Positions 1-64,000 of a stretch of 64,000 nucleotides of DNA are shown one piece after another. This DNA comes from Platanthera guangdongensis (Eukaryota; Streptophyta; Magnoliopsida; Asparagales; Orchidaceae), in NCBI GenBank assembly GCA_039583875.1, contig CM077166.1:84442564-84506563 (forward strand), in the 5' to 3' direction. The notes beneath the pieces were generated by a model, which was given only the letters and a program-made list of their open reading frames with translations, did no database searches and was not told where the DNA came from. Numbering within the stretch: the first letter of the stretch is position 1; every line of letters starts with the position of its first letter. Both the position numbers and the translations under genes were made by a program.

Positions 1-910
1 TTCGTTTCTCGAGAGGCCGGTACTTGTTCCCGAGTAGTGTGTTGATTCCCAAGAATGCCTTTTCTTGTACTCGAGAAAAAATTACTCTAGCTCTCGAGTA
101 ACGCTTCTAGTTCTCGAGAGGTCTACTTTTGAACCCGAGTAATTTTTGAGTTGTTCCTGAGTAATACTAGTCTGTTCTCGAGAAGTACCCTATTGTTCTT
201 GAGATATGCAGTTTTGCTCTAGAGAAGTCTTTTTAATTCTCGTGAAGGTTATTTTAATACTCGAGTAATCTTCTTCTGTACTCGAGATCTGTTCTTGTTC
301 TCAAGAAGGCCGTCTTGTTCTCGAGAACTGCCCTTCTTGTTCTCGAGAAGATCCACTTGTACTCGAGAAATGCCCTTGTTCTCGAGAAGTTTTGGCTCTG
401 CACTCGAGAATTGGGTTTTGCTGTTCCCAAGTGGTACTTCCTTTTGTGCTCGAGTAATGCTTTGTACTTTAGAAATAACTTCTTCCTTACTCGAGAAACC
501 TCTTTCTTCTACTCGAGAAAACTTCCTTCTGTTCTCGAGTAATGCTTTAGTACTCGAGTAATATTCTTTTGTTCTCGAGATCTGCCCTTTGTACTCGAGA
601 ATTGCCTCCCGGGTACTCGAGAAATTTCTCCTCCATTTCTCGAGTTACGTCCTTCACTCGAGAAATTTCCCTCTTTTCTCGAGAAATTTCACTTGGACTT
701 GAGAACTGCACACCTGGTTCTCGAGAAGTCCATTTCAGTATTCGAGAAGTCCTGTTGTTCTCGAGAGGTGTTTCTCGAGAAGGCATGTTATTCTCGAGAT
801 GCGTCTTGTCCTGTTCTCGAGAAATTCCTCATCTTGTTCTCGAGTGATCCAACCTTGCTCTCGAGAAATCCGTCCCCTCTTGAGAAATTCAGCTGCTCTC
901 GAGAAATTTT
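1..910. repeat. CTCGAG palindrome array
   Basis: By eye there are about 31 exact CTCGAG cores, most extended to TTCTCGAGAA or TACTCGAGAA, plus degenerate forms (CTTGAG, CCCGAG, CTCAAG). They are spaced about 20-45 bases apart by T-rich linkers. The array ends near 910 and a TATA-rich stretch follows at about 1000, so the layout matches the U3 arrays of other LTRs in this window. I infer that it is the 5' part of a plus-strand LTR cut by the window edge. The long open frames through it on both strands are low-complexity by-products and not genes. Confidence 0.85.
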
Positions 911-2156
911 TGCTTTATCCCGAGAATTCCGGTTCAGCCGACCCTTGACTATCTCTTTAAGTATAATGATCCAATATACTATTCATTCGATATAATCTAT
1001 ATATATATAAATAAGATAAACTTCTTCTTATCCTACTTAGGCCAATTTTCTTCCTTCTTCCCGAACCAGAGAGGCGTGAGCAAGAGAGAGAGAATGACCG
1101 TTTGTGAATCTTCCGGTGGCCGCCGACGGTGCTCCGGTGCTCGAAATCTTCAAAGAATATGGATCTGGAAAGCTCTCCTCAAGAGCAACGCCATCGTGGT
1201 AAAATCTTCCTCATTCCTTTAGGTTTTCTTGCTAGAGTTTTTGGCCCTAACTATTATTTTTTGCCATTTTTGTTAGATTTCATTTTCCCTCGTCTTTCTT
1301 GGTCCCGATCTACGCCGTGGTGCGATTTAGAGGTCTTCTCCGGTAAAATCAATGCAAGTGATGGTTTCCTCCTTCTCTTCCCTTCTTTAACCCGATTTGC
1401 AGAAGTTTCTAATTTCTTGTATTCATTATTTGCAACTTGTTGAATATAGTGTTGTTTAGATCACTTGTCTAATTCTATTTATAGTTTTCATGTTTTTGAT
1501 TTTGCTATCTTGCCTTGTTAAGTGCTATACGCTTTGATGATGTGGTTAAATCTCACCCTTATAACCATTCCTCCACGTTTATGTAGGATGTGTTAGAGTT
1601 TATTTCAGATTGTAAATTCTTCCTAAAGGTTGATCAACCATGTCAAATCTAGAGTTGTCTAGTAGAATCCGATGTGCCATTATTGTCTCGAGATCTATAT
1701 CATGGTTTCCTTTGTGGAGATGCTGTGGGGCGAGACAAGCCGCCAAGCACCGATAGGGTTGTGGTGTGCCCCTGAGCGCTAAACCTGGATCATTACGGGG
1801 TGTGACTTTATGATTTTATTCGTTGTTGGTGTTATTTGTGGGCGAATCCACTGCCGCTATGTTTGATCCCTCTGTTAGTACTTTGTGGGACTCTACCAGG
1901 TGTTTGGGCTTTTGTGATGTATGGTGGAGTATCCATTATGCCCCACATTTATGACGAATTAATATATCCATAGGGGTGTGTCCAAATGAGTTGACCACCC
2001 TGCCCATTTGGATTTTTGGTGGAGTTGACCACAAGTGGCTAGTAGAGTCTTACCTTCTTCTTGATGATTTAATCATGATCTTTTCCCCTTATGGCCTTGT
2101 GCATTTGGTGTAATCTTGTTGTACGTGACGCTTCACGTAAGTGTTCCCTTTTTGAC
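911..2156. other. Non-coding, probable LTR R/U5 body
   Basis: No recognisable protein. The 104-codon open frame near 1129 has no known motif and ends in T-rich sequence. The stretch lies between the palindrome array and TATA on the left and the C-terminal end of a minus-strand integrase on the right. I read it as LTR leader and U5 sequence in plus orientation, but no CA terminus, target duplication or primer-binding site could be identified. Confidence 0.35.
1000..1013 (+). promoter_or_regulatory. Candidate TATA box downstream of the CTCGAG array
   Basis: TATATATATAAATA lies about 90 bases after the last CTCGAG unit. A CT/GA-rich, leader-like stretch follows (about 1020-1200) with a possible splice donor (TGGTAAAA, near 1197). 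This is the U3-to-R arrangement expected of a plus-strand LTR promoter. Neither end of such an LTR is defined here. Confidence 0.45.
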
Positions 2157-2181
2157 TTGGTACCTTACTACTGTACTTTAT

Positions 2182-3246
2182 TTATGTATCTTTCCTTTGG
2201 TCTTGGGTTGGTTTGACTTCAACGTCTTCTATACGTATAGGCTTGACCTTTATCGTCAACTCGTAATCAACTAGCACTTGATCAACCGCAACTATCTGTG
2301 AAGGGTCTTGCACCGCCTTACGCAACACTGATACGTGGAACACATCGTATAGCCCACTCAACTGCACCGACAGCTTCAATCTATACGCTTCTTCGCCAAC
2401 ACGCTCCAGGATTTCAAATGGTGCAAGGTATCTCGGACTCAGCTTCTTCAAGCGTCGAACCCGCGAGACATCCTTGAACGGTTTGATTTTCAAGTACACC
2501 CAGTCGCCAACACTGAACTCCACGTTCCTATTCTTGGCGTTATAGTAATTTGACTATCTGTCCTGAGCGATCTTCAACCGTTCCTGAACTGTCCATATCA
2601 TTGAAGTGGCATCTTCTACCGCTTGACGTTTGCAAAGCTTCGACTCGCCCGTCTCCAACCAAGACAACGACGTGTGACACTTTCTCCCGTACAAGGTCTC
2701 GAAAGGCACCATTCCAATACTCGCTTGAAAGCTGTTGTTATACGTAAACTCCACCATATATTGGTGATCTTTCCACTGCTTTCCAAAATCTAGGACGCAC
2801 ATGCGAAGCATGTCCTCCAACGTCCGATTGACCATCTCGGTTTGGTCATCCGTCTGCGGATGAAAGGCTGTGCTGAACTTTAGCTTAGTACCCAACAGAC
2901 TATGCACCAACCTCCAGTCATTCGACATGAAGCATCCATCTCGATCACTAACAATGCTGCGAGGCACACCATGTAACCGTACAATATTCTCCACATAGAG
3001 TTTGGCCAACCTTTCCACCAGATCTTCCTTCCTGATCGGGATGAAGTGCGACAACTTTGTCAACCTATCTACGACAACCCAGATGGCATCGTTTCCCCAC
3101 TGCGACTTCGGCAAACCATGCACAAAATCCATAGATATGTCGTAAAAGTTCCATTCTGGGATAGGCAAGGACTTTAAGAAACCTCCGGGCTCATGGCACT
3201 CCTCCTTAACCAAGGCACAAGTTTGGCACTTGGCCACATAAAGTGC
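2182..3246 (-). pseudogene. Ty3/gypsy integrase remnant
   Basis: The C-terminal part of a gypsy pol read leftwards. It has the end of the zinc-binding region (KCQTCALVK), the catalytic core with MDFVHGLP (first Asp), VSDRDG (second Asp) and the PQTD...NRTLED block (Glu), then the LSPRY...FEILERVG...YDVFHVS C-terminal domain. One in-frame TAG at 2554-2556 separates two otherwise continuous parts. The 5' side is cut near 3246, where LTR-type sequence (TAACGCCCCC) begins, so RT and RNase H are missing. The typical chromodomain C-terminus (PLVKVLW) is not readable here. A dead fragment. Confidence 0.9.
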
Positions 3247-3250
3247 TACA

Positions 3251-4842
3251 GGTAACGCCCCCAATTTTCTGCGATTATTTAATTCTCATTTGGCGTTACG
3301 TTGACCCGTTTCCGGCAGGTGCTGTTTGTTAGAGCGTGGTCTTAGCTCTTGAGGTTCCTTGTGTGGATTGTTGGTAGCCTTTTTGGCAAGATCCCCTAGC
3401 AAGCCTGGTCTGTTTTGGTGACCAGTCTCTCGGGGGATGCTTGTGTTTTGGATTCGGGTAGTGATAACCCGAGTTTTGTTCGTCGAAAGTTGATTTCAAC
3501 TTCGTCGTTGCGTTCGTAGCGTGGGTATTTAGCTACGGTGTGAATTTCGTCGAATTCCGAGGTGGTTTGGTTTTCACGTTGTTTTGATGTGTTAATAATA
3601 ATGGATGTAAATAATTAATTAATGAAACTTAAAATGAATCCAGTGGATTTTAGGTGGCGGTTAGGGCTGATTAGACATGTCAATGCATATATATAGCCTT
3701 AATACAAAATCGAGACTTTTCATCGTCTCCTTCCGGGAGAGAGTAACCGCTGCCCTGTTCAAGAGTGGAAGAAAACCGGCGGATAGCCTTGCCTTCGGGC
3801 GCCGATTCTGGGAGCGTTAGTGGACGGAATTCGATTCCAAAAGCGGATTTGGATTACTCTTGCATAGACCTTCATTCCTACGGTAAGAGATTCAATTTTC
3901 GTGTTGTTTCTAGGGGTCTCGGAATTTTTAGTTTGACCATTTTCCGCCATTAAAATTCTAGAATTCCTGTTTAGGTGCTGTTGTGGCTGGAGCCGAGAGA
4001 GAGAGGAAGGGCTGTGCAAGATAAATCGCTGGAATTTGAGGCAAGTGGTGCTCCTACCCTTGCCAAGTTTTTCTTCTCTTTTTCATGTCATATTTGTTGC
4101 TATCATTCATGTTCCTAAGACTATTACTTTGCTCTGATGTTCTGTCAAAATCATGCGGGCCTTGAACCAGGAATGCTCCTTTATGTGCTTGCTAGAAAAC
4201 CGACACCCTATCGTATAAATTGGTATGGGACTTTTTATACGATAAGAGCCCTGCAAAAGATCCCTTGGCTTGTGTGTTTTCATATAAGTTAAGGTTACTT
4301 TCTTGTTCAGTTTTTCACACCTTATTTACGGCCATATATACTATAGAACTGCCAGATTAGTTCCGCCGCCATCTGGTTAATTGTTATTCTTCACCTTCAT
4401 GTCCTCTCCTTTCCTTCTCCCTACTCGGTGCCTAGGAGCCATGGGGGAAAGGGCGGGGGATGATAGGACTTAGTCTTTTAGACTAACAATTTTCGAACCA
4501 CATCATTTTAGGGGACCGTGGAGCCCAGCATGGAGGAGTAGCCCCGGAGGTCGGCATGCTTGGAGATGGGGCAGTCTAGTACCAGAGTTCAGACGGCAGG
4601 GACTGTGAGTCCTATTCGCTACATGTTTTAGTTTTGCTTCCGCAATGAGAGATTTATATAGAGGCATTGATGTACTGGGCATGAGACCAAGATTTTAGTA
4701 TTTCATTATATCTATGGACACTCCCATCGTGGAGTTTATTTATTATTTATGTGATTTCTGTGGACTTGCCTTTATTATTTTGCTACAATTGTGATCGATT
4801 TGGCCGACAGGATTGGCATTTTGTAGTGATGATCTTCCTTGG
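3251..4842 (+). repeat. Gypsy-type LTR D, left part (split by a copia insertion)
   Basis: This stretch joins 18028-18107 across the inserted 4843-18022 element. The joined sequence matches the reverse complement of the terminal part of the 41405 and 51795 LTRs: the GACACCC...GTATAAATTGGTATG block, the GGGCGGGGGATGATAGGAC block and the final GGGCCTAAGACCCC block. A TATATATA lies at 3688-3695. The start (GGTAACGCCCCC near 3250) is uncertain. U3 here (about 3251-4150) is unrelated to the U3 of the 5.3-kb LTRs although the promoter-distal parts match. Probably a solo or truncated LTR in plus orientation. Confidence 0.6.
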
Positions 4843-5738
4843 TGAAAGATATGGTACCTAAACACCTAGAGGGGGGGGGGGGGGGGTGAATAGGTGACCT
4901 AATCCTTTTTAACTTTTGTTTGGCAGCACAACAGCAATTTCACAGAATTCTACAGCTAACAGCAATTACAGCATATAAACAGTAATTCCACAGCACAGCA
5001 CAGCACAACACAGAAGACACACTAATTTATAGTGGTTCCCCAATCTTTGGGTACATCCACTTTCCCCCTTCGCCTATCTAGCAGTGTACTAGATTCGGCC
5101 AAACTTCTCCACTAACTCAGAACCCAACTAGGTTCCTACCTCAGGCCCAAAGCCTTACACTCAGCCAAAAGGCCTACACTCAGCCACCCAGGCCTACACT
5201 CAGCCAATTAAGGCCTACACTCAGAGTTCTTCAACTCCTACACTCAGGCAATCAAGCCCTACCCTCAGCCTTTATAATATAGGCTTACAATTCTCTCAGA
5301 TCCAATGGATCCTACAAGTTAAAATAGAAATACAATTGCTAACTCTACAACTCAGAAAATAAGAGAGGAGTTGAGAGATTCTTGAAGAGTTCTTGGAAGA
5401 ACTCAGTTAGATCCAAACTGACTTAGCTTCCTTCAAAGCTTCTTGATTAGAACTGAATTAGTCTGAATCTTCTGCAGTTGTTCCTTGACCTCTGCTTCTT
5501 GAAATCCAGATGACTCTGAATTCTTCTTCTCAGCCTTAGTTCCAAAGACTGAATTCTTGGTTGGAGCTCTCTCTCTCCAACTTCTTAGATCTGCCGATGA
5601 ACAGCAAGATCTTCTTGTGTTGATACTCAATATACCACTTTTACAAAGATCTGAACTCTCTCTGTCAAAAACTTTTTCAACCACTTCTATATTACTTCAT
5701 CTATCTTGATCAATCTCTGTCTGTAAACTATGGGTGCC

Positions 5739-5746
5739 TATTTATA
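5739..5746 (-). promoter_or_regulatory. TATA box of 3' LTR
   Basis: TATAAATA on the minus strand within GCCTATAAATAGGC, downstream of the palindrome array. Marks the U3/R promoter. Confidence 0.8.
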
Positions 5747-5902
5747 GGCTTCCTTCATGGTAACCGGCTGGTCCGGTTCATAACAGACTTCTGATATCTC
5801 TGACAGTTGATGTAGACCGGCTGGATCGGCAGCTGTCTTGTCAACCAGTCACTTCTTGAAATTCTCTAACTGTCAGATAGTGTCGAGACTTTCTGTTCTT
5901 AA

Positions 5903-6812
5903 GTGTCGACACTTATAGGCCAAGTGTCGACACATGTTGTGTAAGTGTCGACACAAGTCTACAAGGTGTCGACACAATTCCTTGTATGTCTCGACACAGA
6001 TTCTTCTGCATGTGTCGACACTGAAATTTAGTGTCGACACAAATACTTGTACTTCATTCTTTAACTGTATTCTTCTAAGTGTCGACACATCTCCTTTGTG
6101 TCGACACATCTTCACGTGTTAATACTGTCAAGTGTCGACACTGCTTCTTGGTGTCGACACAAGTCTTCACTTTTGTTTCTTCAGCTGAGTGTCGACACAT
6201 TCCTTTAGTGTCGACACTTGTACTTAGAATATTTTGTAACTGTTCTGTTCTTTGCTAAGTGTCGACACAGCTCCTTGTGTCGACACTTTCTTCAAGTGTA
6301 GAGTCTTCAATTAAGTGTCGACACATTGTGCTGGGTGTCGACACTTTCTTCAAGTGTTGACTCTTCTGGTTGTGTGTCGACACATTGTGCTGAGTGTCGA
6401 CACTTTCTTCAAATACTGACTCTTCAGCATAGTGTCGACACATTGTGTTGAGTGTCGACACTTACTTCAAATACTGACTCTTCAGCATAGTGTCGATACA
6501 TTGTGTTGAGTGTCGACACTTTTACTTAGACTCTGCAGACTTTTGCTGAGTGTCGACACAGCTCCAAGTGTCGACACTTTCTGGTGTAGACACAGCTCTT
6601 CTAGGTGTCGACACTTCTGCTAAGTGTCGACACAGCTTTTCTGCATACTTCTTCACTGAGTGTCGACACAGCTCCAAGTGTCGACACTTTCTGTCTGGTG
6701 TCGACTCTTCATTCCAGGTGTCGACACAATGACTCCAAGTGTCGACACTGCTTGTCTGGGTGTCGACACAAGCTTTCTCAAGTGTCGACACTTTCCCTCT
6801 GGGTGTCGACAC
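5903..6812. repeat. GTGTCGACAC palindrome array in 3' LTR U3
   Basis: I count 32 exact GTGTCGACAC decamers (SalI core, perfect palindrome) plus near matches (GTCTCGACAC, GTGTCGATAC, GTGTAGACAC, GTGTCGACTC). Spacing is irregular, roughly 20-60 bases, often as close pairs. The linkers (CTTCAAATACTGACTCTTC and similar) are partly repeated. The array ends about 150 bases upstream of the TATA box in transcription direction. Open frames rich in VDT and CRH peptides across it are artefacts of the repeat. Confidence 0.95.
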
Positions 6813-6957
6813 ATGGACTTAGAAACTTTTAGCTTCAGTCTAGTGAATACCTAACCTGCACAAGTAACTTAAACACACATCAAATACACTATGATGTATA
6901 TCATTGAGTTAGGTGAGGCTTCTTCAAATCAGGTACATTTGACCAATGTACCCAACA

Positions 6958-6968
6958 ATCTCCCCCTA
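6958..6968 (-). other. Polypurine tract next to the 3' LTR
   Basis: TAGGGGGAGAT on the minus strand abuts the TGTTGGG start of the 3' LTR. It is the plus-strand DNA primer site. The 290 bases between it and the extra ORF stop are AT-rich with no further feature. Confidence 0.85.
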
Positions 6969-7257
6969 TTTGGAGAAGTCATAACCCTTAGTCAATGATA
7001 TACACCACTTATAATTAAAAATTATAAAATGATGTAAAACAGGTATATGTCAACAGAGTTAAACTTAAACATGTAATAAAGCACACATGTATACTCATTC
7101 AGCATTACAGAACAAACAAGAATTAGACACATTCATCTGAACAATCATGAAATTTATTTAACAAAAATTGTTCAAACATTGTTGTTAATACATTTTCAAT
7201 GATTTACACAAAATGTTTGATGTAACAGATTACAACATTCTTCAGTTTAATCTTAGT

Positions 7258-10080
7258 CTAATTCTGCTCTGGTTCTTTTATGACTATGCCCTTTCCAGCT
7301 TGCACTTTGGCCTTTACAGCAGCAGCAGCAGCAGGCTCAGCATCAGCAGGCTTCTTCCCTTTGGAGTCCTTCTTCTTCTGTTCTTCAGCCTTGATTTTTT
7401 GCCTCTCAAAGTAATGATAGGGCTTAGGAAAGTACTTGCTAGGCTCCACAGCTGTTGGAGGTAGCTTTCCTAACTTAGCCTTCCTTCTATGTTGGACAAT
7501 GGCTTCCTGCCTACTCTCATGCTTCCTCCATTCTGCCTCTGAGAACCACTTGTTCCTCTCATGGGCATTGTCCTTGGCTGCTTTCCAGGCTGTGAGAATG
7601 ATGTTCCTAGAAGTAGGACTCCACTGTTCAAAATCTGGTTTTTGCTCAGCAAGTTCCCTGAACTTCTTCTTTGATAGTCTAGTCTCTTCTTCTTTGTCCA
7701 AAGCCTCTTGCATAGCTGCTGTAATAGGTTGAACAACCTTTTCCAGAACAATATTAGGCTTACCAGCAGTTGGACTATACATTGTGCTTACATCAGCATG
7801 AACCATGTCAAAATCTGGAGGTGGATAGATCACCTGAGCTACTTCCTGTTGCTCACCTCCAAGATATGCACTTTGAATACCAGATTCAGCTACATTGTCA
7901 TCATCACACAGGGGAGGATAGCCCAGTGTAGCTCTGATGGAATTAGAAATCCATTTGGCATGGTCAGAGCTAGCTTTGACTAACACCCTCTCCCCCTTTA
8001 TGACTTCTTGGGCTACATGATCTCTCACATCATCCTTTTGGAATCTAATCTGACTGTCCAAGTACCTGATTCCTTCCTTAAAATAAGGTCTAAGCTTTGT
8101 AAGCTGTTCAGAAATGACCTTCTGTGAATCTTTAATGGCAGTCTTGACAGCAGCAAGTTCTTCTTGAAAAGCTTTATCAAATTCAGCCTTGGCAGCATCA
8201 GTAGAAGTAGATGGATCAGCAGACTTATTCTTTAATTCAGTCACTATAGCATTGTGGGAGGCTGTCAGATTATCATTCATTCTCAATTGATTTTCCAGCA
8301 CATAGCCTTGCTTCTGTGCTATATCATCTACTTGAGACTTTATTTTCTCCTGGTGAGTTGCCAAATAGACCACTGCATTACCACCCTTGTGGAAGCAGTC
8401 AGTCATTTCCTTCTTATTCAAATTCATTTCAAACCTTATTGATTTGATATCTTGAGCTAGATCAAATTGTAGGGACTTGTGGCCTTCATCAATATATGTC
8501 TCTATAGCCCTTCTTTGCTCATCCAGCTTAACTTGCATTGCTACCATTAAGCCACTGTAATCTGTTGATGGAGCTTGTTGAATTAGAGAGTGTTGAGCAA
8601 CTGTTTGTAGAGCCTTCTTGTAGCTCTGACTCCTTATTTTGAAAACAAAGAATTGTTTCTTCTTAGCTTGCTGAGTTTCATCATCCTCAGACTCTGAAGT
8701 GCTGGCAATATCAACCCTGTCCTTAGGGCTTGATGGTTTTTCAGTTTGCACATCTTGTGCCTTCTCAGTATCTAGCCTTATAGGCTCTTCCTGAACTTCC
8801 AGGTTCTCCCCCTCAACAGCAGCACCCTTCTCTTCATCAGCAGCAGTCTTGTCCATGTCAAAGTCCTCTTGATCTAGATTCAGAAAGAGGTCTTCCATTG
8901 TATATTCTGGGGGTGACTGAACAGGAGATGTACTGTGTTCATCAGCTACAACAGATGTGTCTTGGAGAACAACATCTGGTTCTTGAGTTGCTTGCTGATT
9001 TTGCTGATGGTCATCAGACAAATCAGAATTTATTATAGAAAAATTGAAAGTATTAAGGTCAACAAGTACCTCTTGGATGAGGATGGTGGCTTGCTCACTC
9101 TCCAGTGTAGATGGTTCTGCTACACCTGGAAGCTCCCCCTGGCTTGGATCCCTAGGGATGGGGCTAGTGTGAGGCAGCTCCCCCTGAATCTCAGCCACAT
9201 CTTGACCAGCAGGGGTCTTTTCTACTATCTCCTCCTCTTGCTCATCAGGTGTAAACACCACCTGTTCTTCACTCTCAGAACTGCTTGAGGACACTTGTGT
9301 CACAACAGCAGTTTTTCTTTTCTTCCTGGGAGGAGAATCTTTCTTAGTAACTTGTTTCTCAGGGGTGGTCAATTCCTTTGACAGCACCCTTTCCCACCTG
9401 GAGAAGATCCTCATGTCCATCCTTCTCATGTGGTTGATTTTAGCTCCAGCAGCAGTGCTCATTACCTCTGGAATTGATCCAGCCAGGTAGAGACTTAATA
9501 TCCTGCCCAGATTGGGCTTCTTCAGACTTTCCTTTATCTTCTCAAAGATAACCATTGACCAATCTGTTCTTAGGTTGAAGATAATTCTGGTCATGACATT
9601 GAACATGGAGGCTGACACCCTGTCATGCCCTCCAGTTTTACTGAGAATGACCTTGCCTACTATCTCTGACAGAAATTTTCCTTGAATGTTCATGCCTTTT
9701 CTGTTAAAGACAGAACCTATTTTCATCTTAGAATCAAGACCACACCAGACCAAAGCTTCCCTGGTCTTGGATGTAGAAATTTCTTCTTCTTCTTGAGTCT
9801 TAGGTAGCTGAAGTACCTTTCTCAGACTTTTGGGTGATACCTTGACCTTGGTTCCATGCACTCTGGATTTGATTCTGTATCCAGAGTCATCCACAGTTGC
9901 TCCAGTAAGAAATTCAAGCACCTCTTTCTTCCATATCTTGGATGGTTCTGAAACCAAGAACTCCAATCCTGAATCGGTGACTAGGGTTACCACCGACTTG
10001 ATTTCTTGATCGCCATCGTCAAAAGCACCTCGCACGAGCTCATACCCTTCGTTAACATTCTCCTCGAGCTTGGGAGCCAT
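7258..10080 (-). CDS. Extra ORF in the env-like position of a Sirevirus-like element
   Basis: 940 codons from the ATG at 10080 (AAACCCTA-ATGGCT context). The frame is open 28 codons further upstream, but that part runs through palindrome units and lies in the likely leader. No retroelement enzyme motif is recognised. Residues 1-240 look globular (KVKVSPKSLRKVLQLPK, FNVMTRIIFNLRTDWS) and may belong to the poorly understood plant-transposon-associated domain group; this is tentative. A basic nuclear-localisation-like PPRKKRKT lies at about 250-256. A long acidic Ser/Glu/Gln-rich part follows, then a probable coiled coil (about 500-700) and a Lys/Ala-rich tail. I see no signal peptide or membrane helix, so a true envelope role is doubtful. 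It is intact while pol is broken. Confidence 0.8.
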   Translation of the reverse strand: MAPKLEENVNEGYELVRGAFDDGDQEIKSVVTLVTDSGLEFLVSEPSKIWKKEVLEFLTGATVDDSGYRIKSRVHGTKVKVSPKSLRKVLQLPKTQEEEEISTSKTREALVWCGLDSKMKIGSVFNRKGMNIQGKFLSEIVGKVILSKTGGHDRVSASMFNVMTRIIFNLRTDWSMVIFEKIKESLKKPNLGRILSLYLAGSIPEVMSTAAGAKINHMRRMDMRIFSRWERVLSKELTTPEKQVTKKDSPPRKKRKTAVVTQVSSSSSESEEQVVFTPDEQEEEIVEKTPAGQDVAEIQGELPHTSPIPRDPSQGELPGVAEPSTLESEQATILIQEVLVDLNTFNFSIINSDLSDDHQQNQQATQEPDVVLQDTSVVADEHSTSPVQSPPEYTMEDLFLNLDQEDFDMDKTAADEEKGAAVEGENLEVQEEPIRLDTEKAQDVQTEKPSSPKDRVDIASTSESEDDETQQAKKKQFFVFKIRSQSYKKALQTVAQHSLIQQAPSTDYSGLMVAMQVKLDEQRRAIETYIDEGHKSLQFDLAQDIKSIRFEMNLNKKEMTDCFHKGGNAVVYLATHQEKIKSQVDDIAQKQGYVLENQLRMNDNLTASHNAIVTELKNKSADPSTSTDAAKAEFDKAFQEELAAVKTAIKDSQKVISEQLTKLRPYFKEGIRYLDSQIRFQKDDVRDHVAQEVIKGERVLVKASSDHAKWISNSIRATLGYPPLCDDDNVAESGIQSAYLGGEQQEVAQVIYPPPDFDMVHADVSTMYSPTAGKPNIVLEKVVQPITAAMQEALDKEEETRLSKKKFRELAEQKPDFEQWSPTSRNIILTAWKAAKDNAHERNKWFSEAEWRKHESRQEAIVQHRRKAKLGKLPPTAVEPSKYFPKPYHYFERQKIKAEEQKKKDSKGKKPADAEPAAAAAVKAKVQAGKGIVIKEPEQN

Positions 10081-10179
10081 TAGGGTTTGAAGATTTAGTC
10101 TTGAGAAGAGAGAAATGTCGACACAAGAGTTTTGGTCTCGAAACTTTTGAAAGCGTGTCGACAAACAAAGACAGAATCC

Positions 10180-10187
10180 TATTTATA
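10180..10187 (-). promoter_or_regulatory. Internal TATA box for the extra ORF
   Basis: TATAAATA on the minus strand (context AAGGTATAAATAGGATT), 100 bases upstream of the ATG at 10080. With the array upstream and the leader ending AAACCCTA-ATGGCT it looks like a complete plant promoter. The same order, array then TATAAATA, occurs in this element's LTRs. Promoter activity is inferred. Confidence 0.7.
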
Positions 10188-10232
10188 CCTTTCTGGTTTG
10201 AAGACGAATAGGCGGGATAGCGAGCTAAACAT

Positions 10233-10562
10233 GTGTCGACACTGTCAATAAGTGTCGACACTGACTTATAATGTCTCGACACTCATGTGTCGACACAAGT
10301 TTAGTCAACAGATTTTATGTGTCGACACTTGGCTAAGTGTCGACACCACTATACTCGACATGTAGTCGAGACTTTACTTAGAAAATTCTGAGTAAAACTT
10401 AAGTGTCGACACCTTATTGGATGTGTCGTCACCTACTCGACATGTGTCGACACTAACATTCTGAAGTGTCGACACCAACTTCCTAGATGTGTCGACACCA
10501 TTTTCCTGAAGTGTCGACACTTACTATTCTGTGTCGACATAGACTTGTCTATGTGTCGACAC
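10233..10562. repeat. Internal GTGTCGACAC array upstream of the extra ORF
   Basis: Eleven exact GTGTCGACAC decamers by my count plus near matches (GTCTCGACAC, GTGTCGTCAC, GTGTCGACAT). They lie between the pol stop and the start of the extra ORF. The word is the same as in the LTR U3 but the linkers differ, so it is not a simple copy of an LTR segment. A TATA box follows about 45 bases downstream in transcription direction. Confidence 0.93.
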
Positions 10563-10595
10563 CTTTTTACTTAGCCAATTTTTAGTTCTGTAAAC

Positions 10596-12974
10596 TTAGT
10601 CTAAGTTTATCATTCCTAGTTCAATTTTGAACCTATTGAACTTAGCTTCTTCTAAGGGCTTAGTGAACATATCAGCTATCTGATTATCAGTTCTAACATA
10701 TTCAAGTGCAATATCATTTCTTTCTACATGCTCCCTAAGAAAGTGATATTTAATCTTAATATGTTTAGTTCTACTATGTGATACAGGATTGTTAGCTATT
10801 GAAATAGCACTTGTAGAATCACAGTAAAGTGGAGTTCTACTTACCTGAAATCCATAGTCTTCTAACTGATGTTGAATCCAAAGAAGTTGAGCACAGCAAC
10901 TTCCTGCAGCTACATATTCTGACTCAGCTGTGGAAATAGCCACACTGGTTTGCTTCTTACTACTCCATGAAATGAGTCTCCCACCTAGGAATTGACAGGA
11001 TCCAGTAGTGCTCTTTCTATCTTCTTTGCATCCTGCAAAGTCTGCATCTGAATAGCCTGTTAGATCAAAATCTCCATTCCTAGGGTACCAGAGGCCTAGA
11101 TAGGGAGTGCCCTTTAGATATCTCAAGATTCTCTTGACTGTAGTCAAGTGAGACTCTTTAGGGCAGGCTTGATACCTGGCACAAACACATGTAGCATACA
11201 TAATGTCAGGCCTACTTGCAGTCAAGTATAGTAGGGAGCCAACTATCCCTCTATACAAGGTTTCATCTACAGGTTTCCCTGCATCATCCTTGCTTAGAGA
11301 CATACTTGACCCCATAGGAGTCTTCATGGTACTGGATGAATCCATACCATACTTCCTTATGAGTTCTAGGGTGAACTTGGACTGACATATGGATAGACCA
11401 CTTGCAGTCTGTTTAACTTGGAGACCTAAGAAAAACTTCAGTTCTCCCATACTACTCATCTCAAATTGACTTTGCATAAGCTTTGCAAACTTTTTGCAAA
11501 GACTACTTTCAGTAGACCCAAATATAATGTCATCTACATATATTTGGACAAGTATGACTTTGCCTCTAGATTCCCTAAGGAATAGAGTCTTATCTATTTT
11601 CCCCCTTGAGAACTTGTTCTCAATGAGGAAACTAGATAGGGTTTCATACCAAGCTCTAGGTGCTTGTTTTAACCCATATAATGCTTTCCTAAGTCTATAG
11701 ACATAATGTGGAAGAGTAGGATCAACAAAACCTGCAGGCTGCTCCACATAGACTTCTTCTTTCAAATTACCATTTAGGAATGCTGACTTCACATCCATTT
11801 GGTATACCTTGAATCCTTGATAGGTTGCATAGGCCAAGAACATCCTTATGGCTTCCAGTCTGGCTACTGGAGCAAAGGTTTGATCAAAATCAATACCTTC
11901 TTCTTGCCTATATCCTTTTGCAACCAGTCTTGCCTTATTCTTAATGATGACTCCTTGTTCATCTAACTTATTTCTGTAGATCCACTTAGTTCCTATAACA
12001 TTGTGGTCTTTAGGCTTTGGAACCAGCTCCCAAACCTTGCACCTTTTGAACTGATTGAGCTCTTCCTGCATTGCTTCAGTCCACTGTGGATCTTGTATAG
12101 CTTCTTCAAATTTCTTTGGTTCTACTTGAGACAGAAAACTTGAATATACTACAACATTCTGATTTCTGCTCCTTGTCTGAACACCTTGTCTTGGATCTCC
12201 AATAATTAGCTCTACTGGATGATCTCTTAGATGCCTGTTGGCTGGAGGCATCCTTACTTCTGGTTGAACTTCTACAGCATCTTCATCATGCTGAGTTCCT
12301 TGTACTTCTTCAGCTCCTTGTACATGTAGTTCTCCCCCTGGACATAAGCCATCTTCTTCTACTTGCTGTCTTGCAGCAGGTACATCTTCTATGGTTAGCT
12401 TGTCCATCTTCTTAGTAAGACCTGTGGGGCTGCACACACTACTAGACAACTCATTGTTAATTAGTTGTGTTTCATCAAAAACTACATGCACAGACTCCTC
12501 TACAACTTGAGTAGTCAAGTTGTAGACTCTATAAGCCTTACTATAATTGCTGTACCCAACAAACACTCCCTCTTGGGACTTGGCAGCAAACTTAGTTAGG
12601 TAAGACTTTCCATTGTTAAGTATGTAGCATTTACAACCAAAGATCCTAAAGTAGGATAAATTTGGTTTCCTGCCTTTCACAACTTCATAGGGGGTCTTAT
12701 TTAACCTTTTAGTGATGGTAGCCCTATTTATCACATGGCATGCAGTGTTAACTGCTTCAGCCCAGAAATACTCTGGTAGTGATGAATCACTTAATAGGGT
12801 TCTACCAGCCTCTATCAAGGTCCTATTTTTCCTTTCAGCAATGCCATTTTGCTGAGGTGTTCTAGGTGAAGAGAATTCTTGAAATATCCCATAGTCTTCA
12901 CACAGCTTTGTCATGCTTTCAGACTGAAACTCAGTACCATGGTCACTTCTAATTTTGACCACTGTACAGTTCAA
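10596..12974 (-). CDS. pol: Pol, C-terminal part: integrase core, RT and RNase H
   Basis: 792 codons, no internal stop. It contains the second and third integrase catalytic residues ([21 protein letters not shown]), the integrase C-terminal region ([15 protein letters not shown]), reverse transcriptase from about residue 300 (WELVPKP...[27 protein letters not shown]) and RNase H ([30 protein letters not shown]), ending near [10 protein letters not shown]. All catalytic motifs look intact. Only the upstream frameshift at about 13005 separates it from protease. Its stop is 34 bases from a palindrome array that precedes the extra ORF. Confidence 0.93.
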
Positions 12975-13762
12975 TTCATTCTGAATTTGCTTAACAAACT
13001 ATAAAAGACACTAGGTGTTTCAGATTTCTGCTTTAAGAAGAACACCCAGGAAAACCTTGAGTAGTCATCAACAACTACAAAGGTATAGACCTTCCTACCT
13101 AAGCTGTGAACTGGCATTGGACCAAATAGATCCATATGCAAGAGGTATAAACACCTCACAGCATCTTTGTTATCTAAGCTTCTAAAGGTAGATTTAGTCT
13201 GCTTGCCCTTTTGACAAGCTGAGCAAATGCCATCCTTGACACACTTAACTTGAGGACCATTCCTCACTAACTCTTTGCTAAAGAGTTTGCTAATAGTCTT
13301 GTAGTTAAGATGAGCTAGCCTCTTGTGCCACTTGACACAATGAGAGATTGTCTCATCAGCTACAAGACAAACTGGAGAACCATTGTTCTCAATCATGATG
13401 TCTAGACAGTAGACATTCCTCTTTCTATATCCTGTCAAAATGATCTCTTGATCACTTGACCTCTTGATATGACAACCATTTTTAACAAATGAGATGTCAT
13501 ACCCTACATCACTTAACTGACTTATACTAATGAGGTTGTGTTTCAACCCTTTAACATAAGCCACTTGAGTAATGGTAACAAGGTTTGAAGAGATGTTACC
13601 AAACCCTTTGATGATTCCTTTTTCAGAACCACCAAAGGTCACTTTAGGACCATTTTTGATTGGAATGTAGTCCTTCAGTAGTCCCCTTGTTCCAGTCATG
13701 TGTCTGGAACATCCACTATCCAAGTACCATGTAGGGGTATGGCCACTTGGATTCACCTGCAA
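12971..13762 (-). CDS. pol: Pol, N-terminal part: protease and start of integrase
   Basis: 263 codons. It carries the aspartic protease motif [11 protein letters not shown] near the start, the pre-integrase zinc region ([10 protein letters not shown] and CSACQKGKQ) and the first integrase Asp ([10 protein letters not shown]), then [12 protein letters not shown]. The frame ends at 12971 because of a one-base-scale indel near 13000-13010. Beyond that point the expected integrase sequence ([16 protein letters not shown]) runs in the frame of the following ORF, and the four-base ATGA overlap at 12971-12974 is only a consequence. An evolved translational frameshift site is less likely, because it would fall inside the integrase core. 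Confidence 0.9.
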
Positions 13763-13768
13763 AACAAA

Positions 13769-15808
13769 TTACTTAACCTTAGAACCCAAAGCAAACTTGG
13801 GTCCTTGGTGATTGTTAGTTTGCAACTTGACATAGCAACCTGCTGGCTTTCCACCAGGTAACTTGCTACTCAACTTGGCACTGGCATTGTGCCAACAATC
13901 CAAGGCAAAGTGGACAACCTTGCCACAACACCAGCATTCAAACTTGTTGTACCTTTGCTTAGGTACAACCTTTGCTGTCTTGACTACAGCAGGCTTGTTG
14001 AATGTTGAGGCTTTGCCCTTGGACTTGGACTGATCCTGAACAGTCCTAGCTGGTTTAATAAAACCCAATCCAGCCTTTCCTTTATGATGAACAAATTCAT
14101 CAATCAAGGGTAGCACTGATTTAGGTTTTGAAAACCTAGCAACTAGCTCTTTTTCCTTCTGGAGATTAATCTCCAGTTTCTTAATTTGATCATTCTTAAA
14201 TGTAATAGTACCCATCTGAATCACAGTAATGTGTTTCAGCCTGGCTACTTCATTCAGTTTTTGATCATACTGCTTCTCAAAATCTGTTGCAGCTGCCTTG
14301 AGATCAGCAATCTCCTTTGCCTGACTTTTGGCTAGGATCTTGCTTTTCTTATAGTCTTGCAACAGTACTTGGTATTCATCTAAGAGCTGATGAATATCTC
14401 CCTCAGATTCAGAAACACTTCCATCACTTGATGAAGATGATTCTGACTCTGAACTAGAACTGGAATCTGAACTTTGAGTTGGACTTTGTACCTGACTAGG
14501 TCCTGGCTGCTCCAGGATTTTGGTACTTTCAGTCAATGCCATCAGTCCTTGACACTGACACTCTTCTTGTTCATAGATTGATTCCATGATCTGCATAAAC
14601 TCTTCTTCTTCTTCAGCAAATAGCCCTATATAGGCTTCAGCATCTGTCTCAGTGTCTGAAGAAGAAATGTCTGAAAGAGTCTTCTCATTCTTTGCAACAA
14701 AGGACTTCTCCTTCTTTCCTTTGAAGTGAGTCTTCTTTTTGTCACTGGATTCTTTCCTTCTTTCAGGACAATCTGCAATAACATGACCCTGTCTATTGCA
14801 GCAGTAACACACAATCTTAGACCCAGTTGCCTTACTAGTCTTTGTCTTTTTCTTATCCTTCTTTGAAGGCTTCTTCTCCTGATACTGGACTTCTTTCCCT
14901 TTGGAATATGAAGGTCTGGACCTCCACTGTTTCTTCTTAAGGAATTTCTGAAAATATCTGGTGAATGCAGCAAAATCTTCATCACTTTCACTGCTTGTAG
15001 ATTTAGTGCAAACAGACTCATCAGATTCTGATTCAACTACCTCTGGAGGAGGAGTTGATGACTTAGTCCTGTTCTTTCTAGGTACTTCTGACTTAAAGGC
15101 AACAGTCCTTTCCCTGTGTTCAGTCCTTGTTGACTTTTCCTCCTCTTTTCTTACTGACAATTGCATCTCATAAGATAATAACTTGCCAAACAGTGTGGGA
15201 GGAGGAATTTCTCCCAACTTTGCCATTTCTCTGATGGCACAGATCTTGGTGTCCCAGTCTTTGGTTAGGGACCTTAAGAACTTATCATTTAATTCATAGT
15301 TAGTGAACTCTCTTCCATAGGACATGAGTTCATTAACAATTCTATAAAACTTCTTGTAGCATTCAGTGATGCTATCTCCTCTTCCTTGCCTAAAGCTCTC
15401 ATACTCTTGATTAAGCAAGGACTTTCTATCTTGCCTTACTTCTTCAGAACCTTCCATATAGACTATAAGAGTGTCCCACATCTCTTTTGCTGTCTTACAA
15501 TGAATTAAGTTCTGGAAGGTGGCATCATCAATGGCACTTACTATTATGTTTTGTGCCCTTTTGTCCATTGTAGCTAGGACAATCTCATCCTTGGTCATCT
15601 CAGAAAAATCCTTTGGAGTTCTCTGTGTAGCATCCAAGACTGAAATCTTCATGGGCACATAGGGCCCTTCTTTGACTGTGATGTAGATCCTAGGGTCAGA
15701 GGCCTCCATGAACAGCCTTACCCTTTCTTTCCAGATTCCAAAAATCTCCTTTCTACATATGGGCAGTTTCATTGAACCCAATTCCTTGTGATTCTCTGAA
15801 GAACCCAT
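13769..15808 (-). CDS. gag: Gag polyprotein of the Sirevirus-like element
   Basis: 679 codons, intact; the ATG is about 100 bases after the primer-binding site. The N-terminal half (about residues 15-220) is a UBN2-type copia gag domain (FGIWKERVRLFMEA, EMWDTLIVYMEGSEEV, LNDKFLRSLTKDWDTK). A Ser/Glu-rich linker follows, then a zinc knuckle CYCCNRQGHVIADC (about 333-346), an acidic Ser-rich stretch (about 430-460), a predicted coiled coil (about 470-560) and a second knuckle CWCCGKVVHFALDC near 622-636. Long gags with extra C-terminal sequence are a Sirevirus trait. It forms the virus-like particle and binds RNA. The stop at 13769 lies six bases before the pol ATG-bearing frame. Confidence 0.92.
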   Translation of the reverse strand: MGSSENHKELGSMKLPICRKEIFGIWKERVRLFMEASDPRIYITVKEGPYVPMKISVLDATQRTPKDFSEMTKDEIVLATMDKRAQNIIVSAIDDATFQNLIHCKTAKEMWDTLIVYMEGSEEVRQDRKSLLNQEYESFRQGRGDSITECYKKFYRIVNELMSYGREFTNYELNDKFLRSLTKDWDTKICAIREMAKLGEIPPPTLFGKLLSYEMQLSVRKEEEKSTRTEHRERTVAFKSEVPRKNRTKSSTPPPEVVESESDESVCTKSTSSESDEDFAAFTRYFQKFLKKKQWRSRPSYSKGKEVQYQEKKPSKKDKKKTKTSKATGSKIVCYCCNRQGHVIADCPERRKESSDKKKTHFKGKKEKSFVAKNEKTLSDISSSDTETDAEAYIGLFAEEEEEFMQIMESIYEQEECQCQGLMALTESTKILEQPGPSQVQSPTQSSDSSSSSESESSSSSDGSVSESEGDIHQLLDEYQVLLQDYKKSKILAKSQAKEIADLKAAATDFEKQYDQKLNEVARLKHITVIQMGTITFKNDQIKKLEINLQKEKELVARFSKPKSVLPLIDEFVHHKGKAGLGFIKPARTVQDQSKSKGKASTFNKPAVVKTAKVVPKQRYNKFECWCCGKVVHFALDCWHNASAKLSSKLPGGKPAGCYVKLQTNNHQGPKFALGSKVK

Positions 15809-15895
15809 GTTTCTTGATTTTCTTGAAACTGTTTCCTGACTTACACTGAATCTGCCAAACTGGATCTCCTCAGACAGTTAGTCCTTTTTGAGGAA

Positions 15896-15911
15896 CCTGG
15901 CTCTGATACCA
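15896..15911 (-). other. Primer-binding site (initiator-Met tRNA)
   Basis: TGGTATCAGAGCCAGG on the minus strand, two bases after the 5' LTR end. It is complementary to the 3' end of plant initiator-Met tRNA, where minus-strand DNA synthesis starts. Confidence 0.93.
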
Positions 15912-16803
15912 CTTGAAAGATATGGTACCTAAACACCTAGAGGGGGGGGGGTGAATAGGTGACCTAATCCTTTTTAACTTTTGTTTGGCAGCACAACAAC
16001 AATTTCACAGAATTCTACAGCTAACAGCAATTACAGCATATAAACAGTAATTCCACAGCACAGCACAGCACAGCACAGAAGACACACTAATTTATAGTGG
16101 TTCCCGAATCTTTGGGTACATCCACTTTCCCCCTTCGCCTATCTAGCAGTGTACTAGATTCGGCCAAACTTCTCCACTAACTCAGAACCCAACTAGGTTC
16201 CTACCTCAGGCCCAAAGCCTTACACTCAGCCAAAAGGCCTACACTCAGCCACCCAGGCCTACACTCAGCCAATTAAGGCCTACACTCAGAGTTCTTCAAC
16301 TCCTACACTCAGGCAATCAAGCCCTACCCTCAGCCTTTATAATATAGGCTTACAATTCTCTCAGATCCAATGGATCCTACAAGTTAAAATAGAAATACAA
16401 TTGCTAACTCTACAACTCAGAAAATAAGAGAGGAGTTGAGAGATTCTTGAAGAGTTCTTGGAAGAACTCAGTTAGATCCAAACTGACTTAGCTTCCTTCA
16501 AAGCTTCTTGATTAGAACTGAATTAGTCTGAATCTTCTGCAGTTGTTCCTTGACCTCTGCTTCTTGAAATCCAGATGACTCTGAATTCTTCTTCTCAGCC
16601 TTAGTTCCAAAGACTGAATTCTTGGTTGGAGCTCTCTCTCTCCAACTTCTTAGATCTGCCGATGCACAGCAAGATCTTCTTGTGTTGATACTCAATATAC
16701 CACTTTTACAAAGATCTGAACTCTCTCTGTCAAAAACTTTTTCAACCACTTCTATATTACTTCATCTATCTTGATCAATCTCTGTCTGTAAACTATGGGT
16801 GCC

Positions 16804-16811
16804 TATTTATA
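16804..16811 (-). promoter_or_regulatory. TATA box of 5' LTR
   Basis: TATAAATA on the minus strand, the same context as the 3' LTR copy. Expected promoter of the genomic transcript covering gag and pol. Confidence 0.82.
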
Positions 16812-16967
16812 GGCTTCCTTCATGGTAACCGGCTGGTCCGGTTCATAACAGACTTCTGATATCTCTGACAGTTGATGTAGACCGGCTGGATCGGCAGCTG
16901 TCTTGTCAACCAGTCACTTCTTGAAATTCTCTAACTGTCAGATAGTGTCGAGACTTTCTGTTCTTAA

Positions 16968-17877
16968 GTGTCGACACTTATAGGCCAAGTGTCGACACAT
17001 GTTGTGTAAGTGTCGACACAAGTCTACAAGGTGTCGACACAATTCCTTGTATGTCTCGACACAGATTCTTCTGCATGTGTCGACACTGAAATTGAGTGTC
17101 GACACAAATACTTGTACTTCATTCTTTAACTGTATTCTTCTAAGTGTCGACACATCTCCTTTGTGTCGACACATCTTCACGTGTTAAAACTGTCAAGTGT
17201 CGACACTGCTTCTTGGTGTCGACACAAGTCTTCACTTTTGTTTCTTCAGCTGAGTGTCGACACATTCCTTTAGTGTCGACACTTGTACTTAGAATATTTT
17301 GTAACTGTTCTGTTCTTTGCTAAGTGTCGACACAGCTCCTTGTGTCGACACTTTCTTCAAGTGTAGAGTCTTCAATTAAGTGTCGACACATTGTGCTGGG
17401 TGTCGACACTTTCTTCAAGTGTTGACTCTTCTGATTGTGTGTCGACACATTGTGCTGAGTGTCGACACTTTCTTCAAATACTGACTCTTCAGCATAGTGT
17501 CGACACATTGTGTTGAGTGTCGACACTTACTTCAAATACTGACTCTTCAGCATAGTGTCGACACATTGTGTTGAGTGTCGACACTTTTACTTAGACTCTG
17601 CAGACTTTTGCTGAGTGTCGACACAGCTCCAAGTGTCGACACTTTCTGGTGTAGACACAGCTCTTCTAGGTGTCGACACTTCTGCTAAGTGTCGACACAG
17701 CTTTTCTGCATACTTCTTCACTGAGTGTCGACACAGCTCCAAGTGTCGACACTTTCTGTCTGGTGTCGACTCTTCATTCCAGGTGTCGACACAATGACTC
17801 CAAGTGTCGACACTGCTTGTCTGGGTGTCGACACAAGCTTTCTCAAGTGTCGACACTTTCCCTCTGGGTGTCGACAC
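16968..17877. repeat. GTGTCGACAC palindrome array in 5' LTR U3
   Basis: Same array as in the 3' LTR at a constant offset of 11,065 bases. The GTGTCGATAC variant of the 3' copy (near 6489) is an intact GTGTCGACAC here, giving about 33 exact copies. Confidence 0.95.
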
Positions 17878-18027
17878 ATGGACTTAGAAACTTTTAGCTT
17901 CAGTCTAGTGAATACCTAACCTGCACAAGTAACTCAAACACACATCAAATACACTATGATGTATATCATTGAGTTAGGTGAGGCTTCTTCAAATCAGGTA
18001 CATTTGACCAATGTACCCAACACTTGG

Positions 18028-18107
18028 TGCGAAGGTGTCACCACAAATTGACGGTTCTGGGCCTAAGACCCCGGCGTTTTAAAGAAAAAAAGCGGGGTCT
18101 TATAGCT
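18028..18107 (+). repeat. Gypsy-type LTR D, right terminus
   Basis: Continuation of 3251-4842 beyond the inserted copia element. It carries GGTTCTGGGCCTAAGACCCC and ends GGGGTCTTATA, matching the GGTCTTACA terminus of the 5.3-kb LTRs in opposite orientation. No primer-binding site follows at 18108, so this is a solo LTR or a 3' end. Confidence 0.6.
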
Positions 18108-19265
18108 AACATATAAACCGGTCTGAGGCCATACTACGACTTCAATGAAGTTACCTGCAGGAGAGAGAGATATTCCAGCGGATTATTTAAGAACACATAT
18201 CGACTATAAGCTGCACGGCTAACAGTTTAAACCGTCATTGGCCTTAATGGAGTAATCGAGTTATCTGCTGTGAAGGGAGAAATGTTCGTAGCTTATATGT
18301 AAATAAACTATGACCAGTAAGCCGCGCGGCTAATAACCTTAGCTGCTGAAAAGCCCAAACAATGAATTATAAGTTTGCGGCTAGGGTAAACTATGATATA
18401 GACCGCGCTTTTGATGAAAGAGAAGGATAGAGAAATAATATGCGGCTTCTGATATGATCATACAAGCCAGTAATCAAAGATACTAAACATGCTTAGTCGG
18501 CAAACAAGTCGCATGTTGAAGCCGAATAAGATAAACCTGACCAATTATTCTTGACTAAAATAAGTCGGTCGGGTTCCCGAATATATAAATAATATAAGCA
18601 GGCAGATAGACACATAGAAGCCAAATAATTTAAGCCGAAAAGAGTAACCGTGCAGTCTCTGTATTGAATGATATAAATTGGCACAGGCCGCTTAATAAAG
18701 ACCGCAAGATAGCAGATAGACTCGTGTTGTCCTGCAAGAATAGATGAAGCTATGGACTTATGTGTCGATGTGGTCAGGTGCGTGTGGCAGTACTTTCCAC
18801 ACAAAGAACACATAAGCGGGATTAAAATTCTTAATATCCGCGACCGATGTCAAGCGAGACAAGTACGCAATGTCTGCGACGAAGGTCAAGCTGGACAAGT
18901 ACATAATGTCTGCAACTAATGTCAAGCGGAATTTCCACTACACATCTGCGACTGATATCAAGCGGGATGTGGAGAGCTTAAGAATTCAAAGGGCATTTTG
19001 CCCCCATATGTATGCATGTTAGCGTTATAAGTAAATCTAAGAAATAAGCTTTAAATGAAAGATAATGCTTGTTTGTTGTTAAGGATGTGGCAAAATGATA
19101 TATGCTCGAAGCTTGGCTATGCCCCATTAATAACAATTGCTGAGGGGACTTTTTGTATTATTCCGATCTTAATCATCTTTATCATAGGAAAAAAAGAAAT
19201 CCCTGTTTGAACCATTGAGTAAACCAGAGAAGAAAGCCTTAGGAAATCAATGAATGACATAGTCT
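18108..19265. other. Unidentified, non-coding, downstream of a Tat-like gag
   Basis: No recognisable coding sequence. About 18840-18975 holds three to four degenerate copies of a roughly 35-base unit (variants of CTGCGAC-AAGGTCAAGC-GGACAAGTA). GCCGCGCGGCTAAT-like palindromic words occur at about 18210-18330. By position it is the region after gag in the minus-strand Tat-like element, where protease and RT would be expected but are absent. This fits a non-autonomous large retrotransposon derivative or a deletion. Confidence 0.3.
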
Positions 19266-20460
19266 TGTAGCTTCCCAGCTCTTGCAATTTGATTAGCTAA
19301 CTTTCGGAAAGCCAATCAATCTTCTATCTGATGACCAACATCTTTATGATTATTGCAAAAAAGCTCCTCATGGAGATATTTAATTTTAGACTTCATACGC
19401 TGAGGCCTTTTGAACTCAGGCATTTCTCGAAGAATCATTAGAAGATCTTCCATAGGAATTTTGAATTTAACATATTTATCTGAACCTTTTTTACGCTTTA
19501 GAGTTTTCGGACGTGAAGATGTGGATGGATGTACTTTCACAAACTCAGATAACTCGTTCTACTAAGGAGATAATGTAGCTCTATCCTGAGGAAGAGTAGG
19601 AGATTTGCAATCTTTAACTTGTGAACCATTTTGGAAGAAATAAATTGCTGATCACCAGAAGTCCCTTGAGGTTGTTTAGTCATCTGATTCAGAAACAAGA
19701 TATACCTTTATTTGCTTCTTCACCTATTATGAACTTATTAATGATATCAATAAGATCTCCATAAGTTTTGGGTTCCTTTGTGGTGTGCTTAAATTTCGAA
19801 GGGCCTTCTCGAAGTCCATTTATGAAAGCTTGTAAGTAATAATCTTGATGGACGCTTCAAACATCCAGAACTTCCTTTTGGAACCGGTCAACGAAATCTG
19901 GATTAGACTCGTCAATTCCTTGCTTGATTCGGAAGAGAGCTCCAACGTCTCTTCTCCGCTTCCTGTAAGTAGTGAAACTTGAAATGAATTGACTTCGAAG
20001 ATCTTTAAAACTGGTTACCGATCGAGGTGGCAGACTATAGAACCATTCCCTTGCAATGTCGCCAAAAGATATAATAAGAAGTTTGCATTTTATTCCATTT
20101 GACACCTTTCTTAGCGAAATAGACGATTCAAAGGCTTGTAAATGAGAAAACGGATCATCACATTCAGAATACTATGGGAGATGAGGTACTCTGAAATCAT
20201 CAGAGACAGTATCCCAAAAAATTCGGTCAATGAATGGAGATGGGACTTCTTCTTCTTCTTCTTCTTTGTAAGGAGATTCTCTTGCGATAGATTTTGGCGC
20301 TTGTTCAACCCAACTCCGAGAGAATTTGTTATCATTGTCAAGGGCCCCATCATTAAAATATGAACAATCTTGCACTTTCGAGAGATCAGCAGTAGTTGAC
20401 ATGAAATTAGATTCACTCTGTCCCTTTGCAGGATTCATTTTGAAAGGAAGCAAATAACCA
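19266..20460 (-). pseudogene. Tat-like Ty3/gypsy gag remnant
   Basis: Read on the minus strand in several frames: an N-terminal part with FRVPHLP, then the gag core (AREWFYSLPPRSVTSFKDL near 20050-19990, IKQGIDESNPDFVDRFQKE), and a C-terminal part with FCNNHKDVGHQIED (about 19370-19316) resembling the degenerate zinc knuckle of Tat-clade gags. Frameshifts and stops separate the parts (for example at 19857 and 20172). It lies downstream of the minus-strand LTR at 20716-21453 with about 255 bases of leader between. Non-functional. Confidence 0.8.
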
Positions 20461-20715
20461 AACTTTGCTCAGAGACTGCCGACCAGTTGTGTCTTGATCT
20501 GGCGGTTAGAAGATAAGACAAGCTGATACAAAGACCGGAAGGAAAACTAGCGGGTAGAACGACAGGTTCTACAATGCTGGAGGCGAGCTGAAAACCTTAG
20601 CGGGCGAAGCTGCGGCCTGTTCGACAGGCCGCCGAGCTCTAGAAGCTAGAGAGGTCAGACCAGGCTAGACCACTGATTTCATTGACTAATCGAGATCTGA
20701 AGGCCGCGTGTTAAC

Positions 20716-21453
20716 TGTTGATGCATGAAAACGGACAGGGAGTCGGGCACCACCAGGTAACAGTTCGAGCACTGGGGTAAGGAAGGGAAAAGAGGAGACT
20801 GTCGAATAGTCGGTTACTAGCGGCCGTAGCTAAGGGACTGAAAAAGAGGCCGCTGGCAGCGACAACAACAGATTTCACCCGCTACGGCTTAAATGTCACT
20901 CCTGCGACGGGCTTTCCTTTTATTCAAAGATAAGCAGTTATAAGAAGGAGAAAAAGGTGAAGCCGGTCAGACTGTAAGCCGCAAAACACTAGACTTGAGA
21001 CCGCAACTCTTAACAAGCGAGCCCCTGGATACAAGTCAGCGTGTCTTGGGGAGTGCACCCTCCACCTATTTATAGGCTCGGGGGCCTGCCCAAGCGGGCA
21101 GGGCTAAAGTTACCAGCTGCTCGAGGTACATGAGAACCGGGCAGAGGTGAGGGGAAGCAAATGAGCAAAAAAGGAGAAAGGAGGGAAGCCGGTTGGCCTG
21201 GCGGATTCCTCCTGGCGAGCTGACGGCCTGGGTCCTGGACCTTGGCATTGATCAGGGTCGGAACTGGCGGCAGTCTGACCTGGAGACCGCCCGGCTTCGC
21301 TGAAGACCAGCCTACTTAAACTGTGCGGCGGTTAGAAGGCACAGGCCGCCCGATCTCTGACGACCGGTCGGCTTGACATGCTTGTCGGCTAGAAGAACCA
21401 GGCCGCCCGGTCTGTAAAGTTGTGAGAACTGTTCGCGGATTCCGGGCTTAACA
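20716..21453 (-). repeat. LTR of the Tat-like element
   Basis: A 738-base LTR, minus strand, from TGTTAAGCCC (21453) to CATCAACA (20716). It is homologous along its whole length to the solo LTR at 29658-30393 in the opposite orientation. TATAAATA lies at 21067-21074 (minus). U3 is rich in GGCGGTC/GACCGCC-type words. The flanks are not duplicated, consistent with a 5' LTR followed by internal sequence. I could not recognise a Met-tRNA primer-binding site after it. Confidence 0.85.
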
Positions 21454-21501
21454 TCGATCTCTTCAAGGAACATAGTAAGGGGGAGTTAACTCAGGGGGAG
21501 T

Positions 21502-23043
21502 TGATGGTAGCGGAAACATAAAATAAAACAATGAAAACTACTTTTATGCAACGCCGCTATGCGATGCTTTGCCAGGCGGGATGTAAGACTACACGGGCCG
21601 CTATGCACCAAATCGCTAGGCAGATGGACGACTAGGCTTGCGAATGAGGTGGTTAGAATGGCGAAATGAAGGTTGAGAGCACATCTTCGCTACTCACGCC
21701 TCTAGAAATTGCTAGAGCGGCAAATCGGATGTGGTGGCAGAAGGAAATAAAGGCGCACCTCAAGCAAGTAACAAAAATACAAAATCACATAGACATTATT
21801 GTATACAAACATTTTATAAACTAAACACACTTCATCAAATACAAGAGATTAAACTACACTATCAATGACAAGAGAAGAAAAGTGTGCGAAATCGACCGGA
21901 TTCGAAGTCTTGAGGAGGATTCATGGAAGGAATCGTCGGATTGTCAATCCGCATCCTAGCTCGGTCCTCAACTGCGTCTGGGGTAGAGGAGGATGTCACT
22001 CACTCCCAATGCACCCGTCTTCTTCGTGTCACAAACCGGTGGAGGATTGCACGAACTTCTCCTAGCTTGATGGAGAAAGCTAGATCAAACTTTCCTTGAA
22101 GCTCAAGGATGATGGAGGAGGCCGAGAAGAAGCTCCGGCTTGAATATGGCGTTTAAAGCTTGCCCGAAGCACCTCCCTAAAGTGGAAGATGAAGGGAAAT
22201 GGCGGAACCCTTCCTTGGAGGCAGAAAACGGCGGAGGAGAAAGTCTCTGTCCTCCAATGGAGGAATATTTGCGCTTTAAATAGAAGCAGGTCAGAAAAAT
22301 AGGCACACACGGTTTGGAGCACAACCGTGCGTTATTAACTTGCAGGCCAAGCTTGTAGATGAAGAAGCATTGACCCGTGCATTTTACTTCACGCACGGGC
22401 GATTCCGCCCGTGTGTGAAGGAAATCGCACGAGTAGCGACAGAATGCAGGAATACAGGATAAAATAGGGGAACCGTGCGTTTTACTCGCGCACAGGCGCT
22501 TCTGCCTGTGCGTGAAGAAATCACACGATTAACCACAGAAAGCTACAAACAAGAAGCAATAGGAAAACTGTGCGTTTTCTTCACGCACAGTTCTGAAGAA
22601 ACCGTGCGTCAACCGTGCGTGAAGATCGTCGGGCTAAGCTGACGAAATTCGTCGAGCTCCACTCGACGTTTCTCCTGCACAAACAAAATGGACGATCGTA
22701 AAGAACCATGTGCTAAGAAAATGCACGACCATGCGTTTTCCTCAAACCTGCATTCAGCCTTGGGGAAAATGCACCACCTGCATTCAAATAATAAAACTAA
22801 AGAGAGCCCTCCAGTGTCACAGAAATGCAATGAAAAACATCTGGAAAGAGCCCTTGGGGAGCACCATGTGCTTACCCCCAACAACAGAATGCGCAATTGC
22901 ACACCCTTGGGCCAGAATAATGCACAAAAATTATCATAGACTGGCCGATGCAAATATAACCAAATATCGGTTGAAATGTGGTGAACGAGTGAGAAAACAA
23001 GCCTAGATGAGTCCGAAAAACACTATATAAATCAGACTCATCA
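21502..23043 (-). repeat. Probable LTR bounded by TGATG...CATCA
   Basis: On the minus strand it starts TGATGAGTCTGATTTATA at 23043 and ends CTACCATCA at 21502 (1,542 bases). After the start come a CGTGCGT/ACGCAC palindrome array (about 22300-22640), a weak TATTTAAA at 22275-22282 and a CT-rich leader with several GCTTC words. No target duplication was found and no coding sequence is present. Its start resembles that of the 24192-27446 insertion. Boundaries are tentative. The AGGGGGAG tracts at 21477-21500 could be polypurine tracts of a neighbouring element. Confidence 0.45.
22300..22640. repeat. CGTGCGT/ACGCAC inverted-word array
   Basis: Repeated GTGCGT and ACGCAC words in inverted pairs, for example CACGCACGGGCGATTCCGCCCGTG-type hairpins, with A-rich linkers containing GAAGAAAT. 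Four to five degenerate units of about 70-100 bases. It lies upstream (minus strand) of a weak TATA. Confidence 0.7.
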
Positions 23044-23067
23044 CTCCTCCTTCCCACTGAAGTAAGG

Positions 23068-24191
23068 TCGTGGCTCTTCCCGACCATTTGAACTTGTTCA
23101 CTCCGACATCTGGGGTCCTGCTCCTACTCACACCATAAGTCGGGGTAGTTCATATTTTGTAACATTTATTGATGATTTATCTAGATGTACATGGGTGTAT
23201 CTTTTAAAGAATCACTCCAAACTCTTTTTTGTATGGACATCATTTTATAATATGATTAGGAATCAGTTTGATATGTCTATTAAAATATTTCGTTCTAACA
23301 ATGCTAAGGAATATCTTACCACTGCTTTCTCTTAATTTTGTATGCAACACGGTATTATTCATCAAACTACCTGTGTCTATACCTCCCAACAAAATATGGG
23401 TGGCGGAACGCAAGAACCGTCACCTCCTCGATGTCGCTCACACTCTGATGATACAGATGCACGTTCCTCGCTCCTATTGGGGCTACGCTGTCCTCATTTC
23501 CTGTTACCTCATTAATAACATTCTGTCCACGGTTCTCCACGGACAAACCCCATTCTCTATTCTATATCCAGGCAAGGATTCGTTTCCTCTCCCATTGCGT
23601 ATCTTTGGGTGCATGACTTTTGTGGACAATCCTTCCGCCACTCATGATAAACTCGACTCACGTGCCACCAAATGTGTCTTTTTGGGTTACTCAACTACTC
23701 AAAAATGCTATTGTTGCTTTGATCCCGTTCTACGTAAACAATACGTATCTGTGGATGTGACCTTCTTCGAGAATGTGTCATATTTCTCTTCTGACCCCTC
23801 TCCCTATACATTTCTTTCGCGTCCTCCAACCGTCCCCTCCACCTCGTCTACTCCCATCGAGATTTTCCCACCATCACCTCTACCGTCTCCTCCTTCCCTC
23901 TCTTCCTTATCACCACCGCTCTCTCACTCCTCTCCGCGGCCGTCTCTCTCCGCTCCCGGGCCACCTCTCTCTGCCACGGATGCTCTGGTTACTGAGGAAC
24001 ACGCTGACCTAGATCTTCCCATTGCTCTTCACAAAGGGGTGCAGACGTGTACCCAGCATCCGCTGGCTGCTGTTGTTTCATATGATCATCTCACTACTTC
24101 TTTCAGGGCATTTGCATTGGCTATCTTTGCGACTGCCACTAACCTCACCTTGATGAAACCCGCGAACAGACTCTTATGTGGGTGGTTGGTT
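23068..24191 (+). pseudogene. Copia integrase remnant
   Basis: Starts near PFELVHSDIWGP (first Asp), continues IDDLSRCTWVYLL and FRSNNAKEYL, where the usual second catalytic Asp (SDN) reads Asn, then GVAERKNRHLLDVAHTL with the catalytic Glu in a shifted frame, FGCMTFV, CVFLGYSTTQKCY, and a Pro/Ser-rich linker. In-frame stops and a frameshift lie near 23335-23400. The frame is interrupted near 24192 and resumes at about 27448. Confidence 0.88.
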
Positions 24192-25114
24192 CGATGAGTC
24201 GATCGCCACGGGTTTGTTTAGGTAGGCAAGTGCACCTTTCGCAAGTAATACAAAATATTCGGGGGAATATCCAGATCGTAAATTTCCCAGGAACGGGTTG
24301 ATTATCCCTACTGCTCCGAAAGCACTATTATTTTACCGAAATAGTAAGTTGTTGATTTTAACTAAAATAGGACGAAAATAGATTAATATTAAAGGCGATG
24401 AAGAGATAACACTCGGTATCGAATTACGTTAGGAATAAAAATAGATTTAAATAACAAGAGATCTATAGTTTCAATTTAATTAAAGCAAAAACATGGCCGT
24501 GGAGGTTCCAAAAGTATGAGCTCACCTATCTCTAGGAATATCGCTCACCTGGACATTAAGACTATTCTACCGGGCTCTCGTCCGACGAAAGATTCCTCTT
24601 AATGCCCGCAGTACGCTAAGAACCCCGCTATTGGGTGGGGAACCCAATCCGGTAGAGTTAGCGCGCCTCCTCTCTTGAGGGTTAGTGCGGAACTCTCTTT
24701 ACCCAGGGGTGACTAGTCCATACGCACGGCCTCTCGGCTAGCTAGCATATGGATAACGGAAATAGAGCCCATGCATCGATATATGGTTCTATGCGTCGTT
24801 AACCCGGGGTAAACATTAAGTTTTTAATTAAATAGAAAAATAAGACCTTTAGTTATTTAAAACATTTTTTATATCCAAATGATATTCGATACCGAGGGCT
24901 AAAAGCGATTAGCCACTCATCAGAATGGGGATAGCTTATGAGTTTGGTTAGGCGAGCGTTCTAAACTATTCGCTGAAGGATTATAAAGACAATAAGAAGA
25001 AAAAACAAGATAACCTAATATTAGAACAGTTACTACAAATAAACGCACCCGCACTCATCCAAACACATAATAAAGAGACGGAAATAAAACTAAGTTACAA
25101 GTAAACAAAAATTG

Positions 25115-25680
25115 CATAATTGAAATTGCAAGTCCCACTCAAACGAGTGGGCGGGAAATATAAGCTGAAAATTTGCAAGTCCTGCTCCAACGAGTAGGAC
25201 TGAAATGAAAGCAAGACCTACTCAAACGAGTAAGCGGAAATAAATGCGATTATAAGTCCATCTCAAATATTTACAGGGAAATAAAGTCCGGCCATTTAAC
25301 TCCTAGCGAGTAGACGGAAGATAAAAACCTGCCATTTAACTCAAATGAGTAGGCGGTAAATAAAAACTGAAAATGACATGTCCTACTCAAACGAGTCGGA
25401 GGGAAATGAAGTCCGGCCATTTAACTCCTAGCGAGTAGGCGGAAGTAAAAACAACAAGTCCTACTTAAATAAAATCCAGGCATTTAACTCAAATGAGTAA
25501 GCGGAAAATAAAAACACACACACCTGCTGAAATTAAAACACACACATACACACACACGATAAAAAAATGAAATACTCACATTACATAAAGTAAATACTCA
25601 CACTTGCAAATCCTACTCAAATGAGTAGGTGAAAATTAAAGACACGTCATTTAACTCTTAACGAGTAGGCGGAAATAAAT
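25115..25680. repeat. ACTCAAACGAGT palindromic-word array
   Basis: About a dozen units of ACTCAAACGAGT, ACTCAAATGAGT or ACTCCTAGCGAGT followed by AGGCGGAAAT-like sequence, 40-50 bases apart. Each unit is an inverted pair ACTC...GAGT around a 4-5-base centre. Unlike the other arrays it lies downstream of the candidate TATA box. Confidence 0.8.
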
Positions 25681-26609
25681 GCGCACACACACACACACTC
25701 TACATAATTGGAGAAAGCAATAAACTTATCACGTACACGCACGCACGCAGGCAAAAAAATTAAGAAAAACAAAGTTATCGAAAAATTAAAACAACTGCAT
25801 TTCTACCGCTAGAATGCTGTAGAAATGCATAAAAAGGCAAAATAAAAATTGTTTGAGCAAATAGTTTTCAAATTAAGGTGAGAAAAGCAAGTGCTTGAAA
25901 AATAAAAACGTTTGCATTTTTACCGTTAGATTTTGACAGAAATGCATAAAAAGTGAAAATAAAAATTGTTCGAGCAAAAAGTATTTTTTTTATGTAATTG
26001 ATAAAATCAAAGTTCTAAAAAATTTATAATAACACATTATACATTCTTATAACTATGTAAAACGGGTTAAAAAGTGGAAGAAAGCTAAAAAAGGCGGCAG
26101 TTTTATATTCAAAACAAAGAAAAAGCTAAGTTAAGAGGAATGAAAAATACTTTTTTATCGTTTTACAAGTTCATAAAAACGTATTTGGAAGCTTAAAGAT
26201 CCTAAGTCTAATCAATTTTGATAAGAAAAACGGCTATAGTAAGGGCTAGGAAGATTGATAAAAATGAAAATTAGGCAAACCGTTTTTTTTCATTTTAAAG
26301 TATAAATTTTGCAATTTTAACTCATACACGAACACACACAATATGAAAATGAAAACAAAAGCAAATAAGATTGATGAAAAGGAGGCTATCAGAGATAATT
26401 CAGAGCATGTAAGGAGTAAAAACTAATGATTTTAATTACAAAATAAGTTGATTACAAGTGCCTAAACAAACAAACTTAAGAAGGGGGAGGGGGAAATAAA
26501 GTACTCACATAGCATTAAGCAAGCTCCAAACCGTAACCCTTGTCAACAAAATGGTTCAAAAATTTGGAACCCCTAACTCATACAGCAGCTGTCCTTTTAT
26601 AGGCAAAAA

Positions 26610-27290
26610 TTTCCAAGTACACACCCCCGACACGGGTGTGTCGGGGGGGGGGGGGCGTGTCAGCACTATTTATCAGTAGATTTCGGTGGTCAACGGTGAT
26701 TTGACATTGCAGATGAAAACGCGGAGGTCACGCCCCCGGTCACGGGAGTGATGCTGGGCTTGTCGGCTTTATTTATCATCAGAATTTGGCGATTTGACGG
26801 CGTTGTTGACTTCGGGAGGTCCACATGGCAGTCACGCCCCTAGTCATGGGCGTGACCCAAAGTACACAGGCGTGACATGGAGGTTGAACTGGGCGTCGTT
26901 TGCATCGAAAGTCGCCGGCGGCGGTTTGTCGGGCCAGGTAGAGGAGTACACGCCTGTGTTGCATCTTGACACGGGCGTGTCGGGTTGAGTCGACGATCGT
27001 CGAGAGTAATTTCGTCGAGCTAGAACCGTGATCTTCGACCGGAATGACACAGGCGTGTCGAATCATTGAACGCGGGCGTGTCCCTGTCGGCTCGACGAAC
27101 GTCGAGCGCAAAACGTCGAGCGAGCTGGCACGGGCCTAGAACACGGGGCGTATCCTTGGACACGGGGTGTGTCCAGGCGTGTCACATGATTTTTCTTCAA
27201 ATTCGCTGATTTCACGGGAAATTGACGTGTCACGCCCTTGTCACGGCGTGACCAACAGTACACGGGCATGACACTTGATTTTTCTGGCAA
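26610..27290. repeat. ACACGGGCGTGT / CACGCCC palindromic-word array
   Basis: Repeated CACGGGCGTG, CACGCCC and ACACAGGCGTG words, often in inverted pairs with CGTCGAGC-type words between (about 26980-27130). Immediately upstream of TATAAAA (26595-26601, minus). The same words form part of the U3 array of the chromovirus LTR at 59530-60200. Confidence 0.8.
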
Positions 27291-27447
27291 AATTCTGAAA
27301 ATTTCTGAAAAATAAAATAAACTAAGTTAGCAAAATATATACAATAAAAGGAGCATTTTATTAAAGAAATTGAACATAAAACAACAAAAGAAAATGAAAA
27401 CTACTTAAATAATTAACATGAAAATAGGTATATTTACAACTCATCAC

Positions 27448-28976
27448 ACCTACTAGGAAGCTCTTATTGTCCCTCATTGGAAGGCTGCCATGGATGAGGA
27501 AATTGCTACCCTCACTGAATGGGGTACCTGGACCCTAGTTCCCCCCCCCCTTTGGGCACTGATGTGGTTGGCTGTCGCTGGGTATTTGTTGTAAAGTTCC
27601 GTCTGGATGGCAGACTGGATCGATACAAGGCCCGCCTGGTTGCCAAAGGCTTCACTCAGACCTATGTTGTTGATTACTTTATAACCTTCTCTCCCATTGC
27701 TCATCTTAGCACCATTCGGGTCCTTCACTCTGTCTCCGTCAACATGGATTGGCTTATTTCACAGCTGGATGTTAAGAATTCTTTTCTCTACGGTGATCTT
27801 CAGGAAGATGTTTACGTGGAGCAACCTCCTAGGTTTGTTGATTAGGGGGAGACACGAGTATGCTGGCTAAAGAAGGCTATCTATGGCCTAAAGCAAAGAC
27901 CTCGTGCTTGGTTTGACAAGTTTAGTGGCATTGTTGCTGCCATTGGTTTTGCAAGAAGTTCAGCCGATCACTCTTTGTTCATTCGAAAAACCTCCTCGGG
28001 TCTGGAAGTTCATGCGATATATGTGGATGACATTCTTCTTACTGGCGATGATCAGGATGGGGTAACTTTGATAAAGAAACACCTCTGTCAACACCTGGTC
28101 AAAAAGGATATGGGCTCCCCGAAATACTTTCTGGGGATTGAAATCTCTAGGAAGCCCAAGTCCATGGTCCTTTCCCAACGGAAGTATACTATTGATGTTC
28201 TAAAGGAGGCAGGGTTGACTGCTGCTAAACCTGCCCAATGTCCTATGGCTGCTAGAGAAGACAAAACTTGGACATATGACTCGCCCTTCTATCCGATCTT
28301 ACAAGGTACCGGCGTCTGGTTGGCAAACTCAATTATTTCACTGTAACCAGACCCGACATCTCTTATGATGTTGGTAAGGTGAGCCAGTTCATGCAAGCTC
28401 CTATGGAGTGTCATGTACAATCTCCCCTAAGGATATTGGAGTATGTTAAAATAGCGCTAGGGAAAGGACTCCTTTTTCAGAAGAATGGTCACTTAAGGGT
28501 TGAAGCATACTATATTCAAGCTATGCTAATGACAAAGGTGACCGCAAGTCAATGTCAGGTTTCTGCACATTTGTTGGAGGAAATCTTGTAAGCTGGAAGA
28601 GCAAGAAACACTATGTGGTCTCTAGGTCTAGTGCAGAAGCGAAATATTGCATTATGACATCGACCACATATGAGTTGAAATTGGTTACGAGCTCTCATGC
28701 TTGACTTAGGAGAGGTCTATAACTATCCTCTTCCTATGTTCTGTGACAACAAAGCCGCAATATACATCTCCAAAAATCCTGTCTTCCATGAGAGGACAAA
28801 ACATATAGAAGTTGACTGTCACTTTATTCGTGAAGAGATCTTGAAGAAACAGATTTGTACTCCGTTCGTCACTTCCGACAAACCAGTTGGCAGATGTCTT
28901 CACCAAGCTAGTGTCTGCTTCCTTCTTCCACAATTGTGACAAGCTGGGCATAATTGATATCTATGCTCCAGCTTGA
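27448..28976 (+). pseudogene. Copia reverse transcriptase and RNase H remnant
   Basis: Continues the interrupted pol: [63 protein letters not shown], a stop at about 27843, LKKAIYGLKQRPRAWF, AIYVDDILLTGD (RT active site), YFLGIEISR, then RNase H fragments (VSWKSKKHYVV, DNKAAIYIS, RTKHIEVDCHF) with frameshifts near 28300 and 28600-28700. It ends with a TGA at 28974-28976 next to the polypurine tract. Confidence 0.9.
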
Positions 28977-28983
28977 GGGGGAG

Positions 28984-29413
28984 TGTTGCAGTATGGAGGC
29001 CGGGCGGTCTGTTGTTGTTCGGAGGCTGGGCGGTCTAGCGGTTTATCCTAGCTGGCTTGTCTGCCGGGCTGTTTCTGTTTGGTATCCCAGCGGTCTGGCA
29101 GTTTGTCTCAGGCGACTTCGAGACGGGGTTGTCTAGCGGTCTCCTGTGACGGCTTGTTCTCTATGGCACTTGTTATCTCCTACTATTAGTTGTCAGGTGG
29201 TTAGCCGGATTGTCTAACCGCACAATTTGTTTGATTTGTCTATTTGTTAAGCCGCATATACTTGTAATTTTTTAGTCCCACATTGCTTATTTGTAATCTC
29301 TCTCTTCTCCTCCATTCTATAAATATGATGCTATACCTTTATAATATATACCTTTTTGGATAATAAAGATTTTGTTACTCCAAATTTTAGGTCTACTTTT
29401 TTTTGTTCGCACA
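28984..29413 (+). repeat. 3' LTR of the decayed copia
   Basis: It follows the polypurine stretch GAGGGGGAG (28975-28983). It starts TGTTGCAGTATGG and probably ends TTCGCACA, where gypsy gag sequence resumes. TATAAAT is at 29318-29324. U3 is rich in GGCGGTCT words also seen in the Tat-like LTRs. The 3' end is set only by the break in gag homology. Confidence 0.7.
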
Positions 29414-30430
29414 ATATCAAGCCACTCTTCTGTCCGTACGGCCGACTCCGTCCCAATGTAAGATGGGGGAGAGAGTCCTCGAAAGATGCTCAACAAATTG
29501 GCCTCGTTGTTCGGCTGTAGAGCTGGTGCCTGCTGGGCCCTTAAAGCCTCAAGAATGGCTGTCATAGTCTGCCCCATCTCTAACTGTAGAAATAGAGTGG
29601 GGGCCGAGAGAGGTGGTTTAACATTCGAAGTTTGCTGAGCTCCTCCCTGCTTTGTAGTGTTAAGCCCAGAATCCGCGACCAGTTCGCACAACTTTACATA
29701 CTGGACGACCTGGTTCTTCTAGCCGACAAGCATGTCAAGCCGATCGATCGTTAGAGACCGGGCGACCTGTTCCTTCTAACCGCCGTATAGTTCAAGTCGG
29801 CTGGTCGTCGGCGAAGCCGGGCGGTCTCCATGTCACACCGCTGCCAGTTTCGACCCTGCTTAATGCCAAGGTCCAGGACCTAGGCCGTCAGCTCGCCAGG
29901 AGGAATCTGCCAGGCCGCGCAGCTTCCCTCCTTTCTCCTTTTCTACTCATTTGCTTCACCTCACCTCTGCCCGGTTCTCCTGTACCCTAGGCAGCCGGTA
30001 ACTTTAGCCCTGCCTGCTTGGTCAGGCCTCCGAGCCTATAAATAGGGGAGGGTGCACTCCCCAAGACACGCTGACTTGTATCCAGGAGCTCGCCTGTTAA
30101 GAGCTGCGGTCTCAAGTCTAGTGTTTTGCTTCTTGCAGTCCGACCAGCTTCACCTTTTTCTCCTTCTTGTAATCGCTTCACTTTGAATAAAAGGAAAGCC
30201 CGCAGCAGTAGTGACATTTAAACCGCGGCGGGCGAACTGTATTGTTGCCGCTGCCAGCGGCCTCTTTTTCTGTCCCTTAGCTACGACCGCTAGTAACCGA
30301 CTATTCGAGAATCTCCTCTTTTCCCTTCCTTTCCAGGTGCTCGAACCGTTAGGTGGTGGTGCCCGACTCCCTGTCCATTTTCGTGCATCAACATGTAGGA
30401 TGTGCAGGGGGCTGCATAACAAAGGACAAT
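29414..30430 (-). pseudogene. N-terminal gag fragment of a chromovirus, split by a solo LTR
   Basis: Minus strand, homologous to the first 90 residues of the gag at 50622-51611: GGAQQT, LEMGQTMTAILEALRAQQAPA, FRGLSPPSYIGTESAVRTEEWLDI. Homology stops at 29414, where a copia LTR begins. The part from 29658 to 30393 is an inserted solo LTR; GGGGGCTGCA at about 30407 resumes the gag start. It belongs with the primer-binding site at 30589-30600 and the LTR at 30604-36442. Confidence 0.88.
29658..30393 (+). mobile_element. Solo LTR of the Tat-like family
   Basis: A 736-base LTR from TGTTAAGCCC to CATCAACA, flanked by perfect 5-base duplications TGTAG (29653-29657 and 30394-30398). It contains TATAAATA at 30037-30044 and an AATAAA signal near 30186. 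It is homologous to 20716-21453. It sits in the gag start of a minus-strand gypsy element and arose by insertion followed by LTR-LTR recombination. Confidence 0.93.
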
Positions 30431-30588
30431 TGTAAGAAATTGTACTCAAATGCAGTTAAAAGTGGACAATTACATGTGATCCCCGATATGGGCACACCAC
30501 AGCTTCCGCTGCTTTGTTTGTCCCCAAAATAAACTCGAGCGAGGGTGACCCAGGGTTACTGGACTTCTACTCCTCCGATCGAGGTTTC

Positions 30589-30600
30589 GCTTTGATACCA
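30589..30600 (-). other. Primer-binding site (Met tRNA) of a gypsy element
   Basis: TGGTATCAAAGC on the minus strand, three bases from the LTR terminus GGTCTTACA at 30604. It shows that the LTR at 30604-36442 is a 5' LTR of a minus-strand element. Confidence 0.85.
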
Positions 30601-30603
30601 GTT

Positions 30604-33600
30604 TGTAAGACCCTTTTTTTTTGCAAAACCAACAGGTCTTATGCCTAGAACCGCCGCTTTGCGATGACACCAACAGGCCCGGGAAGATCGTCACTACAAA
30701 ACGCCAATCTTGCCGGCCATACCAATAGCAAAAAAGAAGAGTAAGTACAGAGTAAAAGAAACTCAAATGCTGGTCCACAGAATTCACATGAACATAAAAT
30801 AAATCCAAACGAAGGGAGAGTCCACAGTAATGATAAATCAAGTACTAATAAAAAGGGCTCCAGCCGGATACATCATGATCCTCACTACAAGTCACTAAAT
30901 GTGGAAGAAAATCTATTGTAGCTACTAATGATCCGGACTCACTGTCCCTGTTGCATGAACTCTCGTGCTAGACTGTCCCGTCTCCAAGCGCACCGACATT
31001 TGGGGTTGCATCTCCTGGTTCGGCTCCATGATCCCCTAAATGATGTGGTCAATGACCGTTAGTCTAAAATACTAAGTCCTATCATCCTCTACCCCTCCCC
31101 CATGGCTCCTAGGCACCGAGCGGGTAGAAGGAAAGTGATGGTATTTAAGGTGGAGAGTAACAAAAGTAAGTAAGTGACGACGAAACTAGTCTATCATGAG
31201 TGTATAATCATAGCAAGTATAAGTAAGCAAATAGTAGGTAAGAAATATAAGAATACATATGAAACGGTGAGCAAGTAAAGGTACAAAAAGGTAAACCGAG
31301 TAAGTAACCATGACCAATATGAATGCCCATACAAACATATAGACCAAGGGGTTGTTTTGCAAGGCCTATTTTATAAAGAGTCCCATACAAATTTATACAA
31401 TATATGTCAATAGTTATATGCAATAAACATGCTATGACATGCAAGTATGCTATGATAATAACAAGCAAGTGCAACACATACACCCGAATCTGTGCACACA
31501 GACCTTTAGTTCCCCGTTTCTGCAGCCAAACCTCCTTAGATACCTCCATAGTAGCAAACAGAAGCGGTGGGTTGGGTCTTGCCCACCTCTAAACCGATAT
31601 CATCACTACCAGCAGACTTAATGTACGCTTCAATGCTGGTGCACTACGCGGAGCTCCTGCGTACTCTTGCCTGCTGGCGTACTAGACTTTATTTGGGTAA
31701 GTGCTAAACCACACTTGCTGAGTCAACGTATTGGTTTCTGTGCGACGACTCTCCACTACCAAAGACCCACCACCTTATATTTTATGCACATGCAACATTA
31801 ATGTATTTCACACTGAGCCAAAGCTCCCTGGACTATCTGTTCCATCACAAATATTTATCGCGCTATCGGCTCGTCGGGTTAACCTGCCCATCACCAAAAC
31901 AACCGAGCCTATCGCTCGTGAGACACAACCTAACTCCCACAACACCGGGGAGTATGAGTGTATGTGTAATCCTAGAATATTTCTAATTACTCTTGTAATA
32001 CATTTAGTCTTACGACTTACGTTAACCTTGTACTGCCCAAGGTATTCCCTGTGAAGGGCTCTCGAGGGCACTAGGAAATACGATGGGCTGAAGCCCAAAG
32101 CTTCCTTTCGCAAGGTACTTATTATTATTGGTATTTACTCATAATAAACCTCATTTAAATTTATACTTAATCTAATCCTAGTGTATTTTGACTCTCTTCT
32201 CTCTCCATAGGAAGAACGATGTCGTCAATCCCGAGCACCATTTAACACCAGTCAACACAATACTTCCACATCATGACTACTAATGATGAACTCATTTTCA
32301 CTCAACAAAAATGATAAAACTATTAACCCTAACTCCCTATGTCCATTCCTCATGTTATCACAATTTTCGCAGTTTTACTATATGTAGACCAATCTAAGCT
32401 ATATGATGTACATGGCAGGAGGTACTCCAAACATTCATCCAAAAGCCCTAAGATAATTATTGTGGGTCTATCATGACAAATTTAGCCTAAATCCAGAAAC
32501 TTGTAATTTTCCTAATTAATTTGGCATTTAGTAAATTTTCCGAAATGTTAGGCCATGTGTTATTTTGAACAAGAAGTACTGGATTTCCGTACGTTATGGC
32601 CACCCAAAAATTATGAACACTATATGATAGCAAAATATCAGTGAATACCAAATTTCATAGATTTTTATAAATGTAACACCCTCTAAATAATTAATCAAAG
32701 GTAATTCAAACAATAAGAATTAATGGAGGGAGTACCATAAATCATAGTTCAAAAATTAAATAAAAATTACTAGAGACTTTTAATGATCATAAAACACTAC
32801 TGACTAAGTTACATGGAATTCCAAGGTCAGTGAGCTTTGTAGAAAAATATATTAAATAGTTTCATTAAAGTGCACTTGTGAAGGAACATTCTTATAAACT
32901 CATCCAAATAACATATAACAATTTTATAGGCTTTAATAGGTCCTAAAAAGTTCTCTGGCCAAGTTACACAATTTTTCAGCAAGATATAATATTTATTATC
33001 TATTTTCGAAAATAAGGTGCACTAGTTAACTTTACACAAGAAGTACTAAGAGGAAATGCCCAAATAATCCAAATAATTTACTAGTGCATCTAAATGATAT
33101 TTAATCAGAATTTCCAAAGTTTCATAACATTCTAAGTAAATTTAACTATGGTTACTTCGAAATCATCACAAGGGCAAGATGAATGTTTTATTTACAAGTA
33201 TGAGCAACTATTTTCTAAACAACATATAATAAATTTCAGAAGTCAATAGCACTATAAAATTACTCATACCAAAATCTCATGAAGATCCAAAATTATATGA
33301 CCCTTCAATATTTTCATAAAAGGTATAGGCCTAAACTATCCCTAATTGGTTAAGTTGTGTGACTAAGTCTAAATGTCCCCAAATTCCTTCCTAGGGCTAT
33401 ATACCATCCTAGGATTACATGGACAAAACCGAAAGTCCATACATGCACATATCACACCATGTCCTTCACAACCCCCCCCCCCCCCCCCCCAAGTTCAACC
33501 ATAGGGTTTGAACTAGGGTCCTAGGGAAAATCCACCCAAATCCACCTTAAACTCCATGTGAAGGTGTTAAAATAACCTTAGGGCTCTGGCCAAAGTTCCA

Positions 33601-36442
33601 ACCCCTTTGGGTAAGAATTGGCCCCTCCATGCCCCAAGCTCACTCTTGCCCTAACTAACCCCTAAAGGGCCATACTTTGGTCTCACCAAAACCTATTCAA
33701 ATCAAACCCAATTTGGCTGAGATTTTTATCATAGTCATACCATGACCCTAGGAGACAGACACCAAAAGTTTGGTGGGTCTAGAGATAATTAGACCCCTTA
33801 AATAATTCATACATGGTTTATTAAATTTCTACAAAAACTTAAGAAAAATGTTTTCCAAAAATTCTCATTTTTGGATATGTTATAAAGTTTGGTATTAATG
33901 TCTCATTCTCCGAATTTCAAGTCACTTGGAGGTCAGGATTGATGGGGACACCCTAAACAATCTCTGATTAAGCCTAGGTGTAGATCTCACCAAAATGAGT
34001 GTTGTGGTATGACCTGAACTCCAAATTGGTTAAACTAATTTTAAAATAAAATAGTTTCATAGGGCTACGACTTTCATGTAGACCACTTTTACTCTAGGGG
34101 AACCTAAGTATTTTTAAAAATTAATTTAAAACAGCCCAATAACTGTGACAGGAACTAAAATAAAATTAATTAATATATAATCGTTGTCATGAATCTTAAA
34201 GAATAATCGGATGGACCATGGCTTTCTTCTTCCTCCAGCCATGGCCTAGATCTGCTCGACCTGGAGGATACTCCAAGCCCAATTGCCGGCCCTCCAGCCA
34301 CCACCCCAACAAACCTCCGCCGCCAACACCTCTATTGAGGTGAGGGATATCGGCAGGAGGTTTTTTGGCCACCGGAGATGGCGGATTGCGGCGAACTCGA
34401 TATTTCATTTTTGCAGAAAAACTAGTGGAAATGTTTCACTGGATCATGCTCAATTGAGCCTGATTCACATCTCTAATGAATCCTTTGATCTAGCCCACAA
34501 AGGAGTTGAGGAGGATCTTAGTGTAGGGCTGGAATCAGGCCGATCGCCGTGCCACCATTGCCGAAATTTGTGATTTCTGGTGCTCTGCAACTGCACTACA
34601 AAGTAGCTCGATTCATTCAGGTAAGTGGTGGGAAAGACTCCTCACAGTCCACTGATGGTGTTTAAAGCCACAGTTGGGCAGGGGAAAGGCTAAGGCATCA
34701 ATGACCACTAATGGACATTGAAAGCTTATTTCAGCCGTGGCAGTTCTCCTCCCCTAGTCACTCCCATGGCCAGGAAAACCCTTAGCCTTCTCCTACCTGA
34801 CCAGAGGAGATGATTCCAACAAGAAGAGAGGGGCTCTTGTCCTTCCAAGACATGAATGGCCTTCTCTCTCATTTTCTCACTCCTCCATTAAAGATAAAAT
34901 GGACCTTTTCTTTCTCCTAGTAATAATGGCCGAAATTGGTGATTATTTCAACATATAGGCACCCCACTAACCCATATTATTCATGGAAATAAGGTTAGCC
35001 TAAGGGGGATTGGGCTTGTGCTTGAGTTAGCCCATTCGAGCTTGTTTGACCTATTTCAAGGATTGTGTTTAACTTGGTCAAATTGACCTTTTGGGTTGAC
35101 CCTAATGGGTTTTAGGTGACCCATTCATCGAATATTCTTATTCGATGAATCGTCGAGATTCGTCGACATAACTCAACGTCATATGCAAGCACAACACTTT
35201 AAGTTAAAATCGTCGAGTGGATTTCGACGAACGTTGAAGGGAGTTCGACGAATGGCTTGCTATATTATTTTCTCGAACGAAGTTCGACGAACGTTGAACG
35301 GATTTCGGGAAGTTCGACGAACGACATGCTGTATCATTTTGTCGAACGGAGTTCGACGAGTGTCGAACAGATTTCAAGAGTTCAGCGAACGGGGTGTAGT
35401 CGACTCTCTCGATGCTTCCAGAAATCTTTCTAAGTAAAATGGCGTTGAGTGCACTCAACGCACTCAACGCCAATCTGTCTATGGCATTGAGTGCACTCAA
35501 CGCCCCGAGCCAAGATATTTCTCCAAGTAAAATGACGTTGAGTGCACTCAACGCACTCAATGCCAATCAGTCCGTCGAGTTCAGTGCACTCAATGCACTC
35601 AGCGCCCCGAGCCAGGATATTTCTCTAAGTAAAATGGCATTGAGTGCACTCAACGCACTCAACGCCAATCAGTCCATGGCGTTCAGTGCACTCAACACAC
35701 TCAACGCCCCGAGCCAAGATATTTCTCTAAGTAAAATGGCATTGAGTGCACTCAACAGACTCAACGCTGATCAGTCCATGACATTGAGTGCATTCAACGC
35801 ACTCAATGCCACGAGTCATGATATTTCTCTAAGTAAAATGGCATTGAGTGAACTCAATGCACTCAACGCCAAATAGTCCATGGCACTGAGTGCACTCAAC
35901 GCACTTAAGGCCCCGTGTGCAGATATTTTCTAAGTAACTTCCTGAACTAAATTGATGCTTCCCGAACCTGAGCGAATTCTCTTGGCTCAAAACGCGTGCA
36001 AGGGCCAACCACAAAATGACATGTTACACCTTGGAGGTAACTTGACCCTTAGCTAGGGCACTTTGACCTTTTTAGGGATAGGGTTGAATTGGGTTAACTT
36101 AGCCTCTTTGGTTGACCATAATGTGTCCTTGGTGCCCCATTGACCTCCCCTAGGGTTAGGGGTGCCATGGTGTGGTCAAATTGGCTAAAGAAAGGTCCAT
36201 TGGCCCTAGATAGATCACTTTGACCATTTTAGGGTTACGGGTGTTGTGGCGGGGTCAAAGAGTCAAGGTGAGGCCCTAAACTCAAACCTTAGGTTAGGTA
36301 ATCTGAAAGTGTTATTTGTAGACCATGGTGATCTCACCTTCATTCCTAGGTTCACTTGCTTTCTTCGGCTTCCTAGGGTTTTGTCATAACCTAGTCATGA
36401 TAAAACCACTCCTAGGGGTCTAGTTGTTTGAGAGATGTTACA
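30604..36442 (-). repeat. 5.8-kb 5' LTR (LTR C) of a chromovirus
   Basis: Minus strand from TGTAACATCTC (36442) to GGTCTTACA (30604), 5,839 bases. Collinear with the 5.3-kb LTRs at 41405 and 51795 but clearly diverged. The main difference is a roughly 0.9-kb palindrome array at 35125-36030. It holds a run of about 20 C near 33475 and long AT-rich stretches. It interrupts a copia reverse transcriptase at 36443. The rest of its element is lost beyond 29414. Short open frames within it have no homology. Confidence 0.88.
35125..35930. repeat. Palindrome array in LTR C (GTCGAAC/GTTCGAC and TTGAGTGCACTCAA)
   Basis: Two sub-arrays. 35140-35400 has GTCGAACGGAGTTCGACGA and related inverted words. 35420-35930 has five units of about 95 bases with paired TTGAGTGCACTCAACGC words and a constant AGATATTTCT-AAGTAAAATG linker. 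The period is near a multiple of three, so a 154-codon repetitive frame (ALSALNALNAN) stays open; this is not a gene. The array is absent from the homologous LTRs at 41405 and 51795. Confidence 0.92.
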
Positions 36443-37783
36443 GGGGTACAAACAGGAAGAAGACATTAATTTTGATCAAACCTTTTCCCCTATAGCAAGG
36501 TTTGAGGCCATAAGATTGTTCCATGCATATGCTGCACACATGGGATTCACAGTCTACCATATTGATGTGAAGTCAGCCTTCCTGAATGGTGACTTAAAAG
36601 AGGAACTCTATGTTGAGCAGCCTCCAGGTTTTATAGTTCCTAACTCACCTGATTCTGTTTATAAACTTAGGAAAGCTCTGTATGGGCTACAGCAAGCTCC
36701 TAGAGCATGGTATGACACTTTGTCTAGCTTTCTCATTGAGAACAAATTCTCAAGAGTGAAGATAGATAAGACCCTATTGATAAGGGAATCTAAGGGCAAG
36801 ATCATCCTAGTTCAGATCTATATAGATGACATAATCTTTGGATCTACTGATGACAATATCTGCAGGAAGTTTTCCAAACTTATGCAGTGGAAGTTTGAGA
36901 TGAGCAGTTTGAGTGAACTTAAGTTCATCTTAGGTCTCCAAGTTAGACAGACTGATGATGGCTTGTCCATATCCCAGTTTAAGTTCCCCAGGGAGTTAAT
37001 AAAGAAATTTGGTAGAAAAATTCCTCCATCATGAGAACTCCCTTGGGATCAAGTATGCCCATATGCAAAGATGAGGCAGGGAAACCTGTTAATGAAACTT
37101 TGTATAGTGGGATAATTGGTTCCCTTCTCTATCTAACTACAAGTAGGCCAAACATCTTGTACGCTACATGTGTTTGTGCTAGGTATCAGGCTTGCCCCAA
37201 TGAATCTCATTATTCAGTTGTAAAGAGAATTTTGAGTTATCTTAAGGGCACACCAGATCTTGGCCTGTGGTACTCAAGGAATGAGCAATTTGAATTAACT
37301 GGCTATTCAGATGCAGACTTTGCAGGCTACAAAGATGACATGAAAAGCACTTCTGGCACCTGTCAATTCCTAGGTTGAAAATTAGTTTTTTGGAGCTGGA
37401 AGAAGCAAACTAGTGTTGCAATTTCAACTGTAGAGTTATCATACATCTTAGCTGGTAGCTGCTGTGCTCAGTTTCTGTGGATTCAGCATCAGCTCCGAGA
37501 CTACAACCATCATATAAGTAGAAGGCCTTTATTTTGTGATTCCACTAGTGTTATTTCAATTGCTAGGAATCCTGTCTCCCATAACAGGACTAAGCATATT
37601 GAAATCAGATATCATTTCATTAGGGAGCATGTGGAATGTGAAGATATCAACATTGAGTTTGTCCCAACCGACAAGCAAGTGGTTGACAGCTTTACTAAGC
37701 CACTAGATGAAGTAAGGTTTAACACCTTCAAGTTTGAGTTGGGTATGTTAAACATGGTATATCTTCAGTTTCTCCTCATTTAG
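36443..37783 (+). pseudogene. Sirevirus-like RT and RNase H remnant
   Basis: Opens directly at the LTR C terminus within the [68 protein letters not shown] (active site), LGLQVRQ, then RNase [31 protein letters not shown], ending FTKPLDEVRF and stop at 37781. A frameshift lies near 37020 and stops at about 37033 and 37376. Confidence 0.93.
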
Positions 37784-38241
37784 TTGAAAGTTATTTTCTA
37801 TCTTACAGATGGAACTATTCTTCAGTAAAATGAAGACTCTTTAAGTGATATACCTTCAGTGGCGTCATGGTCAACTTCTGTCCAGAATGGTATAAACTAG
37901 ATTGTCTACCAAGAAATATGATAGATGATGCATTGGTTGAGGGGGAGCATGTCCAACACTACTCTAGCACTCTCATGAAGAACCTTGCTGGCAATTTATT
38001 GATGTCAAAAAGGGGGAGGAAAAGATGATCAGATGTATGATCAGGAATAGTAGCAACAATTCAGGGGGAGCAGGTGTAGTTATGTTCAACCTGCAGGCAA
38101 GGAGGAGTGGTAACTATAGATCATTCTCCAAATATATACTTTTAAATATTTTTAAAACAAAATTTCTTATTGATGCATATTACAATGTATGTCATTGACT
38201 GAATTGCTTAAGTGTTTTGACTTCCTCAAATAGAGGGAGAT
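37784..38241 (+). other. Spacer with multiple polypurine tracts
   Basis: No ORF. GGGGGAG-type tracts occur near 37940, 38012, 38065 and finally 38230-38241, abutting the LTR. Several polypurine tracts before the 3' LTR are known for Sireviruses. Confidence 0.65.
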
Positions 38242-38439
38242 TTTTGGGTCCACTGACCACAATTTGCTAGATTTGAGGAAGTCAATCTTATCAATGATAT
38301 ACATAAAGTTGTATTTGATGTATACTTGAGTTCATGCATGTAGGGATGCCCTAGCAACAATGATGGGACAAGTAGCCTAAGTGGCTAGATCCGGTAAACA
38401 CTTACCTAAGATGTGGATAGACATGAAACTGTCCATGTC

Positions 38440-39300
38440 AACAGGCGTTGAGTGAAGGTCATTCACTCAATGCTAGATGACTTATAGCACTGAGTGGAGC
38501 ATATACAGTCAAAGCCAAGGTAGTGGCAAGATGAGAAAGTGGCTAAGGCCACATTTGTTCAGTGAAGTCAACTCACTCAATACCATACAACAAAAGGCTG
38601 TGAGATAGGCTAATACAGTAAAAGCCTAAGAAGAAATGGGCAGAAAACTGGCTAAGTCCACAGGAGTTGAGTGAGTATCACTCACTCAATGCCACACTCT
38701 ATATTCGTTGAGTATTGCCTTATAACTCAAAGCCACGGAAAATCTATACTGATATTTGGCTATGTCCAAATGCGTTGAGTGTTGCTTACTCACTCAACGA
38801 CAGATAAACAAAATAAAATATGTTTAGTAGTTTGGCGTTGAGTGGAGCTTACTCACTCAATGCCAAGGAGCAGAAAAAATCTAACTAAGGCAGTGAGCAT
38901 TGAGTGAGACATGCTCACTCAACGCTCTTAACACCAAGATTCAAAAAATCCAGCTAGAGCAAAAATCATTAAGTGAGGCTTGCTCACTCAATGCTCTCAA
39001 CGCTTAAGATGCTGAAGAAGCTGGAAATTGGTTAAGGTAGAAAGCGTTGAGTGAGGAGTACTAACTCAATGCTCTCAACTCCTAAAATAAAGATAGCATG
39101 GCTAAGGTACATGGAGTTGAGTGAGGCTTGCTCACTGAACGCTCTCAATGCCAAGCATGCATAAATGGCTGAAGAATATGCCAAGGCAAAAAGCATTGAG
39201 TGACGCTTGCTCACTAAAAGCTGTCAATGCCTAGATAGACAAAATTCTGTCTAAGTGTCTTGGCATTGAGTGAAGCTCATTCACTAAACGCTTATTCTAC
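38440..39300. repeat. GCGTTGAGTGA...TCACTCAACGC palindrome array
   Basis: About twelve units of (G)CGTTGAGTGA, 4-8 bases, TCACTCAA(T/C)GC, 60-75 bases apart with GCTAAGG-like linkers. The inverted words are the same as in LTR C (35420-35930) and the copia LTR at 57420-57690. The array lies in U3, about 200 bases before TATAAAA. Confidence 0.9.
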
Positions 39301-39513
39301 TGATGCTCGATTTTAGTTAAGTGTACAGGTGCTGACGTCAACAATATCTGCAAAATCAATAAAGTCAACTAATTTCAAAACAAGCACGGAGAAGCTACAT
39401 AACACGACAAACTTTGCCTAGAAGCTACTATACGTCTTCTTCCGTTAAAGCAATGTGTAGCTGGATGCTGCAAGTGGGCCCCACAGATTTCTTAGAGCCA
39501 TTGATCGGCGAAA

Positions 39514-39520
39514 TATAAAA
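39514..39520 (+). promoter_or_regulatory. TATA box of the second Sirevirus-like LTR
   Basis: TATAAAA within GAAATATAAAAGAAAG, downstream of the palindrome array, followed by a CT-rich leader. Confidence 0.7.
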
Positions 39521-40663
39521 GAAAGGGAGTGGCCAAGAGGAAAACAACTTTTAGGGCTTTATAGATTTCAAAAGTTACGACTGGACTTCATCTTCCTCGC
39601 CATTGCTGCCGAGAAAAAGCTTGAAGTCTTTCTACAAGAACCAAAAGTTCAGTTTGCTGGTGCCATCTTCACCTACACCCACAAGATCAGATGTCTATCT
39701 TCTGAGAGAGAAGCAGAAATACAGAACAAGTTTCTGCAGATAAAAGTTGCTTCTCAGTTCAGCAAGCTCAAATATGAAGATCTACTTCTGGATCTGGGAA
39801 GAAGAAAGGACAAAGTTGTTGATTCAGTCCTGGAAAGAAAGAGGAAGCAGAGCATTTTACTGCTAGTTACTTCTAGCTCAAGATCCTTGTGGCAGTGAAG
39901 AAAACATAGAGTTGAGATAACTCAGATCAAGGGGTTATCACAGAGAAATTTCCCTGTGATAAACATAAATCAATTTCACTAATGTAGGTTCTTTTTGGAT
40001 CTGAGTTGTAGGGCTCTCCGAGCCTAAGGTAGGGCAAAATTTGTCTGAGCTGTAGGATCCAGTTTAGATCTGAGGTAGGTGGTCAACTGATCACTGAGCT
40101 GTAGGACTTGGTTTCAAGTTTGAGGTAGGTGAGTCATTCTCACCGTGTTGTATGACACTTATGCCTGAGGTAAGATCTAGCAGCAGATCTGAGTGTAGGG
40201 CCTTTATGCCTGAGATTGTAGGTGAGTCATTCTCTCTGAGGTAGGATCCCTAGTGGATCTGAGGTAGGGCTGTCCTCCTAGCCTGAGTGTAGGGCCTTTG
40301 ACCTAAGCTAGGTGATCTGCTGATCACTGAGTTCTAGGCCATTATTGCTGAGGTATAAGTCTTTGAGGAGACTGAGAGATCTTGAGGGATATGAGGTGAA
40401 AGATCTTTGGAGCAGTGTCTTGGAGAAGATCTTTGACTAACAGGAAGTTGTCAATGTGGGAGGAGAGTGGATGTAACCAAAAGTTGTGCAACCACTATAA
40501 ATCTGTGTGTGCTTTTCTGTATTGTTTTCTGTGTAGCTACTTGAAAGCTAAATACTTCCACCACACTAAGTACTAAGGAAGATAAAATTAAAAGCTAATA
40601 ATATCAGTGAAAGAGCCTATTCACCCCCTAGGTTGTAAGTAATCTTTAAAATAAAGACTTTCA

Positions 40664-41049
40664 ACATTGGAATAGTCCGACACATTTTATTTAATCCAAC
40701 CTCCCTAACACGCAATCTTTCAGTTTTCGGGCTCCGTTTCCATTCGGATTATGCAATTTTGGTTGGACAAATTTTTACCTGCGGCAACAGCCAGGTCTCC
40801 ACGCTTCCACCTCTACGCAGGATCTCCAAAATGAGGAAGTGCTGGCGATTTCGCAGCGTGAGTGCGAAGTTATGTCGCAGTAATTACTGTATTCTTGGAA
40901 GTGTTTTCGAAGCCTTCACTGGCATATCCATTAGGAAGAAATTTAAGAAAGGAAAACACTGGGATAACCTTTAAACTCAGTTGAATATGCATGATCTGAG
41001 GTTGTGAAACAAACTCGAACAAATTCACCTGGTTTTCTAGTGGATGGAC
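40664..41049. other. Unidentified 386 bases between two copia LTRs
   Basis: It lies between the end of the second Sirevirus-like LTR and the end of the minus-strand copia LTR. No homology recognised on either strand. It could be older transposon sequence or true host flank. Confidence 0.3.
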
Positions 41050-41404
41050 TGTTGGGTTTTTGGGGTTGACAAAATAGTGGTGCACGCAACAGAAATAAGA
41101 ACAAGAAAACACAAACGAGTTTGGATCTAATAATATTCATGAATCAAGAAGTAAAAAATGGTGTAATAAAATCACCTTTGAGGGACTGAGTTTGAACTCA
41201 ACCTAGATGCTCTAGAAGAATCTAGCTGGTCACTCAGCGGCTAGCGTCTTGAGCGCAGAAAATATATTTGCGCCTCTATAGTAATCCACACGATCGGGAG
41301 AACCCATAGCAACTTGTTGCACAAGTTCTAGGTCTGGAGAGAACACTCAACATCTCCACAGACTGCTAGATTTGTTGTAGAAGAGGCGGCGACGTCACTC
41401 GCCG
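41050..41404 (-). repeat. Copia 3' LTR, distal part (split by a chromovirus)
   Basis: The minus-strand LTR ends CCAACA at 41050. It joins 57073-57869 across the inserted 41405-57072 chromovirus. The joined LTR is about 1.15 kb with TGTTGG...CCAACA ends. Confidence 0.8.
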
Positions 41405-44400
41405 TGTAAGACCCCCTCTTTTTTTTCCTTATCGACACCGGGGTCTTAGGCCCAGAACCGCCATTGTGCGGTGACTCCTTCACGCCATGAAGGGTCATCA
41501 CCACAAAGCGCCGATTCTGCCGGCCGATTTCGATCACAGAAAAGTAGCACAATAATGTAAATGCAAATTGCAGTCCACAGAGAATCACATGTCATAATAA
41601 ATATAACTCCACGAAGGGAGTGTCCATAGAATAAAACATCAGAGTAGCAAAATAAGGGCTTATGCCCGGTACATCATATCCTCACTACAAAATCACTCAA
41701 GCGGAAGCGAAAGCAGAAAACTACTCAAGGTTGAGACTCACGGTACCGGTAGTATGAACTCCGGAGCTAGACTGCCCCACCTCCACACCGGTCTCTGGGG
41801 CTGCTCCTCCATGCTGGACTCCACGATCCCCTAAATGATGTGGTTCGAAAACCGTTAGTCTAAAAGACTAAGTCCTATCATCCCCCGCCCCTTCCCCCAC
41901 GGCTCCTATGCACCGAGCGGAGAGGAAGAAAGGGGAGGACTTGAAGGTGGAGAATATCAAAAGTAGATGGCAGCGGTCCTATACTAGCAAATTCTATAGC
42001 ATGTAGAGACAATAAGTTGAAATATGAAAAGTAACCTTTACTTATGTGAAAACACATAAGCCAAGGGGTCTTCTGCAAGGCTCCCATCGTATAAAAAGTC
42101 CCATACCAATTTATACGTTGGGGTGTCGGTTATCAAACAGCAGTAAATATATATATCCAAAATTAACCTTAATTTATAAACTTGCCCACACAAGCTTATA
42201 GACCAAGGGGTCGTTTTGCAGGTCCTAAAGTATAAGCGTCCCATTCCACTTATACTTTAGGTGTCAAGGTTAAAGGAAATGATTATGCTATGACATGCAA
42301 GTGGGTATGATGGATCATGCAAGTGCAACACACACACCCGACTCTGTGCACACGGACCTTTAGTTCCCCCTTTCTGGAGCCGTAACCTCCCAGGATACCT
42401 CTGTAGTGGCAGACGGAAGTGGTAGGTTGGGCCTCGCCCACCTCTAAACCAGTAAAGCACTACCGATCAGACCTATCGTATGCCTCAACGCTTGGTGCAC
42501 GAAGCGGACTCCTGCGTACTCTTGCCGGCTGGCGCACCGGACTTCTGTTGGCGAAGTGTTAACCACACTTGCCGAGTCAACGTATTGGCGTCGGTGCATC
42601 GACCCTCCAATACCGAAGACCCACCACCTTAATTTTTCCTTCCTTTTATGCACATGCAAATTTAGCGTAATCAAACCCGAGCCGAAGCTCCCCGGACAAA
42701 CACGTCCGTCTCAAACAATCGAGTTGAAGCTCCCCGGACCCAATGTCCGTCTTTTAACCATCCGAGCCGAAGCTCCCAGCTAACTTCCGGTGCCAACAGT
42801 GTTTGTGAAATGTGAAACCCTAATTACTAAGTTACTCTTTTCAGCTTGTTAAAACAGTTTACGTTAACCCAGGACTGCCCCCGGTATTCCCTGTGAAGGG
42901 CTCTCAAGGGGCACTAGGAACTGTGTTGGGATTACGCCCAGCGTTCCATTTCGCAGGGTACTTATTTTTTTATTGGTTGATTCCCTTACCCTTTTCTTCT
43001 CATGTTCCGATAGGCTAATCCTAGGGTGATTTGACTCTAACTCTCCTTGGGTAGGACGATCTTTCGTCGGACCCAAACGCTTCTAAACCCTAGGCAAAAC
43101 CACACCCTACCCACTTATCTTCCATAGATGCAACCCATTCTACTTATCCTTCCAGCAAACCATCAAGGCCCATCACACTTGCTCCAATTCATATCCAAAA
43201 TGACTTCCTGCAGTTTTGCTATATGCAGACCACTTAAGCTACATGACCCGTAAAAAGGGAAGTACATGAAATACTCATCCAGTACCTCTATGATAATTAT
43301 CAGAGAGCTAAAAGGACATTTGTAACATAAATCCAGAAATTCATAATTTTCCTAATTTGTCTGATGATTTATTTATTTATTCTAGTATCCAAAAAGCCCA
43401 AGTTTGAACATGAAGTACCAATTTCAGACAGGATAATATTCCAATAAATTTATGTTAATTATAAAGTGCATAATCAACTCTAAAGCCTAAGCTTTCAAAG
43501 TTTTAAGCAAGGTTTAGGCCCTTAAATGAAATTTCAAAGATATCTCATAAAAGTCATTTTAAAAGATTTTTACAGCAATAATACCTCCAAAAATTCATAG
43601 AAAATTCAGAGATGATTATGATGGCCTACAAATACCCTAGAAAAAGTTTCATAATTTATTATTTAATAATAAGGATATACTTGATTTTCTCATGAAACTT
43701 CAAGTTTATGGATTAATGAACAAAGTATACTAATTAACCAACAAAAATTTCCACAAACATTCCCACATGATAAGATTGAGCTAGGAACACTATGTATCAA
43801 GTTTCATAATTTTTCAACAAGTATTGGGCTCTTGTAAGAATTATTTAGTAAGTAACCGAAGTAATGCACTTGTGAAGTAGCTGCCCTAACTAGGTGTCCA
43901 AAAATTCTATCAAAAATCATACATGATCATTAAGGTCTAAAACTAACTCTGCCAATGTTTCATGCCCTTTCAATGGGCAGTGAGATCACAATAGCCAAAT
44001 TATTAATTAGGGCAATCGTATTTGTTACAAATGAAGTGCTGCAAATATTAATCAAAACTTCCCAAATAAATTACCAGAGGCTCAAAATATCCTTATTCCC
44101 TCACTACCCAAATTTGGTTAAATTTCAAGATGTTTAGGTAACGTAAACTAACACTACAAGTTTTAGGTCCTAAGTTAGGGTTAGGGTTTTGTGGACCCTA
44201 CCCTTTTCAAAATTTGTTAATATTTTTAACAGAGGGTTTTATATACCCTAGGACCCTCCATGCAAAATTTGATATTCACCCAAGGTGTTTAGGGCTCATG
44301 CCCTTCACAAGGCACCAAGGTCCTTCCTTAGGGTTTGGCCTGGGAACTTAGGGCAAATCAATTCCACTCTACCCCACATTCCATGGGGAGGTGCTAAGTG

Positions 44401-46676
44401 CCATACCAAGTCAGTGGTCCAAAAATCAGCCTCTGTTGAGGTGATTTGGTCACTCAAAATCAAATGTGCACCTTTTGACCAAAATACCCTTATTAAGGTA
44501 AAGCTAGGGTTGGGTCAACACCTATTCAAAACACATCCAAATTAGGTGAAACGTTATACAGATACATAACATGAGCCCAGGGACCACTCACCAAAATTTG
44601 GGAGGGTTTGGAGGTCATTTGACTACTTAATTAAATTACCGTAGCTTTATTAAATAAAGTCAAAAACTTTAGGAAAAATGTGTCCAAAAATTGTGAGCTT
44701 TGGGCAAGCCCTAGGTACAGCTATGTTAGGCTCCCTGTTAAAATTGCAATTGATTTGGGCTAGGGATGAAGTGTGGGCACTCAGTTTAATGACTACCTAG
44801 CCCTAAGGGTATGTCCCACCAAAATGGGTGCCCTGGTCAGACCATGCACCCAAACGGGTTCAAACAAATTTTACAATAAAATATACTCAGAGGGCTGCAA
44901 CTTTTGTGTTGAAAGTTTTTCCACTAGATGAAGCTAGGTATTTTTAAAAATTAAAACCATTTATTGTATAATGTGTGACAGAAATGAAATAATCAAGAAA
45001 TGATTTCCTATAGTTTATTCTCTGATGGAGCACGAATCTTGGCGTAGATGAACGGGATCCGTTCATCTTCTTCGTTGAGCCGACAGCCAGGATGCATTCT
45101 TCCTAGGCCGACTTCAAGCGGCTGCCACCGGCCATCCAGCCCCTTCCCCGGCCGGCCACCGCCACCACCACCTCCGTTGAGGTGGGGGCTATCGCCAGGC
45201 GGTGGCTCTGCCGCAGGAGAGGCGTTTTCCGGCGACTATAGCAAGAAAATTTCTTGCCGAAAACATGGAAAATGCTGGATTTGATCGGGCCTAATTACGC
45301 CCGAATTTTAAGCCTAAGAAGTCCTATGATCTACCCGAGAGTTAAGGAGAGGGGGAGGACCTTCTTGGCGGCCTGAATGCGAGAAGAGCGGCGGGATGCC
45401 ATTGACGACGGCGGCGGCGCTCGGCTTCTGCAGCAGTACAGTGGGATGGCTCGTCTCCTCCAGGTAAACGCTCGAAAATGTTCCCCTTTGCCCACTGATG
45501 GTGTTTAAATGGCAATTGGGGAAGGGGGGTGGCTGGTTCTTAAATGGCCATCAACACCATTTATGGTGTGGCTCGGGTAGAGTGGAGGGGGGCTGAATCC
45601 ACCCCTTGGTGGCCGGGAAACAGCTGGAATCAACTCATCTTCCCTAGAGGAGTTGATTGAAGCCATTAAAGGTGGCTGTTAGCCTCCCTTGGCCAGTTTT
45701 CCACTCTCCCCTTCCTCTTCCCCATCTTCTCTCTCCTCCATTAACATGGAGGGAGCTCCTTTCTCTCTCCTAGTCACCTCTGGTTGACTGGTCAACACCA
45801 CAAGCTAAATGCAGCCCACTTGGTTATGATGGTCATGGAAATGGGGTTAGCCTAAGGAAGAAGTGGCTTGGGCTTGGGTTAGCCCTTTTGGGCTAGGTTT
45901 GACTTGACCTAAATGAGGGTTGACCTGGGCCAATTTGACCATATGGGTTGACCCCATTGGGTTTTTAGTGGCCCATTGGACTCCCTTAAGGTCTAGGATT
46001 ACTTGAATAGGGTTAGTTGGGCATCTTGGTGGTCACATATCCCTTGGTAAGGGCACTTTGTCCATTTTAGGGCTAGAGTTGACTTGGGTCAACATGACCA
46101 ATTGGGTTGACCCCTATGGGTCCTTAGTGACCCATTGGCTTCCCTTAAGGTCTAGGTAGGGTTATGTAGGGTTACCCTGCACTTTGGAGGTCACCTACCC
46201 TTAGTAAGGGTACTTTGACCAGATTAGGAGCTTGAGTTGACTTGGGTCAACTTGGCCTCTAGGGCTGGCCACAATGTGTCCTTAGTGACCCACTGACCTC
46301 ACTTTAGGGTTAGGAGGGCATAGGTGGGGTCCTCTAGGATAGGAGCAGGTCAATTGACCCTAAGTAGGCTAGTTTGACCTATTTAGGGCTAGGGTTGACC
46401 TTGGTCAACTGAGCCTCTTGGGTCGACCCTAATGGGTCCTTATGGCTCTAATGGGCCTCCCAAGGTATTAGGGGTGTTGTGGTAGAGTATTGGGGTTAAG
46501 GTGTAGCCCATGGTCAACCTAAACCATTGCCCAGAGTTCTACTATTTGCAGACCATGATGATCTTCCACATTTTGTCCCCTATCTCTTGGCTCATTTCTG
46601 GCTTCCTAGGGTTTTGTCATGACCTAGTCATGGCCAAAACCACTCTTAGGGGTCTAGTTGGAAATGAGATGTTACA
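41405..46676 (-). repeat. 3' LTR (LTR A) of the chromovirus
   Basis: Minus strand from TGTAACATCTC (46676) to GGTCTTACA (41405), 5,272 bases, longer than the coding interior. U3 has tandem TTGACC-rich units (45890-46500). Near the other end (42665-42785) three units of about 45 bases carry CCGAAGCTCCC(CGGAC). Small open frames conserved in both LTR copies (for example near 44285 and 45048) simply reflect duplication. Confidence 0.93.
45890..46500. repeat. TTGACC-rich tandem units in LTR A
   Basis: Four to five degenerate units of about 130-160 bases, each with GGTCAA...GGGTTGACCC and CCTTAGTGACCCATTGG. TTGACC matches the W-box core bound by WRKY factors; this is sequence-level similarity only. 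The same array lies in the 5' LTR at 56285-56900. Confidence 0.75.
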
Positions 46677-47008
46677 AATCCCAATAAACAAAACAAAGAT
46701 TTTGTCCCCGAAATCAAGGTTGAGCCTACGGGACTTACTACCGAAGAAAAGAACCTTGTAACATCCCATCATGACGCCTTGTTTGCTAAATTAGGTTTAA
46801 AGGGAAACCTAGATCTATGACCATTTCACCCAATTGGCAAACCAAGATCTCAATAAACAAGGATAAGCACCCAATAAACAAAAGATAAGCCTCTATCTGC
46901 CTAGAGCATCCCTTAGTAGTTTAAAGCAGGAAAATAAGTTAAACATCTTAAGGGGTTTGTGAGGTATACCTGACTGAACAGCTCTGGGTATCTTTGTCGC
47001 ATCAGGTC
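46677..47008 (-). other. Pol tail and degenerate polypurine region
   Basis: After an in-frame TAG at 47009 the pol frame continues about 30 codons (DLMRQRYPELFSQ). A non-coding stretch follows with TTGATTTCGGGGAC (about 46709-46722, minus), a block typically seen before the polypurine tract in this group. The tract itself is weak (TATTGGGATT). Confidence 0.55.
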
Positions 47009-48013
47009 CTACAGCTCCCATGTATGCTCCTCCTGGCCATGGTTCCTCCACAGGACCTTGACTAGTGGGACCTTCTTGCGTCGCAAGACCCGTACTCCTC
47101 GGTCGTCGATCCTCACCGGCTCCAAACGAACCGACCGGTCTGAAGCTACCGGCCCTTCGGTGGTCAAAATCTGCTGCTCCGGGCGTAGCAGAGCCCTCCT
47201 CAGTGAAGAAATATGGAAGACGTCGTGCAGCGCTTCCAGCTCTGGTGGTAACTCCAGCCTGTAGGCTAGGGGTCCGATCCGCTCCAGGATCCTGTAAGGG
47301 CCCATGTACCTAGGGCTGAGCTTCTTCCTCCGACCACGCACCCGCGAGACTCCATGCATGGGCCGGATCTTCAGAAACACCCGGTCTCCCACCTGGAACT
47401 CCACCTGCCGATGCCGGGCGTCATAGTACTTAGCCTGTCTACTCTGCGCCTCTAGCATCCTGTCTCTGATCAGCCTCACCTGGGCCTCGGTGTCTTCAAC
47501 AAACTCTGATCCCAACACCTTCGGATCTTCGTCCTGAACCCAAGAAAGCGGGGTCCGACATCTCCTTCCGTACAAGGCTTCGTAAGGCGCCATCCTGATG
47601 CTGGACTGGTAGATGTTGTTATAGGAGAACTCGACCAGGGGTAATAGTTTCTCCCACGGTTCCCCGCGGTCCAAAATGCATAGCCTCAAAAGGTCTTCCA
47701 GCGTCCGGTTGGTGCGTTCTGTCTGCCCGTCCGTCTGGGGATGAAATGCAGTGCTGAAGGTCAATCGCGTGCCTAAGTAAGCTTGCACGGATCTCCACTC
47801 CCTGGAGGTGAACCGGCCATCCCGATCCGACACTATCGTCTTGGGTACCCCGTGATATCGAATGAACTGCTCCACAAATCTCCGTACTAATACTCCCACA
47901 GCGTCGTCCTTCCTGATCGGAATGAACCTGACTACCTTAGTCAACCGATCGACGATGACCCAAATTGAGTCATTCCATGTTCGTGATCGGGGAAGTCCGT
48001 GAATAAAATCCAT
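47009..48013 (-). pseudogene. Chromovirus integrase with chromodomain-type C-terminus
   Basis: 335 codons of pol: integrase core with MDFIHGLPRS (first Asp), VSDRDGRFTS (second Asp) and PQTDGQTERTNRTLED (Glu), then the LSPRYMGPYRILERIG...DVFHISSLRRAL C-terminal domain and PLVKVLWRNHGQEEHTWEL. The upstream boundary is two in-frame stops (TGA and TAA at about 48030-48079), and a TAG ends it before the last residues of the chromodomain. The frame is shared with RT and protease. Confidence 0.92.
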
Positions 48014-48076
48014 CGCGATGTCTTCGAACTTCCACTCTGGTACCGGGAGTGGTTACAACAACTCCGCAGGGTTTTT

Positions 48077-48622
48077 TCACTCTGCCTTCACTAGCTGACA
48101 AGCCTCGCATTGGGTCACAAACCGAGTAATATCCTTCTTCATGCCAGGCCAGTACATAGTCTTCTTCAAATCCGCAATCATCTTCGTGATGCCCGGGTGC
48201 ACCGAGTATCTGCTGTGGTGGGCTTCTACCATGATATCCTCCCGGACCTGGCCTCCTCCCGGTATATAAGTCCGACCTCTGAAGCATACCACGTCGTCCC
48301 TCATCGTATAATCTCCTGCTGTACCGTTCTCCAAGGACCAGAATATCAGCTCCAGATCGACATCTCGCCTCTGTCCCTCTCTGACTCTGTCCCGGATATC
48401 ATCTGTAGCACTCACCGCTGCTAAATACTCCGTGTAAAGCTCGGGGTCCTTGGATGACACCAGTGTGATGTGCATATCCTCCAATCTCCTCGCCAACTCC
48501 ATAGGCATAACCTGAGGCCCGACTGCGGAAGTGGCAGCTCTCTGACTCAATGCATCCGCCACCACGTTTGCCTTCCCTGGATGGTAGTGCATCTCATACT
48601 GATAATCTGCAAGGAACTCCAC
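48077..48622 (-). pseudogene. Chromovirus RNase H end and integrase zinc-binding domain
   Basis: It follows RT-RNase H in the same frame after a TAG at 48623 that replaces an expected Trp codon (a G-to-A change). It contains YHPGKANVVADALSQ (RNase H tail), then HHSRYSVHPGITKM, YWPGMKKDI and CEACQLVK, the HHCC zinc-binding domain of the integrase. It ends at an in-frame TGA. Confidence 0.92.
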
Positions 48623-49921
48623 CTAGTGCCTCTGCCTGATGTTCAGTTCCTTCTGCGTGTCCACGTATTTCAGGTTCTTGTGGTCGGAATAGATATCGCA
48701 GTGGACTCCGTAAAGATAATGGCACCAGACCTTCAAAGCAAAAATGATCGCCCCCATCTCAAGGTCGTGCACCGGATAGTTCTGCTCGTGCTTCTTCAAC
48801 TGGCGAGATGCATATGCAATCACATGGCCCTTCTGCATCAGTACAACTCCCATACCCTGGTAGGAAGCATCAGTGTAGACCTGAAATCCTTCCCTCCCCG
48901 AGGGGAGAGTAAGAATGGGAGCCGAGGTTAGCCGATCCTTCAGCTCCTGGAAAGCTGTCTGGCACTGTGGGGTCCACACGAACGGTACCTCCTTCTTCGT
49001 TAGGGATGTGAGCGGGAGGGAGATTCGAGAGAATCCCTCCACGAACTTCCGGTAGTAACCGGCAAGTCCTAGAAAACTCCGTACATCGGTGGCTGTCTTC
49101 AGCTGCGGCCAATCCCGAATAGCCTGAATCTTTGCCGGGTCCACTGCCAATCCGGCTCCACTGATAATATGGCCTAAGAAGCCCACCTCCTTCAGCCAGA
49201 ACTGACATTTACTAAACTTCGCATATAGATGATTCTCCCGCAGTCTCTGCAGGGTCAGTGTCAGATGGCGAGTGTGCTCCTCCTCCGTCCTCGAGTAAAT
49301 GAGGATGTCATCGATGAACACAATGACAAACACATCAAGATATTCCTTGAAGTCTTGGTTCATGAGGGTCATGAATGCTGATGGTGCGTTGGTGAGTCCG
49401 AAGGGCATCACCGTAAACTCGTACAAACCATATCTGCTACTAAAAGAAGTCTTCTGAATGTCCTTCTCCCGAATCCGAAGCTGGTAGTATCCCGACCTCA
49501 AATCTAATTTCGAAAATAACTGCGCTCCCTGTAGCTGGTCGAACAGCTCGTCTATCCTTGGCAGTGGATAGGTGTTCCGGACCGTCAGCCGATTTAGTGC
49601 TCGATAGTCGATGCACAATCTGAGGGTCCCGTCTTTCTTATTGACGAACAATACCGGGGCTCCCCAAGGTGAAGAGCTTGGCCGGACAAATTCGGCTTCC
49701 ACTAACTCCTGAAGCTGGCTCCGGAACTCCGTCAACTCCTTTGGGGCCATCCGGTAAGGTGCCTTGGATGCTGGCTTGGCCCCCGGCACAAGCTGTATCT
49801 GGAAGTCCTGCTCCCTGCACGGGGGTACCCCGGGTAACTTCTCCGGGAAGACGTCCTCAAACTCCCGCACCACCGGAATATTCGATATAGAACTCGTGGC
49901 CTCCGCCATCTCAAACAGCAC
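48623..49921 (-). pseudogene. Chromovirus reverse transcriptase and RNase H
   Basis: 433 codons: [16 protein letters not shown] fingers and palm ([43 protein letters not shown]), active site FIDDILIYS, connection [15 protein letters not shown], and RNase [31 protein letters not shown]. Catalytic residues look intact. It continues in frame upstream to protease across a TGA at 49994. Confidence 0.93.
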
Positions 49922-49993
49922 CTCGTAGACCTCCTCCCCCTGTAAATAGGCCTTGACGGCCTGTACTGAAGATAAGGGTATACGTGAGGCAGG

Positions 49994-50349
49994 TCATATA
50001 CCTTGGATGATGATGGTAGAGTCCCCGTGCCTCACGGTGATCCACTTCGCTTGACAATCAATCTGGGCATGGTTCCACTGTAGCCAAATCATGCCCATGA
50101 TCAGCTCGAATACTGGCATCCTCAGGACCGTTGCCGAAACTTCGAACGATGTTCCACCAATCTCCGCCTCCATACTGCAGTGGGCTGAGGTGAGTATCTC
50201 CGATCCGTCGGGTAGACGCACCCTACTCATCCGGCCTGTGAACCGTTCCACTCCTTCCAGCCCTTCCAGAAAGGCCTCCGACACAAACGAGTGCGAGGCA
50301 CCCGTGTCGAACAGAGTATAGGCGGGCTTGCCGATGATGAAGACTATAC
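49994..50349 (-). pseudogene. Chromovirus protease (after the intron-like segment)
   Basis: Begins right after the AG of the 130-base intron-like segment: IVFIIGKPAYT, active site LFDTGASHSFVS, then FELIMGMIWLQW (the ILGMDWL-type motif with Asp changed to Ile). It ends at an in-frame TGA at 49994, and the frame continues into RT. The open frame reaches back to 50386, but 50350-50386 is read-through of the segment. Confidence 0.9.
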
Positions 50350-50479
50350 CTGTGATGATTAAAGGTCTTAGTATTTTATAACACATTTTCTTTCCTATTT
50401 ATTCTACCTAGGGCAGTACTATTTGTTGGGCAATTGAGAATGGAAATTTAATTTAAACAACTTAAACATCTTAGCTTAC
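50350..50479 (-). other. Intron-like segment at the gag/protease junction
   Basis: 130 bases, AT-rich, from GTAAGC to ATCACAG on the minus strand, with TACTAAG about 25 bases before the AG as a possible branch site. Removing it joins the gag frame (phase 1, in a V-I-T-G motif) to the protease frame exactly; 130 is not a multiple of three. A 12-base direct repeat TACCTGTGATGA (plus strand 50347-50358 and 50477-50488) spans both splice sites. Either a true intron or a small insertion. Confidence 0.72.
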
Positions 50480-50621
50480 CTGTGATGACCCGCTCTGGGT
50501 TTCGAGGCTGTGCCAGGTCCAAGGCATATACCTGCTCCCTTTCCTGTCTTCGATCTCCTCTCTGGTAACCACGTCCTTGGCTGCGTCCTCGGCCTCCGAA
50601 AAGCTGGGCAGGTGGGCCACC

Positions 50622-51611
50622 CTATGGTGCTGGAGGTGGTGCCCCCCTCATAGGGCAGTTTCTCCGGAGATGTCCCACCTGATGACAATGGAAGCACTCC
50701 GGCGGGGGATACGCCATACCCCCGGGTCTCGGCATCTCCTGTATCTGGAGAGGTTGAGGGGCCAAAACCACCTGCTCTCTCGGCTCCTGCCTCACCTCCT
50801 GACGAGGCTGCTCCTCTGTCCTTCTCCCATTCGGTATGGTGCCTCTCCGCTGATCATTTTGGGCCCTCCGGCCCTGATCCTCCGCTTGCCTCTTCCGGCC
50901 CCGAGTGGTGTGCCAATCGGCCTCAATCCTCTTCGCCATCTCCAAAATCCGGGAGATAGGCCCATCAGATACAAACAGCAAGGCCTCCCTCAACTCCTCT
51001 TTTAGGCCCTTATAAAATCTCTTGACGTAACCTGCTTCGTCCAGCTGGTAAGAGCCCGCATATCGGGCCAAATGGTCGAACTCTCGGTGGTACTCCACCA
51101 CCGTCCTGGTGCCCTGTCTCAGCTGCAAGAACCGCTCCTCCAACTCGTCCCTGGCCGACTGCGGAACAAAGTGCTCCAGCAGCATGGCCCTGAATTCCTC
51201 CCAAGTGATTTCTGTAATCTCCCTATCAGCAAATGTCGTGTCCAACAACGTCTTCCACCACCTCTTAGCATGGGACTCCAAGCAAGATACCACCAGGGCC
51301 ACCCTCTCCTCCCAAGGGCATCGTATCCCAGTCAACATCTCATACATAATATCCAGCCACTCCTCTGTCCGCACTGCCGACTCTGTCCCCAAGTATGATG
51401 GGGGAGAGAGTCCTCGGAAGGTGCTCATCCAGTTGGCCCCTGGGTTTGGCTGCTGGGCCGGAGCCTGCTGAGCCCGGAAGGCCTCAAGGATAGCTGTAAG
51501 GGTTTTCCCCATGTCTGACTGAAGGAAAGGTGTGGGGACCATGGGAGGTGGTGCAATGTCTGGGGTCTGCTGAGCTCCACCTTGTGGAGTGGGCTGAGCT
51601 GGGGGCTGCAA
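50622..51611 (-). pseudogene. Chromovirus gag
   Basis: 329 codons from an ATG about 180 bases after the primer-binding site. It has the retrotransposon gag domain (EEWLDIMYEML, WWKTLLDTTFAD, WEEFRAMLLEHFVP, ELEERFLQLRQGTRTVVEYHREFDHLARY in part), a basic linker and a zinc knuckle CFHCHQVGHLRRNC near residue 305. It ends at a TAG, after which the same frame runs on (GGPPAQLFGGRGRSQ...) to the intron-like segment at 50479, so gag and pol were originally one ORF. Confidence 0.9.
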
Positions 51612-51780
51612 AACGAACTACATTAGTAGGTATTCGACTCAATACCTAATAAAAAGTGGACAATTTACATGCGATCCCTCATATGGGCACACCACTGCTT
51701 TCGCTGCTTAGTTTGTCCCCAAACTAAACTCGCGCGGGGGTGACCCAGGGTTGTGGACTGCTACTTTTCGATCGAGGTCT

Positions 51781-51792
51781 GCTCTGATAACA
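51781..51792 (-). other. Primer-binding site of the chromovirus
   Basis: TGTTATCAGAGC on the minus strand, two bases from the 5' LTR end at 51795. One mismatch to the usual TGGTATCAGAGC complementary to initiator-Met tRNA. Confidence 0.88.
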
Positions 51793-51794
51793 CT

Positions 51795-54700
51795 TGTAAG
51801 ACCCCCTCTTTTTTTTCCTTATCGACACCGGGGTCTTAGGCCCAGAACCGCCGTTTTGCGGTGACTCCTTCACGCCCTGAAGGGTCATCACCACAAAGCG
51901 CCGATTCTGCCGGCCGATTTCGATCACAGAAAAGTAGCACAATAATGTAAATGCAAATTGCAGTCCATAGAGAATCACATGTCATAATAAATATAACTCC
52001 ACGAAGGGAGTGTCCACAGAATAAAACATCAGAGTAGCAAAATAAGGGCTTATGCCCGGTACATCATATCCTCACTACAATATCATTCATGCGGAAGCGA
52101 AAGCAGAAAACTACTCAAGGTTGAGACTCACGGTCCCGGCAGTATGAACTCCGGTGCTAGACTGCCCCACCTCCAAGCGCACCGGTCTCTGGGGCTGCTC
52201 CTCCATGCTGGACTCCACGATCCCCTAAATGATGCGGTTCGAAAACCGTTAGTCTAAAAGACTAAGTCCTATCATCCCCCGCCCCTTCCCTCACGGCTCC
52301 TATGCACCGAGCGGAGTGGAAGAAAGGGGAGGACTTGAAGGTGGAGAATATCAAAAGCAGATGGCAGCGGTCCTATACTAGTAAATTCTATAGCATGTAA
52401 AGACAATAAGCTGAAATATGAAAAGTAACCTTTACTTATGTGAAAACACATAAGCCAAGGGGTCTTCTGCAAGGCTCCCATCGTATAAAAAGTCCCATAC
52501 CAATTTATACGTTGGGGTGTCGGTTATCAAACAGTAGTAAATATATATATATATACAAAATTAACCTTAATTTATAAACTTGCCCACACAAGCTTATAGA
52601 CCAAGGGGTCGTTTTGCAAGTCCTAAAGTATAAGCGTCCCATTCCACTTATACTTTAGGTGTCAAGGTTAAAGGAAATGATTATGCTATGACATGCAAGT
52701 GGGTATGATGGATCATGCAAGCGCAACACACACACCCGACTCTGTGCACACAGACCTTAAGTTCCCCCTTTTTGGAGCTGTAACCTCCCAGGATACCTCC
52801 GTAGTGGCAGACGGAAGTGGTGGGTTGGGCCTCTCCCACCTCTAAACCAGTAAAGCACTACCGGTCAGACCTATCGTACGCCTCAACGCTTGGTGCACGA
52901 AGCGGACTCCTGCGTACTCTTGCCGGCTGGCACACCAGACTTCTGTTGGCGAAGTGTTAACCACACTTGCCGAGTCAACGTATTGGCGTCGGTGCATCGA
53001 CCCTCCAATACCGAAGACCCACCACCTTAATTTTTCCTTCCTTTTATGCACATGCAAATTTAGCGTAATCAAACCCGAGCCGAAGCTCCCCGGACAAACA
53101 CGTCCGTCTCAAACAATCGAGCCGAAGCTCCCCGGACCCAAAGTCCGTCTTTTAACCATCCGAGCCGAAGCTCGCAGCTAAATTCCGGTGCCAACAGTGT
53201 TTGTGAAATGTGCAACCCTAATTACTAAGTTACTCTTTTCAGCTTGTTAAAACAGTTTACGTTAACCCAGGACTGCCCCCGGTATTCCCTGTGAATGGCT
53301 CTCAAGGGGCACTAGGAACTGTGTTGGGATTACGCCCAGCGTTCCCTTTCGCAAGGTACTTATTTTGTTATTGGTTGATTCCCTTACCCTTTTCTTCTCA
53401 TGTTCCGATAGGCTAATCCTAGGGTGATTTGACTCCAACTCTCCTTGGGTAGGACGATCTTTCGTCGGACCCAAACGCTTCTAAACCATAGGCAAAACCA
53501 CACCCTACCAACTTATCTTCCATAGATGCAACCCATTCTACTTATCCTTCCAGCAAACCATCAAGGCCCATCACACGTGCTCCAATTCATATCCAAAATG
53601 ACTTTCTGCAGTTTTGCTATATGCAGACCACTTAAGCTACATGACCCGTAAAAAGGGAAGTACATGAAATACTCATCCAGTACCACTATGATAATTATCA
53701 GAGGGCTAAAATGACATTTGTAACATAAATCCAGAAATTCATAATTTTCCTAATTTGTCTGATGATTTATTTATTTATTCTAGTATCCAAAAAGCCCAAG
53801 TTTGAACATAAAGTACCAATTTCAAATAGGATAATATTCCAATAAATTTATGTTAATTACAAAGTACATAATCAACTCTAAAGCCTAAGCCTTCAAATAT
53901 TTCAGCAAGGTTTAGGCCCTTAAATGAAATTTCAAAGATATCTCATAAAAGTCATTTTAAAAGATTTTTACAGCAATAATACCTCCAAAACTTCATAGAA
54001 AATTCAGGGATGATTATGATGGCCTACAAATACCCTAGAAAAAGTTTCATAATTTATCATTTAATAATAAGGCTATACTTGATTTTCACATGAAACTTCA
54101 AGTTTATGGGATAATGAACAAAGTATACTAATTAACCAACAAAAATTTCCACAAACATTCCCACATGATAATAATGAGATAGTAACACTATGTATCAAGT
54201 TTCATAATTTTCAACAAGAATTGGGCTCTTGTAAGAATTATTTAGTAAGTAACCGAAGTAATGCACTTGTGAAGTAGTTGTCCTAACTAGGTGTCCAAAA
54301 ATTCTATCAAAAATCATACATGATCAATAAGGTCTAAAACTACCTCTGGCAATGTTTCATGCCCTTTCAATGGGCAGTGAGATCACAATAGCCAAATTAT
54401 TAATTAGGGCAATCGTATTGGTTACAAATGAAGTGCTGCAAATATTGATCAAAACTTCTCAAATAAATTACCAGAGGCTCAAAATATCCTTATTCCCTCA
54501 CTACCCATATTTGGTTAAATTTCAAGATGTTTAGCTAACCTAAACTAACACTACAAGTTTTAGGTCCTAAGCTAGGGTTAGGGTTTTGTGGACCCTACCC
54601 TTTTCAAAATTGGTTAATATTTTTAACAGAGGGTTTTATATACCCTAGGACCCTCCATGCAAAATTTGATGTTCACCCAAGGTGTTTAGGGCTCATGCCC

Positions 54701-57072
54701 TTCACAAGGCACCAAGGTCCTTCCTTAGGGTTTGGCTTAGGAACTTAGGGCAAATCAATTCCACTCTACCCCACATTCCATGGGGAGGTGTTAAGTGCCA
54801 TACCAAGTCAGTGGTCCAAAAATCAGCCTCTGTTGAGGTGATTTGGTCACTCAAAATCAAATGTGAACTTTTTGACCAAAATACCCTTATTAAGGTAAAG
54901 CTAGGGTTGGGTCAATACCTATTCAAAACACATCCAAATTAGGTGAAACGTTATACAAATACATAACATGAGCCCAGGGACCACTCACCAAAATTTGGGA
55001 GGGTTTGGAGGTCATTTGACTACTTAATTAAATTACCCTAGCTTTATTAAATAAAGTCAAAAACTTTAGGAAAAATGTGTCCAAAAATTCTGAGCTTTGG
55101 GCAGACCCTAGGTACAGCTAGGTTAGGCTCCCTGCCAAAATTTCAACTGACTTGGGCTAGGGATGAAGTGTGGGCACTCAGTTTAATGACTGCCTAGCCC
55201 TAAGGGTATGTCCCACCAAAATGGGTGCCCTGGTCAGACCATGCACCCAAATGGGTTCAAACAAATTTTAAAATAAAATAGACTCCAAGGGCTTCACCTT
55301 TTGTGTTGAACGTTTTTCCACCAGTTGAACCTAGTTATTTTTTAAAATTAAAACTATTTAGTGTATAATGTGTGACAGAAATGAAATAATCAAGAAATGA
55401 TTTCCTATAGTTTATTCTCTAATGGAGCACGAATCTTGGCGTAGATGAACGGGATCCGTTCATATTCTTCGTTGAGCCGACGACCAGGATGCATTCTTCC
55501 TGGGCCGACTTCAAGCGGCTGCCGCTGGCCATCCAGCCCCTTCCCCGGCCGGCCACCGCCACGACCACCTCCGTTGAGGTGGGGGCTATCGCCAGGCGGT
55601 GGCTCTGCCGCCGGAGAGGCGTTTTCCGGCGGCTATAGCAAGAAAAGTTCTTGCCGAAAACATGGAAAATGCTGGATTTGATCGGGCCCAATTGAGCCCG
55701 AATCTTAAGCCTAAGAAGTCCTATGATCTACTCGAGAGTTAAGGAGAGGGGGAGGACCTTCTTGGCGGCCTGAATGCGAGAAGAGCGGCGGGATGCCATT
55801 GACGACGGCGGCGGCACTCGGCTTCTGCAACAGTACAGTGGGATGGCTCGTCTCCTCCAGGTAAACCCTCGAAAATGTTCCCCTTTGCCCACTGATGGTG
55901 TTTAAATGGCAATTGGGGAAGGGGGTGGCTGGTTCTTCAATGGACATCAACACCATTTATGGTGTGGCTCGGGTAGAGTGGAGGGGGGCTGAATCCACCC
56001 CTTGGTGGCCGGGAAACGGCTGGAATCAACTCCTCCTCCCTAGAGGAGTTGATTGAAGCCATTAAAGGTGGCTGTTAGCCTCCCTTGGCCGGTTTTCCAA
56101 TCTCCCCTTCCTCTTCCCCATCTTCTCTCTCCTCCATTAACATGGAGGGAGCTCCTTTCTCTCTCCCAGTCACCTCTGGTTGACTGGTCAACACCACAAG
56201 CTAAATGCAGCCCACTTGGTTATGATGGTCATGGAAATGGGGTTAGCCTAAGGAAGAAGTGGCTTGGGCTTGGGTTAGCCCTTTTTGGCTAGGTTTGACT
56301 TGACCTAAATGAGGGTTGACCTGGGCCAATTTGACCATATGGGTTGACCCCATTGGGTTTTTAGTGGCCCATTGGACTCCCTTAAGGTCTAGGATTACTT
56401 GAATAGGGTTGGTTGGGCATCTTGGTGGTCACATATCGCTTGGTAAGGGCACTTTGACCATTTTAGGGCTAGAGTTGACTTGAGTCAACATGACCAATTG
56501 GGTTGACCCCTATGGGTCCTTGGTGACCCATTGGCTTCCCTTAAGGTCTAGGTAGGGTTATGTAGGGTTACCCTGCACTTTGGAGGTCACCTACCGTTAG
56601 TAAGGGTACTTTGACCAGATTAGGAGCTTGAGTTGACTTGGGTCAACTTGGCCTCTAGGGCTGGCCCCAATGTGTCCTTAGTGACCCACTGACCTCACTT
56701 TAGGGTTATAAGGGCATAGGTGGGGTCCTCTAGGATAGGAGCAGGTCAATTGACCCTAAGTAGGCTAGTTTGACCTATTTAGGGCTAGGGTTGACCTTTG
56801 TCAACTGAGCCTCTTGGGTCGACCCTAATGGGTCCTTATGGCTCTAATGGGCCTCCCAAGGTATTAGGGGTCTTGTGGTAGAGTCTTGGGGTTAAGGTGT
56901 AGCCCATGGTCATCCTAAACCATTGCCCAGAGTTCTACTATTTGCAGACCATGATGATCTTCCACATTTTGTCCCCTATCTCTTGGCCCATTTCTGGCTT
57001 CCTAGGGTTTTGTCATGACCTAGTCATGGCCAAAACCACTCTTAGGGGTCTAGTTGGAAATGAAATGTTACA
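51795..57072 (-). repeat. 5' LTR (LTR B) of the chromovirus
   Basis: 5,278 bases, collinear with LTR A, including the TTGACC-rich units (56285-56900) and the CCGAAGCTCCC units (53070-53180). It ends GGTCTTACA next to the primer-binding site. Confidence 0.93.
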
Positions 57073-57215
57073 GGCCGTGATCGAGATCGAAATCGGCGAC
57101 GGCAAAGACGGAACTGCTTCTGTCGGGCTTTTACTGTTATCGGTCTTTCGTACAGTACGACTCGTCTGCTTAGACATAAGAGTGATTGCATACCTTGTCA
57201 AACCATAGAACTTCC

Positions 57216-57223
57216 TATTTATA
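57216..57223 (-). promoter_or_regulatory. TATA box of the copia LTR
   Basis: TATAAATA on the minus strand (context GAGTATAAATAGG), about 80 bases beyond the array. Confidence 0.75.
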
Positions 57224-57299
57224 CTCCAAGAGGAAAATAAAACAGCTTCCACGACTATCTGTTGCCCAGCACATAGAATCCAGAATTCGACTTGACAAC

Positions 57300-57690
57300 C
57301 CCTTGTCTCGACGAATCGTCGAGTATCTACAGCATGCACGACGAAGTCAACACCAACCTCCAGTCGAAATAACACTTGAATCGAGGAAGGCGTTAAACGG
57401 ACTCAAGGCCGTCAATGCCTTTTCTGCCATTGCGTTGAGTGAATTCAACACACTCAATGCCAAAGGCCAGATCCGGCGTTCGACAAATTTGCGCCAGAGG
57501 CCAAATTATTCGAATGGTGTTCGACGAATCTGTACCAAGGCCAAATTCGTCGAACGGAGTTCGACGAACCTGCGCCAATGTCAAATTCGTTGAACGGAGT
57601 TCGACAAATCTGCGTCAAGGCCAAATTCGTCGAACGGAGTTCGACGACTGTGCCACGGCATTGAGTAAACTCAATGCACTCAACTCTTTT
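57300..57690. repeat. Palindrome array in copia U3 (GTCGAAC/GTTCGAC and CATTGAGT)
   Basis: Units of GTCGAACGGAGTTCGACGA and variants with CAAGGCCAAATTC linkers (57480-57650), flanked by TTGAGTGAATTCAA and TTGAGTAAACTCAA words. A 19-base word is identical to one in LTR C at about 35344-35362. It lies upstream of TATAAATA at 57216-57223. Confidence 0.9.
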
Positions 57691-57869
57691 GCCTAAAAAT
57701 ATTTTTAAGCCTTTTTTCTTTTTCTTTCAACTCATCACATGAGCTATATAATGCTGATCCAATCTCCTAATTTCTCCACAATCATATGTGCGACCCTTAT
57801 AGGCTCATACTGAGTTGACAGTGAGGCTACATACTTGATCATTTCTTGATCACTATGGTTATACCAACA

Positions 57870-58849
57870 GTCTCCCACTTGATCTAGAAAGTATCAAACA
57901 AAAGCTTCACAAACAATGAGCCGCATCTAGGAATACATCATTGTTCCCCAAATAGTAAGAGTTTATAAACTCATAATCCACTGTGATAAATGTTACAGTG
58001 TTGTCATGTCCCTTCGTCCCTTACATCTGGATAGAACTAGAGGTATAGATCATGTCACCCTCATAATTGTTCAATCCCAGTTTCCTGATCTAGAATGGAC
58101 TTTTAGAAATTGGTGAGCTCAATATCATATATTGACTCAACCAAGCATTGCCATGCATTTTCAGTCCCATTCCATATAGGGGGCCCATGGATACAACTCC
58201 TGTCACATAGGATGACAAATCTCATCTCTACTCACACGCAAACACCCAAATGATTCGTAACGTACCCAATAATCACCTTTATCAACCAACTTTCTCAAGA
58301 TAGGACTTTTGATGGCATCAAAGCACGCTCTTCCTCACTCAATGAAAGCTGTGACTTCAGGTCAAAGGACCACAAACACCATTGCCACTTGAGGCATATT
58401 TGTGACACGTTCATATAACAATCCAGAAAGCAATGTCACGGTGGGTCTGTCCAGTACAACTTGTTCATAACAAGTACGCATGTGATGACTTGATATCACA
58501 ATATCATGACCTGTAAGGACAGTTCATCAGTCAATGCACATGCTAGTCTTAAAGGTATAATCATTGCACTTAGCTTTAAATATGATACAACGACCAGGAA
58601 CCTTTAAGAATGAAGCTTCTAAGATCATAGGTTTTCACATCAAGTCACTACTTGACCTATGGAAGCAAACACTCTAAGGGCATTTATTAACTTGAACTTC
58701 TCTATCACTATAGAAATAATTTCATAATAAAAGAACTTGCCAAAATATATAAAATAAAATTCAAATAGTATTTTTATTCATCAAATGAAATACTACAACC
58801 AACAAACATACTATTCAAAAGACTCAAACAAGAGTTGTTCATTTAGGTA
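57870..58849 (-). other. Copia 3' untranslated spacer with polypurine tract
   Basis: No gene. The end next to the LTR (57870-57879) reads AAGTGGGAGA-C on the minus strand, a typical copia polypurine tract. The rest is AT-rich spacer between the pol stop (58850-58852) and the LTR. Confidence 0.6.
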
Positions 58850-59472
58850 TCATATACCCATAGATCTAACATGACAATCATGCTTTCTCTGTGCGAGAGG
58901 CATTATCAGTGGATCCGCAATGTTTTCTTCAATCAGCACTCTGCATATGCTCACATCTCCTCGATCTACAATCTCTCGAATTAGATAGAACTACAAGAGT
59001 ACGTGCTTCGAGTGCTGAAGAGATCTACGTTCCGAAGCATGTACAATTGCACCATTGTTGTCATAGTAAATATCTACGAGATGAACAATGCTAGAAACTA
59101 CATCTAACTCGCCAATGAATTTTATAATCCATACAACCTCCCTCGCTGCATTTGTAGCGGCGATATACTCAGCCTCAGTAGTAGAATCAACAACTGTATC
59201 CTGCTTGGAACTCTTCCAGCTAACAACACCTCCATTCAGGCAAAACGCAAAACCTGACTGAGACTTTGAATTGTCCCTATCAGTTTGGAAGCTAGCATCA
59301 GTGTAACCACTTACAATGAGCTCTTCCTCTCCGTCGAATACCAAGAATGTATCCTTAGTCCTTCCCAAGTACTTGAGGATATTCTTAACGGTTATCCAGT
59401 GACCTTCACCGGAATCAGATTGATACCTGCTAGTCATGCTCAAAGCATAAGAGAGATCAGGTCTAGTACATA
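58850..59472 (-). pseudogene. Copia RNase H remnant
   Basis: Minus-strand end of a copia pol: RPDLSYALSMTSRY, VKNILKYLGRTKD, SGYTDASFQTD, VSWKSSKQDTVVDSTTEAEYIAA, IYYDNNGAIVHA, SKHVLL, a frameshift near 58990, then IADPL...HDCHVRSMGI and TGA at 58850-58852. The upstream part is cut by the chromovirus LTR at 59473; the rest of its pol would lie beyond 64000. Confidence 0.92.
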
Positions 59473-62063
59473 TGTAACACCCCAGTTTTGCAAGAGGGTC
59501 AGTCTGCAGTTCTGGAATTTTTTGGGTTTCTGGCAGGAGGCACACGACCTGCAACACGGGCGTGTCGCAGGGCGTGTAGAGGCCATGTCGACACTCGGCC
59601 CAAGTGTCGACACTTTCGCTCGACAATGTGTCGAGAGTAGGGCACACAGCCTGCGACACGGGAGTGTCGCAGGGCGTGTCAAGGCCGTATCGACACTCGG
59701 CCCAAGTGTCGACACTTTCGCTGGACAACGTGTTGAGAGTAGGGCACACGGACTACGACACGGGCGTGTCGCAGGGCGTGTCGAGGCCGTGTCGACACTC
59801 GGCCCAAGTGTCGACACTTTCGCTCGACGAGTGTCGAGACTGGGGTACACGGCCTGTGACACGGGCGTGTCACAGGGCGTTCCCCGCTTGGTCGACGATC
59901 TTCGCTCGACGTTTTTCCGCTGTGTCGACACAAAGCCTGTCGACGGGTGTCGAGACTTGGCACACGGCTTGGGACACGGGCGTGTCCCAGGCCGTGTCAC
60001 CTCTCGGGTTGGTTTCGGGGCCGTGTCGATGGAGGCACACGGCTGGCCACACGGCCGTGTCACTAGGAACACGGGCATGTCGGATTGAACACGGGCGTGT
60101 CGGATGCCCATGTGCTGTTCTAGGCGCGTCGATTTGAGACGGCGAATGAGGCACATGGCCCTGGACACGGGCGTGTGCCAGGCCGTGTTCGGCCCAGGTC
60201 TTTTATTTTCCAGGCGGATCGTGGCCATTCTTTCCCAGATTTTAGGATCTGACGGTTCAGGACTGTTCTTGGGGAGTTAAGTCCGAGAATAGGGTTGAAA
60301 ACCCTCATTCTTCTCCAAGCTTTCTCTTACTAAAGATCTAGAGAGAAGTGAGAACAAGGAAGATGGAGAAGGAGAGTTTGGGCTGTAGGAGGAGTTTCGG
60401 TGCTCCAAATCGCGAGACGAGTCCGGATCCGTGAAGCTTAGATCATTGCGAAGATTTCCATCCGGCCTTTTTGCCATGGCAAGGAAGAGGAGTCGGAAGG
60501 TAACGACACCTCTCCTCTCGGTCTTAGGATGCATGTCTTAGCATCATTTATTTTCTTTCTTTCTAGTTTTTGGGCACCAAACTCTCAAATGAGAGGGGTT
60601 TTGGTTTGCCAAGGTTCAAGAGGAACCTCCGGGTTGATTTAGTCCGTCCCCGGCATATTTTTGCATTAGAGACCCGCTCCGTTAGTGGATTAGGCATGGT
60701 GGTTGAAGCCGTTGTCACGACCGTTAGTCCTACTCGATGATGTTGCATAAAAACGCTAAGGACTCGTAGAGTTTCCGTTGCGGCAAGATGCCGTTTGTGA
60801 TGTGGTGATGTTTTCCCCCTTTTCTCGAGTGAGTACGTGTAGTAGGAACCGGACAAGGTTAGCTCCTCGCGGCGGTAGATGTTTTCCTTGGTGGACAAGG
60901 TTAGCTCCGCGCGAGTTGGAGATGTTTTCCTTGGTGCGCGGAAACGCTGCAGTACAAAGGAGGGACTAGGGTGGATTTGTCTTGGTTTGTGTTGTGCCAA
61001 GGCGTGGCTAGGTCTCCGTGGTCGGCTGGCTATCCCGTGACGTTCATGTCATGTGTGGAGAGTGTCCCGGCGAGACTAGTCCCCTTCTGTGAGACTGACG
61101 AGAATGCCAAGCATGAGGACAAACTCGGGCAATGAGGTCATGAGCGGGTGGGGTTCGGCAAGGCTTCTTAGAATCGGTCAGTTTTGTGTTTGTTGGAATC
61201 CTGACATGAGACGTCGGAGCTTGTAGGCAAGCCCGGGGTTTGAGACCTTGAGCGGGTGGGGCCTTGACAAGAATTCCATGAGGCGGCCTGTGAGCCGTTG
61301 GGGGAAATGGTGACCCCTTTGTTTGCGGCTTTATGCCAATGGAGAATCAATGAGAACCCATATGATGTGATGATGTGCTAGATACATATGAGTTAGGTTG
61401 CCTTGGGTGAAACCCGGGTTATTGCATACATGATTGCATAAGTAGGCCCTTTTTATATTATGCTCAACCAGTAGAGAACATGTATGATGTATGTGACATC
61501 CAAGCCTGTTTTCCATAGTTGCTTTTCTTGCTTATGATTATTGCCTACGAAGTGATAACTTGCAGGTTGGAGGGGTACCCCGGGGTCCGTTAGGAGCGGC
61601 CGGGAGAAGATGTGTTGTTGCACAGTTTGAGGTCAGCCTTTGCTGACCAACGTTACTAATAAATTTTTCAGGGCAAGGATCGTATGCAGGAGTTAGCTCG
61701 CCGGCCAGAAAGGCCTAAGCCTCATGAAGTGTTTTTCTCTTTTTGCAGCCCTACTTATGAGTTGTTATGTTTGAGACTCTTGTTGACCGGCTTGCATGCC
61801 GAGGTAGACTAGGAGTGCTGAGCACCTTCATGATTGATGTATTATTTTTTTTCTTTTGGACAATTGATGTAAGGCCTTAAGGCCATTTGTTTTACTCTTT
61901 AGTGGTGGATAACTTCTAGTCTTGTTCTATTTCCGCTATGTTGTGCAAAGAGTTTTGAGTGTGGGTAGCTATATCAACTTTTAATGCTAAAGCTGTGGCG
62001 TCCGTATGTTGTGGGGCACCGGCCGGACCCATATTATACGTTCATTACAGGGGAGGTGTTACA
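59473..62063 (+). repeat. 5' LTR of a second chromovirus
   Basis: A 2,591-base LTR from TGTAACACC to GGTGTTACA, a perfect 9-base inverted terminal pair, inserted in a copia pol. A palindrome-rich array occupies 59530-60200. A CT/GA-rich leader follows from about 60290. I could not identify a TATA box. A primer-binding site follows directly. Confidence 0.92.
59530..60200. repeat. GTGTCGACAC / ACACGGGCGTGT array in chromovirus U3
   Basis: About three tandem units of roughly 102 bases (59540-59850) each carry GACACGGGCGTGTCGC, GTGTCGACACTCGG and AGTGTCGACACTTTCGC. More degenerate copies continue to 60200. GTGTCGACAC is the word of the Sirevirus-like array and ACACGGGCGTGT that of the 26610-27290 array. 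Long open frames on both strands here (up to 267 codons) are repeat artefacts. Confidence 0.93.
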
Positions 62064-62066
62064 ATT

Positions 62067-62078
62067 TGGTATCAAAGC
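62067..62078 (+). other. Primer-binding site of the second chromovirus
   Basis: TGGTATCAAAGC, three bases after the LTR end at 62063. Complementary to initiator-Met tRNA with one change. Confidence 0.9.
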
Positions 62079-62196
62079 GAGGTTGAGATTCAAGGTCGAA
62101 GCGTAGAGAAGTTATCCACATAAGAGTAACGCGGGAGCATGAGTGACCTTAGGTTTAAGTCTTGAGATTTGAGACTGAATCCTTTTTTCTTGTTTC

Positions 62197-63364
62197 TTGA
62201 AGAGTGCAAGCAACGAGGCGGGAACGTCGAGAGCAAGAGAAGAGCTTTCGGCGAGCAGTGCTACTGCTCCAGGTCTGTTGGGCACGGGCGTAAACCCGGC
62301 CGACTTCTGCCGCATGCTTGCAGAAGCGATGGTGGCAGCTCAGGCTGCAGCAGCAGCTCAGGTGGCAACCCCTGCCACACAGGACACGGCGACTGCCGTG
62401 CCAGGCGGAGAGGCCAGGAGAGTGGAGCCTTTGGCGGAAAGGGCGGTAGTCGGACATGGAGACCGACACATGAAGTACTTCCTGAGTTTCCATCTCCCGT
62501 CATTCAAAGGAGTAGGTATGTCAACGGATGCGGAGGACTGGTGGGTTCGCATTCAGGAGCTTCTAAGGGCGGCAGAGATGCCAGAGGAAAAGAAAGCTGA
62601 GTATGCGGCTTTCATGTTGGAAGGAGATGCCAAGTAATGGTGGGTGAGCCATAGCGGCCGCCAGTTCCCGGGACGCACTCCGTTGGTGGAAGAGTTTGGG
62701 GATGCTTTCCTAAAGAGGTATATTCCAGTTTCTACACGTTTGGCCCTTCAGAGGCAGTTTCTGCATTTAATGCAGCGAGACAAGAAAGTAGATGAGTACG
62801 TGTAGGAGTTCACCCGGTTGGGTCGTTACGCGGGAACGACTATGGCAGATGATGTAGAGAGGGATAACCTCTTCTACCAGGGGCTGATGGAGAATTTGAG
62901 ACAATCCCTCATCTCCATGAAGAGAGCCGGATTCAATGAAATAGTTGAGGCTGCCAGGATTTTGGAAAGTGATTTGGAGCGAACCCAACGCCGTAAGGGT
63001 TTTACTCCCAAGCAAGGGGAAGGGAAGCCTTCCCAAGCACATGGAAAGTCTGAAGGGAGTAGGTGGAGGAAGAAGCCTCACACTTCCAGATCTGGTGAGA
63101 AGAGCAATTGGATGCCTGGGTGTTCTCACTCTAGGGGATCGCAGACATGCTACCACTGCGGTAAGGTGGGGCACATAGCTCGTGTTTGTCCCCAAGGAGG
63201 AGCGGGGCAAGAGGCAAAGCAGGAGAAGACTGTGCGCTCCGGCCCCAGTGCTGCAGAGAATGGAAAGATGGCGGAGGCGAGCGCTTCTTGGTTCCAACCG
63301 GTGCAACTAAGGGCCTACAACCTTGGGCAGCAAGAAGCGATCCGTCAGACTAATGTGGTGACAG
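62197..63364 (+). pseudogene. Gag of the second chromovirus
   Basis: The start codon is not evident; the frame is open from about 62197 (TTG), so the ATG may be mutated. It encodes an Ala-rich N-terminus, the gag core (MKYFLSFHLPSFKG, DAEDWWVRIQELL, FGDAFLKRYIPVSTR), a TAA at 62635-62637 and a TAG at 62803-62805 (each one transition from Gln), then a zinc knuckle CYHCGKVGHIARVC near 63150. The frame runs to NVVT at 63364, where an intron-like segment begins. Confidence 0.9.
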
Positions 63365-63435
63365 TTATGAAGAAAATTTAAGTTTAAATTTTGTGCTTCA
63401 TCCTTTTAGACTTTTGTGTGATGTATACGTTGTAG
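63365..63435 (+). other. Intron-like segment at the gag/protease junction
   Basis: 71 bases, AT-rich, ending TTGTAG. It separates NVVT(G) of gag from FVLVSG of protease at the same phase-1 site as the segment at 50350-50479. Removal puts gag (frame 1) and protease (frame 3) in one frame. The donor reads TTATG instead of GTATG, explained by loss of one G, so this copy may no longer splice. Confidence 0.65.
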
Positions 63436-64000
63436 GCTTCGTGTTAGTTTCCGGATACCCCGCTAGGGTATTGTTTGATACGGGACCATCACACTCCTTT
63501 CTTGCGGAGAGCTTCATCCGGAGAATAGGAGTTGAGTCATTCTAGGTGGACGCGGAGTTGAAAGTGCGTTTGCCCAATGGGTTATCCATGACCACCGAGG
63601 TCAAAGTGCGCATCTGTTGGGAGCTAGACGGAGTTGACTTTGTTTTAGTAGCAGCGATTTTGCCATTGGTGGAGTTCGATGTCATCTTGGGCATGGACTG
63701 GCTCGCAGAGCAGCGCGCCAGTATTGATTGCCTTTCTAAGGTGGTGACCTTAAGGAGAAAAGGGCAGACAGAAGTCAAATTTGAGGGCCTTTGTGGAGTG
63801 GCCTGTTCCCTGATTTCGGCCATGTAGTTGGTGCGGGCGGTTAACCAGGGTGGTGTAGCGCTTGTAGCGTTATTGGAGGTTCGTCTCTCCCAGATGTCTA
63901 TTGATGAAATGCCCGTAGTGGCAGAGTTCAAGGATGTGTTTCCGGAAGAACTTCCTGGAGCGCCTCCTCGGAGGGAGATCGATTTCTCGATCGAGTTAGT
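63436..64000 (+). pseudogene. Protease and start of RT of the second chromovirus (runs off the window)
   Basis: Protease motif LFDTGPSHSFLAE, then a TAG at 63543-63545, RLPNGLSMTTEVKV, VEFDVILGMDWLAEQRASIDC, a TAG at 63825-63827, and the RT lead-in EFKDVFPEELPGAPPRREIDF up to the window end. One frame apart from the two stops. Confidence 0.9.

Follow-up and report, generated by a model that had tools for sequence, protein, structure and literature searches.

A candidate internal promoter between pol and an extra open reading frame in a Sirevirus-type element of Platanthera guangdongensis

Sireviruses carry an element-specific palindrome (RM) in the LTR, 5' of the TATA box, and again between pol and an ENV-like gene (Bousios et al., 2010; PMC2829016). 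RM clusters preceded ENV in all nine RM-bearing ENV elements of that account, with 77 of 79 linker copies placed there, and a CGG-CCG core occurred in 12 of 13 published RMs, Tnd-1 being without it. CpG islands were reported at both RM places, and an internal promoter was proposed but not conclusively identified. The same source names a poly-C integrase signal for Sireviruses and indicates that the expression mode of the Sirevirus post-pol gene was a question already raised by 2002.

Soybean SIRE1 is also a Sirevirus with an open reading frame (ORF) 3' of pol. Its pol and ENV lie one stop apart and ENV is expressed via stop-codon suppression, according to PMC2829016, whereas here 515 bases with stops in all frames separate pol and ORF. 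Foamy viruses are likewise retroelements with an LTR promoter and an internal promoter (PMC7828637); the element here is unrelated to them, and any transactivator in it is only a proposal. Plant VANDAL transposons also hold short repeated motifs in their non-coding parts, varying between related elements, and the element's protein was shown to bind these motifs (PMC5735166), while here binding is only proposed.

The element described below lies in a window of 64,000 nucleotides (the whole stretch that was analysed) from contig CM077166.1 of P. guangdongensis. It resembles the RM clusters of Bousios et al. (2010; PMC2829016) in the palindromes of the LTRs and the pol-ENV linker and in the CpG islands. 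Its RM, GTGTCGACAC, is without the CGG-CCG core, as in Tnd-1. Arrays, CpG islands and the idea of an internal promoter have been on record since that paper, so that the layout is not new in kind. What is new, set against that account, is a TATA box candidate (TATAAATA) with an AUG-free leader that fit the residues of a relative, and CpG that is confined to the island, being absent and not merely lower in the remaining internal region.

Layout and Sirevirus features of the element

The copia element is young: its 3' and 5' LTRs share 99.3% identity, and the target-site duplication CCAAG stands at both flanks (Table 1). Its placement was examined through Pfam domains and gene-model similarity. 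The integrase match in pol is divided between the two pieces of the gene.

Table 1. Features of the element, in window positions.
Feature	Position	Strand	Content
Whole element, Sirevirus-type copia	4843-18022	minus
5' LTR	15914-18022	minus	palindrome array 16968-17877 (33 exact copies); TATAAATA 16804-16811
gag (PF14223)	13769-15808	minus	0 CpG
pol, two pieces in different frames	12971-13762 + 10596-12974 (overall 10596-13762)	minus	0 CpG
Splice donor candidate CAG/GTAAGT in pol	10839-10847	minus	first intron base 10844
Internal palindrome array	10233-10562	minus	11 exact GTGTCGACAC + 3 one-mismatch copies
CpG island	9975-10562	minus	32 CpG, 16 outside palindromes
Internal TATA box candidate TATAAATA	10180-10187	minus
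AUG-free leader	10081-10179	minus	AAACCCTA immediately 5' of ATG
Extra ORF, 940 aa	7258-10080	minus
Post-ORF linker	6958-7257	minus	polypurine tract AGGGGGAG at its end; 0 CpG, 0 palindromes
3' LTR	4843-6957	minus	palindrome array 5903-6812 (32 exact copies); TATAAATA 5739-5746

The polypurine tract starts at 6967, 10 bp before the 3' LTR, as in Sireviruses. The 5' LTR ends in TTTCA-AGTGG-TATCAGAGC, which agrees with the Sirevirus pattern of a CA end, an A(T/G)TGG spacer and a primer binding site TATCAGAGC. The poly-C integrase signal of Sireviruses sits near the LTR end; here CA, ten C and TCTAGG were found close to the 5' LTR end, with C runs close to the ends of both LTRs. In Sireviruses the linker typically contains several polypurine tracts, the majority of them 3' of ENV, but here it had only the terminal copy; additional copies of AGGGGGAG lay within the ORF (four: 9185, 9140, 8813 and 7997) and within pol (one: 12339). 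Because tract position, primer binding site and poly-C signal agree, this deviation was read as variation, and the element is called Sirevirus-type, not a proven member. The high-copy palindrome was common to the LTRs and the pol-ORF linker, as expected of RM clusters, with no exact GTGTCGACAC elsewhere in the element, and a CpG island, defined by observed/expected CpG count, coincided with the RM cluster of the linker.

The module upstream of the extra ORF

The 11 exact palindromes that the earlier note had placed between pol and the extra ORF were all counted again. When the 515-base linker was dinucleotide-shuffled 2,000 times, exact copies averaged 0.0055 per shuffle and never exceeded 1. 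The claimed TATA element was found as well, 45 bases beyond the final exact palindrome. Given how often it occurs across the window, the 152 bases from array to ATG would contain one by chance with a probability of about 1.1%; one arose in 1 of 3,000 local shuffles. The short leader indeed runs without any ATG from the TATA box to the start codon of the ORF, whose 940 codons were confirmed. The "good plant context" of that ATG held in part: the context CCCTAATGGC has G at +4 and C at +5, but C and no purine at -3. Altogether, 16 palindrome copies with at most one mismatch lay around the module. Two of these, 10155-10164 (where initiation is expected) and 10115-10124, are located 3' of the TATA box; they had been left out before.

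Both LTRs repeat the order of array and TATAAATA, as had been claimed, with a spacing of 156 bases instead of 45. The linkers differ, again as claimed: with palindromes masked, internal and LTR sequences scored 22, against 20.2 +/- 2.0 (maximum 27) in 100 shuffles. As linker similarity did not exceed chance, a duplicated LTR piece was rejected as the source of the module. The core-promoter stretches had TATAAATAGG alone in common, with a score of 20 (200 shuffles: 17.0 +/- 2.1, maximum 25).

The internal region (8,956 bases) contained 32 CpGs, every one of them between the array and codon 36 of the ORF, where 27.6 were expected. None occurred in 6958-9974 (128.6 expected) or in 10563-15913 (208.9 expected), i.e., 0 against approximately 338 outside the island. 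The island reaches 258 bases beyond the final exact RM, and half of its CpGs lie outside palindromes, so it is not explained by palindromes alone. Eight of these 16 fall in ORF codons 1-36; judged from the codons, each could be lost without a change of protein. TpG and CpA were elevated in gag and pol, as expected from deamination of methyl-CpG; neither the leader nor the opening 180 bases of the ORF showed such a rise. The linkers of the LTR arrays held one CpG each (15.5 and 15.3 expected); LTR-array CpGs therefore survive almost solely within palindromes. As a control, the 489-base linker of an ENV-less Sirevirus-like element (36453-40660) had one CpG against 15.2 expected, and that element had no GTGTCGACAC. 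From this one copy we infer that the island would be a region kept unmethylated in the germ line.

Leader and TATA box in Platanthera gene models

The protein searches yielded Platanthera proteins alone; two of them scored just the 7,989 and 7,987 best word-sharing candidates, so that more distant relatives may have escaped. Gene models from this genus run across sequence corresponding to the leader. One diverged relative, gene model P0006, with 47% identity across the first half of the ORF, had residues that, at matching distances, are compatible with GGTATAAATAGG and with a pair of GTCGAC sites. The P0006 leader peptide scored 7.65 against the window leader (300 DNA shuffles: -9.08 +/- 2.22, maximum -0.35; 300 random window pieces: maximum -0.15). 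Its residues GINR fit GGT ATA AAT AGG and fall on GGTATAAATAGG, at 111 bases from the ATG compared with 109 in the window. For the TATA and palindrome codons of P0006 the fit was 3.0 of 3 bases, compared with 2.35 across the remaining 23 aligned codons. The P0010 leader peptide scored 10.55 (null -8.29 +/- 1.83, maximum -2.40) in an alignment carrying both leader palindromes and CTTCAAACCCTAATG; this gene model begins downstream of the TATA site. P0011 gave no alignment above chance (0.75; null 0.22 +/- 1.28) and was set aside, despite an SVD 42 bases before the ATG as in the window.

Of the conservation anticipated for array and TATA box, what was recovered is the TATA box in a single gene model, P0006, and the leader palindromes, both read from gene-model residues instead of DNA. 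A TTG at 10164 was rejected as the ORF start: P0002, P0003 and P0005 begin with MA(P/Q)K and P0009 with MTTK at the ATG, and both alignable leader peptides need frame shifts relative to the window.

Expression of the extra ORF and its possible role

On sequence evidence, 10081-10562 probably serves the element as an internal promoter for polymerase II that drives the 940-codon ORF. The palindromes would be upstream binding sites for a factor also acting on the LTR, and TATAAATA would set initiation near 10156. The short AUG-free leader would then give an mRNA in which the ORF begins at the first AUG and which would terminate at the 3' LTR. That array and LTR answer to a common palindrome-binding factor is plausible. 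Array, TATA box and leader stand in the order that a promoter would have, and this reading is the best supported because the CpG island is confined to the array and the ORF start and because TATA box and leader palindromes are retained in a diverged Platanthera relative. The proposal of the earlier note, that the ORF has its own promoter, thus keeps its place, with transcription from the module, its start site and the shared factor each presumed. Its further clause, that this replaces splicing or read-through, survives for read-through: the three frames of the linker hold 8, 5 and 13 stops, and ORF and pol are in different frames, so that simple stop-codon read-through from pol was rejected.

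Splicing of the LTR transcript is the less likely but serious competitor, with array and TATA box serving as an enhancer, as a silencing target or being incidental. A donor near the 5' end, looked for by exact consensus alone, could be joined to the acceptor at 10100, with use of the ORF's own ATG; of nine AG sites, the one ending there has the most pyrimidine-rich tract (14 of 18; the runner-up, at 10193, has 13 of 18). Alternatively, the pol donor at 10844 could be joined to an acceptor in the leader or ORF start, giving a Gag-Pol-ORF fusion, a product that SIRE1 obtains via suppression of a stop codon. No other exact CAG/GTAAGT occurs on the sense strand of the element (when the internal region was shuffled 500 times, 5.6% of the shuffles contained one), and the ENV-less relative lacks a donor at the corresponding position. 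In four of ten gene models (P0006, P0007, P0008 and P0010) a predicted intron links the 3' end of pol with the ORF; P0006, P0007 and P0010 exit pol at the residue of the window's consensus donor, and P0008 near it. The consensus donor and these exits weaken the case for the promoter and strengthen that for splicing, although the introns are gene-model predictions. By its account of gene prediction, the paper on the Platanthera genomes fed RNA-seq into it. Spliced ENV mRNAs were predicted for BAGY2 and Athila (PMC2829016). The strong acceptor at 10100, however, does not share the frame of the donor in pol. Stop-free, in-frame junctions with the ORF would be possible at the AGs that end at 10144 and at 10069 (P0007 uses the second), but each follows only 10 of 18 pyrimidines, and a fusion would lose the final ~80 codons of pol. 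Splicing also leaves unexplained both TATAAATAGG at equal spacing in P0006 and the CpG retention from array to codon 36. A spliced product could coexist with promoter-driven mRNA.

Two further explanations are far less probable still. It is very unlikely that the module is a diverged LTR remnant from recombination that lost promoter function: palindrome, order and TATAAATAGG are common to module and LTRs, but linker similarity is at chance, array-TATA spacing differs, P0006 keeps the TATA box and leader palindromes, and CpGs were kept in the module while the remaining internal region lost all. An old LTR origin of the module stays conceivable. Equally improbable is that the palindromes serve RNA or silencing roles in both places (small-RNA-seeding hairpins, packaging) and that translation of the ORF relies on re-initiation on genomic RNA. 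One study reportedly tied the palindromes of Sirevirus LTRs to the small-RNA response of the host. Seven ATGs from the pol stop to the TATA box are, however, unfavourable to re-initiation, and such roles predict neither a TATA box nor a CpG island across the ORF start.

The ORF product matched PF20167 (Transposase_32) at residues 38-184 with 27.7 bits and E 2.9e-6, below the cut-off of 45, making this assignment a lead only. No transmembrane segment, as expected of an envelope-like protein, was found in the 940-aa product by Kyte-Doolittle (top 19-residue mean 1.25). The predicted structure of its first 260 residues was unusable (mean pLDDT 38), and a PDB profile search listed four chains to E 1 (best 0.28), none meaningful. 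A more speculative and rather doubtful proposal is that the product is a palindrome-binding, self-activating, anti-silencing regulator; its own promoter, with a CpG island that takes in the ORF start, would stay open while the LTRs are mostly closed, and the LTRs would then be opened via the same palindrome. This was likened to VANC on VANDAL, a DNA transposon, and to Tas, which acts on both promoters of foamy viruses. If it holds, an element-specific palindrome at both sites would reflect coevolution of protein and site.

TATA box and island point to a precise start site for the promoter, which can be tested against the precise splice donor in pol. A real promoter would allow expression of the extra gene without genomic RNA, and a regulatory role of this gene would then be likelier than a structural one.

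Organization of the element and its putative promoter module

The Sirevirus-type element, a copia-type LTR retrotransposon, was organized, 5' to 3' on the minus strand, as LTR, PBS (TATCAGAGC), gag, pol, linker, extra ORF, a linker with a PPT (AGGGGGAG), and LTR. In a self-comparison of the window the two LTRs were 99.3% identical, differing by nine substitutions and one 6-base C-run difference; the target-site duplication was CCAAG (5 bp). The PBS spacer and the place of the terminal PPT agreed with the Sirevirus definitions in the accessible text of Bousios et al. (2010; PMC2829016), and the poly-C signal named there for Sireviruses was found. The several PPTs that the Sirevirus rule places 3' of the ENV-like gene were not found in the element. 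Four AGGGGGAG copies (9185, 9140, 8813, and 7997) lay within the extra ORF, not in the linker 3' of it. The gag stop was TAA (13769–13771) with the next ORF continuing in the gag frame, and the integrase match was divided over two frames (12971–12974).

Coordinates of the two Sirevirus-like elements in the window
Feature	Coordinates	Strand
LTR	4843–6957	
ORF	7258–10080	minus
pol-ORF linker	10081–10595	minus
gag	13769–15808	minus
LTR	15914–18022	
Second element (remnant)	36453–40660	
Second element, pol remnant	36453–37754	
Second element, LTR	from about 38244	

The 11 exact palindromes (GTGTCGACAC), the TATAAATA TATA box candidate, and the ATG described in the earlier note were all found in their places. 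Dinucleotide-shuffled versions of the linker (n = 2,000) never contained more than one palindrome copy. Allowing 0–1 mismatch, the whole element contained 37 copies per LTR, 16 in the linker, and none elsewhere. Two one-mismatch palindromes lay 3' of the TATA, and one covered the expected transcription start, which would fall near 10156, about 30 bases past the TATA. Internal and LTR array linkers had no similarity above chance, as the earlier note's statement that they differ had held. AAACCCTA (10081–10088), immediately 5' of ATGGC, resembles the telo-box of plant gene leaders.

The ORF product (940 aa) had an N-terminal, sub-threshold match to PF20167. No transmembrane segment was found in it, and the label 'envelope' is not supported.

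CpG content of the internal region

The internal region (6958–15913) contained 32 CpGs, every one inside 9975–10562. The 5,351 bases upstream of this island contained none (208.9 expected), nor did the 3,017 bases downstream (128.6 expected). TpG and CpA were elevated in gag and pol, the trace expected from methyl-CpG deamination. Such CpG loss was not unique to the element: elsewhere in the window, some 1-kb bins also dropped to 0.07–0.13 of expectation.

The LTRs were CpG-poor except for the palindromes, which held 36 of 44 and 36 of 45 CpGs in the two LTRs, and the array-to-TATA interval (four per LTR vs. 7.4 expected). The linkers of the LTR arrays contained one CpG vs. about 15 expected. 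Within the internal island 16 of the 32 CpGs lay outside palindromes, eight of them in ORF codons 1–36, and all eight were judged from the codons to be removable by synonymous change. The 250 bases downstream of the LTR TATA contained one CpG per LTR (8.3 and 8.5 expected); thus the internal island extends further into its transcript than the LTR island does. We read the island as a region kept unmethylated over the history of the family, with selection for the CpGs themselves as a possible alternative.

Palindromes in other repeats of the window

The linker of the second Sirevirus-like element, which is ENV-less, was short, with no ORF and one CpG in 489 bases, and no GTGTCGACAC was found in the element. 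This is in line with the rule, in the accessible text of Bousios et al. (2010; PMC2829016), that linker copies of the palindrome occur only together with an ENV-like gene. By eye, its linker contained several AGGGGGAG tracts and its LTR a different palindrome-like repeat around GTTGAGTGA/TCACTCAAC. An LTR array therefore does not need the ORF, which counts against the strict form of the proposal that the 940-aa product itself binds the palindrome, a proposal improbable in our judgment.

Five exact GTGTCGACAC copies occurred at 59604–59931, among CpG-rich repeats (59473–60230) that start after TGTAACACCCC, apparently within a copia pol remnant. The region resembles the beginning of a Del/Tekay LTR, so use of this palindrome seems to extend to an unrelated element. 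At 35420–35937, units of about 100 bases carrying GTTGAGTGCACTCAACGC palindromes were repeated in tandem. Two direct copies of 5.3 kb at 41405–46676 and 51795–57072 (96.7% identity) may be the very long LTR pair of a further element.

Relatives of the ORF and routes of expression

Among the candidates scored, protein searches gave ten ORF relatives (P0002–P0011), every one a Platanthera gene model, from either P. zijinensis or P. guangdongensis. The window thus probably comes from Platanthera or a close relative. P0005 (P. guangdongensis) was 96% identical over an alignment of the first 260 residues; P0006 was 47% identical (ORF residues 1–456) and P0010 66% (residues 1–337). Exon boundaries in these models are predictions, and the first residue of each exon is possibly composite. 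Two models, P0006 and P0010, alignably crossed the leader. P0006 placed G-I-N-R on GGT ATA AAT AGG, and V-D-T and C-V-D on two GTCGAC sites. P0010 placed V-C-R-H-A and C-R-H on both GTCGAC sites and L-Q-T-L on CTTCAAACCCTA 5' of the ATG; its residues fit AAACCCTA. This model begins downstream of the TATA and is uninformative on it. Both leader alignments outscored every one of 300 DNA and 300 peptide shuffles. The fit in P0006 was 3.0 of 3 bases at the codons of the TATA and the palindromes, vs. 2.35 for the other 23 aligned codons. The comparison of relatives proposed in the earlier note, made here on gene models only, thus agreed for the TATA in P0006 and the palindromes in P0006 and P0010, but the P0011 leader alignment scored within the range of the same shuffles.

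Splicing could also express the ORF, as a Gag-Pol-ORF fusion that could coexist with an internal promoter. In four of the ten models (P0006, P0007, P0008, and P0010) pol was joined at its end, through a predicted intron, either to the leader or to the ORF; RNA-seq went into the annotations of those Platanthera genomes, according to the accessible portions of their descriptions. In P0006, P0007, and P0010 the exit from pol followed ...DYGIQ. The window counterpart, ...DYGFQ, is spelled CAG/GTAAGT, the donor CAGGTAAGT (10839–10847; intron start 10844) at the RNase H end of pol. No second exact match to the donor consensus occurred on the sense strand of the element, and 5.6% of 500 internal-region shuffles contained at least one; the ENV-less element was without this donor. 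AGs ending at 10144 and 10069 gave in-frame, stop-free joins to the ORF, but their pyrimidine tracts were weak (10/18) and a stronger AG, ending at 10100, was out of frame with this donor. This donor and the matching model exits make the spliced fusion a serious rival.

Palindromic arrays and CpG islands located 5' of the Sirevirus ENV-like gene were described by Bousios et al. (2010), who suggested an internal promoter but did not pin one down conclusively. The accessible MASiVEdb text (2012) names stop-codon suppression and an internal promoter as routes. In the open-access literature, as far as accessible, on Sirevirus internal promoters, CpG islands, ENV-like transcripts, and the envelope-like genes of SIRE1, no report of a TATA box or transcript for a Sirevirus internal promoter was found. 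The internal promoter proposed in the earlier note gains from two new lines of evidence, the CpG island and the leader fit in P0006 and P0010; one, the pol donor at 10844, favors splicing. The module is a real, well-formed example of an already known Sirevirus feature.
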